Origin: Pyropia haitanensis
Lineage: Eukaryota > Rhodophyta > Bangiophyceae > Bangiales > Bangiaceae
Direction of reading: 5' to 3'
Assembly (NCBI GenBank): GCA_008729055.1
Contig: SDUX01000003.1
Coordinates: forward strand, 2,035,418-2,099,417
DNA length: 64,000 nucleotides
Below, piece after piece: positions 1 to 64,000 of this stretch. Below the pieces are notes generated by a model, which searched no databases, was not told the origin of the DNA, and saw only the letters and a list, made by a program, of their open reading frames with translations. A program made the position numbers and the translations under genes. Every line of letters starts with the position of its first letter. Position 1 is the stretch's first letter.

Positions 1-2
1 TG

Positions 3-1325
3 AGGAAGGACATCCTCCAACGGGAACACTCTTCACCGTTGGGTGCCCACCCAGGGTCGACCAAGTTGTATCAGACCCTGAGAAAAAAATATTATTGGCC
101 ATCACTTGTGGCTGATGTGTATGGGCATGTGGCCTCGTGCGCGACTTGCGCACAGAACCGACTCATGGAGGCCAGAGAGACGTCCACTATGCGCCTCTTC
201 CCTGCGACGGAGCCGTTCGCAGCGATTGCTGTGGACCTACTTGGTCCACTGCCTCGGACACCAGAAGGGTATGAGTACCTTCTGGTGATGTGTGATCGCT
301 TTACTAAGCTCACACGGGTGGCCCCACTCAAGGACACCACTGCCTTGGACGTCTTAAGCGAGTTGCTCGACGTCTGGATAGCCAGTTATGGTATCCCGGA
401 CTCTGTCCTTTCGGACAACGGACCGCAGTTCGCGTCCGTCCTATACCAGGGAGTCCTGAAGATGCTAGGGGTGGAAACAAACTACGCCACCCCTTACCAC
501 CCCCAGACTAATGGGCAGGTGGAGCGCTTCAATAAGACATTAGTGCGCCAGTTGCGTCACTATGTGCACGACCATGTAGTCACATGGGCGCGCTACGCGT
601 CACTACTCGTGACAGCGTACAACTCCCAAGTGCACAGTAGCACGGGAGAGGCACCGTTTGCCTTTGTATGTCCACGGCGACTCAAGCCAGTGGCCATTGA
701 ACGCCTCACCCAGACTGAGGGTGACACGTCGACCCAAACTCCGGGTCAAGCTAAGGCCGCCCTCCTCCATAAGTTGGAAGAGATGATGCCCCTTGTCCAG
801 AAGACCATGGACAAGGCGCAGGCGAGGTACAAAAAGAATTTCGACATCCGAGTTCGGAGTCGACGCAACCCCCTCCGAGTTGGAGAATGGGTGTACGTGA
901 ATGCCCATGACAAACCGGGCGGGAAATTGGTCTTCAAGACTCTGGGACCATATCAAATATTGAAGACGGATGGGCGTCGGTTGACCATCGAGAGTGACGA
1001 TGGCATCCGTACTATCAATGGGAATCACGCAACTCGCGCTCCCGAACCACCCGAGGGAGACCCAGCTTGGGCTCGGGCACTCAAGGCATGGCAAGTCCCA
1101 GCCTTGCCGTCAACTTCCAATAAGCCAATGGAAGCCGTGTTCGATAAATTCGTCGGACACGGGTACGATGAATCGGGGCGACTCATGCTCCGTGTCAGAT
1201 GGTTTGGGTATGGGTCGGACTCCGACACATGGGAATATGTGGAGGACCTTCCAACTGAGAAGGTCCGTCGGTATTGCCACGTGGCAATAATACCTATGAG
1301 GCGTCGCCCAACTCAGGCGACGTAG
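3..1325 (+). CDS. Retrotransposon integrase with C-terminal chromodomain (partial, 5' end off window)
   Basis: C-terminal part of a Ty3/gypsy pol polyprotein; the frame is open to the window edge, so there is no true start here. An HHCC zinc finger is present at the beginning: a His pair ending in GAHPG, then CATC. It is followed by the DD35E catalytic core: Asp in AVDLLG, Asp in SDNGPQF, and Glu in GQVERF, with exactly 35 residues between the second Asp and the Glu. The region after the core ends in a chromodomain-like segment (about the last 60 residues: VFDKFVGHG, LRVRWFGY, DTWEYVEDL). That places it in the chromovirus branch, where the chromodomain directs integration to particular chromatin. 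The reading frame is intact across everything visible, which suggests a fairly young copy. Confidence 0.93.
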   Translation, partial: RKDILQREHSSPLGAHPGSTKLYQTLRKKYYWPSLVADVYGHVASCATCAQNRLMEARETSTMRLFPATEPFAAIAVDLLGPLPRTPEGYEYLLVMCDRFTKLTRVAPLKDTTALDVLSELLDVWIASYGIPDSVLSDNGPQFASVLYQGVLKMLGVETNYATPYHPQTNGQVERFNKTLVRQLRHYVHDHVVTWARYASLLVTAYNSQVHSSTGEAPFAFVCPRRLKPVAIERLTQTEGDTSTQTPGQAKAALLHKLEEMMPLVQKTMDKAQARYKKNFDIRVRSRRNPLRVGEWVYVNAHDKPGGKLVFKTLGPYQILKTDGRRLTIESDDGIRTINGNHATRAPEPPEGDPAWARALKAWQVPALPSTSNKPMEAVFDKFVGHGYDESGRLMLRVRWFGYGSDSDTWEYVEDLPTEKVRRYCHVAIIPMRRRPTQAT

Positions 1326-2943
1326 CCAGTGGTACGTCACCCCCACCCCAAAGTCGGGGAGGGGGATGACTCCCCCCACTGAGTCAAGTAGGGGGGAGGT
1401 GTCACAGTCGATACCAACAAAACAAAATTCTTCTTGATCATTAAGGGGGGGGACACGACCCACGCCCCCGCCGACATCTTGACCAACTTGGTGATGTAGA
1501 GCTCTGGAGGGGGGACACGACCCACGCCCCCCGTCACCACCCCTTGACCGACTTGGCGAGGGCGAGCTCCGCGGGAAGTGGGACGACTCCACCCACGACC
1601 CGCAACACCTCCCCCGACTCAAGCACAAAAAAAAAAAAAGACGAAAGAAAAAAAAAAAAAAAAAAAAAATAAATAATAAATGGGGGGGGGGGGAACCGAC
1701 TCAAGTCACCCCCGCCGACAGCCGCCCGACCCAGGGGCGGAAGAGAAAGCACCACCCCGACCGCCGGCCGCCCGACACAGAGGCGGACAGGGACGACACA
1801 CGCCCCACCGACGAGCGCCCGACCCAGAGGAAGGGGAGGGAGACACACGCCGACCGCCGGCCGCTCGACCCAAAGGCGGAGGAGGAGGACAACACCACCC
1901 CCCCACCAAGAACGGACGAGACACCACCCCGACCGCCGGCCGCCCGACACAGCGGCGCAGGAAGAGGGAGACAACACCCCGACCGCCGGCCACCCGACCC
2001 ACGGGAAGAAGAGAAAGCACCACCCGCCGACGGCCGCACGACGCCGCAGGAGGAAGGGAAGACCCACACCCGACCGAGGAGGGAGAGGAGCGCGCGCCCG
2101 ACACAGGGGCCGGGAAGGGCGGAGCAGCGCCCCGACCGCCACCCCGCACCCCAGACACCAAGGGGGAAAAGGGGAAAGAAAAGGGGAGAAGCGCCCCGAC
2201 CGGACGGCCCCGGGGGAAAACTCTCGCCCCGGGGGAAGCGTCACCCCGACCTGGGGTGACGCGACGGATATGGGGGCGGAGTGGCAACTTACCCCCCGCC
2301 CCCCCCCGGCACCTGAGGAGCCCGAGCCCAGTTGGCTCGGTGCCCCCCTGGAGATACTCCTCCTGCGTGTCCCTGGACACTCCCAGGAACAGCAACAGGA
2401 GGAGGTGCCCGTTATGTGCGAGGTGTGCCGAGTGGGCACACCCCGCACCCTGCACGAGGTGTGCCGAGTGAGCACACCCCGCGCCCCGCGTGGGGCGTGC
2501 CCAGACGGCACGCCACGCCCCGCACCCGGCGTGCCAAGGCGGCACGCCAGGCCCTCGGAGGGAGGGGGGTGATGAGTCACCACGCCCCACCCCTCGCGGG
2601 AGGTTATGTGGAAGGGGGGGGATGCGGGCGGCTACTGCACTAGCCCCCCCCCTGACACGGCCCACGCGACCCGGGCCACGAGATGTGCTCGACCGCCCCG
2701 GGCGCGGGCGGGCCCGCGCGACACGCGTGTGTGGGCGTGGCGCCCCCGGCCCCTACGTGTCCCTCACGACACTGGGCCAGATCTTTCCGTCCACCCAATG
2801 AGGTGCGAGCTTCACGAGTTGTGATTCTCGTATCCTTAGCCCCCCTACCTGGGGAGATGCAATCTCGCCACCCCCAGGGAGATCTGCAAGTGGCAGATGA
2901 TTGGATGTCCGCCGGGACGGCTGGACTGTTGAGGAGGGGGAAA
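1326..2943 (+). repeat. Retroelement 3' non-coding region with A-tract and GC-rich minisatellite
   Basis: No gene is recognisable. It contains G/C-runs, a striking A-rich block at 1627-1680 (two A-runs separated by GACGAAAG) followed by a G-run, and then an imperfect minisatellite (about 1690-2100) built around CCGACCGCCGGCCGCCCGA with spacers of about 50-65 bp. Direct repeats of a GTGCCGAGTG-like motif occur near 2420-2530. Many overlapping open frames exist on both strands, but they are compositional artefacts. Its position between the pol stop and a purine-rich tract fits an extended 3' untranslated part of the element. Confidence 0.6.
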
Positions 2944-3353
2944 TGTGACAAACCCCGAATCTGGGTTTGAATATTCGGAGCAAGTGGCTCAGAATTGAGA
3001 TTGGATTTCACCCGACCGATGAGTGAAATATTCCGATTTCAGCTCGAAATTCCGACTGGGACTTTCGGCACCCCATTTGCAGAGTATTGCAGTGGTTCGT
3101 ATCTTGGGGATTTTTGCGCGGGAGCCAGACGGATTTCTACGCTTGCTTGCTTTGATTGTGGAGCCTTTTTATTGGGTGGTCTGAGTGTTCATTTTTTGCG
3201 TGTTTTGCGAGGGGTGTGCGCGCGCATGCGTGCACACGAGGGGTTATATGCGCGGGACAGCAAGGCGGGGAGGGCCCCCCTTGGCTGCCAAGTAAACTCC
3301 GTCTGGCTCCGACACATCTTGTTCGTGCCTTGGCGAGTCGGCCACTCGTCACA
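2944..3353 (+). repeat. Candidate 3' LTR of the chromovirus
   Basis: A purine tract (GAGGAGGGGGAAA) immediately precedes TGTGACAAACCCC, a typical chromovirus LTR start. The proposed end, CGTCACA at 3347-3353, gives a 6-bp terminal inverted repeat TGTGAC/GTCACA and the canonical TG...CA termini. The length, 410 bp, is ordinary for the family. The segment is clearly less GC-rich than its surroundings. The partner LTR is outside the window, so the limits are inferred. Confidence 0.5.
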
Positions 3354-3532
3354 CGCAAGTCGCGTGTTGGTGTTGCACGGGTTGCTTCCGGTGTTCCAAG
3401 TTGGGACCCGAGCGTGCGTGTTCCGCCCCCACAAGTTGTGGGTCGGCGTAGCCGTACTGCTACAGGGTGCGGCTCTCGACGGCGTCGCTCTACCAGAGCT
3501 CCACGCCTCTCCCGTGTCGGCCAGCGACGGTG

Positions 3533-6448
3533 ATGTCTGGCTCTGCGGGTGTGTCCGGCGACAACCCCAAGGCGCCCAAGGACCCCTCGGAAGGGCTGAA
3601 GGAGCTTTACATCACTGCCGCGCGTTATCGGCAGGAGAGCCAGCAGGCTACAACAGAAGCCGAGCGCAAGGAGCTGCTGACGCTGCACCGTGAAGGGATG
3701 GCGCTGTATCGCTCCGAGAAGGCGTCCATCGAGCGGGCCGAGGCGGCGGCCGCAGCCTTAGACCAGCTTGACACAGAGATCGCCAAGCTCACCCACAAGC
3801 GCTCCTCGGTGGCGCAGTGGCTTCGCGTGAAGGGCGTCTTCCAGGTGCGAGCTGGTGACCCGTCTGCTGGTCGCGGAAAGAACTACCGCAAGAACCGCCG
3901 TCGAGCGGTGCGCAAGCGCATCGCGGAGCTGCGCCAGCTCACCGCGTCGCTGACGGACTTGCGCATCAAGCGGTTGAGGCTACTGGGTTACAAGCAGGTG
4001 TCAGCCGGCGACATCCTTAAGCGCTTGGAGCTGACGCGCCAGTCGCAGGACGACCGATACCGCGAGCCCCCGATGTGGGGGAAGGTGTTTCACCCGCTGC
4101 CGGCGTGGGACGCGGGGATCGAAGATGGTCAACGGACGGCGGTCCGGATATGGAGCACGATGCTGTCGCACAGTGCTCTGGCACCACCTGTGGTGGCCTC
4201 TACCGACCATCCCGTTGACGACTCCTCCGCACCGGAGGACCGTCCCCGCGCCAAGCTTGCGGCTGTGGTCGCTACACCGGGGCTGGGCAAGACGCTCGCG
4301 CTGCAGCAGTTTTGCCGACTACACATGCGGCTGGCCAGGGAGGCTGAGGACCTGCATTGCTCGTGGGTGGCCGCGGCCGCGCTGGACGAGGAGCTGGCCA
4401 ACGAGGGGCAAACGCTGGCGCAGGTGGCCGACTTTGCTGCGTCGTGTGTCGTCTTTGGTGTCAACTTCAACGACAACTACGCCATCCAACCAGAAGAGTA
4501 CCATCTGGTCAATGCGGACGACGCCTACGTGGAAGTGCCTCTGTACCTGCGGTTCCTTTTCGTCGAGCTGGCCGAGCTGAGGCCCGGAAAGGTGGCTGAG
4601 GACTTCAAGATGTTTGTGGGACAGGCCTGTGCCGCCATCAAGGCCGGCATTCTTCCCAGTGATGCTCTCGAAAAGGAAGTCAACGAGGTGCTGAGTACCC
4701 AGGGATCGCGAGGTGGCGCAGCTAGCCGGATCATCCTGGCCGTGGACGAGCTGGGCAAGGCGCGCAACCTTCTACCGCCACAGCCGTACCAGCGCCGCTA
4801 CCCCGATGCGGCAGCCAAAGTGCTCAACTACGACGCTGCTGACGGGCTGCGATCTGCTTGTGCCCGGCTGACGGACACGTTTGGCGGCCTGACGGTCTGC
4901 ACATCTATCACCAGTTCTCTGGTGGAGCGCGAGCTCCAGACGCCCTTGCAGCGGTCGCTGACATACGTCGAGCTGGAGGGCCCCGTCGATGTTCGGCCAC
5001 TTCTGCGGCGTGCACTGGAGCAATTGGGTGCGAGGGGGCTCCATCTTGGCTGCTTTGGTTGGCGGTACTCGTGGAAGGTAAAGAGGAAGGCGTCACGCGA
5101 GGGCCGCGACGTGTCCAACCCTACTCGTTTGATGGACGCTCTGTGCGCCCTCACGGGTGGTCATCCACGGTTTGCTGCCTGGGCGGCCGTACTGCTGTCC
5201 AGAGCGGGGCCTGGTGCCAGCGTGTGGGACATCCTCTCGCAAGCAGCGCGCGACGCCTCTATCGCGCTTGTGCCCAGCTTGGACGTCATCTCAGGGACGT
5301 ACACTGGTACGGACGAGTTCTTCACCAAGATCTTTCGAGGTGAGCAGGTCCGCTACCATGACAACGCCCTGTCGATCCAGACCAAGGACGGCATCACCCA
5401 GTACTCGTGGGACGAGCTGCGCAGAGACTCTATCGTGATTGCGTCCGGCGGCAGTGTCTTCAATCCGCTGGTGGTGCCAATGCAGCTGTTTGACGTCATG
5501 GCGGGCACCAGGACAACCACCTGTGACGTGCTGAAGCCGTTGTCCTACTTTGCGCCTTCCTCGACGTCGCACTCGAAAACCTGGGAGTGGATGGCGGCGG
5601 CGATGGAGGTGGTGCGCTCCGTGCTGCGATCGCGCAGGCCTGCCGAGTACCGAGCCACAACTCTCCGGGGCATGTATGCCACTGCTGTCGACGGGAAAGC
5701 CCTCCCTGTCACCCACGTTGGCGATAGCCGCTTGGTGAAGGACGTGCAGCTGTGTGCTCATCTGCCCTTCAAGGGCGTCCGCAACGACAAGTCCTTTGAG
5801 GAGCTGCTGAAGATGGCTTCGGACTCTGACCACAAGGAGGAGCTGCAGCAGTGCGTGTGGCTGATGCCCGGCAACGAGGCGGGTATTGATGCCGTCATCT
5901 TCTTTAAGTGTGCGTCAGATGGTGCGGGCGTCAAGCAAGGGGACTTCATTGCGGTGGGATTGCAGTTCAAGAGCTCCAACCTGCTGCAAGGCAACAAGAC
6001 GGTCCGGCAACTCAACGGCCAGATGGTGCAGGACATGTGGGACAAGCTGTGCCCAGTCCTGGGCGGAAGCTGGGAGCATTGGCAGAACCGCTTTGCGCTT
6101 GTCGTTGTCTGCCGTCTAACAAAGGCGAACACCTTCGACGCATCCAAGGCGACGCCCATCAAGCCGCTCAAGGAGGAGGCTGATGAGCGTGACGTGGAGC
6201 GGTACAGTGCTGCAATCACCAACCGGCAATTTGCGCAGCAGTCGCGGGTGGGCCAGACGGTGGTTCTCACCTTTGACGACCTCAAGGACTTCTATGGACC
6301 TGTCCTCTTCCCTGTGGTGGAGGCTGGGGATCTACTCATGTCCGAGGCCTTCGTGGGATCTACGATGCCATCCGACAACGACGGTAGCAGCGACGGTGGC
6401 GGCGGCGCTGGTGCGGGTGTTGGCGGTAGGCGACACAATGTCGACTAG
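3533..6448 (+). CDS. CRN/RHS-type P-loop NTPase fused to a PD-(D/E)XK-like nuclease domain
   Basis: A single 971-residue frame with no intron. I chose the ATG at 3533 because the first coiled-coil-like, Lys/Glu-rich segment follows it; an upstream in-frame ATG at 3467 is possible. A motif WGKVFHPLPAW precedes a Walker A (ATPGLGKT, about residue 247) and a Walker B (ILAVDELGK, about 403). The C-terminal region has GIDAVIFF (about 784) followed by GLQFKSS (about 807), the D...QxK pattern of restriction-endonuclease-like nucleases. This architecture (STAND-like NTPase plus REase nuclease) is that of Crinkler/CRN proteins and of trypanosome retrotransposon-hot-spot proteins. No secretion signal or LxLFLAK-type N-terminal module is seen. 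It lies 180 bp downstream of the candidate LTR. Function as effector, genome-conflict protein or element-associated gene is not decided by sequence. Confidence 0.72.
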   Translation: MSGSAGVSGDNPKAPKDPSEGLKELYITAARYRQESQQATTEAERKELLTLHREGMALYRSEKASIERAEAAAAALDQLDTEIAKLTHKRSSVAQWLRVKGVFQVRAGDPSAGRGKNYRKNRRRAVRKRIAELRQLTASLTDLRIKRLRLLGYKQVSAGDILKRLELTRQSQDDRYREPPMWGKVFHPLPAWDAGIEDGQRTAVRIWSTMLSHSALAPPVVASTDHPVDDSSAPEDRPRAKLAAVVATPGLGKTLALQQFCRLHMRLAREAEDLHCSWVAAAALDEELANEGQTLAQVADFAASCVVFGVNFNDNYAIQPEEYHLVNADDAYVEVPLYLRFLFVELAELRPGKVAEDFKMFVGQACAAIKAGILPSDALEKEVNEVLSTQGSRGGAASRIILAVDELGKARNLLPPQPYQRRYPDAAAKVLNYDAADGLRSACARLTDTFGGLTVCTSITSSLVERELQTPLQRSLTYVELEGPVDVRPLLRRALEQLGARGLHLGCFGWRYSWKVKRKASREGRDVSNPTRLMDALCALTGGHPRFAAWAAVLLSRAGPGASVWDILSQAARDASIALVPSLDVISGTYTGTDEFFTKIFRGEQVRYHDNALSIQTKDGITQYSWDELRRDSIVIASGGSVFNPLVVPMQLFDVMAGTRTTTCDVLKPLSYFAPSSTSHSKTWEWMAAAMEVVRSVLRSRRPAEYRATTLRGMYATAVDGKALPVTHVGDSRLVKDVQLCAHLPFKGVRNDKSFEELLKMASDSDHKEELQQCVWLMPGNEAGIDAVIFFKCASDGAGVKQGDFIAVGLQFKSSNLLQGNKTVRQLNGQMVQDMWDKLCPVLGGSWEHWQNRFALVVVCRLTKANTFDASKATPIKPLKEEADERDVERYSAAITNRQFAQQSRVGQTVVLTFDDLKDFYGPVLFPVVEAGDLLMSEAFVGSTMPSDNDGSSDGGGGAGAGVGGRRHNVD

Positions 6449-7942
6449 TCGCCGGCTACCGCGGCTTGGGAGTCCGCGGCGGCGGTGTTTGATCCCCGCC
6501 GCCACAGCGGGCACCTCGCGGACGCCGCCCGCTCCCTCGTCGCCGCGGTGGAGGTGGATGCGCTGGCGCTCCGCCGCCGCGCCGCCGCCGCCGCCGCGGT
6601 CCTCTCCGACGCCGACGCGCGGGGGGCGGCGGCGGGCCGTGCGGCGGCGGCGGCGGCGGCGGCGGCGCTCGACGCGGCAGTCGGCGAGTTGGTCGTCCCG
6701 CACCCGCCAGCGACCGTGGTGGCGGGCCTGCCCGCCGCGCGGCCGGAGGCGGAGGCGGCGTGGATGGCCACCGTGCGAGCGGCGCTGCAGTGGCGGCAGC
6801 GAGGGCGTGTCAGGTCTGCTCTCTGCCGGGCGGTGTCGGCCGCGTCGGCGGCGCTCGTCGGCGACGCGCCCGGATGGGACGCGGACGCCGCGGGGGGGGA
6901 GGGAGGCGGCGTGTGCGCGACGCTGGTGGTGGTGCGGGCGCGGGGAGTTGCCGCCAATGCCGTCCGCGGCCGCCCCTGAGGGCGCCGACGTGGGCGCTTT
7001 GGTAGTGGTGTGGTCGTAGGTGACTGGCGACGATGCCGGCGACCTGTTCCCCGTCTGCGCGACCGGCGGTACGTCTGCCGGCGGGCGGCCGTGACGGTCC
7101 AGTGGGGGTTTTGGGGGGACGGCTGCTGATCACGCCGCCCCCTACACCCCGGACTACAAGGCCAGCGCGGCCGCCGCCAGCGGCCGCGCTGAGACGGCAA
7201 GGACGGCGGCGGCGGCGGCGGCGACAGTGCTACCAATGCCGCCTGCCGCCGCCGTCGCTACCGACGACGAGGGCGTGCTCGTGGTGGAGGAGGCGCGGGC
7301 GACTGGCGGCCACGCTGCGACCCCTGCCCCCGCTCGCGCAACCGGCGAGACGGCCACCGGCAAGCGGCCGCGGCGGCAAGGTGGGAATGCCCCCCCACCG
7401 CCCCAAAGTACCGGGTGGTAAACCAACCCAGCATTTCTATTTTGATACCTTTCATCTTTCGACATGGACGGACAGCACCGCATACGACACGGACCCGAAT
7501 TGATGGTCCAATCCGGTGCTCGAAGAGGGAGGCTGCGTCTTGCCCCCGCTCGCGTGCACCTCGCTATGCTGCTCCATGCCCCGCCGCGAGAGAGCGAGAG
7601 AGCCGGGTTGCCCTTGGCGAGGTGGGCTCCCGGCATGCCAGCGCCGGGCGTCTGCGGCCAGTGCCTGTCGTGGCGCAGCCACCGCGCCTACTTGGCCGTG
7701 CTCGGCGCGTCCCCGCGCCGAGCAGGCGACGCGCCCCCCCCCCCACCCCCCCCCGTGGTTCGTACCTGTTTCCCTGCGGCTGCCCACCGCCCGGCGTTTG
7801 GCCAGTCCGTCGTCCCCCCCCCCCTGCATCCCCAGGTCTGACACCCGCTCGCCTTGTGCCTTTGGGTACCCTGGGACGGCCTGCCGCACGGTCGGCGGCC
7901 GGTCAGGGAAGCTCCTCGCTGGCCATCCCCGCGCTGGTTGCC
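6449..7942. other. Intergenic, GC-rich low-complexity DNA
   Basis: No gene recognised. An Ala-rich open frame at 6485-6979 is made mostly of GCG/GCC codons and looks compositional. C/G homopolymers are frequent. Some of this probably forms the 3' end of the NTPase-nuclease transcript and the promoter of the oxidoreductase. Confidence 0.5.
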
Positions 7943-9154
7943 ATGGCCGCCCCCCCGCAGGCAAAGGCGATGGGTCCCCCCCCTGAGCTGGCGGCCGCGG
8001 CTGCTGGGACAGCCCCGGCGGGGGATGCGGCGCCCGCGCTGCCCGCCACCATGGCCCGCGTCGACGCGGCTGCCTACGGGCCGCCCGCCAAGGTGCTGTC
8101 CGTGGCGACCGGGGCGCCGCTCCCCCCACCCCCCCCCGCCGGAAAGCTGCTCGTCGCCGTCGACGCGGTGTCGCTGTCCCCGTCCGACTACCGGATGCTG
8201 TCGGGGGACACGGCGTGGGCCAAGCGCCTCCCCGGCGGCGCCTTCCCCTACACCCCCGGCGGCGACGTGGCCGGCACCGTCGTCGGCGTCCACCCCGCCG
8301 ACGCAGCCCGCTGGGCGGTGGGCACCCCGGTTGTGGCGACGTGGGACTTGGCCGGCACCGGCGGCCTCGCCGCGTACGCGCTCGTCGACGCGCGCCGGTC
8401 CGCCGTGCGACCGCCCCGCGTGGACGCGCTGACGGGCGCGGCGGTGGCCAACAGTGCCGGCCACGCGCTGCTGGCGGTGCGTGCGGCTGGGCCGCTGGCG
8501 GCCAAGCGGGTGCTGGTGCTGGGCGGCGCGGGCGGCGTCGGCTCGGCGGTCGTGCAGCTGGCGCGTGCGGCGGGCGCGGGCCACGTGGCCGCCACCGCGT
8601 CGACGGCGGCGCGGCTCGACGGCCTCGGCGTGGACGATGCGATTGCCTACCCCGAGCGGGACTGGACGGCGTTGCCGTCAGGCACGCCCCCTTACGACGT
8701 CATCTTTGACTGCGCGGTCGGCGACGCCGCGTGGGCGGCCGTCACGTCCATCCCGGGCCTGCTCACGCCGGGCCGGTCGGGCGGCCGCTTCATGGCCATC
8801 CATCACGACTGGCGCATCGTGGCGCGCGGCGTGGGGGACGTGGTCCGCTTCTTGGCGCCGCTGGCGGCGCGGGCGGTCAGCTCCCGCCTCCGCCCGTGGG
8901 GTCCCCGGTTTGTCATGTACCTCGGCTCCATCAGCGCCGCGACGCTGGGGGAGGTGCTCGCGCTCGTCGACCCCGAGCGTGACGGCGGCGCGTCGCTGCG
9001 GGCGGTGGTGGACCCGGCGGGGCCGTTTCCGTTTACGACCGACGGCGTGCGCGCCGCCTTTGAGCTGCACGCGAGCCACCACGCGCGAGGCAAGGTAGTG
9101 ATTGACGTCGCAGGGGCTGCGGCCGCGGACGAGGAGGCAGAGCGAGGGAGCTGA
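7943..9154 (+). CDS. Zinc-independent MDR oxidoreductase (quinone reductase / enoyl reductase-like)
   Basis: Medium-chain dehydrogenase/reductase, likely NAD(P)H-dependent. The catalytic GroES-like half begins MARVDAAAYGPPAKVL at 8051, which aligns with the family's usual N-terminus; it contains AVSLSPSDYRML and PGGDVAGTVVGV. The Rossmann half carries the dinucleotide motif VLGGAGGVGSAVVQLA (about residue 191). No structural-zinc Cys cluster is visible, which points to the quinone oxidoreductase (zeta-crystallin) branch. The in-frame ATG at 7943 has a good context (GCCATGG), and the ATG at 8051 has an even better one (CCACCATGG). Either start is possible, and the extra 36 residues are Ala/Pro-rich. 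The substrate cannot be predicted. Confidence 0.85.
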   Translation: MAAPPQAKAMGPPPELAAAAAGTAPAGDAAPALPATMARVDAAAYGPPAKVLSVATGAPLPPPPPAGKLLVAVDAVSLSPSDYRMLSGDTAWAKRLPGGAFPYTPGGDVAGTVVGVHPADAARWAVGTPVVATWDLAGTGGLAAYALVDARRSAVRPPRVDALTGAAVANSAGHALLAVRAAGPLAAKRVLVLGGAGGVGSAVVQLARAAGAGHVAATASTAARLDGLGVDDAIAYPERDWTALPSGTPPYDVIFDCAVGDAAWAAVTSIPGLLTPGRSGGRFMAIHHDWRIVARGVGDVVRFLAPLAARAVSSRLRPWGPRFVMYLGSISAATLGEVLALVDPERDGGASLRAVVDPAGPFPFTTDGVRAAFELHASHHARGKVVIDVAGAAAADEEAERGS

Positions 9155-9486
9155 TCTTCTGGGAACGCGAGCGCGCTGTGGGGGGGGGGGATGTCTGGGG
9201 GTTGGGCCGCTCGCGAAAATGCTCTAGCCTTGGAGATTTCAGTGAAGCCTGAGCTGCTTGGGTGTCTTTGGTAGTTGGGTAGAGTTTTTATCCTGTTGGT
9301 ATTCTAGAGGCTGCTGATCTGTCGTGGTAATTTACTTGGAAAATGTGAGTGCGAGGCAACTGCGAAGGAAACTTACTTGGCCTTCGTGCACGCCGTTACC
9401 TTCCTGTTCGCCTGCCGCCGCGACGACGCGACACTGCCGTCACGACATCGCCGGTTAGCTCCCACCCGTACTCCGCGTGCGACGCG

Positions 9487-10815
9487 ATGCATCGCCTCTG
9501 CCTTATTGCCCGTCCTTCTGTTACAACGCCCGCAAGGCTGCTTCTTCCTTCTCCCTTCTGTTTCGCCCACGCCCATCTCTCTACCTCGCCGTTTGCGGCC
9601 AAGCCTGTCGAGGCCGGCGACGATTCGCCCGGCCGAAGTGGCAGCGGCAACGACGATGGAAGCCGCGGCGGCGACGGGGTGACGCCTGCACCCTCTCCCA
9701 CCTCGTCGCCACCTCCTCCGCCGGCCGCCTCCTCTCCTCTGGACGACCCGCTGGCCTTCCTCGACGACCTCGGCATTGGCGGCCCGGGCGGCGGCGACGG
9801 CGCTGGCGGGTCGCGCACGCGCCCGCCGCCGCCGCCACCAGGCGCTCCGTCGGTGGGGGCGTCCACATTTGCGGCAGATTCGTGGCCTGCCGTCGGCGGA
9901 AGCTCCCACCGGCGGTGGGACAGCCCCGGCGACGGCGGCGTCGGCGGCGGCGGCTATGGCCGCGGCGGCGACGCGGAGCTGCCCGACGACCCCATGTTTT
10001 CCCAGTCCGCCACGGCCGGCATTCTCGACGGAGAGGTCCGCCGCATGGCCGCCGTCTACCGGCTGGTCAAGGAGCACGCGGCGGCCGCGTCGGGGACGGG
10101 CCCGCCCGTGAACACCGAAACCAACACCCTCCTTGACCCACGGCTGTCGCCCATCCGGTCCCTCCCACGGGTGGCGCCGGCGGTGCTCGCCGAGCTCCGC
10201 CATCAGCTCCCCGCCGAGGACGCGGCGGCGGTGCACGTCTCGTCGAGCGCTCCGTCGACGCCCGCGGCGGGCACGGGGGCGACGGCAGCCCCGCACGACG
10301 GCCGCGCTGCTGCCGAGGCCGCCCTGTGGCGACGCGTCGACGCGTCGACGATGGACCCCAACTCGTTTGCGCGGCTGGTGCGCGCGTCGGCGCTTGCGCC
10401 GGGCGCGGCCGCCGCCGGCAGAGACGTGGGGGGGGCGGCGGGCGCGGCGGGTGCGCCTGGCACGGCGGCGGGTGCGCCTGGCGGCATGGGCGGCGCCGGC
10501 ATGCCGGGCTACCGTGGCGGCGGCGGGCGGTCCAAAGCGGCGTCCAAGGCCGCCGCCCGGGTAGCGTGTCCCCTCTCAGACGCCCGTGGGCGGGTGGAGG
10601 TGGACTACCGACAGGTGGAGCTGCTGCGCGGGTTTGTCAACTCGAGTGGCCGGATCCTCAGCCGCCGCGTCGTTGGGACGACGGCCAAGGCACAGCGGCG
10701 GGTGTCGCGGGCGATCAAGACGGCACGCCAGATGGCGCTGCTGAACCCGACTGCCCAAGTGCCCATTGAGTATTCAGAAGACAGGGGGGGGGCGGGTGGG
10801 TATACTGGGTTGTGA
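9487..10815 (+). CDS. Mitochondrial ribosomal protein bS18m with long N-terminal extension
   Basis: The last 80 or so residues are clear bS18: [40 protein letters not shown] and TARQMALL match the small-subunit protein that contacts 16S-type rRNA and bS6. The start [12 protein letters not shown] begins an Arg/Ser/Ala-rich, acid-free leader of about 40 residues, as expected for a mitochondrial targeting peptide. Between leader and bS18 core lie about 300 Gly/Pro/Ala-rich residues, far longer than the family norm of about 75-200. An upstream in-frame ATG exists, but the leader argues for 9487. A plastid destination is the alternative. No intron is needed. Confidence 0.85.
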
Positions 10816-11081
10816 GGCGGTTGCGTGTCGTGTGTGAGTTGTGTAGGGGGAGCTGGGGCGCTGCTGGTGCGGACAGGGTGGGATGTCCTATGATCGCCTC
10901 TTGATTTACTGCTTGCTATACACGCGGCCATGCCAGCCGTGGCCCACCCGCCCGAGTCACACAGGTACGTACCCTGCTGTCCACGGCCAAGCCAATGTGC
11001 CGCGGCTGGCCGGTGGTCCCCACCCGACTAAGTTATTCCCCTACCCTTCTTGTTCCGCTGCACCCCTCACTCCCCGCCCTC
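10816..11081. other. Short convergent intergenic region
   Basis: Separates the 3' end of bS18m from the 3' end of the minus-strand FG-GAP gene. It is less GC-rich than its neighbours and probably holds both 3' UTRs. No further feature is seen. Confidence 0.6.
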
Positions 11082-12824
11082 TCAAACCGCCGTCACGGTG
11101 TACACCGTGTCCATTGGCAGGTCGGTTCGCTCCACAAGCGTCCCGTCGCTCCACTCGACGGTTAGCCGTGTCGCCCGGTTGAGGCGGCCAAGGCCAAAGT
11201 GCACGACCCGCAGGTCGTCGTTGGTGCTGCTGCCGCCCGCCCCCCCCACACGACGCATAAACGTGCGCTCCCCCTTGCCGTCGGCGTCGGTAGCGGTCAG
11301 GTACAGGAGGGCGTTCGTTGGCGCCGCCCGCCGGTTAGGGCTGCGGCCCACCGAGACGAGCAGCCAGTGGGCACCGCCGGCCCACGCGGGGCGGATGGTG
11401 TTGGAAAAGAGGGCCCACTTGCCCACCGGCCCGCGGCTAGCGACCTCGTCGCCCGCGCCAATGAGCAGGTCCAGTCGCCCGTCCCGGTTGTAGTCAAATG
11501 CCTGCACCGAGTCACCCGCCGCGTTGGACACCTGGTTGGCCCCGTGGGCGACGGTAAGCGTGAATTTCGTGTCGGGCCCGTTGGTCAGCAGCACATCCTC
11601 CCGCGCCACGGCGGTATCATTGGCGGGGGCAAGCGCATATGACAGAAACACATCGACGGCGCCGTCGTTGTTGAAGTCGCCCACCGTCACATCGGCATGG
11701 TGGCGCCTCGTGCCGGTAGGCCCGGCATCGGCATCGGAAAGCTTAAAGTACTTGTTGTCGACGTTGAGCAGCAGTACATCCGCGCCCTGGTTCTTAGCCA
11801 GGTAGAGGTCCCAGCGGCCGTCGCCGTTGGCGTCCAGCTCCGCCGCCGACCAGACACTGTTGCCGATGCGCGCTCGGTTGGGCAGCCGCCACATCCACGT
11901 GTCGGTCACGTCTGCAAACTTGAAGTCATCCGTTGCTTCGAAGATGCGGAAGAAGGGGAAGGCAATCACGTCCATCCGGCCGTCGCCATTGAGGTCCGAC
12001 AGGATGGCGCGCTCAACGTTGGCGTTCTCCAGGCCCGTATTGTTCCGTCGCACGTACCGCCCGCCCACGTTCTCATACACCTTTTGGCGGGGTCCCGGCG
12101 CGCCTGCCGGCACCACAAAGTTGAGCAGGATGAGGTCGAGGTCCCCGTCTCCGTCCAGGTCCACCAGTAGCGGCGTGCGGCCGCGGCCGCCCGTGTCCGC
12201 CTCGAGACCCGTTGCCCGCTGCGCCTGCTCCAACCGCCGGCTGGCACCCGACGAGCGCAGCAGCCGCGGCGTGGCGGGCGCGTCCCCGTTGGCGCCCCCC
12301 TGCATCACGACAAAGTCTGACGAGCCAGTCAGGAAGATATCCCCCGCCGTCATCCCGTGCGCGTCAATGAGGAAGTTGAGCGGGTCGGGGGCGCGGGAAA
12401 ACGCTCGCACCGACCTGAGCGCGCGACTGGACGCTGCCGCCGCGTCGGGCGAGGGGGTAGCCGACAGCGACGGGATGGACCCGCGGGTAAACGGCGGTAG
12501 CAGGTCGGAGCCGCGCACAAATCCGCCGCGGCGGTTGTTCCAGTAGAGTTTCAGGTGAGTCTGGTCGTGGTTGTTGAGCACCACGTCGTACCAGCCGTCG
12601 CCGTCCAGGTCCGAGATGAGTGCCCCGCCAAACTTGGTCGACGCGCTCGTCGAGAGACCAGACAAAGCGGTCACGTCCGTCCACTGCGCGTGCGGCGCGT
12701 TGTCAAGCCCCTGCCCAGCCGCGGGGTGAGGGGCGACCACCGCCGCGGTCACCACCGCCAGCAGTACGGCGGCGGCACCCGCCAGAGCCGAAGAGGCCAC
12801 AACCCGCAACCGCAGGGCGTCCAT
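11082..12824 (-). CDS. Secreted FG-GAP/VCBS repeat protein with C-terminal ASPIC/UnbV domain (copy A)
   Basis: 580 residues. The start MDALRLRVVASSALAG opens a classical signal peptide: basic n-region, Ala/Val/Leu core, and AAGQG at the likely cleavage site. The body is a beta-propeller of FG-GAP/VCBS repeats with at least six Ca-binding loops: DLDGDGWYDVV, DLDGDGDLDLI, DLNGDGRMDVI, DANGDGRWDLY, DFNNDGAVDVF and DYNRDGRLDLL. The C-terminus (VGRSPNRRAAPTNALL ... VEWSDGTLVERTDLP) is an ASPIC/UnbV domain, as in CRTAC1. It is probably extracellular and adhesive or matrix-associated. A close paralogue lies at 21554-23311 in opposite orientation. Confidence 0.88.
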   Translation of the reverse strand: MDALRLRVVASSALAGAAAVLLAVVTAAVVAPHPAAGQGLDNAPHAQWTDVTALSGLSTSASTKFGGALISDLDGDGWYDVVLNNHDQTHLKLYWNNRRGGFVRGSDLLPPFTRGSIPSLSATPSPDAAAASSRALRSVRAFSRAPDPLNFLIDAHGMTAGDIFLTGSSDFVVMQGGANGDAPATPRLLRSSGASRRLEQAQRATGLEADTGGRGRTPLLVDLDGDGDLDLILLNFVVPAGAPGPRQKVYENVGGRYVRRNNTGLENANVERAILSDLNGDGRMDVIAFPFFRIFEATDDFKFADVTDTWMWRLPNRARIGNSVWSAAELDANGDGRWDLYLAKNQGADVLLLNVDNKYFKLSDADAGPTGTRRHHADVTVGDFNNDGAVDVFLSYALAPANDTAVAREDVLLTNGPDTKFTLTVAHGANQVSNAAGDSVQAFDYNRDGRLDLLIGAGDEVASRGPVGKWALFSNTIRPAWAGGAHWLLVSVGRSPNRRAAPTNALLYLTATDADGKGERTFMRRVGGAGGSSTNDDLRVVHFGLGRLNRATRLTVEWSDGTLVERTDLPMDTVYTVTAV

Positions 12825-14962
12825 AGTAGGATGGGAGAGAGGTAGCGGGTGGAAAGGAACCGGCAGGCCGGACCACTCGCTGCACCCTGGACTTGCCTTG
12901 AACACTTCGCAGATTGGCGGCAGGGGCGGGGGTGACCACAAGGTGACGACTACTCGAGCTGCTGGTTACTGCAACTGCGGCTGCTTCCTGTTGACTTGTG
13001 TTACGTAGCCAGTCCTCACCGTCACTCCCGTGGTCGCCTTATATGAAGGCTCAGACGGACCACCGCCGGGCGCTTGGCACCTCCCCACCACGCCTCCCCC
13101 CCCTTGCGCACTGCGGCGGGAGCTCGACCCCACGAGGTACCACAGCACGCTGCCCAGCCTGGACAACAGCAGCGCGCGGCGGTCGAGACACCGGTGCACC
13201 TCCGCCACTAGCCCCCAGCCCACCGTTGCCCTCGGCACCGCCCACTGACGCAACGGCCGACACCTCGACTTGGTGCCGTGACAGTCTGTCTCCCCCCGGC
13301 GTCACCCCCCCCTCTTCAGCCCCTCTCCCCCAAGGCCGTCAACAAGCGGGGCGCCCCCCCCACTCTTGCGGCTGCTCCTTCTCGTTGCCACGCCCGCGGC
13401 CACCGGCTGACGCGCCACGTCGCAAGCAGCAGCCTCGGCCTTGGCCAAGCGCGCGTCCGCGGCCCGCGGCACGGAGCGACAAACCCTCGGCCCCGGCCGC
13501 GAGCACCCACACTCACCCTGCCGTCCACAACCCACGCTGGCATTCCCGTTGGGCGACTCGGTGGCGAGGTCCGCCCAAGCCCGCCTCAAGAAGAGCGACA
13601 TGCGGGCGCCGGTGCGCGGAGCGGCGACTCTCAAGGGCGCGCAGGCCCCACGAGAGGAGGCGGTCGCCAACACGGGTGCAGGCTGACGGCAGCGTGCCCC
13701 TACCGGCCGCGGCCACCGACCCCCACCTGTATCGCACACTCCGCACCCGCCCCCTCCCTCTGCCGCGGTCCCGGCCGCTGACAGGCCGGCCGGAAGGCCG
13801 GCGCCCACGCACGGCGGCAGCGGTGATACTCCGCACCCTCCGCGTCGCCGTCAGCCCTCCAGTTGACCCCATTCTCCCCCCCCCCCCCCACCCTCTCCCC
13901 ACCCCCTCACGCGCGCGCGCGTGCCCCCGCTACGGCCATCCCCAGCACGTGTGCACACCAGCGGGCTGTCATCGTGTGCGCACCGTCGCCGCCGCCGTCG
14001 CCGCCGTCGCCGACGCGGGGTGTGAGCGCGCTGACGGCAGCATCTCTACATGGCCACCACGCATCTCCCCACCCGCCCCTCCCTGCCGCGCACGTTACGC
14101 CTCGTTGCGTTGCAGTGGGGGGCGCGGCTCGTGGTCCGTTGGCGCGCCAGGCCGGGGTGCACGCGTGCGGCCGACGCTGGGGAGCGGGGAGCGCGGGGGC
14201 GGAGAGGGGCCGGGGAGGGGGCAAGAGGGGGGGGGGGGAGGGTGGCGTGGGTTGGAGGGGTGGGGCGTGGCCGGCGGGGGGGGAGTGAGGGGGCGGGGGG
14301 GGGAGGGGGGCGGGGCAGGCGGGCCCAGGGGCGAGTAGAGCGTCATCGAGGGGCACGATCACGACCCCCCCCGCCCGACTCTGGCGGCGCGGTGCGCACC
14401 GCGGTGGACAGCGGCGGGGCACGGCGGCACGGCCGTGCAAAACCGAGAGCCCGCGCTGGCCGCCCTGCGGCGGTGCGTTGTGGCAGCAGACTGGGCGGGC
14501 ACCGCCGGCGTCCGCCGCCGGCGCCCGCCGCGGTCACCACCCAAAGTGGGACGCTGCAAGGGGCCACCCCCCGTCAAGGTGCTAGCCACCGCCGCCCCCC
14601 CTCCCTCGACTCACCTCCCACTGCCTCCATAGATGCGGGCAGGGAACGGCGGGCCCGTCCCCCCCCTCCTAATCAGAGTGTGTTTTGGCAGCCGCGTGGG
14701 GGGTGCGCGGACCAACGCGGCAGGGGGAGAGAGGAGGGGGAGGGGAGCCGCCGAGGCGGGCGGCAGACACAAGCAGGCGGTGGGGACACAAGCAAGCGGC
14801 GGCCAGCCCCGTTCCCCCCCCCCGAAACCACCAGGACTGGGGCGGGTGTCAGGTGTCCCAGTCGCGGCACCAGCAGCCGCGCGTCGTCGTCGCGTGGGCA
14901 GCCCCACTGCGACGCGACGGCAGCCCCCCTCCCCACGGGGCCGCCGCCGCCGCCTCCACCGC

Positions 14963-14966
14963 GACC

Positions 14967-15057
<91 letters not shown>
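14963..15057. repeat. (CCG)n microsatellite
   Basis: About 90 bp of nearly perfect CCG triplets with two single-base interruptions. It encodes poly-Pro/Ala/Arg in every frame, which explains the shadow frames there. Confidence 0.95.
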
Positions 15058-16060
15058 TACCTCTGCCCGCCGCGGCGGCGACGCCTTCGCCCGGTCCCCG
15101 ACGCCGTGCCGAAGGCCCCACTGCGCCGGGCGCGTCCTCATGGCCGTGGGTGCGCCCATCCCCGGAGCAGCCGCGGCGGCGGTGGGGTGGAGACCTAAAA
15201 GAGGGGGGGGAAGAGGGGGACAGGGCAAGAGGAAGAGGGGGGAAAGGGGGGGTGGAACAGGGTGGGGAAGGGGGAAAGAGGCGTGGGGGGATGGAACGAA
15301 ATGGGCCGGCAGGGGAGTGGCGGACTGCCCGGGGAGCGGGGGGGGCGTGACAAAATGCCAGGGGAGCGCGGACTGCCAGGGGGAGGTGGGAACCGGAACA
15401 CCAGGCCTGCGTGGGGGGGGCATTGGCAGGGCAGAGTGGGGGCACTGGCAGGGAAGAGCGGGGGGGGGTGGCGCGGCGGCGGGACCGCGGCGAGGCGGAA
15501 GAAAAACGGGGGCGGGACGCGCGGCAGCGGGGGGGGGGGGGGACGCCGCGCCGGCCAACAGGCTGCCGCGTCGCCGGCCCGGCGGCGACCGGCCGCGTCG
15601 AACGCCCGCAGTGACGGCGGCGGCGGTGGCGGGCTGACCGCGCCACGGCTCTGGCGCGGCAGCGGCGCTGACCGCCAAAGGGGAGTGTCTGCAGGCGAGG
15701 GCGGGGGACACTCCGCCCGCGCCCTGCCGCACCCAGGCCCCGCCCCTCCCCCGCCCCCTTCCGCCCCCCCTACCACCCTCAACCCCCCCGCCCTGCGCCT
15801 GCGGCGGCTGCCGCGACGCACCTCCCCCCCCCCATTCACCAGACGGCGCCCCCCCACGGGTGGCCATGGGCGCCAACCCCCGCGCGCGCCGCGACCGCCA
15901 CAGGGGGGGGAGGCGCCCGCGTTTCCCCGGCCGCCCCCACGCCCCCCCATCTCGCCGCCCCCGCGCGTCGTAGTGGAGGCGAGAGAGAGGGCGGGAGGCG
16001 ACCCCGCCGTTGTCGTCGGTGCGCCGCGATACGCGGCGAGAGCGGCCAGCCACCCCCTCG

Positions 16061-16168
16061 CCCGCCGCGCCCGCCGCGCCCGCCGCGCCCGCCGCGCCCG
16101 CCGCGCCCGCCGCGCCCGCCGCGCCCGCCGCGCCCGCCGCGCCCGCCGCGCCCGCCGCGCCCGCCGCC
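16061..16168. repeat. 9-bp tandem repeat, about 12 copies
   Basis: Unit CGCCGCGCC repeated head to tail about 12 times without visible divergence. It is multiple-of-three, so open frames run through it on both strands. Confidence 0.95.
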
Positions 16169-16469
16169 CGCCCGCCCGCTCGCAGACACTGGTCACCCAC
16201 GGACGGCGGCGGCCTCGTTGCGCCGCCCCCCCCCCGCACCGTCAGCGGTGGCACATCGTGGCATAACCCGCGGCGGCGGCCGCGTTTAGCATGACCCCGA
16301 CGCCGCCACCACCTCAGCGGCCGTCGCTGTCGCTGTCATTGTGGGCAGGCCGACGCTTCCAGCTGGAGGTTCGCCGCTGCCACCGCCGCCGCCACACCCG
16401 CCTCCGCCGCCGCCACACCCACCTCCGCCGCCGCCGCCACTGCCGCGGCGCGTCCCACCCCGCATCGCC

Positions 16470-17825
16470 GCCGTTGTGATCGACGTTGTCGTCGTCGTCC
16501 TCAGGCGACGGCTTGGGCGCCCGCAGATAGACGTACAAGCTGCTGCCTGACACCAGCAGAGCCTTCGTCGGGATCAGCACGTTGAGTGTCAAGATAGGAG
16601 TCACCCGCGGGTCCGCCACCGCGGAGGCGTGGCGCCAGCGGCGGCCGACGGACGTGATAAAGCGATCCATAGGGTGCACCGTGACGGGCTGCGCCGTGCG
16701 GGGCAGATGACGCCCGCCACTGCGGCCGCCGACGCCCGCAGGGGCGGCGGGGTGCGGGGACGGCGACGGCCCCGGCGGCTCCCCCAAGAAACAGCCTCAC
16801 ACAAAAGATGTCTCCCACCATTGGTCCGCGCGGGGGATCCACGTCGCGACAATCGCGGCAGGAAGCTTGGCCAGTCGTGCAAGTGGAAAAGACTGAACGA
16901 GGGCGCGACGGTCACGGCGGTGGTGGCCGCACCGGCCGCCCCCACGCCCGGCGCGGCGGCCACCGTTGTCTTGGCCTCGATCAAAGCAGTCCAACTCGGT
17001 GAGCACCGCCATGCCCACACATGCACCAGGCTGAACTGGCTCGTCACCAGCAGCTGTGCCGCGGAACACCCGCTCGCATCATGCGCTGATCGGCGGTGAC
17101 GCCGCCGACGACGCCGCCATCGACGCCGCTCGCCGCCGACAGCCGCCGCGCGTCCCACAGTTGTACCGCTCGCTCGTTGCCCGTCGTGGCGAGCAGACGC
17201 CCGACAGCCGCATGGACCGCCACCGAGCTGACTGGCGGGTCTCGATTGCGCATTCCAGCCGCGACCCGCGCCAGCGGTTGGTCGCCGCGCCCACGGGTCA
17301 ACCGGGAGCACCCCGCCGCGGCCGTCGGCCACGTAAACTCGACGACAGGTCGGCGGCGAGAGCGATAAAGCCGACCGCGTCAGCGGCGACGTACCTCCCG
17401 CGTCCACGGTGGGCTCCGCCGCCGACGCCGCGGCGCGCGTCTCAAGCGCGGCCAGCGACACGTGGCGCAGCGCGCTATCGGCGCCGGCCGAGTATACAAT
17501 GTCGAGGGCCCGCGGTCCGGTCGGGAGCAAGGAGATGGCGACGGCGCCGTGCACCGCCGCCGCGGGCGACATGCCTCCGACGGGCGGGTCGTCATTGTCA
17601 TCGGCGGACGGGTCGGTCCGCCAGAGCAGCGAGAAGCCGGCCACGTCGAGCACGTCGTCGAACCAGATGCCGAGCGCGCCCACCGCGTCGCCGCGCCACG
17701 ACCAGCCGCGTGTGCGCGGGCGGCACGCACAGCGACGCCAGCAATGTTGATAGCATCCGCACGGCGGCGGCGAAAACGCCAGTGCGGCCACCCTGGCGTC
17801 AGCGCTGCCACAGGCGGCCACTCAG
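16470..17825 (-). pseudogene. WD40-repeat protein gene (WDR76/CMR1/DDB2-like), frame-broken
   Basis: WD40 blades appear in order on the minus strand but in different frames. Near 17820 is SADARVAALAFSPPP. Near 17530 is ALDIVYSAGADSALRHVSL. At 17250-17170 are VSSVAVHAAVGRLLATTGN and ERAVQLWDARRL. Near 17050 is AAQLLVTSQFSLVHVWAW. Near 16840 is AIVATWIPRADQWW, and near 16640 is VTVHPMDRFITSVG. The order resembles the WDR76/CMR1/DDB2 chromatin-binding propeller family. The frame changes at roughly 17310, 17070, 16860 and 16790 with no room or clear signals for introns. That suggests a decayed gene or sequencing indels in G/C runs. The N-terminal part upstream of 17825 may continue to about 18500. 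Confidence 0.5.
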
Positions 17826-20800
17826 CTTGGGGGTGTGGCCGACGTGGACCGGGCGGCCAGGTACGTCCGGTTGGTACGCGTGCTGCCCGCTTGCGGCGGC
17901 AGGGGGAGTGGGGGCAGAGGGATCGCGCTCGCACCCCGCCCCCCAGCGCCACCACCGCCGAGAGCGGTGAACCGCACCGCGTCGGATCCGCGGGGAAGGA
18001 CAGGCGCCAGTCGGTACAGGCACGCGGTGCAGAGGTGACCCACAGCGCGGCAGAGGTAGCGCTTTCGGGCGGGGCATTAGCGGCGGGCGCGCCACGGGTC
18101 CGCGTCGCAGTAGGCGCCGCGACCGCCGAGGAAGTTCAAGCGGTCGTCGCTGGTCGGACGGAGCCCCCGGGGGGGGGGCGCCGCCGACGCGGAAGCTACC
18201 GCGTCGACTGCACCACCGCTACCGAACGAGTGGGGGGCGCCGCCGCCACCGCCGCCGCCGCCGCGCCCAGCAGCCGCCGCCGCCGCCGTCGCCGATACGG
18301 CACCAGCCGCCGCGGCAGGGCGCGCCCGCGCCGCGGCGCCCAGAGACCGCCGTGGTGGCCCGGCAGGTGGCAACGACCACAGCTGCAGCCGCAGCGCCGG
18401 CCGCGGCGCCGCCGACCCCTCCGTCACCGCGGTAGGGACAACACCCGTGGTTGGATCGTGCGGCGCGACGGAGGCGCCCCCCTCCCCGTCCCCGATAGCC
18501 ACCCGCCGCTCACTCGACGCGTCAGGCCACCGTCGTATACACTTCCGCTGCTGTCCTTACTGCCACGCTCGAAACCGTCGTGGCAGCGGTCGCTGCCGCT
18601 GTCGCCGACGCCCCTGTCCATGCCACCGCCGTCCGTGTCACTGGGGGGCGCGCCGGCGGCGTCACCACATGTGCCAATCCATGGGAATACACGACGCCAC
18701 CTTGGTGGCGTAAGGCGAGGACAGAGGGGGGCGACGAGGGAGGGGGGGCAGAAGGAAGGAAGGGCAGAGGGTCTGATGGGGAGGCGGGCGGCCGGCGCAC
18801 GGACAAGCGCGGCAGGCATTCCCTGCGAGACTCCGCATGCGCTCATCGGATGCACACTGGTTGTGGTCCTGCCCCTCCCGTGCCTGTTGCCTTCGAGCCG
18901 GAATTGGAATGGCTGTGTGTCATTGATTGGTAATTTATGTCAATTTTCCCGTTTTGGCCGCGCCAGTCCACGTGTCTTTGGGGGCGCTGGTCAGCCAACC
19001 ACAGCGCCCAGACGCGGGGTATTCTGGTCGACTGCTGCGTTTCATTCGCTCGCCGCTCTCGAGAAGCGCGTCCCTGTCCCATCCCGCAGCAGCCGACCGG
19101 CCAAGGCTGTCGTCGTCCGCCCCTCGCACGGGGAGAGCGCAGGCTTGCGGCGGGCAGCAGAGCTCCCGCGCCGCCCACCGCCGTGCAAAGCCAGCCGCCG
19201 TGGCGCAGCGGGGAGCGCGGTTGCGTCTGGCGGTACCGCGGTGGGGCCCGGCCGTGGCGGTTCACCACCCCCACCCCGCCCGCCTGCGTGACGCCGCCGC
19301 GGGTGAGGACGACCCTGCCCGCCGTCTTCCCCCTTCCCAGCTGCCTTCCGCTGCCTCGCCACCGGTGCGTTGCCGGGCCGCCGGAGGACTGACGGCGCGG
19401 GTGGAGGGAGCCGAGGGGGGGACGCCCATGCCTACTAGTAGCCCCGCGCCGTGCGCCACTGCCTCCCCCCTGCCGTAGGCCGTTGCCAGCGAAGGGGGCC
19501 GCGTCCCCGTTCTCCCCCCCCCCCCACGCCCCTTCCCGTTCTTCTGGAGGCCCAGTTCATCGACTGCCGCCGTTGACGCACTTGGATGGGCACCGGCACG
19601 CCACCCACAAGCGCGGCAGCGTGCCGCACCGGGTGGCAGTGCCAGCTCGCAGACCCGCGGGAGGGGGAGGGGGGGGATGGGGGGGCGACTGGCCGCGGCA
19701 ACGTCGGCGGTAGTGGCAGCGGCGGCGGCGGACCGGGGGAGCGTGGTCGACGTGGCGCCCCGCGTCGCCGCGTGCCTGCGTGCCTTCCGTCGCGGCTGGT
19801 GCAGCCTTGGTAGCGGGGAGGGCGGGGGCAGACGCCGTGACCGCTCGGCTATTCCCCTCGCCTGCTCGCCCTCCCCGCCCCTTGCGCGCGCGCGTGTGCG
19901 TGCGTGCGTGCTGGCGAGTCCGTGCGGTTCACTCAACGGCGCGCGGCCCTGACAGGTCCGCGCGGGCCGCGCGGACTGGTGGCGGCCAACTGAGAGAGGA
20001 GAGCGGGGGAAGCGGACGGGAGGTGGGAGGGGGGGGGTTCGGGGAAGGGGGGATGCACGAGCGCGACGCGCCCGCCGCTGTTTGCTGACGCGGGGCGCCG
20101 CCGCCGCCGGCGTCGCTTTGCATCTGCCGCTCCCTCTGCTGCTGCCGACCCCCACGACCCGCCCGCGCGCATGCGCGCGTTTGTGTGTTTGCGAGGTTGC
20201 GGGAGGGAGGGGGAGGGAAGGGATGTGGCGCACCTGGTGCCCGCCCCCGAGCCCCGTTTAGTGTGCGCCCGACACCCGCGGTCTCGCCCCGCCTAACGGT
20301 GCGTGACGGTGCGACGCGGGGACGGTGATGAGAGCGGAGGGAGGGGCCTTTTCGAGGCGGGGGGGGAACGTCAGGTGGGCGTGGGGGCAGCGGCGCCGGC
20401 CGCCGCGTCACTGGGGCGGGTGCGACGGTGGCAGGAGGCGGGGGCGGGCGGGGCATGGCCCCCGCCGGCGCCCTCCCCCACTCCTGCGCGCCACCGCCGC
20501 CACCACTGCGATTGCCATGCAGCTGCGACAGCCGCCCCCGCTGCTGCCGCTGCGGCCGCCGCTGGCTTGCACCCCTCGGGCGACCGCGTCGGGCGGGCTG
20601 GCGGGCGGGGCGACCCGCCGCGGCGGCCCTTGCCACGGGTGTTCATCCCCGTCCTCACTTAGTGGGTGGGGACCAGCCGGCGGCAGCGGAGCCGAGGCTA
20701 CACTCGGTGGGTTGGGCCAAGCCGGCGGCCGGCCGCCTCCTTTGGGTGGGCGGACGCATGCCGGCGGCGGCAACGGACTGGCTCGGTCGGGGGGGAGGTC

Positions 20801-21553
20801 GCGCGCGGCAGCACCAGGCTGGGTTGGGGAGGGTAGCGCGCTGCGCCGATGGGCTGAGTGGTTGGGGGTATCGCGCGGCGGCGGCGGCAGCGGGCAGTGG
20901 TGCCCCGCTGGTAGGGCGCCCCCACCCTGACACTGTGGGGCGTCGGCGGCAGCGCCAGCGGGGTGGAGTGGGGGGGGGGGAACGCGGCGGGACTGCGCGT
21001 GGGGTGGGGGGTGTGGGGGGCTGGGTGGGCGCCGCTCTCCCCGCCCCTGCCCCGCAGTGCCCCGGGTGGATGGCCGCCGCCGCCGCGCCTTTCGGCGCCC
21101 GTCCACCAGGGGCACGCGCCGCGGGGCGGCGGGTGGCGAGTCGGCGGCGGCGGCGGCGGCGGTGGTTGCCGCAGTAGCCGCGGTGGCGGCGGCGGTGGCG
21201 GCAGCGTCGGCGGCGGCGGCGGCGGGGACGGCCGGTACATAGGGGCTCCCCACGATGGGGGGGAGCGGCACCCGCTGCTACGAGCAGGCCTGCGCCGCCG
21301 CCTCCCTGCCCCCCCCTCCCACCGCCCCCCTCCCCGCCGCAGACCCTTGCTGTTGTGGGTGCCCTGCCGCGTGGTGGGTCCGTGCCGCCACCCGCTCGCC
21401 CGCCCGTCCATCCACCCGCCCGCCCGGCGCGGCTGTCCGGTCGGCTGCACGACGGGACGCTGGTGACACCGCCACACACCCCGCGGCAGGCGAGGCAGCG
21501 CGGGGTGGGGGCGGGCGGTGGGGATCGGAGGGGTGGGGCGGGGGGCGGCGGCG
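17826..21553. other. Non-coding stretch upstream of FG-GAP copy B
   Basis: Mostly GC-rich low-complexity DNA with no recognisable gene. A relatively AT-rich island at about 18820-19030 is the only compositional break. Alternating CG and GC-rich minisatellite-like blocks follow to 21500. The promoter of copy B should lie in the last few hundred bases. Confidence 0.5.
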
Positions 21554-23311
21554 ATGGGGCCTAGTGGGGTGGGCGGTGGCGCCTGCGGGTGCTCCGCTGG
21601 GGCGGGCGCGCCGTGGCGACGACGCCTCCGCAGCACGGCGGTGCCGCTTGTTGCCGCCGCCGCCGCGCCGCGGTGTCGACGGGCTGGGGGGGCGACGGCG
21701 GCGGCCGCTGCCGCCGTGCTGGTACTGGCGGTCGTGGCCGCAGCGGTTGCCCCTCTCCCCGCGGCTGGGCAGGGGCTGTTCAACGCCCCCCACGCGCGGT
21801 GGAGAGACGTTACCGCGACGTCGGGCCTGTCAAAGGGCAAGTCGACAAAGTGGGGTGGCGCACTCATCTCGGACCTCGACGGCGACGGCTGGTACGACCT
21901 GGTCCTCAACAACCATGACCAGACCAACCTGATGCTCTACTGGAACAACCGCCGCGGCGGGTTTGTGCGCGGGCGCGACCCGCTGCCGCCCACCTTTTCA
22001 CGTGGTCCAGACCCGCTGGCCTTTCGCATTGACGCGCACGGGATGATGGCGGGGGACATCTTCCTGACTGGCTCGTCAGACTTTGTCGTGATGCAGGGGG
22101 GCGCCAACGGGGACGCACCCGCCACGCCGCGGCTGCTGCGCTCGTCGGGTGCCAGCCGGCGGTTGGAGCAAGCGCAGCGGGCAACGGGTCTCGAGGCGGA
22201 CACGGGCGGCCGCGGCCGCACGCCGCTACTGGTGGACCTGGACGGAGACGGGGACCTCGACCTCATCCTGCTCAACTTTGTGGTGCCGGCAGGCGCGCCG
22301 GGACCCCGCCAAAAGGTGTATGAGAACGTGGGCGGGCGGTACGTGCGACGGAACAATACGGGCCTGGAGAACGCCAACGTTGAGCGTGCCATCCTCACTG
22401 ACTTTAACGGCGACGGCCGGATGGACCTGGTCGCCTTTCCCTTCTTCCGCCTCTACCAAGCGACGGGCGACTTTTCGTTTAAGGACGTCACCAGGACATG
22501 GATGGCGCGGGTGCCTAATCGCGGCATCGTTGGCCGCAACATCTGGTCGGCAGCGGAGCTGGACGCCAACGGCGACGGCCGCTGGGACCTGTACCTGGCC
22601 AAGAACAGCGCTCGCGATGTGGTGCTGCTCAACGTCAACAACCAGTACTTTGAGTTGAGCCCCCTCACCGGCTTTGCCGCCGGCAGCCGCGGCCACGTGG
22701 ACGTCACCGTCGGCGACTTCAACAATGACGGCGCTGTCGACGTGTTCCTTGCATACGCTGCCACCCCGCGGGACGGCCGTGGGCGGCGGCGCGCGGACGT
22801 GCTGCTAACCAACGGTCCTGGCACAAAGTTCACACTCACTGTCGCTCACGGCGCGAACCAGCTGTCGGCCGCGGCGGGCGACTCGGTGCAGGCATTTGAC
22901 TACAACCGGGACGGGCGACTGGACCTGCTCGTCGGCGCGGGCGACGAGGTGCTCGGCCGCGGCCCACTCGGTACGTGGTCGCTGTTTGCCAACACAATTC
23001 GCCTGCCGGCAGCTGGCGGCGGCCACTGGCTGCTCCTCTCGGTTGGCCGCAGCCCCAACCGGCGCGCCGCGCCCACCAACGCGGTCCTCCGCGTGACGGC
23101 CGTGTTCCCCAACGGCTCGCGGCCCCGCACGTTTATCCGACGGGTGGGAGGGGCGGGCGGCAGCGGCATCACCGAAGACCTCCGGGTGGTGCACGTCGGG
23201 CTGGGGCGCCGCAATCGGGTGACCCGGCTGGCAGTCCGCTGGAGCGACGGGACGCTGGTGGTGCGGAGGAACGTGCCCGTCGACAAGCTGTACACCGTGA
23301 CGGCGGTGTGA
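21554..23311 (+). CDS. Secreted FG-GAP/VCBS repeat protein with C-terminal ASPIC/UnbV domain (copy B)
   Basis: 585 residues and co-linear with copy A at 11082-12824. The start at 21554 (MGPSGVGGGACG) is tentative; an upstream in-frame ATG at 21518 is also open. A hydrophobic Ala/Val/Leu segment ending PLPAAGQGL is the signal peptide or anchor, but here it is preceded by about 40 basic/Gly residues, so a type II anchor cannot be excluded. Ca-binding loops are conserved (DLDGDGWYDLV, DLDGDGDLDLI, DFNGDGRMDLV, DANGDGRWDLY, DFNNDGAVDVF, DYNRDGRLDLL), as is the ASPIC domain (SVGRSPNRRAAPTNAVL). About 336 bp (22060-22395) is almost identical in DNA to copy A, while the flanks have diverged. Confidence 0.87.
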   Translation: MGPSGVGGGACGCSAGAGAPWRRRLRSTAVPLVAAAAAPRCRRAGGATAAAAAAVLVLAVVAAAVAPLPAAGQGLFNAPHARWRDVTATSGLSKGKSTKWGGALISDLDGDGWYDLVLNNHDQTNLMLYWNNRRGGFVRGRDPLPPTFSRGPDPLAFRIDAHGMMAGDIFLTGSSDFVVMQGGANGDAPATPRLLRSSGASRRLEQAQRATGLEADTGGRGRTPLLVDLDGDGDLDLILLNFVVPAGAPGPRQKVYENVGGRYVRRNNTGLENANVERAILTDFNGDGRMDLVAFPFFRLYQATGDFSFKDVTRTWMARVPNRGIVGRNIWSAAELDANGDGRWDLYLAKNSARDVVLLNVNNQYFELSPLTGFAAGSRGHVDVTVGDFNNDGAVDVFLAYAATPRDGRGRRRADVLLTNGPGTKFTLTVAHGANQLSAAAGDSVQAFDYNRDGRLDLLVGAGDEVLGRGPLGTWSLFANTIRLPAAGGGHWLLLSVGRSPNRRAAPTNAVLRVTAVFPNGSRPRTFIRRVGGAGGSGITEDLRVVHVGLGRRNRVTRLAVRWSDGTLVVRRNVPVDKLYTVTAV

Positions 23312-24262
23312 ATCAGAAGAGATGGGACGCGGACAGCCGCGGGTGAAGGGGGGGAAGCCAGCACCCGGGCCGGCAGCCGGCGTCTGCGCGGCGGCGAACC
23401 CCGGAATAACATGCGGGAAAGCAACAACAAAGCAAACGATTAACGCGGAGGCCCCTTGCCTCCTCTACACATCGTCTTTCACTTCCACACCCGCCGCGGG
23501 GCCTGCTTTATCCCCCCCGCCACCCCGCCACGGGGAGGGCGAGCGCGCCGCGGTGCAACGCCCCCTCACCCGTTACTACCCGACGACTGGATATACAGCA
23601 CAGTACGTGCCGACCGCTCCTGCTGATTTTTTTTTTTTTGCTTTTCTTCTCTGTTCCGCCTCCACGCCGCCCCCGGTCCGCCACCCACCAACCTCTCCGC
23701 CACCCCTCTACACCCCCCGTTCCCCACCACCGCTGGCCACGCCACCCACGTGCGCCCCGCTGCCAGCTTCCCCCCCCCTCCCGCCGCTCGCCGCCCGCCG
23801 CCCGCTACCTGAAACCGCCCCGCCCCGCCCCGCCCCGCCCCGCCCCAACCCCACCAGATCAGGACTACCCGCCACCCCCCCCCTCCCCCTCCTCTCCCAG
23901 GCGCGGGCGGGCGGCCAACGCCACGACCACACACAGAAGAGGAGGACGGCGCGCGGGGGAGGGGGAGGGCAACGGGACCATCATCCACCCTCCCAGCGCG
24001 CGCGCGGGCGGGAGTCGTAACGAGCACACCCGCACCGGCGTGGGCGCCCACCCTGCGAGCCTACCCCCAATGGTCGACGAAGGCGCCGCGTGGCCGGCAA
24101 GAGACAAGACACAGAGTAGAGGGGGGGGGGAGGAGGGTTGGCGGTGGAGACAGGAAGCGGCGTAGCTCCTCCCAAAGAAGAAAAAAAAAAAAACAGGAGA
24201 AAAAAGGGGGGGACGTAGGCCCCGTCTATACCGCCAGTGCCCAAAGGAAAAAAGAGAGGGTG
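23312..24262. other. Convergent intergenic region
   Basis: Between the stop of FG-GAP copy B and the stop of the dehydrogenase. It contains poly-T (23627-23638), poly-A (24180-24193), C-rich runs and a CCCCG tandem near 23820. No gene is recognised; both 3' UTRs are probably here. Confidence 0.5.
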
Positions 24263-26291
24263 CTAGCTCATGTGGAGGCCACCGTTTTGGTCTGTGGGGA
24301 GGGAAGCGGGGGGGTTGCAGTTGATACGACGGGCGGCGCCAGGAATCGTCCATCCGACAGTCACAAGCCACACCGGTGGCGGGGTGGTCGAGTCAGAATG
24401 TAAGCGCACAAACAAACACATGCATCCATCTGCACGAGTGGGGGGTACGACAGGGACCGCCCTCCCTCGCCCCCTCCCGTTCGCACCCAGGAGTTCCCTC
24501 GACGCTGCCTGTCCGCCGTTGTTGCCGCCGCCGGCGCCACCCAGACTTCCGTCGCTTGACCGCAGCACCCCCGTATGCAACCGCCTCCCCACCGCAATCC
24601 AAAACGTACCGATGATTTCCCCAGTGATGAACCCGCTCATCGGGCTGATGAGGAACCGCACCACGTGTGCAAACTCCTCTGGCTCACAAAACCGCGACAC
24701 GGGGATGTAGCGGAGGAGCATGTCCACCACGTCCTCGGGGTACGTCTCCACCGTCGGCGTGCGGATGTACGCCGGCGCAATCCCATTCACCGTGATCCCG
24801 TCCTTGGCGCTCTCCCGCGCAAGCGCAAACGTGAGCGTCTGGAGGGCACCCTTGGTCGTCGAGTACGCCACGCCCGTCGTCACGCCCCCCGTCTTGCCCG
24901 CCAGCGAGCACGTGTTGACGATGCGGCCCCACTTGCGCTTGCGCATTGCGGGGAGCAGCGCGCGGGAGAGGAGGAACGCAGAGTCGACGTTTTGAGCAAA
25001 AACGTTGCGCCATTCGTCGATGCTCGTCTCCTCCACCAGCGTGTTAGACAGGATGCCGCTGTTGTTGATGAGCACGTACACCGGCCACGCGTCCGCGTCG
25101 ATGCGCGCAACGGCGGCGGTGACCGCCTCGGAGTTGGACGGGTCAAAGCAGATCGGGTAGCACACGTCCCGCTTGGCGGCGGGGCCCAGCTCCGCGACAA
25201 ACTCGTTTAGCGCGTCGACGCTGCTGTCGTGGATGACAACGCGGAAGTCTTCCGACAGCAGCATCCGCGTCACGGCCATGCCTAGAACCCCAGAAGCCCC
25301 CGTGACCTGCGGCAGAAAAGGTGGACGGAAGTAGGAAGCGGGGGAGTGCACAGGATGAAAAGAAAGCGCGCGCGGCACGCGGCAACCGCCACCAGCAAGG
25401 TACGTTCAACCATAATCCACAACAGAAAACATCGTGGGACGTCGCGGAAGGCAGTACAACGCCAGTTCCCCACGGCTCGTCGCATGACACCACCGGACCA
25501 CACAGGCCAGTCGACCGCCCACCCCATTCGCACGACGGGCAAGCAGATCAAAGAAGAAAACAGCGTCCAGACACCCAACAAAATGCAACCACTCCGCGTC
25601 AGTGGCTGCTGCTGCGGCATAAGCGCCCACGCGCACGGCGCAAGCGGAAGAGGAAGCGGCCGAACGCAACGGGACGGAACCTGCCTCCCCGCCACCCGAT
25701 TCAGGAGCAGGCCCCCGCCTCCGTGAAGGCACACTACGGAGGAAGACGGGCACCCGCCGTCAGCACCATGCGCCTACCCGGCCCGCCCCAGCCGCCGTCA
25801 CGGCAGCAGCGGCACTATCCCCCCCCGGGAACACTCCCTGGCGCACACCGCCATGGCGGCACCTCCGCGGCAGCAGCGGCGGCCGTCGCGGCGGTGCCCC
25901 TCCCTCCCCGTCTGCCCGCCCCAACGACACGCTCGACACAAGCGCCGTCCCCTCGCCCCGCCTAGCCGCGGCGCCCCATCGCGCGCGGCGTTCCCCCCCA
26001 CCATAAAAAAGAGCAAAAGTATCCCGTGTCAACGACGACCCACCCCACGCACACTCCCCCCACTCCCCGCCCTTAACGTACCATGGCGGTCTTAAGGTCC
26101 GGCTCGTACTCGCGGAGGAACTGGGCCGGCCGCCCATTCTCGCCTGCACCCCCCCCCCCCCCACCCCCACCAGGCCCACCCCCACCTCCACCCGCTCCCC
26201 CACCTGCTCCACCCCCTCCCGTCGCACCACCAGGCCCTCCACCACCCCCGCCTCCTCCTCCCACCCCAACGGGGGTGGACGCGTCACTCAT
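24263..26291 (-). CDS. Short-chain dehydrogenase/reductase (FabG-like), three exons
   Basis: Join of 26291-26082, 25306-24610 and 24291-24263, giving 311 residues. Exon 1 ends LKTAM at ATG|GTACGT. Exon 2 starts after TTCTGCCGCAG with VTGASGVLGMAV, so the joined text KTAMVTGASGVLG restores the cofactor motif TGxxxGxG. Exon 2 ends ATCATCG|GTACGT. A 29-nt last exon (after CCCCACAG) completes EIIDQNGGLHMS-stop, the usual FabG-type C-terminus. Other SDR landmarks are LINNSGI, QNVDSAF, the Ser in VNTCSLAGK, and the catalytic YSTTK. It is likely an NAD(P)-dependent 3-oxoacyl-ACP reductase or 3-hydroxyacyl/3-hydroxybutyrate dehydrogenase. The start MSDASTPVG at 26291 gives a Gly-rich N-terminus, and an open frame with an Asp-run continues upstream, so the true start may be farther right. 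Confidence 0.8.
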
Positions 26292-26497
26292 GCCGCGGCG
26301 GCGGTCCGCCGACGCGGGCGACGGCCCCCCGTTGGCGGCGCCAGACGCGGCGCTCCCGCCCGCCCCTGCCCCCCCCCCACCCCCCACCCCCCGCCGGTCG
26401 AGCGGGCGACCACCAACCAGGCCCCGCCCGCGGTCGACGACCGGCGAGTCCCCCCCCGCGCCGCTGTCGTCGTCCTCGTCGTCCTCGTCCTCGTCAA

Positions 26498-26533
<36 letters not shown>

Positions 26534-28537
26534 GGCCGTGGCCGTGGCCGAGGCGGTGCCCGTGCGCGTGCCCGCCACTGTTGTCCCGGTCCCCGTGGCG
26601 GGCGGTGGCGCCCGCGGAGCCCCGCGCGACGACCGGCGTGCCGCGGAAGCGCGACGCGGGGCGCACCACCCCCCCTCCGCCACCCCTCGCGTTGGGTGAC
26701 GGCGACCGGTCAGGCGCGTTGGCAGGGTAGTAGGGGCCGTCGGGCTGCCCGTCGTCCCGCACCGAACGGGTGTGCCGAGTGTCGCGCCCACCACCACCGC
26801 CACCGGGGCCGTCGTCAGCGTCGTCGTTGTCGTCGGCGCCGTCGTCGTGAGGGTGGTCGCGGCCGGCCGTTCGCGGGCGGGGCGGCGGCGCGGGTCGGCC
26901 GCCGTGCCGGAGTGCGCCCGACCCAGCCGGTCGCGGGATGGGAATGGCGCGGGCGCCACCAGCGACACCCCCACCGCCGCCGCCGCTGCTATGGGTGCTG
27001 CTGCCGCTCCCCCCCCCCCGGCGGTGGTGGCGGCGGCAGCGGCAGCACCCGGCGCGCCCGCCCCCCCCCCTCCCCCCCCCCGCCGCTGCCGCGGCTGCGG
27101 CTGCTGCCGCCGCTGCTGCCGCCGCTCCGAGTGCCGCCCTCCCGACCGCCACCCCCACCGCCACCACCTCTGCCACCGCCGTGCCCGTCACCTGCCGCCG
27201 CCGACGCCGCGCCCACCACCCCGCCGCCACCACCACCACCACCAGGTCCCCGTCGCTCGCTCGCCGACCGGCCGACAGGGTGTTGCGGCGGCGACGGCGG
27301 CGCTCCCAGATCCGACATGGCAGACCGCCCGCCCGCGCGGGGCGGCGGGCGGCGCGCGGGTGTGCGGGCCGGCCCCCGCCGCCGCCCCCGCCCCCCCCCC
27401 CCCCCCCCCCCCCCCCCCGGCCGCGCCCCCGCCGCCGCAGCCCCCCCCCCTGCCTCGGCCACTCCCTGGCACGCCCTTGCTGGACAGGCGCACCGCGCGC
27501 CGCCTCGAAAGGAGGCACGCTCCCCCCACCCACCCGAGGCGGACCCTCCGCTCTGGTGTGTGTGGGGCCCCGCGGGGTGGCTCCTTGCCCCCCCCCTCGA
27601 AAGGCGGCTGGACGCGCTCCCACACACCCCCCACCGGAACACCCCCACAGACGCTCGCACCGCCTACGGGGCGTGGTCTCTCCCACTCGCTGGCGGCGAC
27701 CGCGGCGCGCCAAGCCGCTGGAGTGGACGCGGCCGCACCGCACGCGTCGGCCCGCGGGGTCCCACGGGTCGACAGCTGCTCGTCCGCTCCCCCACCCCTC
27801 CCTTCCGCGCACGAAGGGAAAGAAAGAGAAAAAACGCCCCCACCGCCCAACGCCGCCCCCGGCCACCAAGAACAAAAAACGGCCGCCGCTACTGGCAGCC
27901 GCCACACCAGGATGGCTGCGCCGCCCGCACCAACGGAGCAGGCCCAGGCCACGACCCCCAGTGGGCGGGGGGGAGGAGGGGCGGAAGGAGGAGCGGCGGC
28001 GGCGTGGTCACCCGCAGACAGGCACCCCTGGGCTCTCCCCGCTCACACCAAACCCAACCAACCCGCTCCCGCCCTCACCCCTGAAACGCGACGGGACACA
28101 CCGGCACCCCTCTCCACCAAAGCCGACGCTGCCGCCGACGCAGGGTCCCGCCCGCACCCCGACCTACCGCCGCCGTCGCGCCACGGCGGCGCGGGCGTCC
28201 ACCCCGCAGCGCACGCACCTCCCCACCACAGGCCGCCGCCGAGAGGCTCTCGCCAACCCCCCCGCCAGCGACAGGATTTCCCAGTGTCCCGAGCACCCGC
28301 CGCCCTCCCCTCGTCGCCCACCGCCCTCCGTGCCCCCGCCCCGCCGCCTGCCCCTCGTCCTGGCGCGTGCGGTATATGGAATGTGCGCTAGCCACTCCGC
28401 GGCCGACCACGCACCGCCCTCGACAAGAACCCGTTGGGGGGGGGGTGTGTGGGCACGGAAAACGCGCTGGCCGCAGCCGCCCGGCGGCAGTGGGGGGCCG
28501 CCGCCACCACCGCCGCGCGTGCCCGCCACCGTCCTCC
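26292..28537. other. Low-complexity region upstream of the dehydrogenase
   Basis: The minus-strand frame of dehydrogenase exon 1 stays open to about 27905, encoding Gly-runs, an Asp-run (from GTC repeats at 26497-26531) and His/Gly stretches. Part may be real N-terminal coding sequence, but nothing is recognisable. A 28-base C homopolymer sits at 27391-27418. No other gene is seen before the transposon edge. Confidence 0.45.
28529..28537. repeat. Candidate target-site duplication, left copy
   Basis: CCGTCCTCC directly abuts the left terminal inverted repeat and recurs exactly at 46784-46792. KDZ-superfamily elements (Zisupton) are known to make 8-bp duplications, so 8 or 9 bp is plausible. 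Confidence 0.6.
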
Positions 28538-28590
28538 ATGTAGTATCCAGGAATCTCAAACACACTGCAAAATTTTGCAGTGGGTGGTCG
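28538..28590 (+). repeat. Left terminal inverted repeat of the KDZ element
   Basis: Pairs with 46730-46783. The shared core is GAATCTCAAACACACTGC then GCAGTGGGTGGTCG. It contains the perfect 20-bp palindrome CACTGCAAAATTTTGCAGTG at 28563-28582. The outermost bases (AGTAT) are shared at both ends, with looser matching between them and the core. Confidence 0.9.
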
Positions 28591-30898
28591 CTGAGGAGCT
28601 CTGAGAGCGCGCCGTGCCCGTCGACGCACCACAGCGTCCGCTGGCCCCGGTCGGGCCAGCCCCGGGCCCCCAGGTCCCACGTGTGCCCCAAGAGCTACTT
28701 CATGCTACTTACCGTCCGATGTACTGTCGTTTCCATTACCCCGGTGGCGAGGCCGGGTGCCGGTGGCACGCTCCCGCCACCATGGCACCCCCGCTCCCGC
28801 CACCGCGCCGACCCCCCCCGCGGCCGTCGCTGCGCCCCGCCCCCGCCCCCCCCCGCCGCCCCGCCGCCCCCCCCCCCCCCCCGCCCCGCCGCATCCGCCC
28901 CCCCCCCCGCCCCGCCGCACGCCACCGCGGCCTGCCCGGGCACCCCTGCCCCCGCCCCGGCCGCCGCCACCGCCGCCGCGCCCCCGTCGGCCGCCACCCC
29001 CGCCGGCCGGCGCCGCTGCTGGCCGCCCGCCCCCGCCGGCCCCTGCACCCCTGCTGGCTGCCCGCCGGCCCCCGCACCCGTGCTGGCGGCCCGCCGCCGC
29101 CGCCCCGTCCCGCCGCCCCCGCTGCGGCCGCCGCCCGCCCCCGCCCGCCCCCGCCGCGGCCGTCAGCTGCCGGCCGCCGCCGCCGCCGGTCACCACCCGC
29201 CCCCGCCACGGCCACCGGCCGCCGGCCCCCGCCCGCCCCCGCCGCCGGTCGCCGGCCGCCGCTGCCGGCCGCCGGCCGTCACGGCCGCCGCCAGCCGCCT
29301 GGCGCCGTCGCCGGCGCCCGCCCGCCTCCGCCGCCGGCCGCCCGCCGCCGCCGCCGCCGCCCGCCCGCCCCGGCCGCCGGCCGCCAGCCGCCTGGCGGCG
29401 CCGCCGGCGCCCGCCCGCCCGCGCAGCCGGCCGCCCGCCGTCGCCGCCGGTCCCCGCCCGCCGCCGCCGCCGGTCCCCGCCCGCCCCGGCCGCCGGCCGC
29501 CGGCCCCCGCCCGCACCCGTCGCCGGCCGCTGGCAGCGGGCCGCCGCCGCCGCTGGCCGCCGCCCGCCCCCGCCGCCAGCTGCCGCCCGCCGCTGCCGGC
29601 CGCCAGCCGCTGCCGCCGCCGGCCGCCCCCGCTCCGCCGCGGCCGCCGGCCGACGGCCGCCGCCGCCGCCGGCGGCCATCGCCCCGCCGCGGCAGCCAGC
29701 TGCCCGGCGCCGCAGCCGCCGCCCCCCGCCAGGCCCTGCTGCGGCAGCCGCCAGCCGGCCGACGCCGCCGCCGGCCCCCGCCCGCACGCGTCGCCGGCCG
29801 CCGACAGCCGGCCGCCGGCCGGCGCCGCCGCACCGCGGCCCCCGGCTGCCCGCTGCCGCCGCCGCCGCCCCCCAACTGCCCACGCTACGGCAGCCGGCTG
29901 CCGGCCGCCACCGCCGTCGGCCGCCGGCTGCCCCTGCCGCTTCGCGGCTGTTTGCCGCCGCCGCTGCACCCCGCGCGCTCCGCGCGGCAGCCGCCGGCCG
30001 AGGCCGCGGGCGGCCGCCACCGTCCGCTGAAAGCCGGCCGCCGCCGCCGCCGCCCCCCGCCCCGCCCCCGCTGCGGCCACCGGCAGCCGCTGCTGGCTGC
30101 CGGCCGCCGGCGCAGCTGGCTTCCGGCTGCCGCTGCCCACTGCTCCCCCCCCGCCGCTGCCGCCTGCTGCTGGCCGCCGCCGCCGCCGGCCGCTGCCAGT
30201 CGCCTCCGCTGCCAGCTGCCCGCCGCCACCGCCACCCGTGCCCCGACTCGTGCCTTGGCTGCCGGCCGCTGCCTGTCGCTGCCGCCACCGCGACAGTTGG
30301 CTGCCGGCAGCCGCCGCCCCCCGCCGCGGCGCGCCCACGGCTGCTGCCGCTGGTGAATATCGTCTGCCGCAACCCCCGCCTTCTTTCTCCGCCGCGGCCA
30401 ACTGAGGCCGCCGTTGGCTGCCGGCCGCCGTCGCTATCTGACCCCCCCACGCCGCGGCTGCTGTCGAAGGTAGCTGTCAGCTGCCCACGCCCACCACTTT
30501 CCCCGGCCGGCCGCCGCTGCTGGCAGCCGGCTGCCGCCGCCCCCCGCCTCCCCACCGCCGCGGCTGCGGAGGCGGCCACCGCCGCCGGCTGCCACGCTCG
30601 CGGATGACCTGTTCGCCGCGCCCGCCGGTAGTCGCTGATTCACTGCAGTCACCGGCTGTTCTTCTTTCTGCGGCGAAGGCCGCGGCCGCAAGCTGCCGCG
30701 ACCCCCGACCGCCAGGCTTCTCCGCGCCCGGTGCAGCCAATAATCCTGCCGTTGCTTTGACTGATTTTACATCCCTGCTCACTTGCATGACGTGACTGCT
30801 TGACTTCATGGTACAAGTCACGCTCCGTGTGTGTCCTAAAGCGTGTCCAGCTTGCCCACAACATGGTCGTCATGAGGCACCTTGGAACGCACTTGGCT
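28591..30898. repeat. Subterminal GC-rich minisatellite inside the KDZ element
   Basis: About 28780-30600 is built almost entirely from irregular CCGCC/GGCCGCC-type units (recurring CCCGCCGCCGGCCGCC with variable spacing). Every frame on both strands is open for hundreds of codons, so the very long frames here are artefacts. The last 300 bases before 30898 are less repetitive and lie 3' of the transposase gene. No gene is recognised. Confidence 0.8.
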
Positions 30899-33800
30899 TT
30901 AATCTGCCTCGCTCCCGCCGGTACTCCCACTCCTTTCCTCTACGATAGCCCGCGCGCCAACCATCACTTCGCCACTACGGCCCCTCCCAAAAGGATCGCC
31001 CTCCTTGACCTGCGCACTGTCGTCACAAACCGCCGACTGCACCGCTGCGCCACCTGTCCCCCGGTCTGCCTCCACTCGGCGAGTTGCACTCGCCGAGCAG
31101 GTGCACTCGGACCGCACGCACGTGACCCCGCGCACGTTGTAGTAATACGCGTTCAGACGCACGCCGTCATTCTCGGCCTTGGCCGTCTCGCCCGTCAACT
31201 TGAATGCCGCGGTGAGGTTCATCAGGGACAACTGCGCGATGCGGTGCGCCATGAACGACGCGGGGGACATGTACGTCAGGTGGCCCCTAAACTTCACCGA
31301 CATTGAGTGCTGCACCTCGGCCGCCTGCGTTGATACGCAGTTCGTGACCGCCAACGCCTCGTCCGGGTTGTACACGCACGAGCACGTGTGCCCCTTCGCA
31401 TGCGCCCGGTCCAGGCAAAATCGTACTCCGTGGTGCGAGAGGATTGACCTCACGCGCTGCATCCCGTTGCGGTCCATCTTGCATGCAACGTCGTAAAATA
31501 CGACCTTCGGCAGGGCGGGGAAGCGCTCCAAAATGAGGGATAGCGCGTCCGCAACGCTCTCTGCCTGGAACATCACCCGAAAGCCCAAGGTGACGACGTG
31601 AGGGCAAACGATGTTGAACACTCCGGCCGTCAGCTGCGAGTGCTTGGGAAACGACTTGGCGCACCGATCCCCCGCGTCCTCCAGCGCCGCCTGAGACCCC
31701 TTCCGTGGTGCTGCCCCGCCCGCCTGCTGGCGCTTCCTCGCGTCCCGTGGCCTCGCCCGTGGCGCGAAAATGGCCGGCCTCACCCGCTTCAAGTAACCAA
31801 AGTACTCAAACGTCTTGTACGGCGAAGTGAGGTCTTGGTCTTTGAACAGCGGGTGCTCGGCCGCAAAACGTTCGTACTGCTCGGGCGTCGTCACGCCCAG
31901 CCACCGCTTGCAGAAATCGAGCGTCTCGGTCTGCCCCGCGTCAGACGCCTTCTGGGCGGCGATTTGGAAGTCTCTGTCAACTGCCGCGTCAACATCGACC
32001 GCGAACAACAGCAGCGCTCCAACAGACTTGCGAAGGGCGGGCTCCTTGCCCAGGAGCGGGCCAATACGCGCGAAAAAGTTGGCCACGAAGCCGACGGCGT
32101 TCGATGCGGTCAAAAGCTCGCGCCACCGCCCACCGTCCTCCTTCTTGAGCTCGTGGGCTAGCTCCCTTGGCGGCCCCCGCGGCTGACCGGCAAACAGATT
32201 CACGACGGGATCCCCTAGCAGCGCCAAGACAAACGGGCGAATCGTCGCCCACTCCGTGCCCGACGCGACAAAAGAGTCAAAGCGGGGGTGGCAAGTGCCC
32301 ACTCGCGCGCTCCACGGAACAGACACGGGTGCCACCGCTGGGGCATCGCCAAGCTGGCCGACAGGCACGCCTTCAGCCCTGGGCGCCGAGCCGTTTCTTT
32401 CAACAGGAGCGGCCGCTGCTCGACGTGCCGCAGCGGGGCCATTGCTTGGCTCGATATCACCACTGCCGGCCGCCCCAGGCCGCGCGCCAACGAGGTCGTC
32501 CGCTGACGTCCACTGAAAAAAGCGAAAGAAAAGCGTGGCGGCCTGACGCTTCAACTGCCAGTTCTCAATCGTAGCCGCTCTCTGCGACCGCGGCCGCACA
32601 GACGACATCGCGGCGTGCAGCTTGCCGAGCGCTTCCGCGTCGGTCTTGCTCAACGTGTTGCCCGTCTTGATGACCTTGCGTATGGCCGCTCTCATACTGG
32701 GCTCACGTATGACCGCGTAGTCGTCCACGTTCAGGTTCATACTTGGGAGGTGGAGGGCGGGACGGGAAACGCGGATGCCATCGCGCAGCTGGAAGCCCAA
32801 TGCCTGGCCGTCGATTACGATGTAGTCGGGGTTGAGGCCACACTTGGGGCACACGAAGAGCTCGGGCGTCGGCTGGAGGAGAGACACGAAGCACCGACCG
32901 AGCAGGACGATAAGCTGCCGACGCAGCCCGAAGCTTGAACGCAACGACGCCAAAAAGCAGGTGGCCGCAGAGTAAGAAGACCGAGAGTTGTACACAAACG
33001 ACATCAGGGTGTCACAAAAAGACCTCGTGAAGAGCATAACGCGGCCCGAGTCGTCCAACTTGCGAAGAGAGAACAATCCATCGTCCCCACCGTCGTACTG
33101 CACCGCATGCCCTTCGGAGCACGTCCATTCCCCAGTTGTTAGCTGACACAGAGACGAAGCAGAACAACCGAGAGCACATGACACAACGAAAGAGAAAGAG
33201 TCACCTGGCGTCAGTCCATGAACACACTGCAAGAAAAGCCCGCTCATGTCAGAAACACACAAGCAATGTACACACATACAAAACAACTAACATACCTCCA
33301 ATGGCGCCGCGCCATTCCCGTCGGTATACAGCACCGCCGGGGCCTCAACGGACGTTGCCCCTTCCGGCCGCAGTGCGCCACACTTGAAACATCTCTTCTC
33401 GCGGACGACGACGGACGGGTCGTAGGCGAGGCCGAGCTCCGCCATGCGCTCCACAAAGGTCTGCGGCTTCTCGTGCAGCTCCGATTGGTCGTCTGCACGC
33501 AGACTTGCGGGAGAAAATGTGGCGGCGGCGGGGACAGACATCGCCGAGAACTCCGCGGTTCGACCCCACATGAGCCCCTGCTTGTCCTCGTCGGCGCAAG
33601 CCACCAAATTCCGCTTCTGCCGCTCCTGGGAGATACTGACCAGCTCCTCCTCGATGAACACCTCGTCTTCATCCTCCTCTCGCTTCAATCTCCCACCATC
33701 CTCATCTGACGAGCTGTCTGACGGGTCGCCGACATCCCCGCCGGCCACAGCCAGACGATCGAGCTGTCGCACCAAAGTCGCATGGTGGCAGCGACGCTGG

Positions 33801-34684
33801 GAGGATCTGCACCCAACCGCAATACACTTAATCAGTCGCCGCCTCGTAGCCACGACCGGGCTGTAGATCACGCCGTCAAACGCGGCGGCAGCTGCACCTC
33901 GAAACGTCGAGATGTCCACGGCGTACGGCTGCGTGTCTGCCGCCAGGCGGAGGAACCGCGAGAGCTCAGCGTCGTACTCGGCGAGATCCGCGACGGCTGC
34001 CTTGAACGCCTCCGCGTGCCAGCACGTACTGTCCTGCCCAGCCATCGACAGCAGCGCCACGTTCTCAGTGTTGCCCCAGCATGAGCAGAGGGTGGCACCG
34101 TCCGGGGAGAGCCACAGTGCAGCCATGTCAACCGCGTGGGGCCCGGTCACACAAAAAATGAAGCGCGAGTGGGAAGAGGCAGCGTCGACAACCTGGGCCA
34201 TCATGCCGCTCCCAACCGTGGCGCCAACCAGCGTCCGCATCCCCAGCAGTCTCCGCAATGCAGCCAAAATTAGGCTAGAAAGCACGCGCAGTCGCTCGAC
34301 GGTCGACTCGCCGCGAGTGCGACCACCAGGCCGACGAAGATGGCGAGCCGGTCGACGGCCAGCAGTCGGCCTGGGAGCGGGGGATGTAGTACCCTCAGGT
34401 GCATCAGAATCGCCACTGGCGCTGGGTGAAGGCAGAGGGTCCGAGCCCAAGTCATCCTCGTCCTCGTCAGAGGACGAATAAGAGGCGGGAATAGTTTGGG
34501 TGGAGAGGAAGGGGACAGGGGGCAGGCGAGAGCGCACGACGGGCTCCACGGGCACAGTCCGCGCAGCGAGCGACCTCGCCGCCCGTGTCGTCGAGGTAGC
34601 GAGGCGGAGCAGCCCCAGCGTTCCCAGCTGCGTCCGCCGGGATCGCAACGTCGAGTGGGCTGCATCGCAGGCGTAGTCGTCCAT
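30899..34684 (-). CDS. KDZ-superfamily transposase with N-terminal Cys cluster (one 69-bp intron)
   Basis: Join of 34684-33296 and 33226-30899. An in-frame TAG at 33287 is removed by an intron with donor GAG|GTATGT and acceptor TTTTCTTGCAG (33295-33227), giving about 1,238 residues. The start MDDYACDAAHS is chosen as the first Met in good context; an upstream Met at 34759 is possible. A Cys-rich module follows (KRCFKCGAL, then C..HG, C..GC, WTCSEGHAVQYDGGDDGLF), as in CxC clusters that accompany KDZ transposases. Then come FVCPKCGLNP and the first catalytic Asp in YIVIDGQALGF, a second Asp in VVFYDVACKM, the metal-type HAKGHTC, and the Glu in TQAAEVQHS. The core NIVCPHVVTLGFRVM is typical. 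It would cut and rejoin at the element's inverted repeats. Confidence 0.85.
33227..33295 (-). other. Intron in the KDZ transposase gene
   Basis: 69 bp and phase 0. The donor GTATGT directly follows GAG. It has a T-rich 3' half and the acceptor TTGCAG. It contains the only stop codon interrupting the transposase frame. A second optional GT...AG segment (about 33208-33145) also keeps frame, so further splicing is possible. Confidence 0.75.
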
Positions 34685-35870
34685 GGTGATGAGGCGTGTA
34701 GTGCGGCACACGGCCGGACGGGCAGCCGCGCCGCGGCCGGCGGTGGGGAGGGGGAGCACGGCGGCCCCCCACGACGGGGGCGGCGGCGACGGGGGGGGGG
34801 ATCGCCCGTGTCACCGCGACGCGAAAGTAGATGGCAGCGGCTGGACGTTCGTACGCGATACGGGGGGCGGCGACAGCGGCGGGGTGGGGTGGGTGTACGT
34901 CCAGGACGCGCGCAGTGGCGGCGGTGGCGGCGGTGGTGGTGGGCGCGCACCTCTTGCGTGCCAGGCGGCCCGTGCAGCCAGGGGCACGGTCCGTCGCGAA
35001 TGCGGCACCAAGCCATGATCAGCGAAAGAAACAGTTGTACTTTGAAATATTTACGTTTCTCGAGAACAAATGCGCCATGTCGCACCCCTGCGATTGTCAG
35101 ACAGATGTCCTAAAAAGCTTTCCGATTATGGATCTGGCTTGGGTGCACCAATCACCGCCCGTGCATCACTCACAAGCGTGACCCCTGCGCAGGCCACTTT
35201 ACAATCACGCCCCCTCTGGTTGTGCGGACCGGCACGACTGCCGGGCGGCCCAACGCAGAAGGACTAATGTACTTCCGACACTTAGACGACAGGCCTTCGG
35301 GCAAAATCAGCCCGCCTGCCCGGCGAGTCGCTCGTTACGTGCGAGTGAGGGCGGTTCCGAGACCGTCTCGTTGTCCTTCCTTTCGTTTCCACTCCACGTG
35401 CCGTCCCGCCCGGCGCCACCCCCTGCGTCGATGGACTCATCGGACACCCTTTGATGAGCATTTGCAAGCCAGCGCCCCCCCCCGACATGTAAGCACCGGC
35501 CCAAGCCCGCTTCTGATTCCACCTCTCTTCCTCATGGCGCTCCACCTCACAGCTCGGCTAGCCGTGCTGCTTCGCCCAGCGCAGCCTTGGCCCCGGCCTT
35601 GCTGGGAGACACGGCGCTGACGCCCGTATCCCTGGGCACCGATGCTGACTTGGAGAGGTACGACGTGCTGATTTACGTCGTCGACAACTTCGGCTACACA
35701 TGGTCGGGTGCGCATGGCGATCTCATGCCTGGGCGTTCCCGCCCGCCGCGCCCGGGAGGCGTCGCTCTAGTCGGGCGTAGCGGCAGTCTGAGGCCACGCC
35801 AGTCGGCGCGGAGTGGGAGGGGTTGCAGCCAAGGGTGGAGCCGACGTCGCGGCGAGCTGGTACTGCGGGT
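34685..35870. promoter_or_regulatory. Upstream region of the KDZ transposase gene
   Basis: No gene is recognised. Bases 35030-35220 are conspicuously less GC-rich than the flanks and include CCAAT on the plus strand (35147-35151). This is a plausible promoter for the minus-strand transposase, but no experimentally defined signal can be assigned. Confidence 0.3.
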
Positions 35871-37210
35871 GGTGGAGGCCGCCGCAGAGTGCTGGTGCTG
35901 TGGGTGGGGGCGGCCGCATCAGCTTGCTGATGCTGGGGGTAAGTGTGGCCGCCCAACCGTTCTGCTGATTTTGGTGGAGGTGGCCGCCCAAAGGAGCTGA
36001 TGCTGTTTATGGAGACTGCGGCGCAAGCGTGCTCGTGCTGTTCGTGGGGGTGGCCGCACAAGTGTGCTGGTGCTGTTGGTGGGCGCGGCCGTGTGAGGTG
36101 CTGGCGCTGTCCAAGGGGCCGGTAGTCCCAGCGCGCCGGTCCTGCCGGTACGTGCGGTCGCTCAACTGTGCTGGTCCTGCGAGTCGGGGCGGCAGCCGCA
36201 GGGCGCCGGTGCTATTTAAGGCGGCCAGGGCAATGTGCTAGTGCCGCTTGTTGCGGCAACAACGCGAGCGTGCCGGTGCTACTGCTGGTGGCGGCCGTCC
36301 CAGCGTGCTGGTGCTGTGGAAGGGCGCGTCCGTCCCAGCGTGCAAGTACTGTGGGTGGGGACGACCTCCCCAGCGTGCCGACTCTGCCGGTAGGGGCGAA
36401 CCCGCAAGCCTGGTGGTGCTGTGGACTGCGGCGGCCGCCCCGGCGCGTCGGTACTCTCCGTGGGGGCGGCCGCCCCCGCGTGCTGGCGTTGTGGACTGGG
36501 GCGGCCGCCCCGGCGCTTCGGTACTCTCCGTGGGGGCGGCCGCCCCCGCGTGCTGGCGTTGTGGACTGGGGCGGCCGCCCCGGCGCGTCGGTACTCTCCG
36601 TGGGGGCGGCCGCCCCCGCGTGCTGGCGTTGTGCACCGCGGCGGCCGCCCCGGCGCGTCGGTGCCGTCAGTGGGGGCGGCCGCCCCCGCGTACTGGCGTT
36701 GTGGACTGGGGCGGCCGCTCCGGCGCGTCGGTGCTGTCCGTGGGGGCAGCCGCCCCCGCGTGCTGGCGTTGTGCACCGCGGCGGCCGCCCCGGCGCGTCG
36801 ATGCCGTCAGTGGGGGCGGCCGCCCCCGCGTGCTGGCGTTGTGGACTGGGGCGGCCGCCCCGGCGCGTCGGGGCTGTCAGTGAGGGCGGCCGCCCCCGCG
36901 AGCTGGTGTTGTGGACTGGGGCGGCCGCCCCGGCGCGTCGGTGCTGTCCGTGGGGGCGGCCGCCCCCGCGTGCTGGTTTTGTGGACGGGGGCGGCCGTTT
37001 CAACCTGCAGGTGCTGTGGGTGGGCGCAGCCGCGCTCGCGTGCTGATACTGTGAGTTGGGACTGCCGCCACGACATGATTGAGCTTCTGATCGGGGCGGT
37101 CGCTCAAATGCGCTCGTTCTGTGCGTTGCGGCGGCCGCGCCAGCGCGCCGGTGCTGTTCATGAGGGTGGCGGTCCCAGCCTTTGGTGTGCAGGATGGGGC
37201 GGGCGCCGGT
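35871..37210. repeat. 35-bp / 70-bp minisatellite with a GCGGCCGC core
   Basis: Tandem 35-bp units organised as 70-bp dimers. At 36421, 36491, 36561 and 36631 the same phase recurs every 70 bp. Most units carry the 8-bp palindrome GCGGCCGC or a one-base variant. The central copies (36420-37000) are nearly identical; the outer ones, from about 35,880 and to about 37,210, are progressively diverged, as expected for an array homogenised from the middle. Because 35 is not a multiple of 3, the encoded repeats shift between frames. Confidence 0.9.
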
Positions 37211-39578
37211 ATGTGACCCTGAATCTGTCTGCCGCAGCCGGCGTCGGGATCTTTGGCAAGGCGGGTGGAATGGGGGAATATCGTTCGGGAAGGGGAGGTC
37301 GAGCTGATGGGGGAGGTGTTGTGGCCAGAGGCGGGAACAGTTGGGCGACGTTGATGTGGCGTTCGCAGCTGTCCGTTGTGGGAACCGCGTGTTGAGTGGT
37401 TTGTGAGCGGGTGAGGGGGGTGGCGGGATTGTCCCGCCGCGCGCCATGGGCCGCTGTGCGGTTTTGTGCTCTGTTGTGCGATAGCGCCATCTACGGGGTA
37501 CGAACAGCGACGCACTTCTTCCTGGCTGCGTCCAGCTGAGACGAGCAGCTCTCAAGGGCGCGAGAACACTTAGGCTAGCGGTCGGGACAAAAAATAGCAC
37601 AGTCGAAGATGCCTTGGCACCGCCGTGGAGGAGCCATGCACGCATGGCCCCTGACCCAGTACTGCGTGACTGATCCAGTGCAATCGGATTGCGGCACTTG
37701 CTGACACTGGTCCACTTACTGGATCACGCACCTGCGCTTCTTGGGATGCGTGTGTGCGCCCCTATAGCACGTCCCACAGGTTATGTCAAAGAAAGACACC
37801 TCAGCACGTTTTTTGCGATGCACTGCGTCCGTTTGCAACACTCACGACTGTGGTTCGACCAAAGTGCTTGCTCCGAGGTTCCCCCACCCAGCCTGTCGAA
37901 GCCAAGGGTGCAGGGCGCCCGTTCCGACCAAAAATGGACCAATCGACGCCTCCAACAAGAGGCGCCCTATTGCACAAATGAAGTGCCCTGAGCATGGTGG
38001 TGTCGTTTTTTTCTCTCGCAAAGACGTCCTTCATGTCTTTCTGGGCGGGCGCGTATTCTGCACCACCAGAGGCTTGGCAGCCGCGCAGGTCGCCGAACCT
38101 CGTCGGACTTCCCGTTTTTTGCACTTCAGAGCTGCTACCTTCATAGAGCTCGGACCCTCACCGAGAACATCTGCGAAACTAGTGAGTACCACAGTTTTAC
38201 GACGCTTTTCGCATGTAGCGCTGCACAAAACCTTCCCGCCGTGCGCATGACACCGGTTGCTGCGCTACGTGTCAAAAAGCGATATCAGAGGCTCGGTAGG
38301 ACCCCTCATCAGAACATAATCCATTTTCTTCCGCTCATCCGCGTCGTACAACAGGCGCAGTGGGCCTCATGTGTCAAACAGAGGCCGTCCATGGCAGGGT
38401 CACTGCCTTGCTCCCAGCACTTCAATCGACACCGTTTTCTGCTAGAAGCTTCCACAGGTCGCTGGGTAACCGCAGCATCAGTCATTGGGTCTTCTATTGT
38501 CTCCAACAACTGCCCAGAGGCCAGCGTGCACTGTAGATGGCCGCGGAAAATGACATTTCCGGTGCTAGAGCGCGCCCGAACTAGCGTGAGACCACATGAG
38601 TCACACAGGAATGGCTCTGAAACTCCCTTATCAGTGGGACGTCAAAAAAAGAGGGAATCTCCAGCAGCAACTGGGTCATTCTGGCGGCCGCGTACTGGCA
38701 TGTGCACACATATGAGTGCGTGAGCCTGGTCAGAGCCGCGTCAGCTCTCAGCCCGGATTGTCGTGGGGAGATGGTGCTCCCAGATGGTTACACGAGCACA
38801 AAATGTAGGACTGGGCTGCATAAATGGTGTTGCTCATCTGTCGCTGTTGACGTCCGCTGCGGTAGGATGTGACAACAGGAAGGGTTGGAAGAGCAAGCCG
38901 AGCATGGTCACCAGCCAGGGAATTCCGCACCGGCCCCCGCAATTCTGTCGGATTCTGAGGAACATTCCCCTTCTATTTCGGGAACTTTGTCACACTGCGT
39001 TCGCCGGCCCCACTGGCTGCAGCTCAATAACGGCCTGCCACGTCAAGGGCGCCAGACGCGTTGCCGCCTTTTTTTTGCCGGCCATCTCCCCCCACTCTGG
39101 GCGCCACTCCCCCACCGTTCCCCGCACTGTAGGCGCCTTTTCCCGCCTTACCCCGCACGCTGGGCGCCACTTCCCCGCCTCACTCCCCTGCCCCAGCAGT
39201 TTGAGGGGGTGGAACTGTACGCTCGACTGCTCTGTTCGCCACCAATGCCGCTGCACCCTCCCTGGCCCCCCCCTCGAGGTCTTGCCTAGGGGGCATCTCC
39301 GCGCGTGCTCGCGCCGGGACCGTCCCACCTGCGCCCTCCATTGTGCCGCCTCTCCGCGCGGCGAGCGGCTCTGCCTGGCGCAATCTTCGAGGTCTCCATC
39401 CCCGAGGCTTCGCCAATCTCGCACCTCTGCACCCTCCGGCGTCCCCCTCGTTGGAGCCCCTCGTCCGACCGGCGGTTTCGCTCGCCAGGCCGCTTCTGGC
39501 GCGGCCAGTCGTGACCTTCGGCGCCTGTTCTTCCCCCCATTGCCCCCCCCCCCCCCCGCTGTATCATCTGGTTCAACC
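37211..39578. other. Spacer inside the KDZ element, AT-richer, possible Cys-rich short frames
   Basis: About 37450-39000 has a markedly lower GC content than the rest of the window. Short open frames on the plus strand at 37783-38250 and 38241-38723 contain paired Cys/His spacings (for example CRSQGC and CPEHG), but they match no family I can name. The minus strand of 38309-38640 also reads as a Cys-rich peptide. From 39030 the DNA becomes C-rich and leads into the helicase gene; it probably includes its 5' UTR. Confidence 0.4.
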
Positions 39579-42209
39579 ATGACGCACCGGGTGCACGCCG
39601 AGCGGCGTCGGGATCTCGTGGCGTACGACATGTCGTTTGTCGCACTGCGGTGGGACACGGGCGGCGTGCTGGCGAGCGCCACCGACTCAGTCGACTTGGC
39701 ACGGTTGATGATTGCATGGACCCAGTTGGACCGGGACGCTGGGCTGGTGTCTACGTTTGCGACGAGCGGCGCGGCGTCATCCTGGTTGTCCGCGTCGCCG
39801 CCGCCGCTGCCTTTGTGGGCGGCGCGTACGTGTGTCGTGGCGGAGGACACGGCAGTCGTCATCGTCAACGAGGTGACGGACTCCTCACCGGTGTTTGGTC
39901 TGCTCCGTGAGGCCGGAGGGCAGCTGGCGGCGGAGAAAAACTCGTCGCTCATCCCCCGGCTGATAAACACCGTCAAGGCTCTCAACGGGGAGATTGCGGT
40001 GGTCCGTATGCTGTCGTCCGTGGCTGAGGCTGAGCAGTGGTTACTGTCGCCGAGCCTTCCCAGCTGGCTATTGGCGCCTGACACGGTGCCGTCTACCGCT
40101 TGGGTGTCCAAGAAGGACGAGGTCGCCGTCGTAGCGGTAGAGACTGCCGACGGCGTCATCAACCTATGTGACGATGACACTATCGAGGAAGATGCAGAGC
40201 AAGCGGCTCGAGTGGAGTTTCGGCGCGTAGCGCAGGCGCTACCCCCCCCCCCGCCCCTGAAGCGTACCATCCTATCGCTGGCCAGCATCCGTGACTCGAT
40301 GACACTGCCGGTGGTGTTTCAGCGCAACCCTGCGACTGGACGAGTGGTCCGGACGGACCGGATGGGTCGCTCTAGTAGTCGTTCAAGCTTGTCGTCGGCG
40401 ACTGGTGCATCATTGCTCACCCCCCCCTCGCCGGCGCCGTCTCGCTCGTCCGTCGCAAGTGAGACGCCGCTTATCACGGGGCGTCGGGCTCCGGTGCGGG
40501 GCTCCACTCCCCACTCGGGTCCATCACAGTCGGTTACAACTGGTGCCTCTCCCCCGCCCGGCTTGTTGGCGTCGCTCAAGAGCGCAAGCGAGTTGCGATC
40601 GACCACTTCGAGGCGGTGGTCAGCCTCGAGAGGCATGCACGAGAGCGGCAGCAGGTCGCGGACGCCCGCTGGCGGGGAGCTCCTCTCGAAGCGACCGTCC
40701 CCACCGCCCCAGACGTGCACTCCTCTGCCGACCCCCCCCCCCCCCCACGGCGGTCCCCCAACCAAGAAGCTGCGGCGAGCGGAGGCGGTGCCGTTCCACT
40801 TGGGACGCTTGGCCAAGAGCATCCTCGGGCGGAAGAGCGGGCTGTTTGTGACTGGTGGCGGGGGGGTGGGCAAGACGCGGGTGTTGCGCCAATGCGCGGA
40901 CGAATACCGCGATGCTCGCAGTGGCAGCCGCGCTGGGCTCCACGTAGTCGCACCGACTGGCGTGGCGGCGGCTGCCGCCGGCGGCGTCACCATCCACTCG
41001 TACCTACGCCTGGCGGCCGGGTGCTTTGACGAGTCCTTGTCAGAGGAGGATGACGCTGCGCGCCTGTTCAGCTGCATGGACGGGCTGACGAAGAGGCGAC
41101 TGGCGGACACCTCCGTCTTGTTGCTCGATGAGGTATCAATGGTGTCCAGCCGGATGTTCACCATGCTGGTGTACTCCATTGAGATGGCGCATACCCAGGT
41201 GAGCGACTACTTGCCGTGGCGCCTTGTAGCTTTTGGCGACTTCTTCCAGCTTCCTCCTGTCCGCGGGGATGAGGACCACTATGACAGCAGCGGCCAATAC
41301 GCGTTCAAGTCTGTCTACTGGAGGCGGTTGTTCCGGAACGAGCAGCTGCAGTTGCGGTACGTTTGGCGGCAAGAGGACAAGAAGCTGATTGGGATGCTAT
41401 CCCGCTTACGTGTTGGCGACCTCTCAAGCGATTTGGACAACTTTTTGCGGTCGCGATCGGCCGTGTACCAGGCACGCGTGGAGGCCGGCGTCGTGATGGA
41501 CATGGGTGTGACCCGCATCTTCCCGCACCGCCATCGTGTGAAGGCGCACAACGCGGATTGTTTGGCATCCATGGAGAAGCTGAATGGGTGTGCACGGGTG
41601 GTGTACACAGCTATCGACTACCCGATCGGCGTCAGCATGACGGAAGATCAGGTCACTGCTCAGCTTGACGCGTCTGTGCTGGCGCCCAAGAAGCTTGAAG
41701 TTTGCGTTGGCGCTCGTGTTGCGGCTTGTGCTACTGTTGGCGACGGCCAGGTGGAGGTTCCTAACGGGACCGTTGGTACGGTCATCGGCTACCAGGGCTC
41801 TTCCGCGCACAGCTTGAACGTCCAGGCTACCAGGGTTCCTGTCGTCCGTTTTGATACGGTGCGGGGTCCGGTCGTCATGACGGTTAAGCAAGTCGACATG
41901 AAGCTGCAGTCCGTCTCTCGCGACGGCGCGTACGCCAGCCGCTACCAGGTGCCGCTCGTGCTGGCGTGGGCGGTGACTGTTCATCGATGCCAGGGGCTCT
42001 CCATGGACGCTGCGGTGCTTGATTTGGCGTCTTGCTTTCTGGACGGGATGGTGTACGTTGCATTGTCGCGCGTGAGGTTCATGGAGGGCGTGCACATCCT
42101 GTCGTTTGCCAGCAACAGAGTGCGTGCCGACCAGCGCGTGGCGTTGTTTTACGAGAAGCAGCGCGACGTCGAGAACGAGTTTTCTTCCTGCGTGGACACG
42201 ATGCGCTGA
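39579..42209 (+). CDS. Pif1-like superfamily 1B DNA helicase
   Basis: 876 residues from the ATG at 39579 (AACCATGAC); the frame is open farther upstream but low-complexity. The N-terminal 270 residues are unrecognised, and a Ser/Pro-rich linker follows. The helicase core has motif I VTGGGGVGKT (about residue 427), motif Ia VVAPTGVAAAAAGGVTIHS, motif II LLLDEVSMVS, and motif III LVAFGDFFQLPPV. Next are the Pif1-signature-like ELQLRYVWRQED region (seen as NEQLQLRYVWRQ), motif V WAVTVHRCQGLSMD and motif VI VYVALSRVRFMEGV. Pif1 enzymes unwind DNA 5' to 3' and resolve G-quadruplexes. It lies inside the KDZ transposon in opposite orientation to the transposase and converges on the next gene. It could be cargo that helps replicate or repair the very G-rich element, or a captured host gene. 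Confidence 0.88.
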   Translation: MTHRVHAERRRDLVAYDMSFVALRWDTGGVLASATDSVDLARLMIAWTQLDRDAGLVSTFATSGAASSWLSASPPPLPLWAARTCVVAEDTAVVIVNEVTDSSPVFGLLREAGGQLAAEKNSSLIPRLINTVKALNGEIAVVRMLSSVAEAEQWLLSPSLPSWLLAPDTVPSTAWVSKKDEVAVVAVETADGVINLCDDDTIEEDAEQAARVEFRRVAQALPPPPPLKRTILSLASIRDSMTLPVVFQRNPATGRVVRTDRMGRSSSRSSLSSATGASLLTPPSPAPSRSSVASETPLITGRRAPVRGSTPHSGPSQSVTTGASPPPGLLASLKSASELRSTTSRRWSASRGMHESGSRSRTPAGGELLSKRPSPPPQTCTPLPTPPPPHGGPPTKKLRRAEAVPFHLGRLAKSILGRKSGLFVTGGGGVGKTRVLRQCADEYRDARSGSRAGLHVVAPTGVAAAAAGGVTIHSYLRLAAGCFDESLSEEDDAARLFSCMDGLTKRRLADTSVLLLDEVSMVSSRMFTMLVYSIEMAHTQVSDYLPWRLVAFGDFFQLPPVRGDEDHYDSSGQYAFKSVYWRRLFRNEQLQLRYVWRQEDKKLIGMLSRLRVGDLSSDLDNFLRSRSAVYQARVEAGVVMDMGVTRIFPHRHRVKAHNADCLASMEKLNGCARVVYTAIDYPIGVSMTEDQVTAQLDASVLAPKKLEVCVGARVAACATVGDGQVEVPNGTVGTVIGYQGSSAHSLNVQATRVPVVRFDTVRGPVVMTVKQVDMKLQSVSRDGAYASRYQVPLVLAWAVTVHRCQGLSMDAAVLDLASCFLDGMVYVALSRVRFMEGVHILSFASNRVRADQRVALFYEKQRDVENEFSSCVDTMR

Positions 42210-42626
42210 TGGCAGGTAGTCTCGCACTTGGTGTCGGAGTCTCTATCTGCATGACGTACTCGTTCCTCTGCCTCCTTTGATGGCTGCAAGCGTACAATTG
42301 TATGTTGTTCTCGTTTTGATAGTCTTTGATAATGTTGTTGGCTGCTTTTGAGCAGCGCTGTCTCTCTGGTCTTCGTCGGCAAACATATGGAGAACCGCAG
42401 CACAGTGTGCGTGTAGCTCTCTTGTACACAGACTCGTAGAGACGCCTCCCTTATGAGGCTTGTATTCTCTTAAGGACACCGTCCTGTGCTCTGATCGAGC
42501 GTCAAGGCATGCCAAGCAAGGCTCATCAATAAGGTATTTTCTCCATGGCGTGACGGCAAGAGACGCACTCGAAAAACAGAACGCCTGCACGCAACCACGA
42601 CGCCCGCCAGTTTTCCAACACTCGTC
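42210..42626. other. Convergent 3' region between helicase and repeat-protein genes
   Basis: About 420 bp of AT-richer DNA separates the two stop codons. It presumably holds both 3' UTRs and terminators. No other gene is recognised. Confidence 0.5.
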
Positions 42627-45600
42627 TCACTGCGCCACCGTAGTAGATGTGGGGACCACCCCTTCCAAAGTACCAGCCGCCTTCCCACCCGAAGCGACAA
42701 CCTTACGGCCAGCCTCACCCCCATTGCTCTCGATGATTTCTGTTCCAGCGGAGCCGCCATCTACCGTCCCGCCTGCACCGCCGGCCGTGTTACCGCTGGC
42801 ACCGGTTTCCTGGCGACGCGCCGCGTCCCGACTAGGAGCCGCGCCCGATGACCTACTCGCATCCTCACGGCGAGGAGTGCCCCCACCCCCGGGCAAGCCG
42901 ACGCTGCCACTTGCGACCCCAGTGCCGCCCGCGCCCGAACTGCCAGGCGTGTCGCCACCCCTAGCCGCTACCGAGGTGCCTGCCACATGATCTTGTAGAC
43001 CCTTGCGCGCGCTTGCGCCAGCCTTAGACCTCTTGGGTGCTCGAGCACTTGAGCCGCCCGGAGGTGTGGAGCGCTTGCGAGCACCAGCAGGTGGGCGGTT
43101 GCCGGTCGTAGCCGTGCTGCCGACCGCGTGCGCGACGGCGTGCTGCCTGCGGACGGCGCGCCTCACAGCAAGCCGACTGGCACGCTTGTCTGCCGCCGCG
43201 CGGATGGCGCGCATGATGTACGCTGCTTCCACGGAAGCGTTTGCATTCTCCTGGAAGCCGTCGCCGTCACCAGGAGGTCCACTACCAGCGCCTGCGTCGT
43301 CACCTCCAGTCCCCGCCGCACCACCGCCTGTGCCCACTCGGTCGGCTTGACGACTGTCGTCACCACTGCCGACTGGAGGGCTAGGGGCCGCAGGGCGACG
43401 TGCAGCGTCGGCATTGTTGACAACGGCGGCACCTTGCGCCGCTACCGCACCGTTTCCGGGTGCGCCACTATCACGAGCTTCGTTTTCTTGGTTGGCAGCG
43501 GGCGCGGCGTCGGTCACTGTCGCCGCCTCTGCGGTCGCCGCCGCAGGGCCCACGCCGCCGCCCACGTCCGTACGCTGGACGCTATCAGGCTTCTCGGGTT
43601 GGACGTCCAGCCCGGAAAGAACAAGAGAAGAATGGCGCGCCGGCCGAGCCTCAAACGATGCCTCCAGCGTCTCGGCGATAATCCTCGGCATTTCCTCTAC
43701 AATAGAGCAGAGCAAAAGGAGTACTGCAATGACGTCAGCGATACCCTTACTTTTGAAGACGGTGATGGCGGTGATGATGACAAAGTCGTCGACGCTGCCA
43801 AGCTTCAGCCGCCTGGACGCCAGCGCTGGCACGTCAAAAGCCGCCTTGATGCCCGTCATTCGCACACGGGGGCACCAAAGCGAGCGGTTCTTGTCGACCG
43901 ATACAGTGCCCAAGGGGTTTGCCATCGTGCCTGCCGGTGCCGGCGCCTTGCCCGCCCTGGGGCTTTTCCACGTCGGCAGCGCCGAGCTCCGCAAGTACGC
44001 AACGAGGTAGCCAAGTACGAGGGTTGAGCGGCTCATGCCAGCTCCCGACGCCGCATCTGCGGGCGTGTCCTCGACTTCACCAGCATCTTTAGCGTTGCTG
44101 CTCTCGCTAGCAGTAGGGGCTGCACCAGCGTCGGCCCTGGACACCGCAGCCGCGTCTGCAGCGTCCTCCTGCGTAGCTACGGCGGACGAGCGCGCGTTGC
44201 CAACGGACCTACCGCCGCCGCGCCCAGGTACCACGCCAGCGGTAACGGTGGCCGCTTCCGCGGCCACTACGGTCGTTGCACCAGCTGAATTTTCGCCGGC
44301 GGCGCCGTCCCGTGTCCCGCCGGCTGTCTCGGTACGTGGCCCAGCAGACTCATTGGCCGGCGCTCTAATAGCGGCCGCGCCAATGGCATTGCTGGCCGCC
44401 AGCCCATCCGTCCCGACGGCCGTCTCGCCGGCCGCCCCGCCCGCGGCGCCACCGGCCGCCGCGGCGGTCGACGGATTGGCCGCTGTGCCTCCCGCCTGGC
44501 CACGCACCTTGCCGTCCTCCCCACCTCCCGACACGCCGCCCACTTGTCCGCCTGCATCGCCGCCGGCATCGCCGCCCGACGGGCCGGCAGCCTCACCGCC
44601 GGCATCGCCACCCGACTCGCCGCCCACCTGGCCGCCTGCATCGCCGCCGGCATCGCCGCCCGACGGGCCGGCAGCCTCACCGCCGGCATCGCCACCCGAC
44701 TCGCCGCCCACCTGGCCGCCTGCATCGCCGCCGGCATCGCCGCCCGACGGGCCGGCAGCCTCACCGCCGGCAACGCCACCCGACTGGCCGCCCACCTGGC
44801 TGCCGGCGTCGCCGCCCGACTGGCCGCGAGCCCCGCAGCCGGCGTCGCCACCCGCTAGGCCACCAACCTCGCCGCCGCCATCGCTACTCGCATTGCCACC
44901 AGCATCGCCGCCCGCCGTGGAGCTCGCGTCGCGGCCCGACTGGTGGCCCGCGTCGCTGCCCGCGTCGCTACCCGCCTCGCCGCGCCGCTCGTCACCCGAC
45001 TCGCCCCCTGCATCGTCGCCCGCCACTCCGGCTGCGCCACCAACTGCTCCCTCATTCTGGCCGCCCGCCGCGTCACGCACCGCGTCGCCGGCCATCGTGT
45101 GACCCACATCGCCGGCCGTATTGTTATCCGAGCCGCCGTCCGAATGGTTGACCGTCCCGCCGGCAAGGGTGCCGGCTGCATTGCCGACTGGGTCAACGGC
45201 CACAGCCGCTGCGTAGCCCCCGGCGCCTGGGGCTACATCGATCACCCCCGCCAATGTGGCCTCGGTGAGGCCAGCACGAGCAATAAGAAACGCCTGGAGA
45301 GCGGTACAAGCGCGGAAGGCAATGACACGGCATAGGGAAGCAGGATTGGGGGACGCGGCTACTGCGGCAATCACTGCCTTAGCGGATGACAACGCCGCCG
45401 AGTTGGGAACACAGATGGGGGGGCGCACCGCAGAAAATGCAACGCGAGCGCGCAAAGCAGGCAGCGTCATCATCAGCGACGGAAGGAGCGGCGCAGCCCC
45501 AGCCATCCGAGCGCCATGGACAGTGCCACCTTCCGACTCCCCAACTCCGTCCTGCAAGCGACGCGAGTGGGCCATGAAGCGGTCACCCTCCCGGCCCACC

Positions 45601-45920
45601 GCAGCAATAAGAGCGTCCGCCGCCTCCTTCCGCCACACGTACCGCAGCGCCGCATCAACGAGACGGGCTACGTTGGAGTCGTCGACGTCAAACAGCCCAA
45701 CACGATCATACACAGAAACCCAGTAAACGCTGGTCACAGGGCTGTCCCGCTTGGTGTTGGCACGACTCACCGCCCCATGAACGCTCGCGTCCAGCGGCGT
45801 CAACACACGCTGGAGGCGTTGAGCTGCAGCCAAGAAGTCGTTGAGGAAGGGGGCGATCTTCTCCCTGGTTCGCTCGTCCGTGATGGCCAGGCCCTTCAGC
45901 GCCTCCTCAAAGCGCTCCAT
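42627..45920 (-). CDS. Large protein of unknown function with perfect 28-residue Gly-rich repeats
   Basis: 1,097 residues from MERFEEALKGLAIT at 45920; a longer frame to 46046 lacks support. No family is recognised. The N-terminal 270 residues look globular (FLNDFLAAAQRLQRVL, VYWVSVYDRVGLFDVDDS, YVWRKEAADALIAAVG). A Gly-rich middle has GGDAGG/GGQVGG tetrapeptide periodicity, including three tandem 84-bp DNA units (44551-44800) encoding an identical 28-residue repeat. A second folded-looking block follows (VLGYLVAYLRSSALP, LGSVDDFVIITAITVFKSKG, DVIAVLLLLCSIVEEMP). The C-terminal third is disordered, with a basic stretch (ADKRASRLAVRRAVRRQH, GARKRS, PKRSK) that looks like a nuclear-localisation or nucleic-acid-binding patch. 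It is located inside the KDZ element and converges on the helicase gene. It may be an accessory transposition or DNA-binding protein, but that is inference. Confidence 0.6.
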   Translation of the reverse strand: MERFEEALKGLAITDERTREKIAPFLNDFLAAAQRLQRVLTPLDASVHGAVSRANTKRDSPVTSVYWVSVYDRVGLFDVDDSNVARLVDAALRYVWRKEAADALIAAVGREGDRFMAHSRRLQDGVGESEGGTVHGARMAGAAPLLPSLMMTLPALRARVAFSAVRPPICVPNSAALSSAKAVIAAVAASPNPASLCRVIAFRACTALQAFLIARAGLTEATLAGVIDVAPGAGGYAAAVAVDPVGNAAGTLAGGTVNHSDGGSDNNTAGDVGHTMAGDAVRDAAGGQNEGAVGGAAGVAGDDAGGESGDERRGEAGSDAGSDAGHQSGRDASSTAGGDAGGNASSDGGGEVGGLAGGDAGCGARGQSGGDAGSQVGGQSGGVAGGEAAGPSGGDAGGDAGGQVGGESGGDAGGEAAGPSGGDAGGDAGGQVGGESGGDAGGEAAGPSGGDAGGDAGGQVGGVSGGGEDGKVRGQAGGTAANPSTAAAAGGAAGGAAGETAVGTDGLAASNAIGAAAIRAPANESAGPRTETAGGTRDGAAGENSAGATTVVAAEAATVTAGVVPGRGGGRSVGNARSSAVATQEDAADAAAVSRADAGAAPTASESSNAKDAGEVEDTPADAASGAGMSRSTLVLGYLVAYLRSSALPTWKSPRAGKAPAPAGTMANPLGTVSVDKNRSLWCPRVRMTGIKAAFDVPALASRRLKLGSVDDFVIITAITVFKSKGIADVIAVLLLLCSIVEEMPRIIAETLEASFEARPARHSSLVLSGLDVQPEKPDSVQRTDVGGGVGPAAATAEAATVTDAAPAANQENEARDSGAPGNGAVAAQGAAVVNNADAARRPAAPSPPVGSGDDSRQADRVGTGGGAAGTGGDDAGAGSGPPGDGDGFQENANASVEAAYIMRAIRAAADKRASRLAVRRAVRRQHAVAHAVGSTATTGNRPPAGARKRSTPPGGSSARAPKRSKAGASARKGLQDHVAGTSVAARGGDTPGSSGAGGTGVASGSVGLPGGGGTPRREDASRSSGAAPSRDAARRQETGASGNTAGGAGGTVDGGSAGTEIIESNGGEAGRKVVASGGKAAGTLEGVVPTSTTVAQ
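44551..44802 (-). repeat. Three 84-bp tandem repeats within the unknown gene
   Basis: Units start at about 44551, 44635 and 44719 with only a few base differences. Each is in frame and encodes the same 28 residues (GGDAGGQVGGESGGDAGGEA plus eight more). This is consistent with recent in-frame expansion. Confidence 0.9.
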
Positions 45921-46729
45921 GACAGGAGATAGCCCGAATCCGCTCCTTCCGGAGAGAGGCACGCCAACGAGAGAAGTTGGGCGGCGACAACAGCTGCACA
46001 GGCGTGCCGGACGAGCGGGCGGGAAATGAGAGGCCTCGCCGGCCACGCGGCTTCCAAGTGAAGCGGGGGCCGTTCGGGGGCTCCGGCACAGCGGAGGGGA
46101 GGTGGGCGGAGGAACCGGCTGTCCGGTGGCACCGGGCTGCTCCTACGTCCGGTATCGGGCAAGGGGTCGGGCGTGGTCACCACGCGATCTTGGCCACCGG
46201 CCGACAGGGGGTGGGAGGGGGGCGCCACCGGCTGCGCGGTGGAGGTCCAACGGGGTGGGCCGAGGGCGCGGTGCGAGAGAAAGATGGGAGGGGGGGGGAA
46301 TCCGCTGTGCGGGAAACAGCCACAGAGGTGGGCCGACGGCGCGGTGTGCGATGGGGGTCGGAGGGGGGGGCACCGGTTGCGCGGGGGAGGCCCAGACGAG
46401 TGGCCGAGGGGGGTTGGACAACGCCATGGCTGGCGAGGCGGAGGTACGGGCTGCTCGTTGCAAGGCGCCAAGACGCGGAGTCCGCCAGAGGGCGCGCGGG
46501 CCGACAGCATCCTCAAGCCGGTGCCTCCTGAAGGCGGGCAACCTGCTCTTGTGCAGCCGACGGCAAGCCGTGTGGCTGCACAGCCCTTCTGGTCATGCGC
46601 CCCGGTGGACGGTGGCGAGTAACTGTACAATTTCCATTACCCAATTCTCCCTGGACCCCCCCCAACAACACCCCCAACCCCCCCTCCCACGTGGCGCGCG
46701 CGGAGCGCGCCCCCGCCCCCCCCCCCCCA
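45921..46729. other. Right subterminal region of the KDZ element
   Basis: G-rich, with several loosely repeated motifs on the plus strand (CACCGGNTGCGCGG and GGTGGGCCGANGGCGCGGTG near 46225-46390). It probably includes the promoter of the minus-strand unknown gene. It ends in a C-run next to the terminal repeat. No gene is recognised. Confidence 0.45.
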
Positions 46730-46783
46730 CGACCACCCACTGCGTTTTTTTGCAGTGTGTTTGAGATTCTCAAATACTGCCTC
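46730..46783 (-). repeat. Right terminal inverted repeat of the KDZ element
   Basis: Reverse complement matches 28538-28590. It has the same CACTGC...GCAGTG near-palindrome (46738-46757), here with a GTTTTTTT centre, followed by TGTTTGAGATTC. The differences from the left end cluster in the palindrome centre and the outermost dozen bases. Confidence 0.9.
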
Positions 46784-46792
46784 CCGTCCTCC
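46784..46792. repeat. Candidate target-site duplication, right copy
   Basis: CCGTCCTCC, identical to 28529-28537. The surrounding DNA is C-rich, so an accidental match cannot be fully excluded. Confidence 0.6.
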
Positions 46793-48053
46793 CCCCCCCC
46801 CGCGTTCCGAGCCTGCTGGCCGCCCTCAGCTCGCCCGGCTCCCCCCCAAAAAAGGAAAAAGCGGATACAGAGCTCGTCAGCTGTCGACGTTGGCGGTGGC
46901 GCCTAGAGCGACGGAGTGTGGTCGCTGCGGCCGCCGGCCCGGCCGGCACTCAGGGGAGAGGGGGGCGAGCGAGACGCTGGTGGCGGGGCGCGCTGGCCCG
47001 AGGGGTGTGCGGCCACGCTGGTTGGCTGCTCCCGCGGCGGCGGCGTGCAGCGAATGGCTGCGGCGCGGCGGGGCGGGGCCGCGCTGGCGACAGCTGGCCG
47101 CCGCCGCACGAGCAAAGCCGGCGGGTGTCGGGGAGGCGACGGCCTCTTCCATTGGCCCTCTCGAGTTGCACGCGGCCCGCCGCTCCCAACAACTACCGCA
47201 TCCCGGGCGGCTCCAGAGGAATGCCAACTCTCACGCAAGCGCCATTGCTTCGACAGAGGAGTGGCACGGCAGCCTGGAATTCTAAGGATGTGGAAGCGCT
47301 GTCACGTAAGGTCATCCAATTATTGGATCACAACCGTTGCATAGGTCATTTTCTAACTCAGTGCCACGTGGGACTGCCCACGCTACATGCGCGCGGGTTG
47401 GCACGAGTCGCCACGCTCACCGCGGCGGCCACCCACCTCCCCCCCCCCCCCCCCGCCGTAGCGCCCCTGCGTGCGCGCGTCACCCCGGCTTGTCTCCCTT
47501 GCTTCCATCCGTCGCTATCGCTCCATCGGTCGCGCCGCCTGGGGTGCGCGTCACCACTTTTTGTGTCTCCACTTCGGTCGTCGCGACGTGGACGTTCGCT
47601 TCTCGCCCCTCCGCGGCGCCCTCACCTGCACGCCGAGTCGCGGCGCACCCCGTGTGCGCTTGCCCGTCGCGACCGCGGCGGCTGAGCGTGTGTGCTTCTA
47701 CCTACCTCGCCGTCCTGCAGCTGGGAAGGGGCACCAACTAAGGCTCTTGTGTCCGTTGGCTGTCCCCCGCGGCTGGCCGCGAGGTGTTTTTCCCGCGCTC
47801 ACCGGCTGCGCTCGTCTTGCGCGCCGTTGTACGGTCACTGCCCCCCCCCCCTCCCCCCCTCTCTTTGTCGGCGGCACCGGTTTCCCGCTTTCTTCCGCGT
47901 TCCTCTCTCTCCATCTACGGGCATTTGTGGGTGAGCTTGCCACCCGGTCTCGCGGGCGCGCCCGCCAGCACTCCCTGCTTGGCCTCTCTGGTGCCCTTCC
48001 CCCTTACCCCGCGCCCTTCCCCCCTCCCCCCCCCCCCCCCTGTGCCTGTCACC
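46793..48053. other. Intergenic region and probable 5' UTR of the CCCH gene
   Basis: No gene is recognised. Bases 47280-47370 are less GC-rich. A C-run at 47440-47456 and C-rich pyrimidine tracts up to 48040 precede the CCCH start codon and may be its leader. Confidence 0.45.
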
Positions 48054-48620
48054 ATGATGACGTCCACGCCGGCTGGCGGCAGTAACAGTACTCCTGTGTG
48101 CCATTACTGGCGGGACGGGTCGTGCAGATTTGGGGACAGCTGCCACTACCGTCACCCGCCGGAAGAGTTTGGGGTGACAGCGGGCTCGGGCGGTCGTGGC
48201 GGTGACCGCGGTGGCGGCGGCGGCGGCGGCGACCGCGGCGGCGGCCGTGGCCGTGGTGGTCGCGGTCGCGGTGGCAGGCGTGGCGGCAGCCGCGGCGGCT
48301 ACCGGGGGCGTGGCGGTGGTGGCGGCAGCGGTGGCGGCGGCGACTACACGCGTGGCGATAGGCCCAACGGGCACGGCGGCATTCCCCCCACGCAGCCCCC
48401 CTCCCCCACCGTTGTAGAGCCGCAGTGGCCGCTGACGTCGTACGGCCTCGAGTGCGAGCCGTGCACGGTGACAGGGGACGTGTCCCCCGAGGAGCTCCGT
48501 GCGTACGCGTACGCCATCTACCCGCAGGGCTACTCCCCGGCGGTGGTGGCAAGAGAGGCGGAGCTCGTCATGCAGCACCGTGCGCGCATTGCCGCGTCGC
48601 GACCGTCGATGCCCCAATGA
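48054..48620 (+). CDS. CCCH zinc-finger protein with RGG box (Nup42-like)
   Basis: 188 residues. The start is at the first ATG of ACCATGATGACG, right after a long pyrimidine-rich leader. One CX7CX5CX3H finger (CHYWRDGSCRFGDSCHYRH) sits at about residues 15-33 and should bind RNA. It is followed by an RGG/GGRG-rich stretch of about 80 residues that favours RNA binding and phase separation. The C-terminal 60 residues (VEPQWPLTSYGLECEPC, GDVSPEELRAYAYAIYPQG) resemble the tail of plant CCCH16/46-type proteins and Nup42-like nucleoporins. This suggests a role in mRNA export at the nuclear pore, with family-level certainty only. It converges on the STI1 gene. Confidence 0.78.
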   Translation: MMTSTPAGGSNSTPVCHYWRDGSCRFGDSCHYRHPPEEFGVTAGSGGRGGDRGGGGGGGDRGGGRGRGGRGRGGRRGGSRGGYRGRGGGGGSGGGGDYTRGDRPNGHGGIPPTQPPSPTVVEPQWPLTSYGLECEPCTVTGDVSPEELRAYAYAIYPQGYSPAVVAREAELVMQHRARIAASRPSMPQ

Positions 48621-49379
48621 AGGGGGATACGCGCAACACATCAAGCACGGACGCGGGTGGCAACGCGGTGACGACGCGGTGGCGGACGATCGACAGTAGG
48701 GACGGCGGCGGTGGCGGCGGCGACGCGCGGCACGAGTTGCGGCGCAGGGCCCTACATTTTGGCCGCGGCCGTGTGGCTCTGGGCGGCGGCGTTGGCTCGA
48801 CGGATGGTGGCGCCTCGCGGCTGCGCCACTTCCTGATGGTAGGGCGGTCGTTGAGGCTAGATATGCCCTGCCGACGGCGCCAGTACGGGCGCCGGACACG
48901 GGCTCCTTGCGCATGCGGAGCGGGCCGACCTGCAGAGCTGGACTCTGTAGCGATGCGTTGTGCGCGTGTGGCGGCATCCCTGGCGATTTTGTTGTTGGGC
49001 TGCGAACGACCAGTCGACCGCTGCCCTCCCTCCTACACCATCAAGGATGTGCTTCCTGTTTTGATGTATTTCTCCTCTTTTTCATCTCGACTGGTTCACG
49101 ATGCAGGCCTGCACGCCCTGGGCGTCTGCAGGGATGTTCGCGGTGCTCTGTGCTCGTTCTGTTCTCTTCCTCTGTTTTGTCTTCTGTTCCGCGCTCCTGG
49201 CGAGCTGGAAACAACCTTTTCGGACCAGCAAAAGGACAGCAAATGGACATACACGCACGCGTCTTGCGGTATACTCAATCCTTGGGTTGGCAACACACGT
49301 GCTAACCTACGAGCTAGCTGTTCAAGAAACACAAACCGACCAACAAAACACACATGAAAGAGAGAGAAGAACAGGGCTC
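48621..49379. other. Convergent intergenic region, 3' UTRs
   Basis: 760 bp between the CCCH and STI1 stop codons. The right half (49030-49370) is distinctly AT-richer, with T-rich and A-rich stretches suited to 3' ends. No coding potential is recognised. Confidence 0.5.
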
Positions 49380-50723
49380 CTAGCCGGTGCGCAGCACACC
49401 GGCGGCAATCAGTTTGTTGATTTTGGCCGCAATCACCGGGTCCGACATGGCCTTGGCCGCGTATTTCGGGTCCGACTCCATCTGTTGCAGCATGTTGTTG
49501 ATCAGCGGGTCACTGAGGATGGACTGGATCTCTGGGTCTTGCATCGCCTGTTTGGCCGTCGCCTCGTCAGCGCCGCCCTCGCTCTGGCGCGCCGCAATAG
49601 CCTGCTGCGTCTTGAGCAGCCCGTCCCGCATCTCCTTGCTCGTCGGGTCAATCTCCAGACCCTTCTGGTACACGTCCAGGCACTTGTGGAACTCCTTCAT
49701 GAAAAAGTGGATGGCACCCTTGCGAGACCATGCCTTCATGTACTTGCCGTCAATGTCCAGGCACGCATCACAATCCTTCATGGCCATGGGGAACTCACCC
49801 AGCTTGGTGTACGCTGCCGCCCGGTTTGAGTAGGCCACCGGGTTGGTCGGGTTGCGTTTGATCGCCTCCGAGTAGTGCTTGATGGCGGTGGGGAAGTCCT
49901 TGACGCGGAACGCGGCGTTGCCCTCCTCCCGAGCAGCGGCCGACAGCTCTGGGCTGATGTACGCCTCCTCCATCTGCTTCTTCAATGCCCGCTTGGCCGC
50001 CAGCAGGTGCTCGTTAATCTTGTAGTCATTCGACTCGACCAGGGACGACTCAAACGCCTCAATAGCACCGGACAGGTCGCCCGCGCGAGCCCGCGCCGTG
50101 CCGATGCGACCATACGCGCGGGCAATCAGCTTGAAGTCGGCCCGCAGATGGCGCTCCTTGTTGGCCTCAATCGCAGCGCGGCAATCGGCCTCGGCGGCGG
50201 CAAAGTCCCCCTGGTCCAGCTTGACCGCCGCCCGATTGATCATCGCGGCCAGGTTGTCCGGGTTGGCCTCCACTGCCTCGGTGTAGGCGGCAAGCGCGTC
50301 GTCATACTTGCGTGCCTTGTACGCCACGTTGCCGGCCGCCTTGGCCTCGTCAGACTTGCGCTTGGCGGCCGCCTCGGGGGTCTCCTCCTGCGCCTCCGCC
50401 GCCGGTGGTGACACGGTCGCCCCAGACGTGGCCCCCGCCGCGGGCGGCGCTTCCGACGACGACGGCATGGCGCGGCTGGCAGCAGCGTCAAAGGAGGCGG
50501 CGGCGGAGTCACCGCCCTCGCCACCCCCGTGCCGAGCGAGCACCGAGAAAATCTGCAGCATCCGCGGGTCCGCCAGGTGGGTGGCGAGCGTCTTAGGATC
50601 ACGGCGCAGGTCGGCCATCTTGGTCTCCAGGTCGGGGTTCTTGCTCAGCAGCTCCGCCACCTGCGGGTCGTTGAGGAGCTTAGCCCACTTCTCCTCCCCA
50701 AACAGGCCCCCCGTTTGTGCCAT
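49380..50723 (-). CDS. STI1: STI1/HOP-type Hsp70-Hsp90 co-chaperone lacking TPR1
   Basis: 447 residues from MAQTGGLFGEEKWAK at 50723; an upstream Met at 50771 adds an unrelated leader. Domains in order: DP1/STI1 motif (about 8-65: LLNDPQVAELLSKNPDL, DPRMLQIF), a disordered Ala/Pro/Glu linker, TPR2A (about 118-230: AAGNVAYKARKYDDALAAY, AMINRAAVKL), TPR2B (about 250-355: AREEGNAAFRVKDFPTAIKH, AYSNRAAAYTKLGEF, KAWSRKG), and DP2 (about 385-445: DPEIQSILSDPLINNML, DPVIAAKINKLIAAGVL). The carboxylate-clamp residues that grip the EEVD tail of Hsp90/Hsp70 are present in both TPR units. The canonical N-terminal TPR1 is absent, and nothing upstream restores it. The protein is cytosolic and works in client transfer to Hsp90. 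Confidence 0.92.
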   Translation of the reverse strand: MAQTGGLFGEEKWAKLLNDPQVAELLSKNPDLETKMADLRRDPKTLATHLADPRMLQIFSVLARHGGGEGGDSAAASFDAAASRAMPSSSEAPPAAGATSGATVSPPAAEAQEETPEAAAKRKSDEAKAAGNVAYKARKYDDALAAYTEAVEANPDNLAAMINRAAVKLDQGDFAAAEADCRAAIEANKERHLRADFKLIARAYGRIGTARARAGDLSGAIEAFESSLVESNDYKINEHLLAAKRALKKQMEEAYISPELSAAAREEGNAAFRVKDFPTAIKHYSEAIKRNPTNPVAYSNRAAAYTKLGEFPMAMKDCDACLDIDGKYMKAWSRKGAIHFFMKEFHKCLDVYQKGLEIDPTSKEMRDGLLKTQQAIAARQSEGGADEATAKQAMQDPEIQSILSDPLINNMLQQMESDPKYAAKAMSDPVIAAKINKLIAAGVLRTG

Positions 50724-51707
50724 GGCGGCAAGCGCCGCGCAGCGCACGGCCACACCAGCAGGCCAAACCAAGCAACCGCGCCCGCGGTGACCGAGCGACC
50801 GAGCGCGGCAAGCAGAGCAGCGGCCGGGGCGTCACGACCAAACCAGCGTGAGGGTAACAGAGGGCGGCAACCAGTCAGCGGTGGGTCGACAACGCACGTC
50901 GGGATGCGAAGCACGCATCGAGGGTGCAAGGTCCAAATAGACGCGCACCCCCCGATTGTCAAAGGTCGGTCCCAAGCCGGTCGCGGGCCTCGCTGGACAC
51001 AAGATCCATGCTCGAGCACTCGACGACGCGCAAGCAGGGACAGCCACGATCAAGTACGAGCCTTCCAGAAACATCTTGATGACACCAATCGGGATCCCAT
51101 AAACGCAACTGTTTGTATTCCTGCATGAATTACGCGGTCCTCGATAGCTGACATGCCTTGCCAAAATCTTTACAACAGCCGCCACGCGGTCGGCCGTGAA
51201 TGAGCGGCGGCGCACGCCACGCACAGGCACACACCCGGCAGTGGGCGCCTCGGCGTGAAAGCTGGCCATCAGAGGACACCACGTCCAGAGGGGCACCACG
51301 TGGCACCTGCGCCACGAAAAAGGGCTGCGCAGACGCCCGACGCGGCTGTTCCGTGATGCTCGAGCCACGCGTCTGTCAGCAGTGGATTGGGACCAGCGCG
51401 GATTTTGCGTGCCTGGCCGGATGCGGCACCTGTCGCCACCCCAGCTGTGATGGCCCCACGGGCTGCTGGGGCAGCAGCCAGTGGGATTGTGCAGTCTCTC
51501 CTCGGGCTGCGCTCCCGCATTCTCCAGCACGGAGCTACGCCGCTGTTGCGTCTCTTGTTATGGTCTACCCCCGTGCTTTCGCCCCAACTCTCCCTGCCCC
51601 TGCTCCTCCTTCTTCGCGCCCCCCACCACTTTCCTCAGCGCCTCGCCACTCCCCTCTCCCTCCCGACGAGCGAGGTGACCGCCTTGGCGCCCGTTGTGAC
51701 CGCCGTG
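50724..51707. promoter_or_regulatory. Divergent upstream region of STI1 and an unknown gene
   Basis: 984 bp shared by two divergently transcribed genes, likely containing both promoters. Bases 51050-51180 are less GC-rich. Open frames here give no recognisable protein. No heat-shock element could be confidently identified by eye. Confidence 0.35.
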
Positions 51708-52952
51708 ATGGCCTCCACCGTGCTATCGCCCGCAGCTACGGTCGGCCCGGGCGCTACCGACACCGTGAACGCCCCGGCCGCGCCCGTTGAGGGCGCCGCC
51801 GCCCCGGCCGCCGCCGCCGCGTGTGGGAGCTGGTCTTCCTCCGCCACCGTCCGCTTGGCGTCTGGGGTGTGCGTGGAGCCAATGGCGCCCCCTCCTGTCG
51901 CGTCTGCCACGACGGTGGCTGCTGCAGGCGCTGCCGCCACGACGGCCAAGGCCAGCAAAGGTCTATTTTTCCGCCGGGTGCCCAAGGAAACGTCCTCCCC
52001 GCGCCGCTCGCGGCGGCTGTCCAAGACCCCATCCGCCGACAAGGTGCCGATCGATGTGGTGGCCGTGGGGCAGGTGGCGGCGGCGGTGGCGGCCGCGCCG
52101 CTGGCCGCCCCGCCGCCCTTGTCGGCCGGCTCCTCTGCGGGCGGCTCCGTGATGGGCTCGGATGACGCGGCGGGGCCACCAGGCGAAGCGGTACCCCCCC
52201 CCGTGACCAAGCCCAGCCGCAAGTCCCTCTCCGAGGCGGTCGCGCCGTATGTAAAGGCGGACGCGGCGGCCGTCCTGGATGCGGTCGACAAGATTGGCGC
52301 GCTGCTCGACACGGCAGTGACCGCCTCGGCGACGGCGGGCCGGCAGCTGCCGGCTTTGGACCCGGCCGGCGTGCACGCCGCGTACATGGCTGTTGCAAAG
52401 TACCTGACGACAGCGTCGGCGGTGCAGCGCGGCTTCCCGGTGACCGCCCTGCTGCTGGCAGCGGCAGAGCGGGCGCTGCGGGCGGTAGATGCGCTGCAGA
52501 GCTTGCGGCTGCTGGCGTACAGGCGGCGAGCGGAGCGGGCCGCTGGAGGGGGGGTCGATGAACCCTCGGTTCCCGCCGTGGCTGCTTCTGGGGACGAGGC
52601 GATGGCTGCCCCAGCGGGGCCGAGTGCCGGGGACGCCGACGCGGTGGAGGAAGACGCGGACCTCCGCGCCCTGACGGCAGACTACGCGATGGCCGTGCGG
52701 GGTGCGCTAGAGCGGGTCGTCTGCCTCTTCCCAAGCAAAGAGGACAGCTTCCTGGGGCGGTGGCAGAAGCGGGGAGCGGTCTTCATTTCGCCCGCCACCA
52801 AGGCCGCCATGGTCGCGGCCGCCCGCGAGCTCGACGCCTCCCGCCTGAACGTGCGCGCGCCGCTGGCCGCCGTTTGTGGAGCGTACGACGCGCCAGGCGT
52901 GGACGCGGACGGTCGTATGTTGTCGCCCACCGCTGAGCAGCGGTTCTCATGA
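51708..52952 (+). CDS. Unrecognised Ala-rich protein
   Basis: 414 residues from ATG at 51708 (GTGATGGCC); the frame is open upstream to 51387, so the start is uncertain. No family is recognised. The N-terminal 190 residues are Ala/Pro/Val-rich and probably disordered, with a basic RRVPKETSSPRRSRRLSK patch. The rest looks helical and globular: LSEAVAPYVKADAAAVLDAV, AYMAVAKYLTTASAVQRGF, LLLAAAERALRAVDALQSLR, MAVRGALERVVCLFPSKEDS. It ends VRAPLAAVCGAYDAPGVD. The intact frame of good length, with amphipathic helices and a plausible start, suggests a real gene. It is transcribed divergently from STI1. Confidence 0.55.
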   Translation: MASTVLSPAATVGPGATDTVNAPAAPVEGAAAPAAAAACGSWSSSATVRLASGVCVEPMAPPPVASATTVAAAGAAATTAKASKGLFFRRVPKETSSPRRSRRLSKTPSADKVPIDVVAVGQVAAAVAAAPLAAPPPLSAGSSAGGSVMGSDDAAGPPGEAVPPPVTKPSRKSLSEAVAPYVKADAAAVLDAVDKIGALLDTAVTASATAGRQLPALDPAGVHAAYMAVAKYLTTASAVQRGFPVTALLLAAAERALRAVDALQSLRLLAYRRRAERAAGGGVDEPSVPAVAASGDEAMAAPAGPSAGDADAVEEDADLRALTADYAMAVRGALERVVCLFPSKEDSFLGRWQKRGAVFISPATKAAMVAAARELDASRLNVRAPLAAVCGAYDAPGVDADGRMLSPTAEQRFS

Positions 52953-53859
52953 GGGCCTCTGCCGGTAGTAGCTGTGACGGATGGACTGGCGGCTTTCCAG
53001 AGCATGTAAAGGGTGTGGTTGTGATCGGCCGTTTACGTGTACGGCCGGTTGAGTTTCAGGGAGGGGCGCGGGGGAGTAGCCCCAGCTACCACCGCCGCCG
53101 CGAGAGAGGCGGCCACGACGGCCAGAACGATGTCCACGTATACGGCGGCACAAGCGGCGGTGACTCAACGGCGGCGCGCCCCTTCCCCCTCCCCGCAACA
53201 TGAGACGGGCCAACGCCCCCACCGCCGCGGCCATAGCCGCCGCCCCCACTAGCCGCACGCCCACCCCCAACGCGGCGTCGACAAGCAGCGGGAGCGGCGG
53301 CGCAGCCTCCGCGCAGCCGTCCGACCTGCCAAAAGCCAACACCTACCCCGCCACCACCGCCAGCGCACCCGCACGTGCGCCGTGTCGGTCCCCACCAGCC
53401 GGTCGTTGCAGGCGCAACTGCCGCCGTCGCCACCGCTGCCGCCGTTGTGTCACCGGGGCCTTCTGCCGCCAGCGCATCACTCCCGGTCTAGGACACGCGC
53501 CGAGTTCGTGGCGCCGAGTTTGTACCGGCACAAATTAGCCGCCACATCAGTCGGGCTGTCTAAGACAACAGCACATCATCGGCAGGAAAATGCATTCAAA
53601 TTCGGTACTTGAAGCTTCGGACTCCATTGTTGGCTGGAGACCTGCCCGCCACCAGGACAGGTGATCCGCACTCAGATGTGCACTGCACCTCGCGAAAGCC
53701 CTCAAAATAACCGATAGTAGGTTCCGTCAGCCAGTTCGAATCCCATACACATCGATAGCGGATGTAAGATAGTGCGCTGCTGTAGGTGGTCAAGAGCTCT
53801 GATTCGATATTGTGCGTGCCAGAAAAAACGACACATACAATATTACAATGCTGCGATCC
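52953..53859. other. Intergenic region
   Basis: GC-rich to about 53520, then notably AT-richer (53540-53860). A minus-strand frame around 53200-53330 has a hydrophobic Ala/Val/Leu segment, but I cannot support a gene. The AT-rich part leads into the inverted-repeat element. Confidence 0.4.
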
Positions 53860-54736
53860 ATCGTCGCGAAAACGTACCACTGCTACTGGGGTATGCTGCG
53901 GGATACTCGTGGTTGGTACCACACAGCACCCCAGATTGGGCTGAAATGGTCTAAAATGGGCCCAGTACAAATATTCGCGGACGCGTATCTCGAGAACGGC
54001 GTGTACTAGACCCTCTCACAGAGGCCATTCTTCCAATTGGGGATACATCGCCTGACCAGTATACTCCTGAACCCCCCTCCACGACGCCTCTGGGAGGGGG
54101 TGTGCGGACATGTCACGGTCGCCAGTATACCCGAGAAGGAGTTGTGGAGAGCTACTTATCGCGACCTGAGAGCCCTCGCGTACCGTTGTCATGTCACGCT
54201 GCGTATCTGGCCCACCGATCACTACGTTGACCACGCCCACTATGCTACGAATAGCGCTGAGAGCGCCTGACAACAGACCACGCGGCGGTCCCTGTGGTGG
54301 CTACGTCACCCACGGAAAATACTGTACGTTGCAAGAAATCATAGATTTTTCGTCCAGGCATGATTCCCCGGGGGCCGCTCTAGTAACAGACCCCTACCCG
54401 CCCTCTCTGTCCCCGCCCCCCCCCCCACCCCCCCTGGCCGGAGAGGGGGGAGCGAGCGGGGGGCGCCGGCGTGCTGGGCACTCCAGGCTCCCCCCGGTAC
54501 GCCCCTCTAGCAGCTCCAGGGAGGGGAGCGGACGGGCCCACCGGCGTGCCCCCAGCCGCACCCTCCTGCCAGCACGCATCGGGGTGGCCACCATCTACCC
54601 TCCACGGCACACTCAGCGCTCCCCACATGGTGCCGTCCATGGTACGCACGCACCCCACGCCCACGCCTACGCCCACGCCCAAGCCCACGCCCAACTAAAC
54701 AACAACACGACGATACGCATATAATAAACAAGAAAA

Positions 54737-55225
54737 GGCCAGCACCGACAGACAAACGCGGCCCGCCGCGGCAACAGAGAAAGACCACCAGCAGAGCGGC
54801 AGGCCGCCAGCACCAACAGACAGACGCGCCTTGCCGCGGAAAAAGAAGAAAGGAGCCAGCAGGGGGGCGGCCGCCAGCACCGACAGACAGACGCGGCCCG
54901 CCGCGGCAACAGAAAAAGACCACGAGCAAAGTGGCAAGCCGCCAGCACCAACAGACAGAAGCGCTCCGCCGCGGAAAAAGAAGAAAGGAGCCAGCAGAGG
55001 GGCGGCCGCCAGCACCGACAGACAGAGGCGGCCAGCCGGCGCAAAAGAAAAAAGGCGCCAGCAGGGCGGCAGCCACCAGCAGATGGACGGACGCGACCCG
55101 CCGCGGCAACAAAAGAAAGGCACCAGCAGGGTGAAGGACGCCAGCACCAACAGACAGACGCGAAGCGCCGCGGCCAAAAAAAAAGGCTCCAGCTTGAAGG
55201 CGCCACCCGTGGGGTGAAAAGCAGC
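54737..55225. repeat. 67-68-bp minisatellite
   Basis: Seven or so head-to-tail units beginning CCAGCACCGACAGACAGACG. Alternating sub-types (one with GCGGCAACAGA, one with GCGGAAAAAGAAGAAAGG) suggest a dimeric higher-order unit. The minus strand reads as a hydrophobic Cys/Trp-rich repeat protein, but this follows from the repeat and is not convincing as a gene. Confidence 0.9.
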
Positions 55226-55480
55226 CGCCACCAGCAGATGAACGCAGGCGTGGAAAAGAAGAGGGTGGGGGGGGGGGGGGTGGTGGGATGGTGGAGAGGG
55301 GGGCGTGGGGCACGTGAATAGGGAAGGGGAGGGCGGGGGGGGGGGAGCTGGAGAGTGGGAGTGGGAGATGGAGGTTGGCTTGACAGGTCAACGCCCGGGC
55401 TCAGAAGTCCATCCCCCGCCTGTCTGCTGGAGCGCCCCGCCCCCCCGCCCTTCCCCACCCCGCACCCCCCTCACAGGGTG

Positions 55481-56180
55481 CTCCAGGAGCTCTCTGCCGG
55501 GCGTGCGCGCCGCGCGCCCGTGCTGTTACGCTGCCCCAGTGCGCGCTCTGCTCTCAGGTGGGGCTCTCCGGAGGACCACGCGCACTATGCTACGAACCGC
55601 GCTCACAGCACCTGTCAACAGACCGCGCGGCGGTATCTGTGGTGGCTACGTCACTCACGGAAAATACTGTACGTTGCAAGAATGCATAGATTTTCCGTCC
55701 AGGAATGATTCCGCGGGGGCCGCTCTCGTACCAGACCCCTCCCCGCCCCGCCTGTCCCCCCCCCCCCCCCCCCGCACCCCCTTACACGATGCTCCAAGAG
55801 CTCTCTGCCGGGCGTGCGCGCCGCGCGCCCGTGCTGTTACGCTGCCCCAGTGCGCGCTCTGCTCTCAGGTGGGGCTCTCCGGAGGACCACGCGCACTATG
55901 CTACGAACCGCGCTCACAGCACCTGTCAACAGACCGCGCGGCGGTATCTGTGGTGGCTACGTCACTCACACAAAATACTGTACGTTGCAAGAAAGCATAG
56001 ATTTTCCGTCCAGGAATGATTCCGCGGGGGCCGCTCTCGTACCAGACCCCTCCTCGCACCGCCTGTCCCCCCCCCCCCCCCCCGCACCCCCTGACACGAT
56101 GCTCCAGGAGCTCTCTGTCTGGCGTGCGCGCCGCGCACCCGTGCTGTTAGGCCGCTCCAGTGCGCGCTCTGCTCTCGGGT
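55481..56180. repeat. 310-bp tandem repeat (two full copies and a partial third)
   Basis: The motif CTCCA(G/A)GAGCTCTCTG recurs at 55481, 55792 and 56102, i.e. every 310-311 bp. The first two copies are more than 95% alike over their whole length by eye, including CTATGCTACGAACCGCGCTC and GGAAAATACTGTACGTTGCA. A diverged copy of the second half occurs upstream at about 54236-54420. The repeats end in C-runs. Confidence 0.92.
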
Positions 56181-56762
56181 GGGGCTCCCCGGGGCGCCGT
56201 GCTGTGCGTTCGTGCATGGGGACCTTTTCAGCTGCAGGGGAGATGATCCGGGAGTCCACCCGCAAGACGACAACGCACTCGATGCGTGACCGGCGAGCAT
56301 TGGTCGAGACTTGGACCAACCGAGGTGTGAGAAGGGAGCGCGTGGAGAGCGGCTGCGAGTGCTTGCTGTTGGACGTGTGACAGAAGTGGTGTCGCGAAGC
56401 TGGAATCGGGGCAAGTCGCGCGCAATCCGTTGATAATTCGGCGATATTCGTGCGCAGTTCGGCTCCTCAGGCCTGCCTCGCACCCTCCCACGGCCGTGCC
56501 CCCCCCCCCTCGGCGGCTGAGTCCTCCCCTGGGGTGGTGGAGTCTTCCTGGTGCCCCGGTTTCACAGCTGAATTGGGCACTCACGGACATGTAGCCCACC
56601 TTTCTGTCGGACCCGGCTCCAGCCGCCCGCCGACGCGAACCACCAGCAGACCACAGCCGACCACAAGTAAACGAGCTACCGTACAGTACATGCGCAGTAC
56701 AAAAAATAGCCACGAGTACTGCCTAGTATACCCTAGTACGGGTGGTACGTTTTCCCGACGAT

Positions 56763-57092
56763 AGGTCCAAAAGATGGGTTTCTGCATGTCTCAGTGTTCT
56801 CACGTTCGCTTTTTGTGAGACGCACCAATAGGCTCTCGTGCCGCTCGCATAGTTCGAATCCGTTCTGATTCGGCTGTTCTTGAGGTGCTGTATGGAGTGC
56901 CCGATGCCCCCGCTTACCGCTGTGGGGGGACCGACCCCTTGGTAAAAACCCTCGCACTCGCAAAGATTCTCACCCACAGTGATAATGAACATCCGACGAT
57001 TGCCCGCGTTGCGGCTCGTCGGAGAGGGAGGGGCCGCTGCAACGGCCAGCCGCGGGGGGCGCCCCGCGTGAGTACCGCGGTGTTGAACCGTC
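56763..57092 (-). ncRNA. Candidate Fanzor guide-RNA (omega-RNA) region, 3' of the Fanzor gene
   Basis: In characterised Fanzor loci the guide RNA is encoded at or just past the 3' end of the nuclease gene. Here 330 bp without coding potential separate the Fanzor stop from the neighbouring inverted-repeat end. It contains self-complementary GC stretches (for example GGGGGGCGCCCCGC at 57055-57068). The position is the only real argument; the exact RNA limits and the element boundary are not determined. Confidence 0.3.
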
Positions 57093-60000
57093 TCACGCGT
57101 GGGGTGCCTCCCCGCCACCAGCCGCCGCCGCGCCGCCCCCCTCCCCGCTCGCCGCGACCAGCGGGTCCGCCGCTGCCCCGCCCGCGCCGCGCCCATCCGC
57201 CGCCCCGCCCGTGCGGCCGTTCCAGTCGATCCGCGGCCACCGTACGTGGGCCGCGGTCCGGAACGGGTGGCACGGGCGCCCGCGTATCCACTGCCACGTG
57301 CGCCAGCCGAGGTTGGCCGCCGCCGTCACGTCGCGGTTCACCATCCCTCGGGCACACATCGGCTCCACGCAAACCTTGACGCACCACACCACCGCCTTGC
57401 GGTCCGCCCGAAAGACCGGGCCCGCGTGCGGCCGCGGGTGTGCAACCGCCCGTGCCGTCGCGGCGTTCTCCGCCTCGGCGCGGCACGCCGCCCGCCGGCG
57501 GGCGTACCGCACCGGCGCGCTGCGGTCCCACCACCCGCGCTGCACGCCGCTCGGCCGGCCGGTGCGGCCGCGCACGCCACGGCGCCGCCCGCACACGCGC
57601 GTGCCGCGGGGCACTTGCGGCGGAGACGCGGGCGTCGGGAACACCAGCGCCAGCCGCGTGTGGCAGCCGTCGCAAGCTGCACTCGTGTTGCGCTCGGGCA
57701 CGTCCACCGTCCAGCACAGGTGGCGCAGGCGACGCGTCAGGTGCAACGCCCCGCCGCGCGTCGCAGCGTCGCCAATCGCCACCGCCACGACAGCCCCATC
57801 CACCACACGGCGTAAGCGGCCGCCGGTCAGTTCGCGCGCCACCTGCGCAGCAAACCTCCCGCGCTGCAGCACTGCGTGCAGCCGCGCCGTACGCAGACCG
57901 CGCGTTCCCTCCGCGCCCCACAGGTCTCCGTACAGCGCCTGAGTGCGGGCGGCCAGCCACGCGCGCGACGCGACGCGCACCGCTTCTGGGTCTGCCACGG
58001 AAATCAAAGCGTGCTCGGTCACTTGCTCGGGCGTCCGCACGCCCGCAGTGTCACCCAGCTGCGTGATGCGCTCCACAGCCGCCGCGCGATGGGCTGCCAC
58101 CGCGCGCGCCGTCATGCCATTGCCACACGCCTCATGATACCGGCCCCGTGACAGTGTGTACACGGCGCCCGCAGGGGGGGGGGCACCGTGCCCGCGACTG
58201 GCGTGCGTCGCCGCGCGTACGCGGCCGGCCAGGCCACGCAGCGCAGCCGCGTACGCCTCCGCCGCAGTGCAGTCAGCCTCCATGGCGCCCGCACGGTCCA
58301 CTCGGTACGCCTCCAAGGGCGCGCGGCCGCCGTCGACGTCGGCCGCCACGACCTCGCGCGTCGACCGCGGCAGGCACGCCCTTGCCACGCGCACCGCCGC
58401 GTGCCGAGGCACGCGCCACCGGCGGCGCCCGGTCGCCGCCAGCAGTCCGCCCACGGCAGCGCAGAGCTCGACGCGGCCATCTTGCCGTGCGCGCCGCGCG
58501 GGGCCACGCACGCGGCGCACACAGCGGCGCGTTGCGTGCCTCTCGTCAGCGACCGCCATCGCGCCGGGCGCTGCGGGCGCGGACGGGCTGCCCCGACTGC
58601 CGGGAGATCGTGCGGTACGCGCTGCCGCAGTCGCTTGCGACGCAGCCGCACTGCCGTCGCGGGTCGTCCCGCCCCCAGCCCCCGCCACCTCTTCGACACG
58701 CCGCCGCTGAGCTGAGGGTGATCGCGCACCCGTGTCTTCTCCCGCCCTCGGCCGCGTACGGCGCTTTCCAGTGCGCCCGCGGGGTGCCTGCAGCGGTACC
58801 ACCGCCGGTGCGATCCCGGCCGCCGCGTCGGCCGCCGCCTCCACCGCCGCCGTAGCCGACGCAGAGAGGCCGGTCACACGCGTCACAACGGCGTCGACCG
58901 CCAATGCGGCTCGCAGTAGCGCGTCATTGGCCACCAGCCGCGCGCGCTCCAGCCGCTGCGCCCAGATTCGAGGGCGCGGTGCCCACGCGGCGGCCTTTGG
59001 GCCACTTGACACCGCCGTCAGGACCGCGCGGACGCCGGGATCCGCCGACACAATCGTGAGCGTCTTGACATCAGCCACCAGGCAACCCTGCTTCTCCAGC
59101 TGTGTCGTTGGCGAGCCCGCCAGCCGCGGACGCAAGCGCGCACCATCACGCCGCCGCGTCGCTGCCGCCACGTCGGACGCCTCCGCTTCCGCAGGCGTCG
59201 CCGGGCGCGACACAGAGAACGCCACGCAAACGCCGTCGGTTGTCAGGTTTGCTCCGACAACGCGTGTGCCTCCCGCAAGTGGCGGGCCTGGCAGTCGCGC
59301 CGCGAGCGCGGCCGCGCCCGACTTTTTTACCGCCGCCCGCCACTCCTTGTCGCCCACGCGCAGGCCGTTCACCAGGCGGCTGAGGCGCGCCCTTGTCAGC
59401 GTGCCGTGCATGTGCAGCGGTGCGGCCTTGCCGGGGATGAGCGCAAAACGCCGGCGCACTTCCTCCCGCTGCACGGCCAGCAGGAATGGAGTGTACGCCC
59501 ACCACCGCGACGCCACTGCCGCGGCGCCGCCGGTTGGGAATAGCGCCGCTGGCCCTGAGGCCGCCTGCACGGAGGCGCTGCCGGTGTCGGCCGCCGGTGG
59601 CCCCTCTCCCGACGTCGTGGGCTGCACCCGCCCTCGCAGCGCCGCAATGGAACCCAGCACGGCTGTTCGTGCCGCAGCGTCAGGCACCGCCGACTCGAAC
59701 CTGGTCGCCGCAGCCCCAGTCGGCGCGTCCAGAGCGCGCGCAAAGCACCAGCACGCGGTTGCAAACACGCCGCGTCGCCCGTCGCTGCCCCGCGGGCCAA
59801 CGGCCGCGGGCGCCCCGTCCGTCACCTTGCCCGCCAGGCCCCGGAGCGCGCGCTCGACGCGCGCCGCCGTTGTGCGCGCGAACCGCGTGACCGTGGGCGT
59901 CCACTGCGCGCGGTCATTCTTCCCCGGCAGGTGCTCGTGACACGGCGCGTCCAGCGCGGGCGCGAGGTCCGTCAGCGCTGTTTGCGTCGCAGCCACCAGG

Positions 60001-61277
60001 GCGGGTACCGCGCCGCGCACGCGCGCCCCGGGGGGCGCGACGGCAGGCAGCACCAACCTCGCGTACGCAGGGCCGCTCAGCTTGTTCTCGCGTGCCCGCC
60101 CACACGCCGCGCACTCGACCCCCCTTGGCAGCGTACCGCCTTCCGCACCACGGCAGCTGACCGCGTTACTGGCCCAGTGCCAATAGTCGGTCCAGCCCGC
60201 GGGCGTCGACGGGAGCGCGCCTGCCCAGCCCGCCGCCCCGACCGCGGCGTACAGGCGGTGGGCGGTGTTCAGCCACAGCAGGCGCAAGCTAAAGTCGAAC
60301 TGCGTATGGTGGCGCGACACGGCCTCAAACTCCGCGCTCAGCGCCGCGGATGTTGCCGCCCACGCGGCCGCGGCCGCCGGCAGCGGCGGCGGCTCGGCCG
60401 GAGGCGCCAGCGCGCGCACAAGCACCGTCAGCGGCACCGTCACCGTCGTCGTCACCGTCGCGCGGTTCGCGTACGGGTCCGTCACTGCCGGGTCTTCGCC
60501 GCGGTCATACACGTGCGGGTTTGTCGTACCGCCAAACGCTTTCGCAGGGCACGCCGCCGACCTCGTCGCGTGCGCTCGGCTCCGGCAGCGCGCGCAGGCG
60601 CGAGGGGGTCTTTCTGCGGCGGTGCCCGCACTCGTGACGCCCGCCGCGCCCGAACATCTCTTCTCGACGTCGGCAGAGCGGCGCGGGAGGCCGCGCGCCG
60701 TGCCACTCACCAACGGTGCCGCCCGCGTCGCGCGAGAGGCCAGCCGCGACGCCGCGTCCCCGTCGCGCGCCCGCGCGTGCACCCACGCGGTCGCTGTGGC
60801 CACCGCAGCCGCTACGGCTTCTGCGACCGCGTCAGCCGTCGTCAAAGCCGCGGTTCGCAGCGCTGCCTCCGAGGTCGTGCGGGAGACGGCAGCGGTACCG
60901 CCGGCGGTCGCCGCCGGCGGTCGCGGCGGGTCAGAGGGCGCGTCAGCGGCCGCGTCGACGGCGCCCGACGCGGCGCGCAGCGCGTTGATGACAGCGACGA
61001 CGTCTGCTTCTGGAGTGCCATCGCGCACCGCGGTAGACACCGCCGTGACGTGCGCCAAAACCCTCTTCAGGCGCCACCGCTTGATGCACAATGCCTCCAG
61101 CATGAAAGTGCGCTCGTCCGGTGGCGGCGCTTGCGCCGACCGCGGGGAACTGTCAGGCGCGGCACTGCCCGCGGCCACGCCCGATGCGGCGGTCGACATG
61201 GCGTCCTCCTCCGCGTCGCTGCCGTCCCCGCCATCGATGTCATTAGCGTAGTCTGATGGCGTAAACGCCTCCATCAT
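57093..61277 (-). CDS. Fanzor: eukaryotic TnpB-like RNA-guided nuclease
   Basis: 1,394 residues from MMEAFTPSDYAND at 61277; the frame is open further to 61676. The C-terminal half carries a full RuvC nuclease: the first catalytic Asp in VSADPGVRAV (about residue 745), the Glu in VPERNTSAAC (about 1195), a zinc ribbon from CDGCH (about 1203) and CVKVC (about 1300), and the last Asp in VNRDVTAAANLGW (about 1312), the hallmark Fanzor motif. The N-terminal part is acidic then Ala-rich, with a CARCRSRAH...C knuckle (about 225) that may help DNA or RNA binding. Family members cut DNA guided by an RNA made from their own 3' region. At about 1.4 kb residues it is larger than most described members. 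The frame is intact and intron-less, so it may be functional. No accompanying transposase was found. Confidence 0.88.
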   Translation of the reverse strand: MMEAFTPSDYANDIDGGDGSDAEEDAMSTAASGVAAGSAAPDSSPRSAQAPPPDERTFMLEALCIKRWRLKRVLAHVTAVSTAVRDGTPEADVVAVINALRAASGAVDAAADAPSDPPRPPAATAGGTAAVSRTTSEAALRTAALTTADAVAEAVAAAVATATAWVHARARDGDAASRLASRATRAAPLVSGTARGLPRRSADVEKRCSGAAGVTSAGTAAERPPRACARCRSRAHATRSAACPAKAFGGTTNPHVYDRGEDPAVTDPYANRATVTTTVTVPLTVLVRALAPPAEPPPLPAAAAAWAATSAALSAEFEAVSRHHTQFDFSLRLLWLNTAHRLYAAVGAAGWAGALPSTPAGWTDYWHWASNAVSCRGAEGGTLPRGVECAACGRARENKLSGPAYARLVLPAVAPPGARVRGAVPALVAATQTALTDLAPALDAPCHEHLPGKNDRAQWTPTVTRFARTTAARVERALRGLAGKVTDGAPAAVGPRGSDGRRGVFATACWCFARALDAPTGAAATRFESAVPDAAARTAVLGSIAALRGRVQPTTSGEGPPAADTGSASVQAASGPAALFPTGGAAAVASRWWAYTPFLLAVQREEVRRRFALIPGKAAPLHMHGTLTRARLSRLVNGLRVGDKEWRAAVKKSGAAALAARLPGPPLAGGTRVVGANLTTDGVCVAFSVSRPATPAEAEASDVAAATRRRDGARLRPRLAGSPTTQLEKQGCLVADVKTLTIVSADPGVRAVLTAVSSGPKAAAWAPRPRIWAQRLERARLVANDALLRAALAVDAVVTRVTGLSASATAAVEAAADAAAGIAPAVVPLQAPRGRTGKRRTRPRAGEDTGARSPSAQRRRVEEVAGAGGGTTRDGSAAASQATAAARTARSPGSRGSPSAPAAPGAMAVADERHATRRCVRRVRGPARRARQDGRVELCAAVGGLLAATGRRRWRVPRHAAVRVARACLPRSTREVVAADVDGGRAPLEAYRVDRAGAMEADCTAAEAYAAALRGLAGRVRAATHASRGHGAPPPAGAVYTLSRGRYHEACGNGMTARAVAAHRAAAVERITQLGDTAGVRTPEQVTEHALISVADPEAVRVASRAWLAARTQALYGDLWGAEGTRGLRTARLHAVLQRGRFAAQVARELTGGRLRRVVDGAVVAVAIGDAATRGGALHLTRRLRHLCWTVDVPERNTSAACDGCHTRLALVFPTPASPPQVPRGTRVCGRRRGVRGRTGRPSGVQRGWWDRSAPVRYARRRAACRAEAENAATARAVAHPRPHAGPVFRADRKAVVWCVKVCVEPMCARGMVNRDVTAAANLGWRTWQWIRGRPCHPFRTAAHVRWPRIDWNGRTGGAADGRGAGGAAADPLVAASGEGGGAAAAGGGEAPHA

Positions 61278-62156
61278 CGGCACGGTAGCGTTTTTGTGGG
61301 GGCCGCCGAGCCAGTCGCGCGCGTTGCGAACGCGGTGTCCGCGTCGGTGACGCCGTTTGTCAGATGCGGTGCGGCACGACCGCGATTCGGACCGCGACAG
61401 CGCGCAAGGCAGCGCCTGAAGACGTGCGCGGCGCTGTGGGCCTCGCGCGAGTGGTCCATACTGGGAGCGACAGCGCCTGTGCCGTGCCTGGCGACGTTGG
61501 CGGGGGTGGGCGCGCTCTTCGGCCTGGCTTCCCCGAGGTGCGCCGCCGAAATCACAAGTCGGACCTCCGAGCTCAGCCTTCCCGCTAAGGCAACCGGTCA
61601 GGTCCCGAGCTTCGTACAAGACCGACCGACAGGTGGAGTTATCCCGTGTCCACAGGCTCGGGTCGCATGCACGCACGAGGGCCCGATTTCATCGCACCAA
61701 TAGAAATCGAGGAGGGGACGATGCGTGGTGCAACTGATGGATGGGGGCGCGAGCTGTCGACCGCTCTCAGCCGCTGCCTGCATGTAGCGGCGCACAGCGC
61801 TCGGGCTTGAAACAGCATCAGCCAGTAGAATCTCTGGGATACACAACTTACAGCTGTTTTCGATCGCTGTCAAGCTTCGTGAAAAAATCACTTCAAAACT
61901 GGGATAGATGGATACATTTAGCCGTGTTATCTCTTGGACGGATGTACTTTGGAACGCGAGGGGACTGCAGATGTCCCACTCTTGGGCTTTCAATTTGTCA
62001 TGTGCGTAAATACTGGTTTTGGTGTAGATGCTGCGGTGAGGACACTCGCCGGTTGGGGGCGTCTGCCTGCTGCGACAGCAGTGCGCCGAAGCACAAGGGA
62101 CTGGTAACGGCTACCAGTGCGCACAGGCCGGCACGCGGCCGCCGGCCAATGGGAGT

Positions 62157-62208
62157 TAGGTGTCGATAGCGCTAGCGGCTGGTAGGTGTCGATAGCGCTA
62201 GCGGCTGG
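62157..62208. repeat. Perfect 26-bp tandem duplication
   Basis: Two identical head-to-tail copies of TAGGTGTCGATAGCGCTAGC plus six bases. Each includes overlapping palindromes AGCGCT and GCTAGC. Confidence 0.97.
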
Positions 62209-62728
62209 CGGCGGGGGGCAGCGGCAACCGGCAGGGGTTGGGGTTGGTGGCGGGCGGCGGCCGCCGCTGCCGGAGAGGTTGGGGCGGGAGGGGCCGGCGC
62301 CCGCCGGCAGCATCAGTCACCGCTGGGTTGGAGCGCGGCGATTCGCAGCACTACTGGCCGAAGGGGAGCGTCGACGGCTGCTCGTGCAGTGGCTGCTTCT
62401 CCAGTCAGCCGCGGAAGGGGCAATCCCTTGAAGCATGAACGAATCAATAAAGGAGACAGCTTGATAAGCCCAACATCTGAGCGAACTTACGTACTTATGG
62501 GCGACATCGACTAGAGTCATGAACCTTTGAAGCTGTAACGAAAATATGACAGCTCGTCGGGGGTTAATCGAGTTTCATTTGTAATGTCCTATTCAAAACT
62601 CAGAACGCGTGTGTGCTTGGGACGCGAGCCTATTAACACTGGTGTGGGTTCGATTCCAGGCATGCGACAGCGAATTTTGCAGGATTTTCAAGGCGATTTG
62701 CACAACACGTCGAACGAGTAGTAATATC

Positions 62729-62774
62729 CCAGTAGTACTACTGGTGAGTGGTGGCATCCCAGTAGTACTACTGG
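62729..62774. repeat. Twin 16-bp palindromes, 30 bp apart
   Basis: The perfect palindrome CCAGTAGTACTACTGG occurs at 62729-62744 and again at 62759-62774 within a 30-bp tandem duplication (spacer TGAGYGGTGGCATC). It could be a protein-binding site pair or a transposon end remnant. Confidence 0.95.
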
Positions 62775-64000
62775 TGAGCGGTGGCATCTGTGAGCCGTGC
62801 CACGCGTGAATGCGTGAAGTACAACTCGACTTGATCGTTGCCAGGTTAACTATTAAGAATTCTTCGATGGAATTGTTTCATGATTTTATCAAGTCCGCAC
62901 AGTTCCATAGAACACGTTGAAGTTTGGTGTACCCGCGTCCGCCTCATTGCCCTGTGCCGCGCCCCGCCCTCGTCCCGCCCCCTTGCCGGCCGGCGCCAGC
63001 AGTCCACGTCCGAGAAAGGGTTAAGCGCTGCAAGTAAGTATGGATTGATGGAAGTAAGGTTGGCAACCTACAACCCGCGATGAGGTTACTTGAAGGGTCC
63101 AGACCGTACTCGTACCTGGATACTCGGTCGCGGGTTGCCGCCACGTCGGCACGTTGTCCCATCGTGCACCAAGGTCGTTTCGCTCAGCTCCGTTTTCTCC
63201 TCTCGGCAGGCGTCGGGCGGCTCTCCTGTTTGCACCAGCACTCGCCCAGCACTCCCGGGGCCGCCATTTCTGTCGTCGCCGCGCCAGCGGCGCACCGCCC
63301 GGGCAGTGGCGGCGGCGGCGGCCTCGGCGCCCGCACCGGCGGCGCGGCGGCCGCCGCCCTCCGCCAAATCTGGTGCGTGGCCGCTCTGGGCGCGCGTGGT
63401 TGCGCTGCTGGCCGCTTCCGCGCGGCGTTTGTCGCGGGAGGCGACGGCTGTAGAGGCGGACCAGGGGGAAGGGGCGCCGAGGCGGGGGAAGCGGGGGGGG
63501 GGGGGGGGGGGAGGGGGGGCGGTGACCGTACGCATCGTTGGCGAAATGGTGCGGGATACGCTGTTGGGAGGGGCGGCGGAGGGGGGGGGGGGGGCGGCGC
63601 GACGGCGGCGGCGGTGGTGGTGGCGGGGCGGGCGGCGGCGGCGGCGGCGGCCTTTCTCCGCGGCCGCCTCGGCGTGTCCCTCCGCCACGCGGTGGCGGTG
63701 GCGGCCGCGCACGGGGCGGCGGCGGAGGTGGCGGCGGTGGCGGCGACGGCGCCTGTGGCGGCGGCGTCTGCGGAAGACGCGGCGGCGGCGGTAGCGGGGG
63801 CGGCGGCGGCGGCTGGTGCGGCCACGCGCGGGGAGGTACATGGCGGCGCCGCCGCCGGTGGGGTACCGGCCCGAGGCGGAGGCGGCGGTGGCAGCGGCGG
63901 CGGCGGCGGCGGTGGCGGTCGCAGTGGGCCCGCCGCGGTGGCGGTGGGAGGGGAGGTCCGTGGAAAGTAAGAATGCTGCGGAGGAGTTCCCGCTTCGGGA

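What the first reader, a model, noticed from the sequence alone, without database searches (positions are those of the whole stretch)
28538..46783. An 18-kb KDZ transposon that carries a Pif1-like helicase and an unknown repeat protein
Matched inverted termini plus a 9-bp direct repeat enclose a KDZ transposase, a complete Pif1-type helicase and a 1.1-kb-residue unknown protein. KDZ elements are known mainly from fungi and some animals and algae. I do not know Pif1 as a standard partner of a KDZ transposase; Helitrons and Cryptons are better known for helicase association. The element is dominated by G/C-rich arrays that should form G-quadruplexes, and Pif1 is the canonical G4 helicase. This suggests, as inference, a self-serving role in replicating or repairing its own arrays.
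Basis: partly seen in the sequence, partly recalled or inferred. Interest (0 to 1): 0.88.

Follow-up and report, generated by a model that had tools for sequence, protein, structure and literature searches.

The report
Jumping gene with its own helicase
An 18-kilobase "jumping gene" of the KDZ kind, in what is likely a red seaweed, sits in two near-identical copies at different places and carries, besides the enzyme predicted to move it, a DNA helicase gene and a third gene whose relatives sit beside related transposase genes elsewhere in the same genome, so the helicase is likely a lasting working part of the element, perhaps for repairing or copying it, rather than a passenger.

Summary
The element is real. 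Window 28537-46783 (18,247 bp) has 54-bp inverted ends (43/54 identical) and an 8-bp, not 9-bp, target duplication. A second copy on contig C9 is 99.90% identical with a different 8-bp duplication, and three unoccupied paralogues of that C9 site exist in the same genome. The element encodes a KDZ transposase (1,238 aa, one predicted 69-bp intron), a Pif1-family helicase (876 aa) and a 1,097-aa protein of unknown family.

The partnership is not accidental. Of 19 Pif1 matches in the genome, 10 lie within 15 kb of a KDZ match (0.46 expected under uniform placement). All 5 families found in the window's KDZ clade have Pif1 within 14 kb, against 0 of 7 KDZ rows tested outside it. Six of 7 loci of the third gene are KDZ-Pif1-third-gene trios. 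Transposase and helicase trees share their supported pairs.

The G-quadruplex idea is not supported: the element has no more G4 motifs per kb than its flanks.

Best reading: a KDZ lineage with an inherited, dedicated Pif1, which likely serves long repair synthesis that restores or copies the big element. This is a new variant of giant, gene-carrying KDZ transposons; the helicase's role is untested.

The parts
28529..28536 (.). left target-site duplication CCGTCCTC (8 bp)
   Evidence: copy 2 has GAAGCTCC on both sides
28537..28590 (+). left terminal inverted repeat, 54 bp, with the 20-bp palindrome 28563-28582
   Evidence: 43 of 54 identical to the right end; palindrome
28797..30233 (.). C/G-rich simple array next to the left end (91% GC)
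30899..33226 (-). KDZ transposase gene, exon 2 (catalytic part; PF18758)
   Evidence: frame open in both copies
33227..33295 (-). predicted intron, 69 bp, GTATGT...TTGCAG
   Evidence: identical in copy 2; no transcript evidence
33296..34684 (-). KDZ transposase gene, exon 1 from the first ATG of the frame
35852..37052 (.). tandem array, 35-bp unit (70-bp higher order), between the divergent transposase and helicase genes
   Evidence: same copy number in copy 2 (no gap there)
39579..42209 (+). Pif1-family helicase, 876 aa; two small predicted N-terminal domains, linker, helicase core from about residue 405
42627..45920 (-). third gene, 1,097 aa, no known family; conserved N-terminal and central blocks, in-frame repeats, basic C-terminal helix
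46730..46783 (-). right terminal inverted repeat, 54 bp, with the imperfect palindrome 46738-46757
46784..46791 (.). right target-site duplication CCGTCCTC

Best explanation
This is an 18,247-bp KDZ-superfamily DNA transposon with inverted ends and 8-bp target duplications that encodes, besides its transposase, a Pif1-family helicase which likely promotes the long repair synthesis needed to restore or copy so large an element, and a third protein predicted to bind DNA. Shown: two copies with different 8-bp duplications, an unoccupied paralogue of one insertion site, transposase and third-gene frames open in both copies, an open helicase frame with its conserved motifs in the window copy, and the recurrence of the gene set in divergent families of the same genome. 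Inferred: the transposase cuts at the 54-bp ends and inserts with an 8-bp stagger. The donor gap is then repaired from the sister chromatid. Element-encoded Pif1 drives the moving D-loop of that repair, as Pif1 does in break-induced replication, so that the whole 18 kb is recopied at the donor site and the copy number rises. The third protein, mostly disordered with a basic helix, would bind the ends or the array, or tether the helicase to the element.
For: Mobility: second copy with other flanks and its own 8-bp duplication; three unoccupied paralogous sites, one read across the junction, 58 of 60 identical with the 8-mer once. Partnership: 10 of 19 Pif1 places within 15 kb of a KDZ place, 0.46 expected, 8 of 15 after my own collapsing of copies. 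Five of 5 families of the KDZ clade have Pif1 within 14 kb, 0 of 7 rows outside have one within 20 kb. Third gene: 6 of 7 loci, or 4 of 5 families, are trios. Shared history: C11 and C7 are closest for all three genes (60, 52 and 34% identity) and are sisters in both trees, and the C7b locus falls on the window's side in both. Database relatives: exact contig lengths shared by Pif1 and third-gene relatives (2) and by KDZ and Pif1 relatives (2), 0.004 and 0.07 expected. Conservation: Walker A and B residues invariant in 27 aligned helicases (motif names recalled). Role: Pif1 acts with Pol delta and PCNA in break-induced replication (PMC13237216, start of abstract in the listing).
Against: The helicase's role is inferred; no call tests it. 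In the C9 copy the helicase frame is broken by a one-base difference in a C run (possibly a sequencing error), yet I cannot say whether that copy moved before or after. Six of the 13 substitutions between the copies lie in the helicase gene (positions). KDZ elements elsewhere in this genome lack a near Pif1, so a KDZ transposase does not need one. In C11, C7 and C4 the gene orientations differ from the window. The proximity test assumes uniform placement and does not control for clustering of mobile elements.
Confidence: 0.4

Rival explanations
1. One reading: Pif1 unwinds G-quadruplexes formed by the element's own G/C-rich arrays so that it can be replicated.
For: Pif1 is a known G4 helicase (PDB titles); the left array has 5 G4 motifs and the element has 13 against 4 expected from a Markov model; an outer part of the C11/C6 segment is G4-rich (L046, 23 in 10 kb).
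Against: Element density (0.71 per kb) is half that of the left flank and like the right flank; 2 motifs in 20 kb around the C7 trio and 9 in the first 20 kb around the C11 trio; none in the two arrays tested besides the left one.
Confidence: 0.07
2. The helicase is part of the transposition reaction itself: it opens the ends or unwinds a joined intermediate, as the helicase half of Helitron proteins does.
Against: KDZ rows outside this clade have no near Pif1; DDE-type cut and paste with target duplications needs no helicase in known systems (recalled).
Confidence: 0.2
3. Helicase and third protein act on the host: they alter host repair or silencing in the element's favour, like the TET/JBP genes of fungal KDZ elements.
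For: Fungal KDZ elements carry TET/JBP genes thought to counter silencing (PMC12730594, passages); the third protein has a conserved basic helix.
Against: No chromatin or methylation domain was found in the four proteins scanned or in third-gene relatives.
Confidence: 0.15
4. The two extra genes are passengers captured by chance that are kept only because the copies are young.
For: The two copies differ by only 0.07%; the C9 helicase frame is broken; accessory genes of giant KDZ elements are mostly of unknown function (PMC12477816, passages).
Against: Recurrence in 5 families with helicases 30-52% identical, long open frames in distant relatives, invariant helicase motifs, congruent pairs in trees.
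Confidence: 0.1
5. The trio, with its tandem array, is a replicating extrachromosomal element that integrates by a KDZ transposase.
For: All four trio families examined have a tandem array near the transposase or helicase gene.
Against: No polymerase, primase or capsid-like domain in the four proteins scanned (other frames of the element were not scanned); tandem arrays are common in this genome.
Confidence: 0.08

Closest known systems
KDZ (Kyakuja-Dileera-Zisupton) DNA transposons, above all Zisupton
   Same: KDZ transposase domain, terminal inverted repeats and 8-bp target duplications (Zisupton per PMC12730594, passages), large size
   Different: carries a Pif1-family helicase and a conserved third gene; likely red-algal host
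Giant KDZ elements of Ectocarpus (up to 30.3 kb) and a 31.7-kb active one of Chlamydomonas
   Same: size class and accessory genes (PMC12477816, passages)
   Different: their accessory genes are described there as mostly of unknown function; the passages seen name no Pif1
Fungal KDZ elements with TET/JBP dioxygenases
   Same: a KDZ transposase with a lasting enzyme partner (PMC12730594, passages)
   Different: partner is a helicase, not a dioxygenase
Helitrons (Rep plus Pif1-like helicase)
   Same: mobile element with a Pif1-like helicase (PMC4289320, passages)
   Different: here a separate helicase gene beside a DDE-type transposase, inverted ends and target duplications; no Rep domain in the four proteins scanned
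Cellular Pif1 helicases (yeast, human, bacterial)
   Same: core with the same fold and motifs
   Different: pair of small predicted N-terminal domains and a long linker; lies on a branch apart from the genome's Pif1 genes that are not near KDZ (98/97)

Membership tests
KDZ superfamily | KDZ transposase domain | tested here: met
   PF18758 30.5 bits over cut-off 26.6; same in the C9 copy
KDZ superfamily | conserved catalytic D, D, E | tested here: met
   D136 in 15 of 15, D603 and E634 in 16 of 16 filled rows of 17 KDZ sequences; that these are the catalytic residues is recalled
KDZ superfamily (Zisupton type) | 8-bp target duplication | tested here: met
   CCGTCCTC and GAAGCTCC at the two copies, single GAAGCTCC at an unoccupied paralogue; type per PMC12730594
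KDZ superfamily (Zisupton type) | terminal inverted repeats | tested here: met
   43 of 54
Kyakuja subgroup | 7-bp duplication, CA..TG ends and no inverted repeats | tested here: not met
   8 bp, CA..TC ends, inverted repeats present (subgroup features)
Zisupton or Dileera subgroup | position in a KDZ tree with named members | not tested
   no named KDZ references were in the tree
Pif1 helicase family | PIF1 domain with Walker A and B | tested here: met
   PF05970 54.9 bits over 25.9; motifs at residues 426 and 514, invariant in 27 rows
Pif1 helicase family | 5'-3' unwinding, G4 or D-loop activity | not testable with these tools
   needs purified protein
Helitron | Rep (HUH) domain | tested here: not met
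   no Rep domain among Pfam matches of the four proteins scanned
Helitron | no target duplication and no inverted ends | tested here: not met
   both are present; the defining feature is recalled
RNase H1 hybrid-binding / viroplasmin-like domain (helicase N-terminus) | strand-strand-helix-strand-helix fold and family match | tested here: inconclusive
   predicted order of elements fits (the likeness is recalled), but no Pfam or PDB sequence match and the domains were not fold-searched alone

The most novel reading that the evidence does not exclude
A whole KDZ lineage carries its own replication-repair kit: a dedicated Pif1 that grips the donor break through a tandem pair of hybrid-binding-like domains, and a third DNA-organising protein. 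Together they turn cut-and-paste into effectively replicative transposition by enforced long-tract gap repair, which is what lets DDE elements of 18 kb and more persist.
Probability: 0.22. Interest if true: 0.85.

Novelty: new variant of a known kind. Interest (0 to 1): 0.62.

Why it matters
How very large cut-and-paste transposons keep intact copies is an open question: the longer the element, the harder it is to restore after excision. A transposase lineage that has kept a Pif1 partner through deep divergence (helicases 30-52% identical between families in one genome) offers a testable answer, and adds a mobile source of Pif1 genes besides Helitrons. The two young copies, with the insertion site of one known in unoccupied form, give exact ends and an exact duplication to build assays on.

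Tried and rejected
Rejected: Helitron (no Rep domain in the scanned proteins, target duplications present). Segmental duplication as the source of the two copies (different flanks, different 8-mers). A stop-split, broken transposase (the stop lies in a clean 69-bp GT-AG intron). A G4-dominated element.

Led nowhere: viral-contig scans for helicase and transposase (1 and 6 pattern matches, no relative confirmed). Rfam on the window at gathering scores: 0 matches. Pfam at E up to 10 on helicase N-termini and third-gene relatives: one match, below its cut-off. PDB sequence search for the third protein: best E 0.62. Its model has 906 of 1,097 residues under pLDDT 50 and was not fold-searched. The structural match list for the helicase covers residues 403-830 only. 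The far boundary of the C11/C6 relative: one shared end at C11:4059250, the other not found; identity runs into a scaffold gap at C11:4091153, so whether that segment is a giant element or a duplication is open; no partner of that end within 3 mismatches in the genome. No inverted ends were found for the C7 relative in 20 kb. The unoccupied form of the window's own site was not sought (poly-C flank). No dN/dS was run. The other long frames of the element (for example 36212-37723) were not scanned for families.

Paper searches. One search found no paper with KDZ, transposon, helicase and Pif1 together in the held open-licence library, which lacks most subscription papers. The Bostrychia paper on giant red-algal EnSpm elements, cited in PMC12477816, was not read.

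Count caveats: whole-genome counts are lower bounds. A partial third gene and Pif1 behind the scaffold gap on C11 (about 4,091.7-4,094.2 kb), seen, are not in the lists. That stretch and the KDZ at C11:4099732 match the C11 copy with gaps but no substitutions, so they may be an assembly duplicate; I labelled this KDZ 'other', which is why that call counts two changes of the label and not one. Helicase tree: of 19 genomic Pif1 places 11 are in the tree, one fragment (C9:6368840) was fetched and dropped, four are copies of places in the tree (two of them judged so by identical scores only), and three (C4:2146964, C8:4591037, C11:6633833) were not fetched; six database relatives were added. The 7 outside KDZ rows are a subset of the 52 matches, taken from fetched loci. 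Third-gene database search: 8 matches, of which 4 are relatives and 4 low-complexity or unrelated proteins.

Full report
What is there. The window is C2:2035418-2099417 of a 52.9-Mb genome in 136 contigs. A search for a 22-nt core of the terminal repeat with up to 2 mismatches found five places: both ends here, both ends of a second copy on C9, and one end on C6, where the left 1.8 kb of the element survives at 73% identity.

Boundaries. The two copies align over 18,251 columns at 99.90%, with 13 mismatches and 5 gaps. Outside, the flanks differ. The window copy is flanked by CCGTCCTC on both sides, the C9 copy by GAAGCTCC on both sides; hence 8 bp, and the element is 28537-46783. The C9 copy sits in a repeated sequence: its joined flanks match three other places over all 152 bases at 98, 97 and 95%. 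The one that I could read, 60 bases on C6, is 58 of 60 identical across the junction and has the 8-mer once; the other two were not read. The ends are inverted repeats, 43 of 54 identical; the best of 200,000 random pairs had 38. Each end holds a subterminal palindrome, a plausible transposase site (inference).

Do the genes travel together? Pif1 in the whole genome: 19 matches. KDZ: 52 matches with the window's transposase and 10 with the Pfam model. Ten of 19 Pif1 places are within 15 kb of a KDZ place, where 0.46 would be expected under uniform placement; 8 of 15 after collapsing copies by my own judgement. Clustering of mobile elements is not controlled for. I read two divergent KDZ-Pif1 loci (C11, C7) and found the third gene next to Pif1 in both, tail to tail as in the window, although the transposase points the other way relative to that pair. 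A whole-genome probe with the C11 third gene's N-terminal domain gave 8 matches in 7 loci, of which 6 are trios (window, C9, C11, C6, C7, C4), that is 4 of 5 families; one, C11:5750595, has no KDZ or Pif1 match near it. The C4 trio was read; there Pif1 and the third gene point the same way. The fifth family of the KDZ clade (C7:3566368, here C7b) has Pif1 but gave no third-gene match. Identities fall in the same order for all three genes: C11-C7 60, 52 and 34%, against 37-38, 30 and 30-32% with the window.

Trees. In the KDZ tree the window's transposase forms a clade with C7b, C7, C4 and C11 (100/100; C6 is a near-identical copy of C11), all with Pif1 within 14 kb; the seven KDZ rows outside have none within 20 kb. 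The order of the three subgroups inside the clade is not resolved. The Pif1 tree puts the helicases of these families on one branch (98/97), with C11 and C7 as sisters and C7b on the window's side. Three further KDZ places far from this clade (C9:2519472, C8:4486651, C4:2142962) also have a Pif1 within 8 kb. The two helicases read there are 53% identical to each other and lie apart from the window's branch, so the partnership is either older still or arose twice.

Other genomes. Among database proteins, Pif1 and third-gene relatives share exact contig lengths twice (9509, 14406), and KDZ and Pif1 relatives twice (15518, 15578); smeared lengths give 0.004 and 0.07. KDZ and third-gene relatives share none. 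The contigs could not be opened, so this is indirect.

G-quadruplexes. Thirteen motifs in 18.2 kb (0.71 per kb) against 1.47 and 0.76 in the flanks; all three exceed a first-order Markov model (element 13 against 4.0, left flank 42 against 13.1, right flank 13 against 2.7). The 70-bp array and the repeats of the third gene hold none. The gene-bearing stretches of relatives are poor (C7: 2 in 20 kb; C11: 9 in 20 kb), but an outer stretch of the segment shared by C11 and C6 is rich (L046, 23 in 10 kb).

Mechanism. Shown: a mobile element, recent (0.07% divergence), with a recurring helicase partner. Inferred: Pif1 serves long repair synthesis after excision. Pif1 works with Pol delta and PCNA in break-induced replication (PMC13237216, start of abstract in the listing), and a large element has most to gain from it. 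A role in excision or strand transfer, or against the host, is not excluded. That 6 of the 13 substitutions and a frame break fall in the helicase gene could mean that one copy's helicase is already decaying.

Known ground. Zisupton makes 8-bp duplications, and fungal KDZ elements carry TET/JBP dioxygenase genes (PMC12730594, passages). Giant KDZ elements up to 30.3 kb are reported in Ectocarpus, where accessory genes of giant elements are mostly of unknown function, and an active 31.7-kb KDZ of Chlamydomonas is cited there (PMC12477816, passages). Zisupton and Kyakuja are in Chlamydomonas relatives (PMC8226300, passages). In the giant-transposon review a term search found no KDZ or Zisupton (PMC6431247). 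Helitrons have a Pif1-family helicase domain (PMC4289320, passages). No paper in the held library combines KDZ, transposon, helicase and Pif1; this does not show that nothing is in print. Verdict: a new variant of a known kind.

Noticed in passing
L051 (C9:2522801-2524500), L052 (C8:4477801-4479500), C4:2146964: A second KDZ-Pif1 association: three distant KDZ places with a Pif1 4-8 kb away; the two helicases read form a lineage of their own.
   Followed up: partly
window 35852-37052; L041 4303-4827; L044 7122-8491; L043 4808-5778; L050 3746-5097: All four trio families examined have a long tandem array near the transposase or helicase gene, with units of 35, 177, 171 and 115 bp; copy number differs between the C11 and C6 copies (2.8 and 7.7). 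Could be binding-site arrays; tandem arrays are common in this genome.
   Followed up: partly
C11:4059250-4091152 and C6:2922997-2965370 (L040, L041, L046, L049; L044, L045, L047, L048): The C11 and C6 relatives share a near-identical segment of at least 32 kb with one sharp common end; behind a scaffold gap on C11 another copy follows that differs by gaps only: a giant element, or partly an assembly duplicate.
   Followed up: partly
window 40732 and C9 copy (L007): The C9 copy's helicase frame is broken by a one-base difference in a C run, and 6 of the 13 substitutions between the copies fall in the helicase gene.
   Followed up: partly
L009 (C6:2639947-2641756): A degraded relic of the left 1.8 kb of the element at 73% identity, with the end still recognisable; none of the genes found in the 10 kb read.
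   Followed up: yes
L059; C6:3787951, C9:1355673, C10:3393942: The C9 insertion lies in a repeat family, so unoccupied sites exist in the same haploid assembly.
   Followed up: partly
window 3452-6448: A 998-aa open frame with a weak AAA_19 match (E 0.0023, under the cut-off), perhaps another helicase-like gene.
   Followed up: no
window 11082-12965 and 21467-23311: Two frames with FG-GAP and UnbV_ASPIC repeats about 10 kb apart in opposite orientation, likely paralogues.
   Followed up: no
window 55453-56192: A 311-bp tandem repeat, 2.4 copies at 94% match.
   Followed up: no
C8:1251418, C11:3615301, C11:5313767 (L058 read): Another Pif1 gene in three places with identical scores, the nearest KDZ match 37 kb or more away, perhaps on another kind of mobile element.
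   Followed up: no
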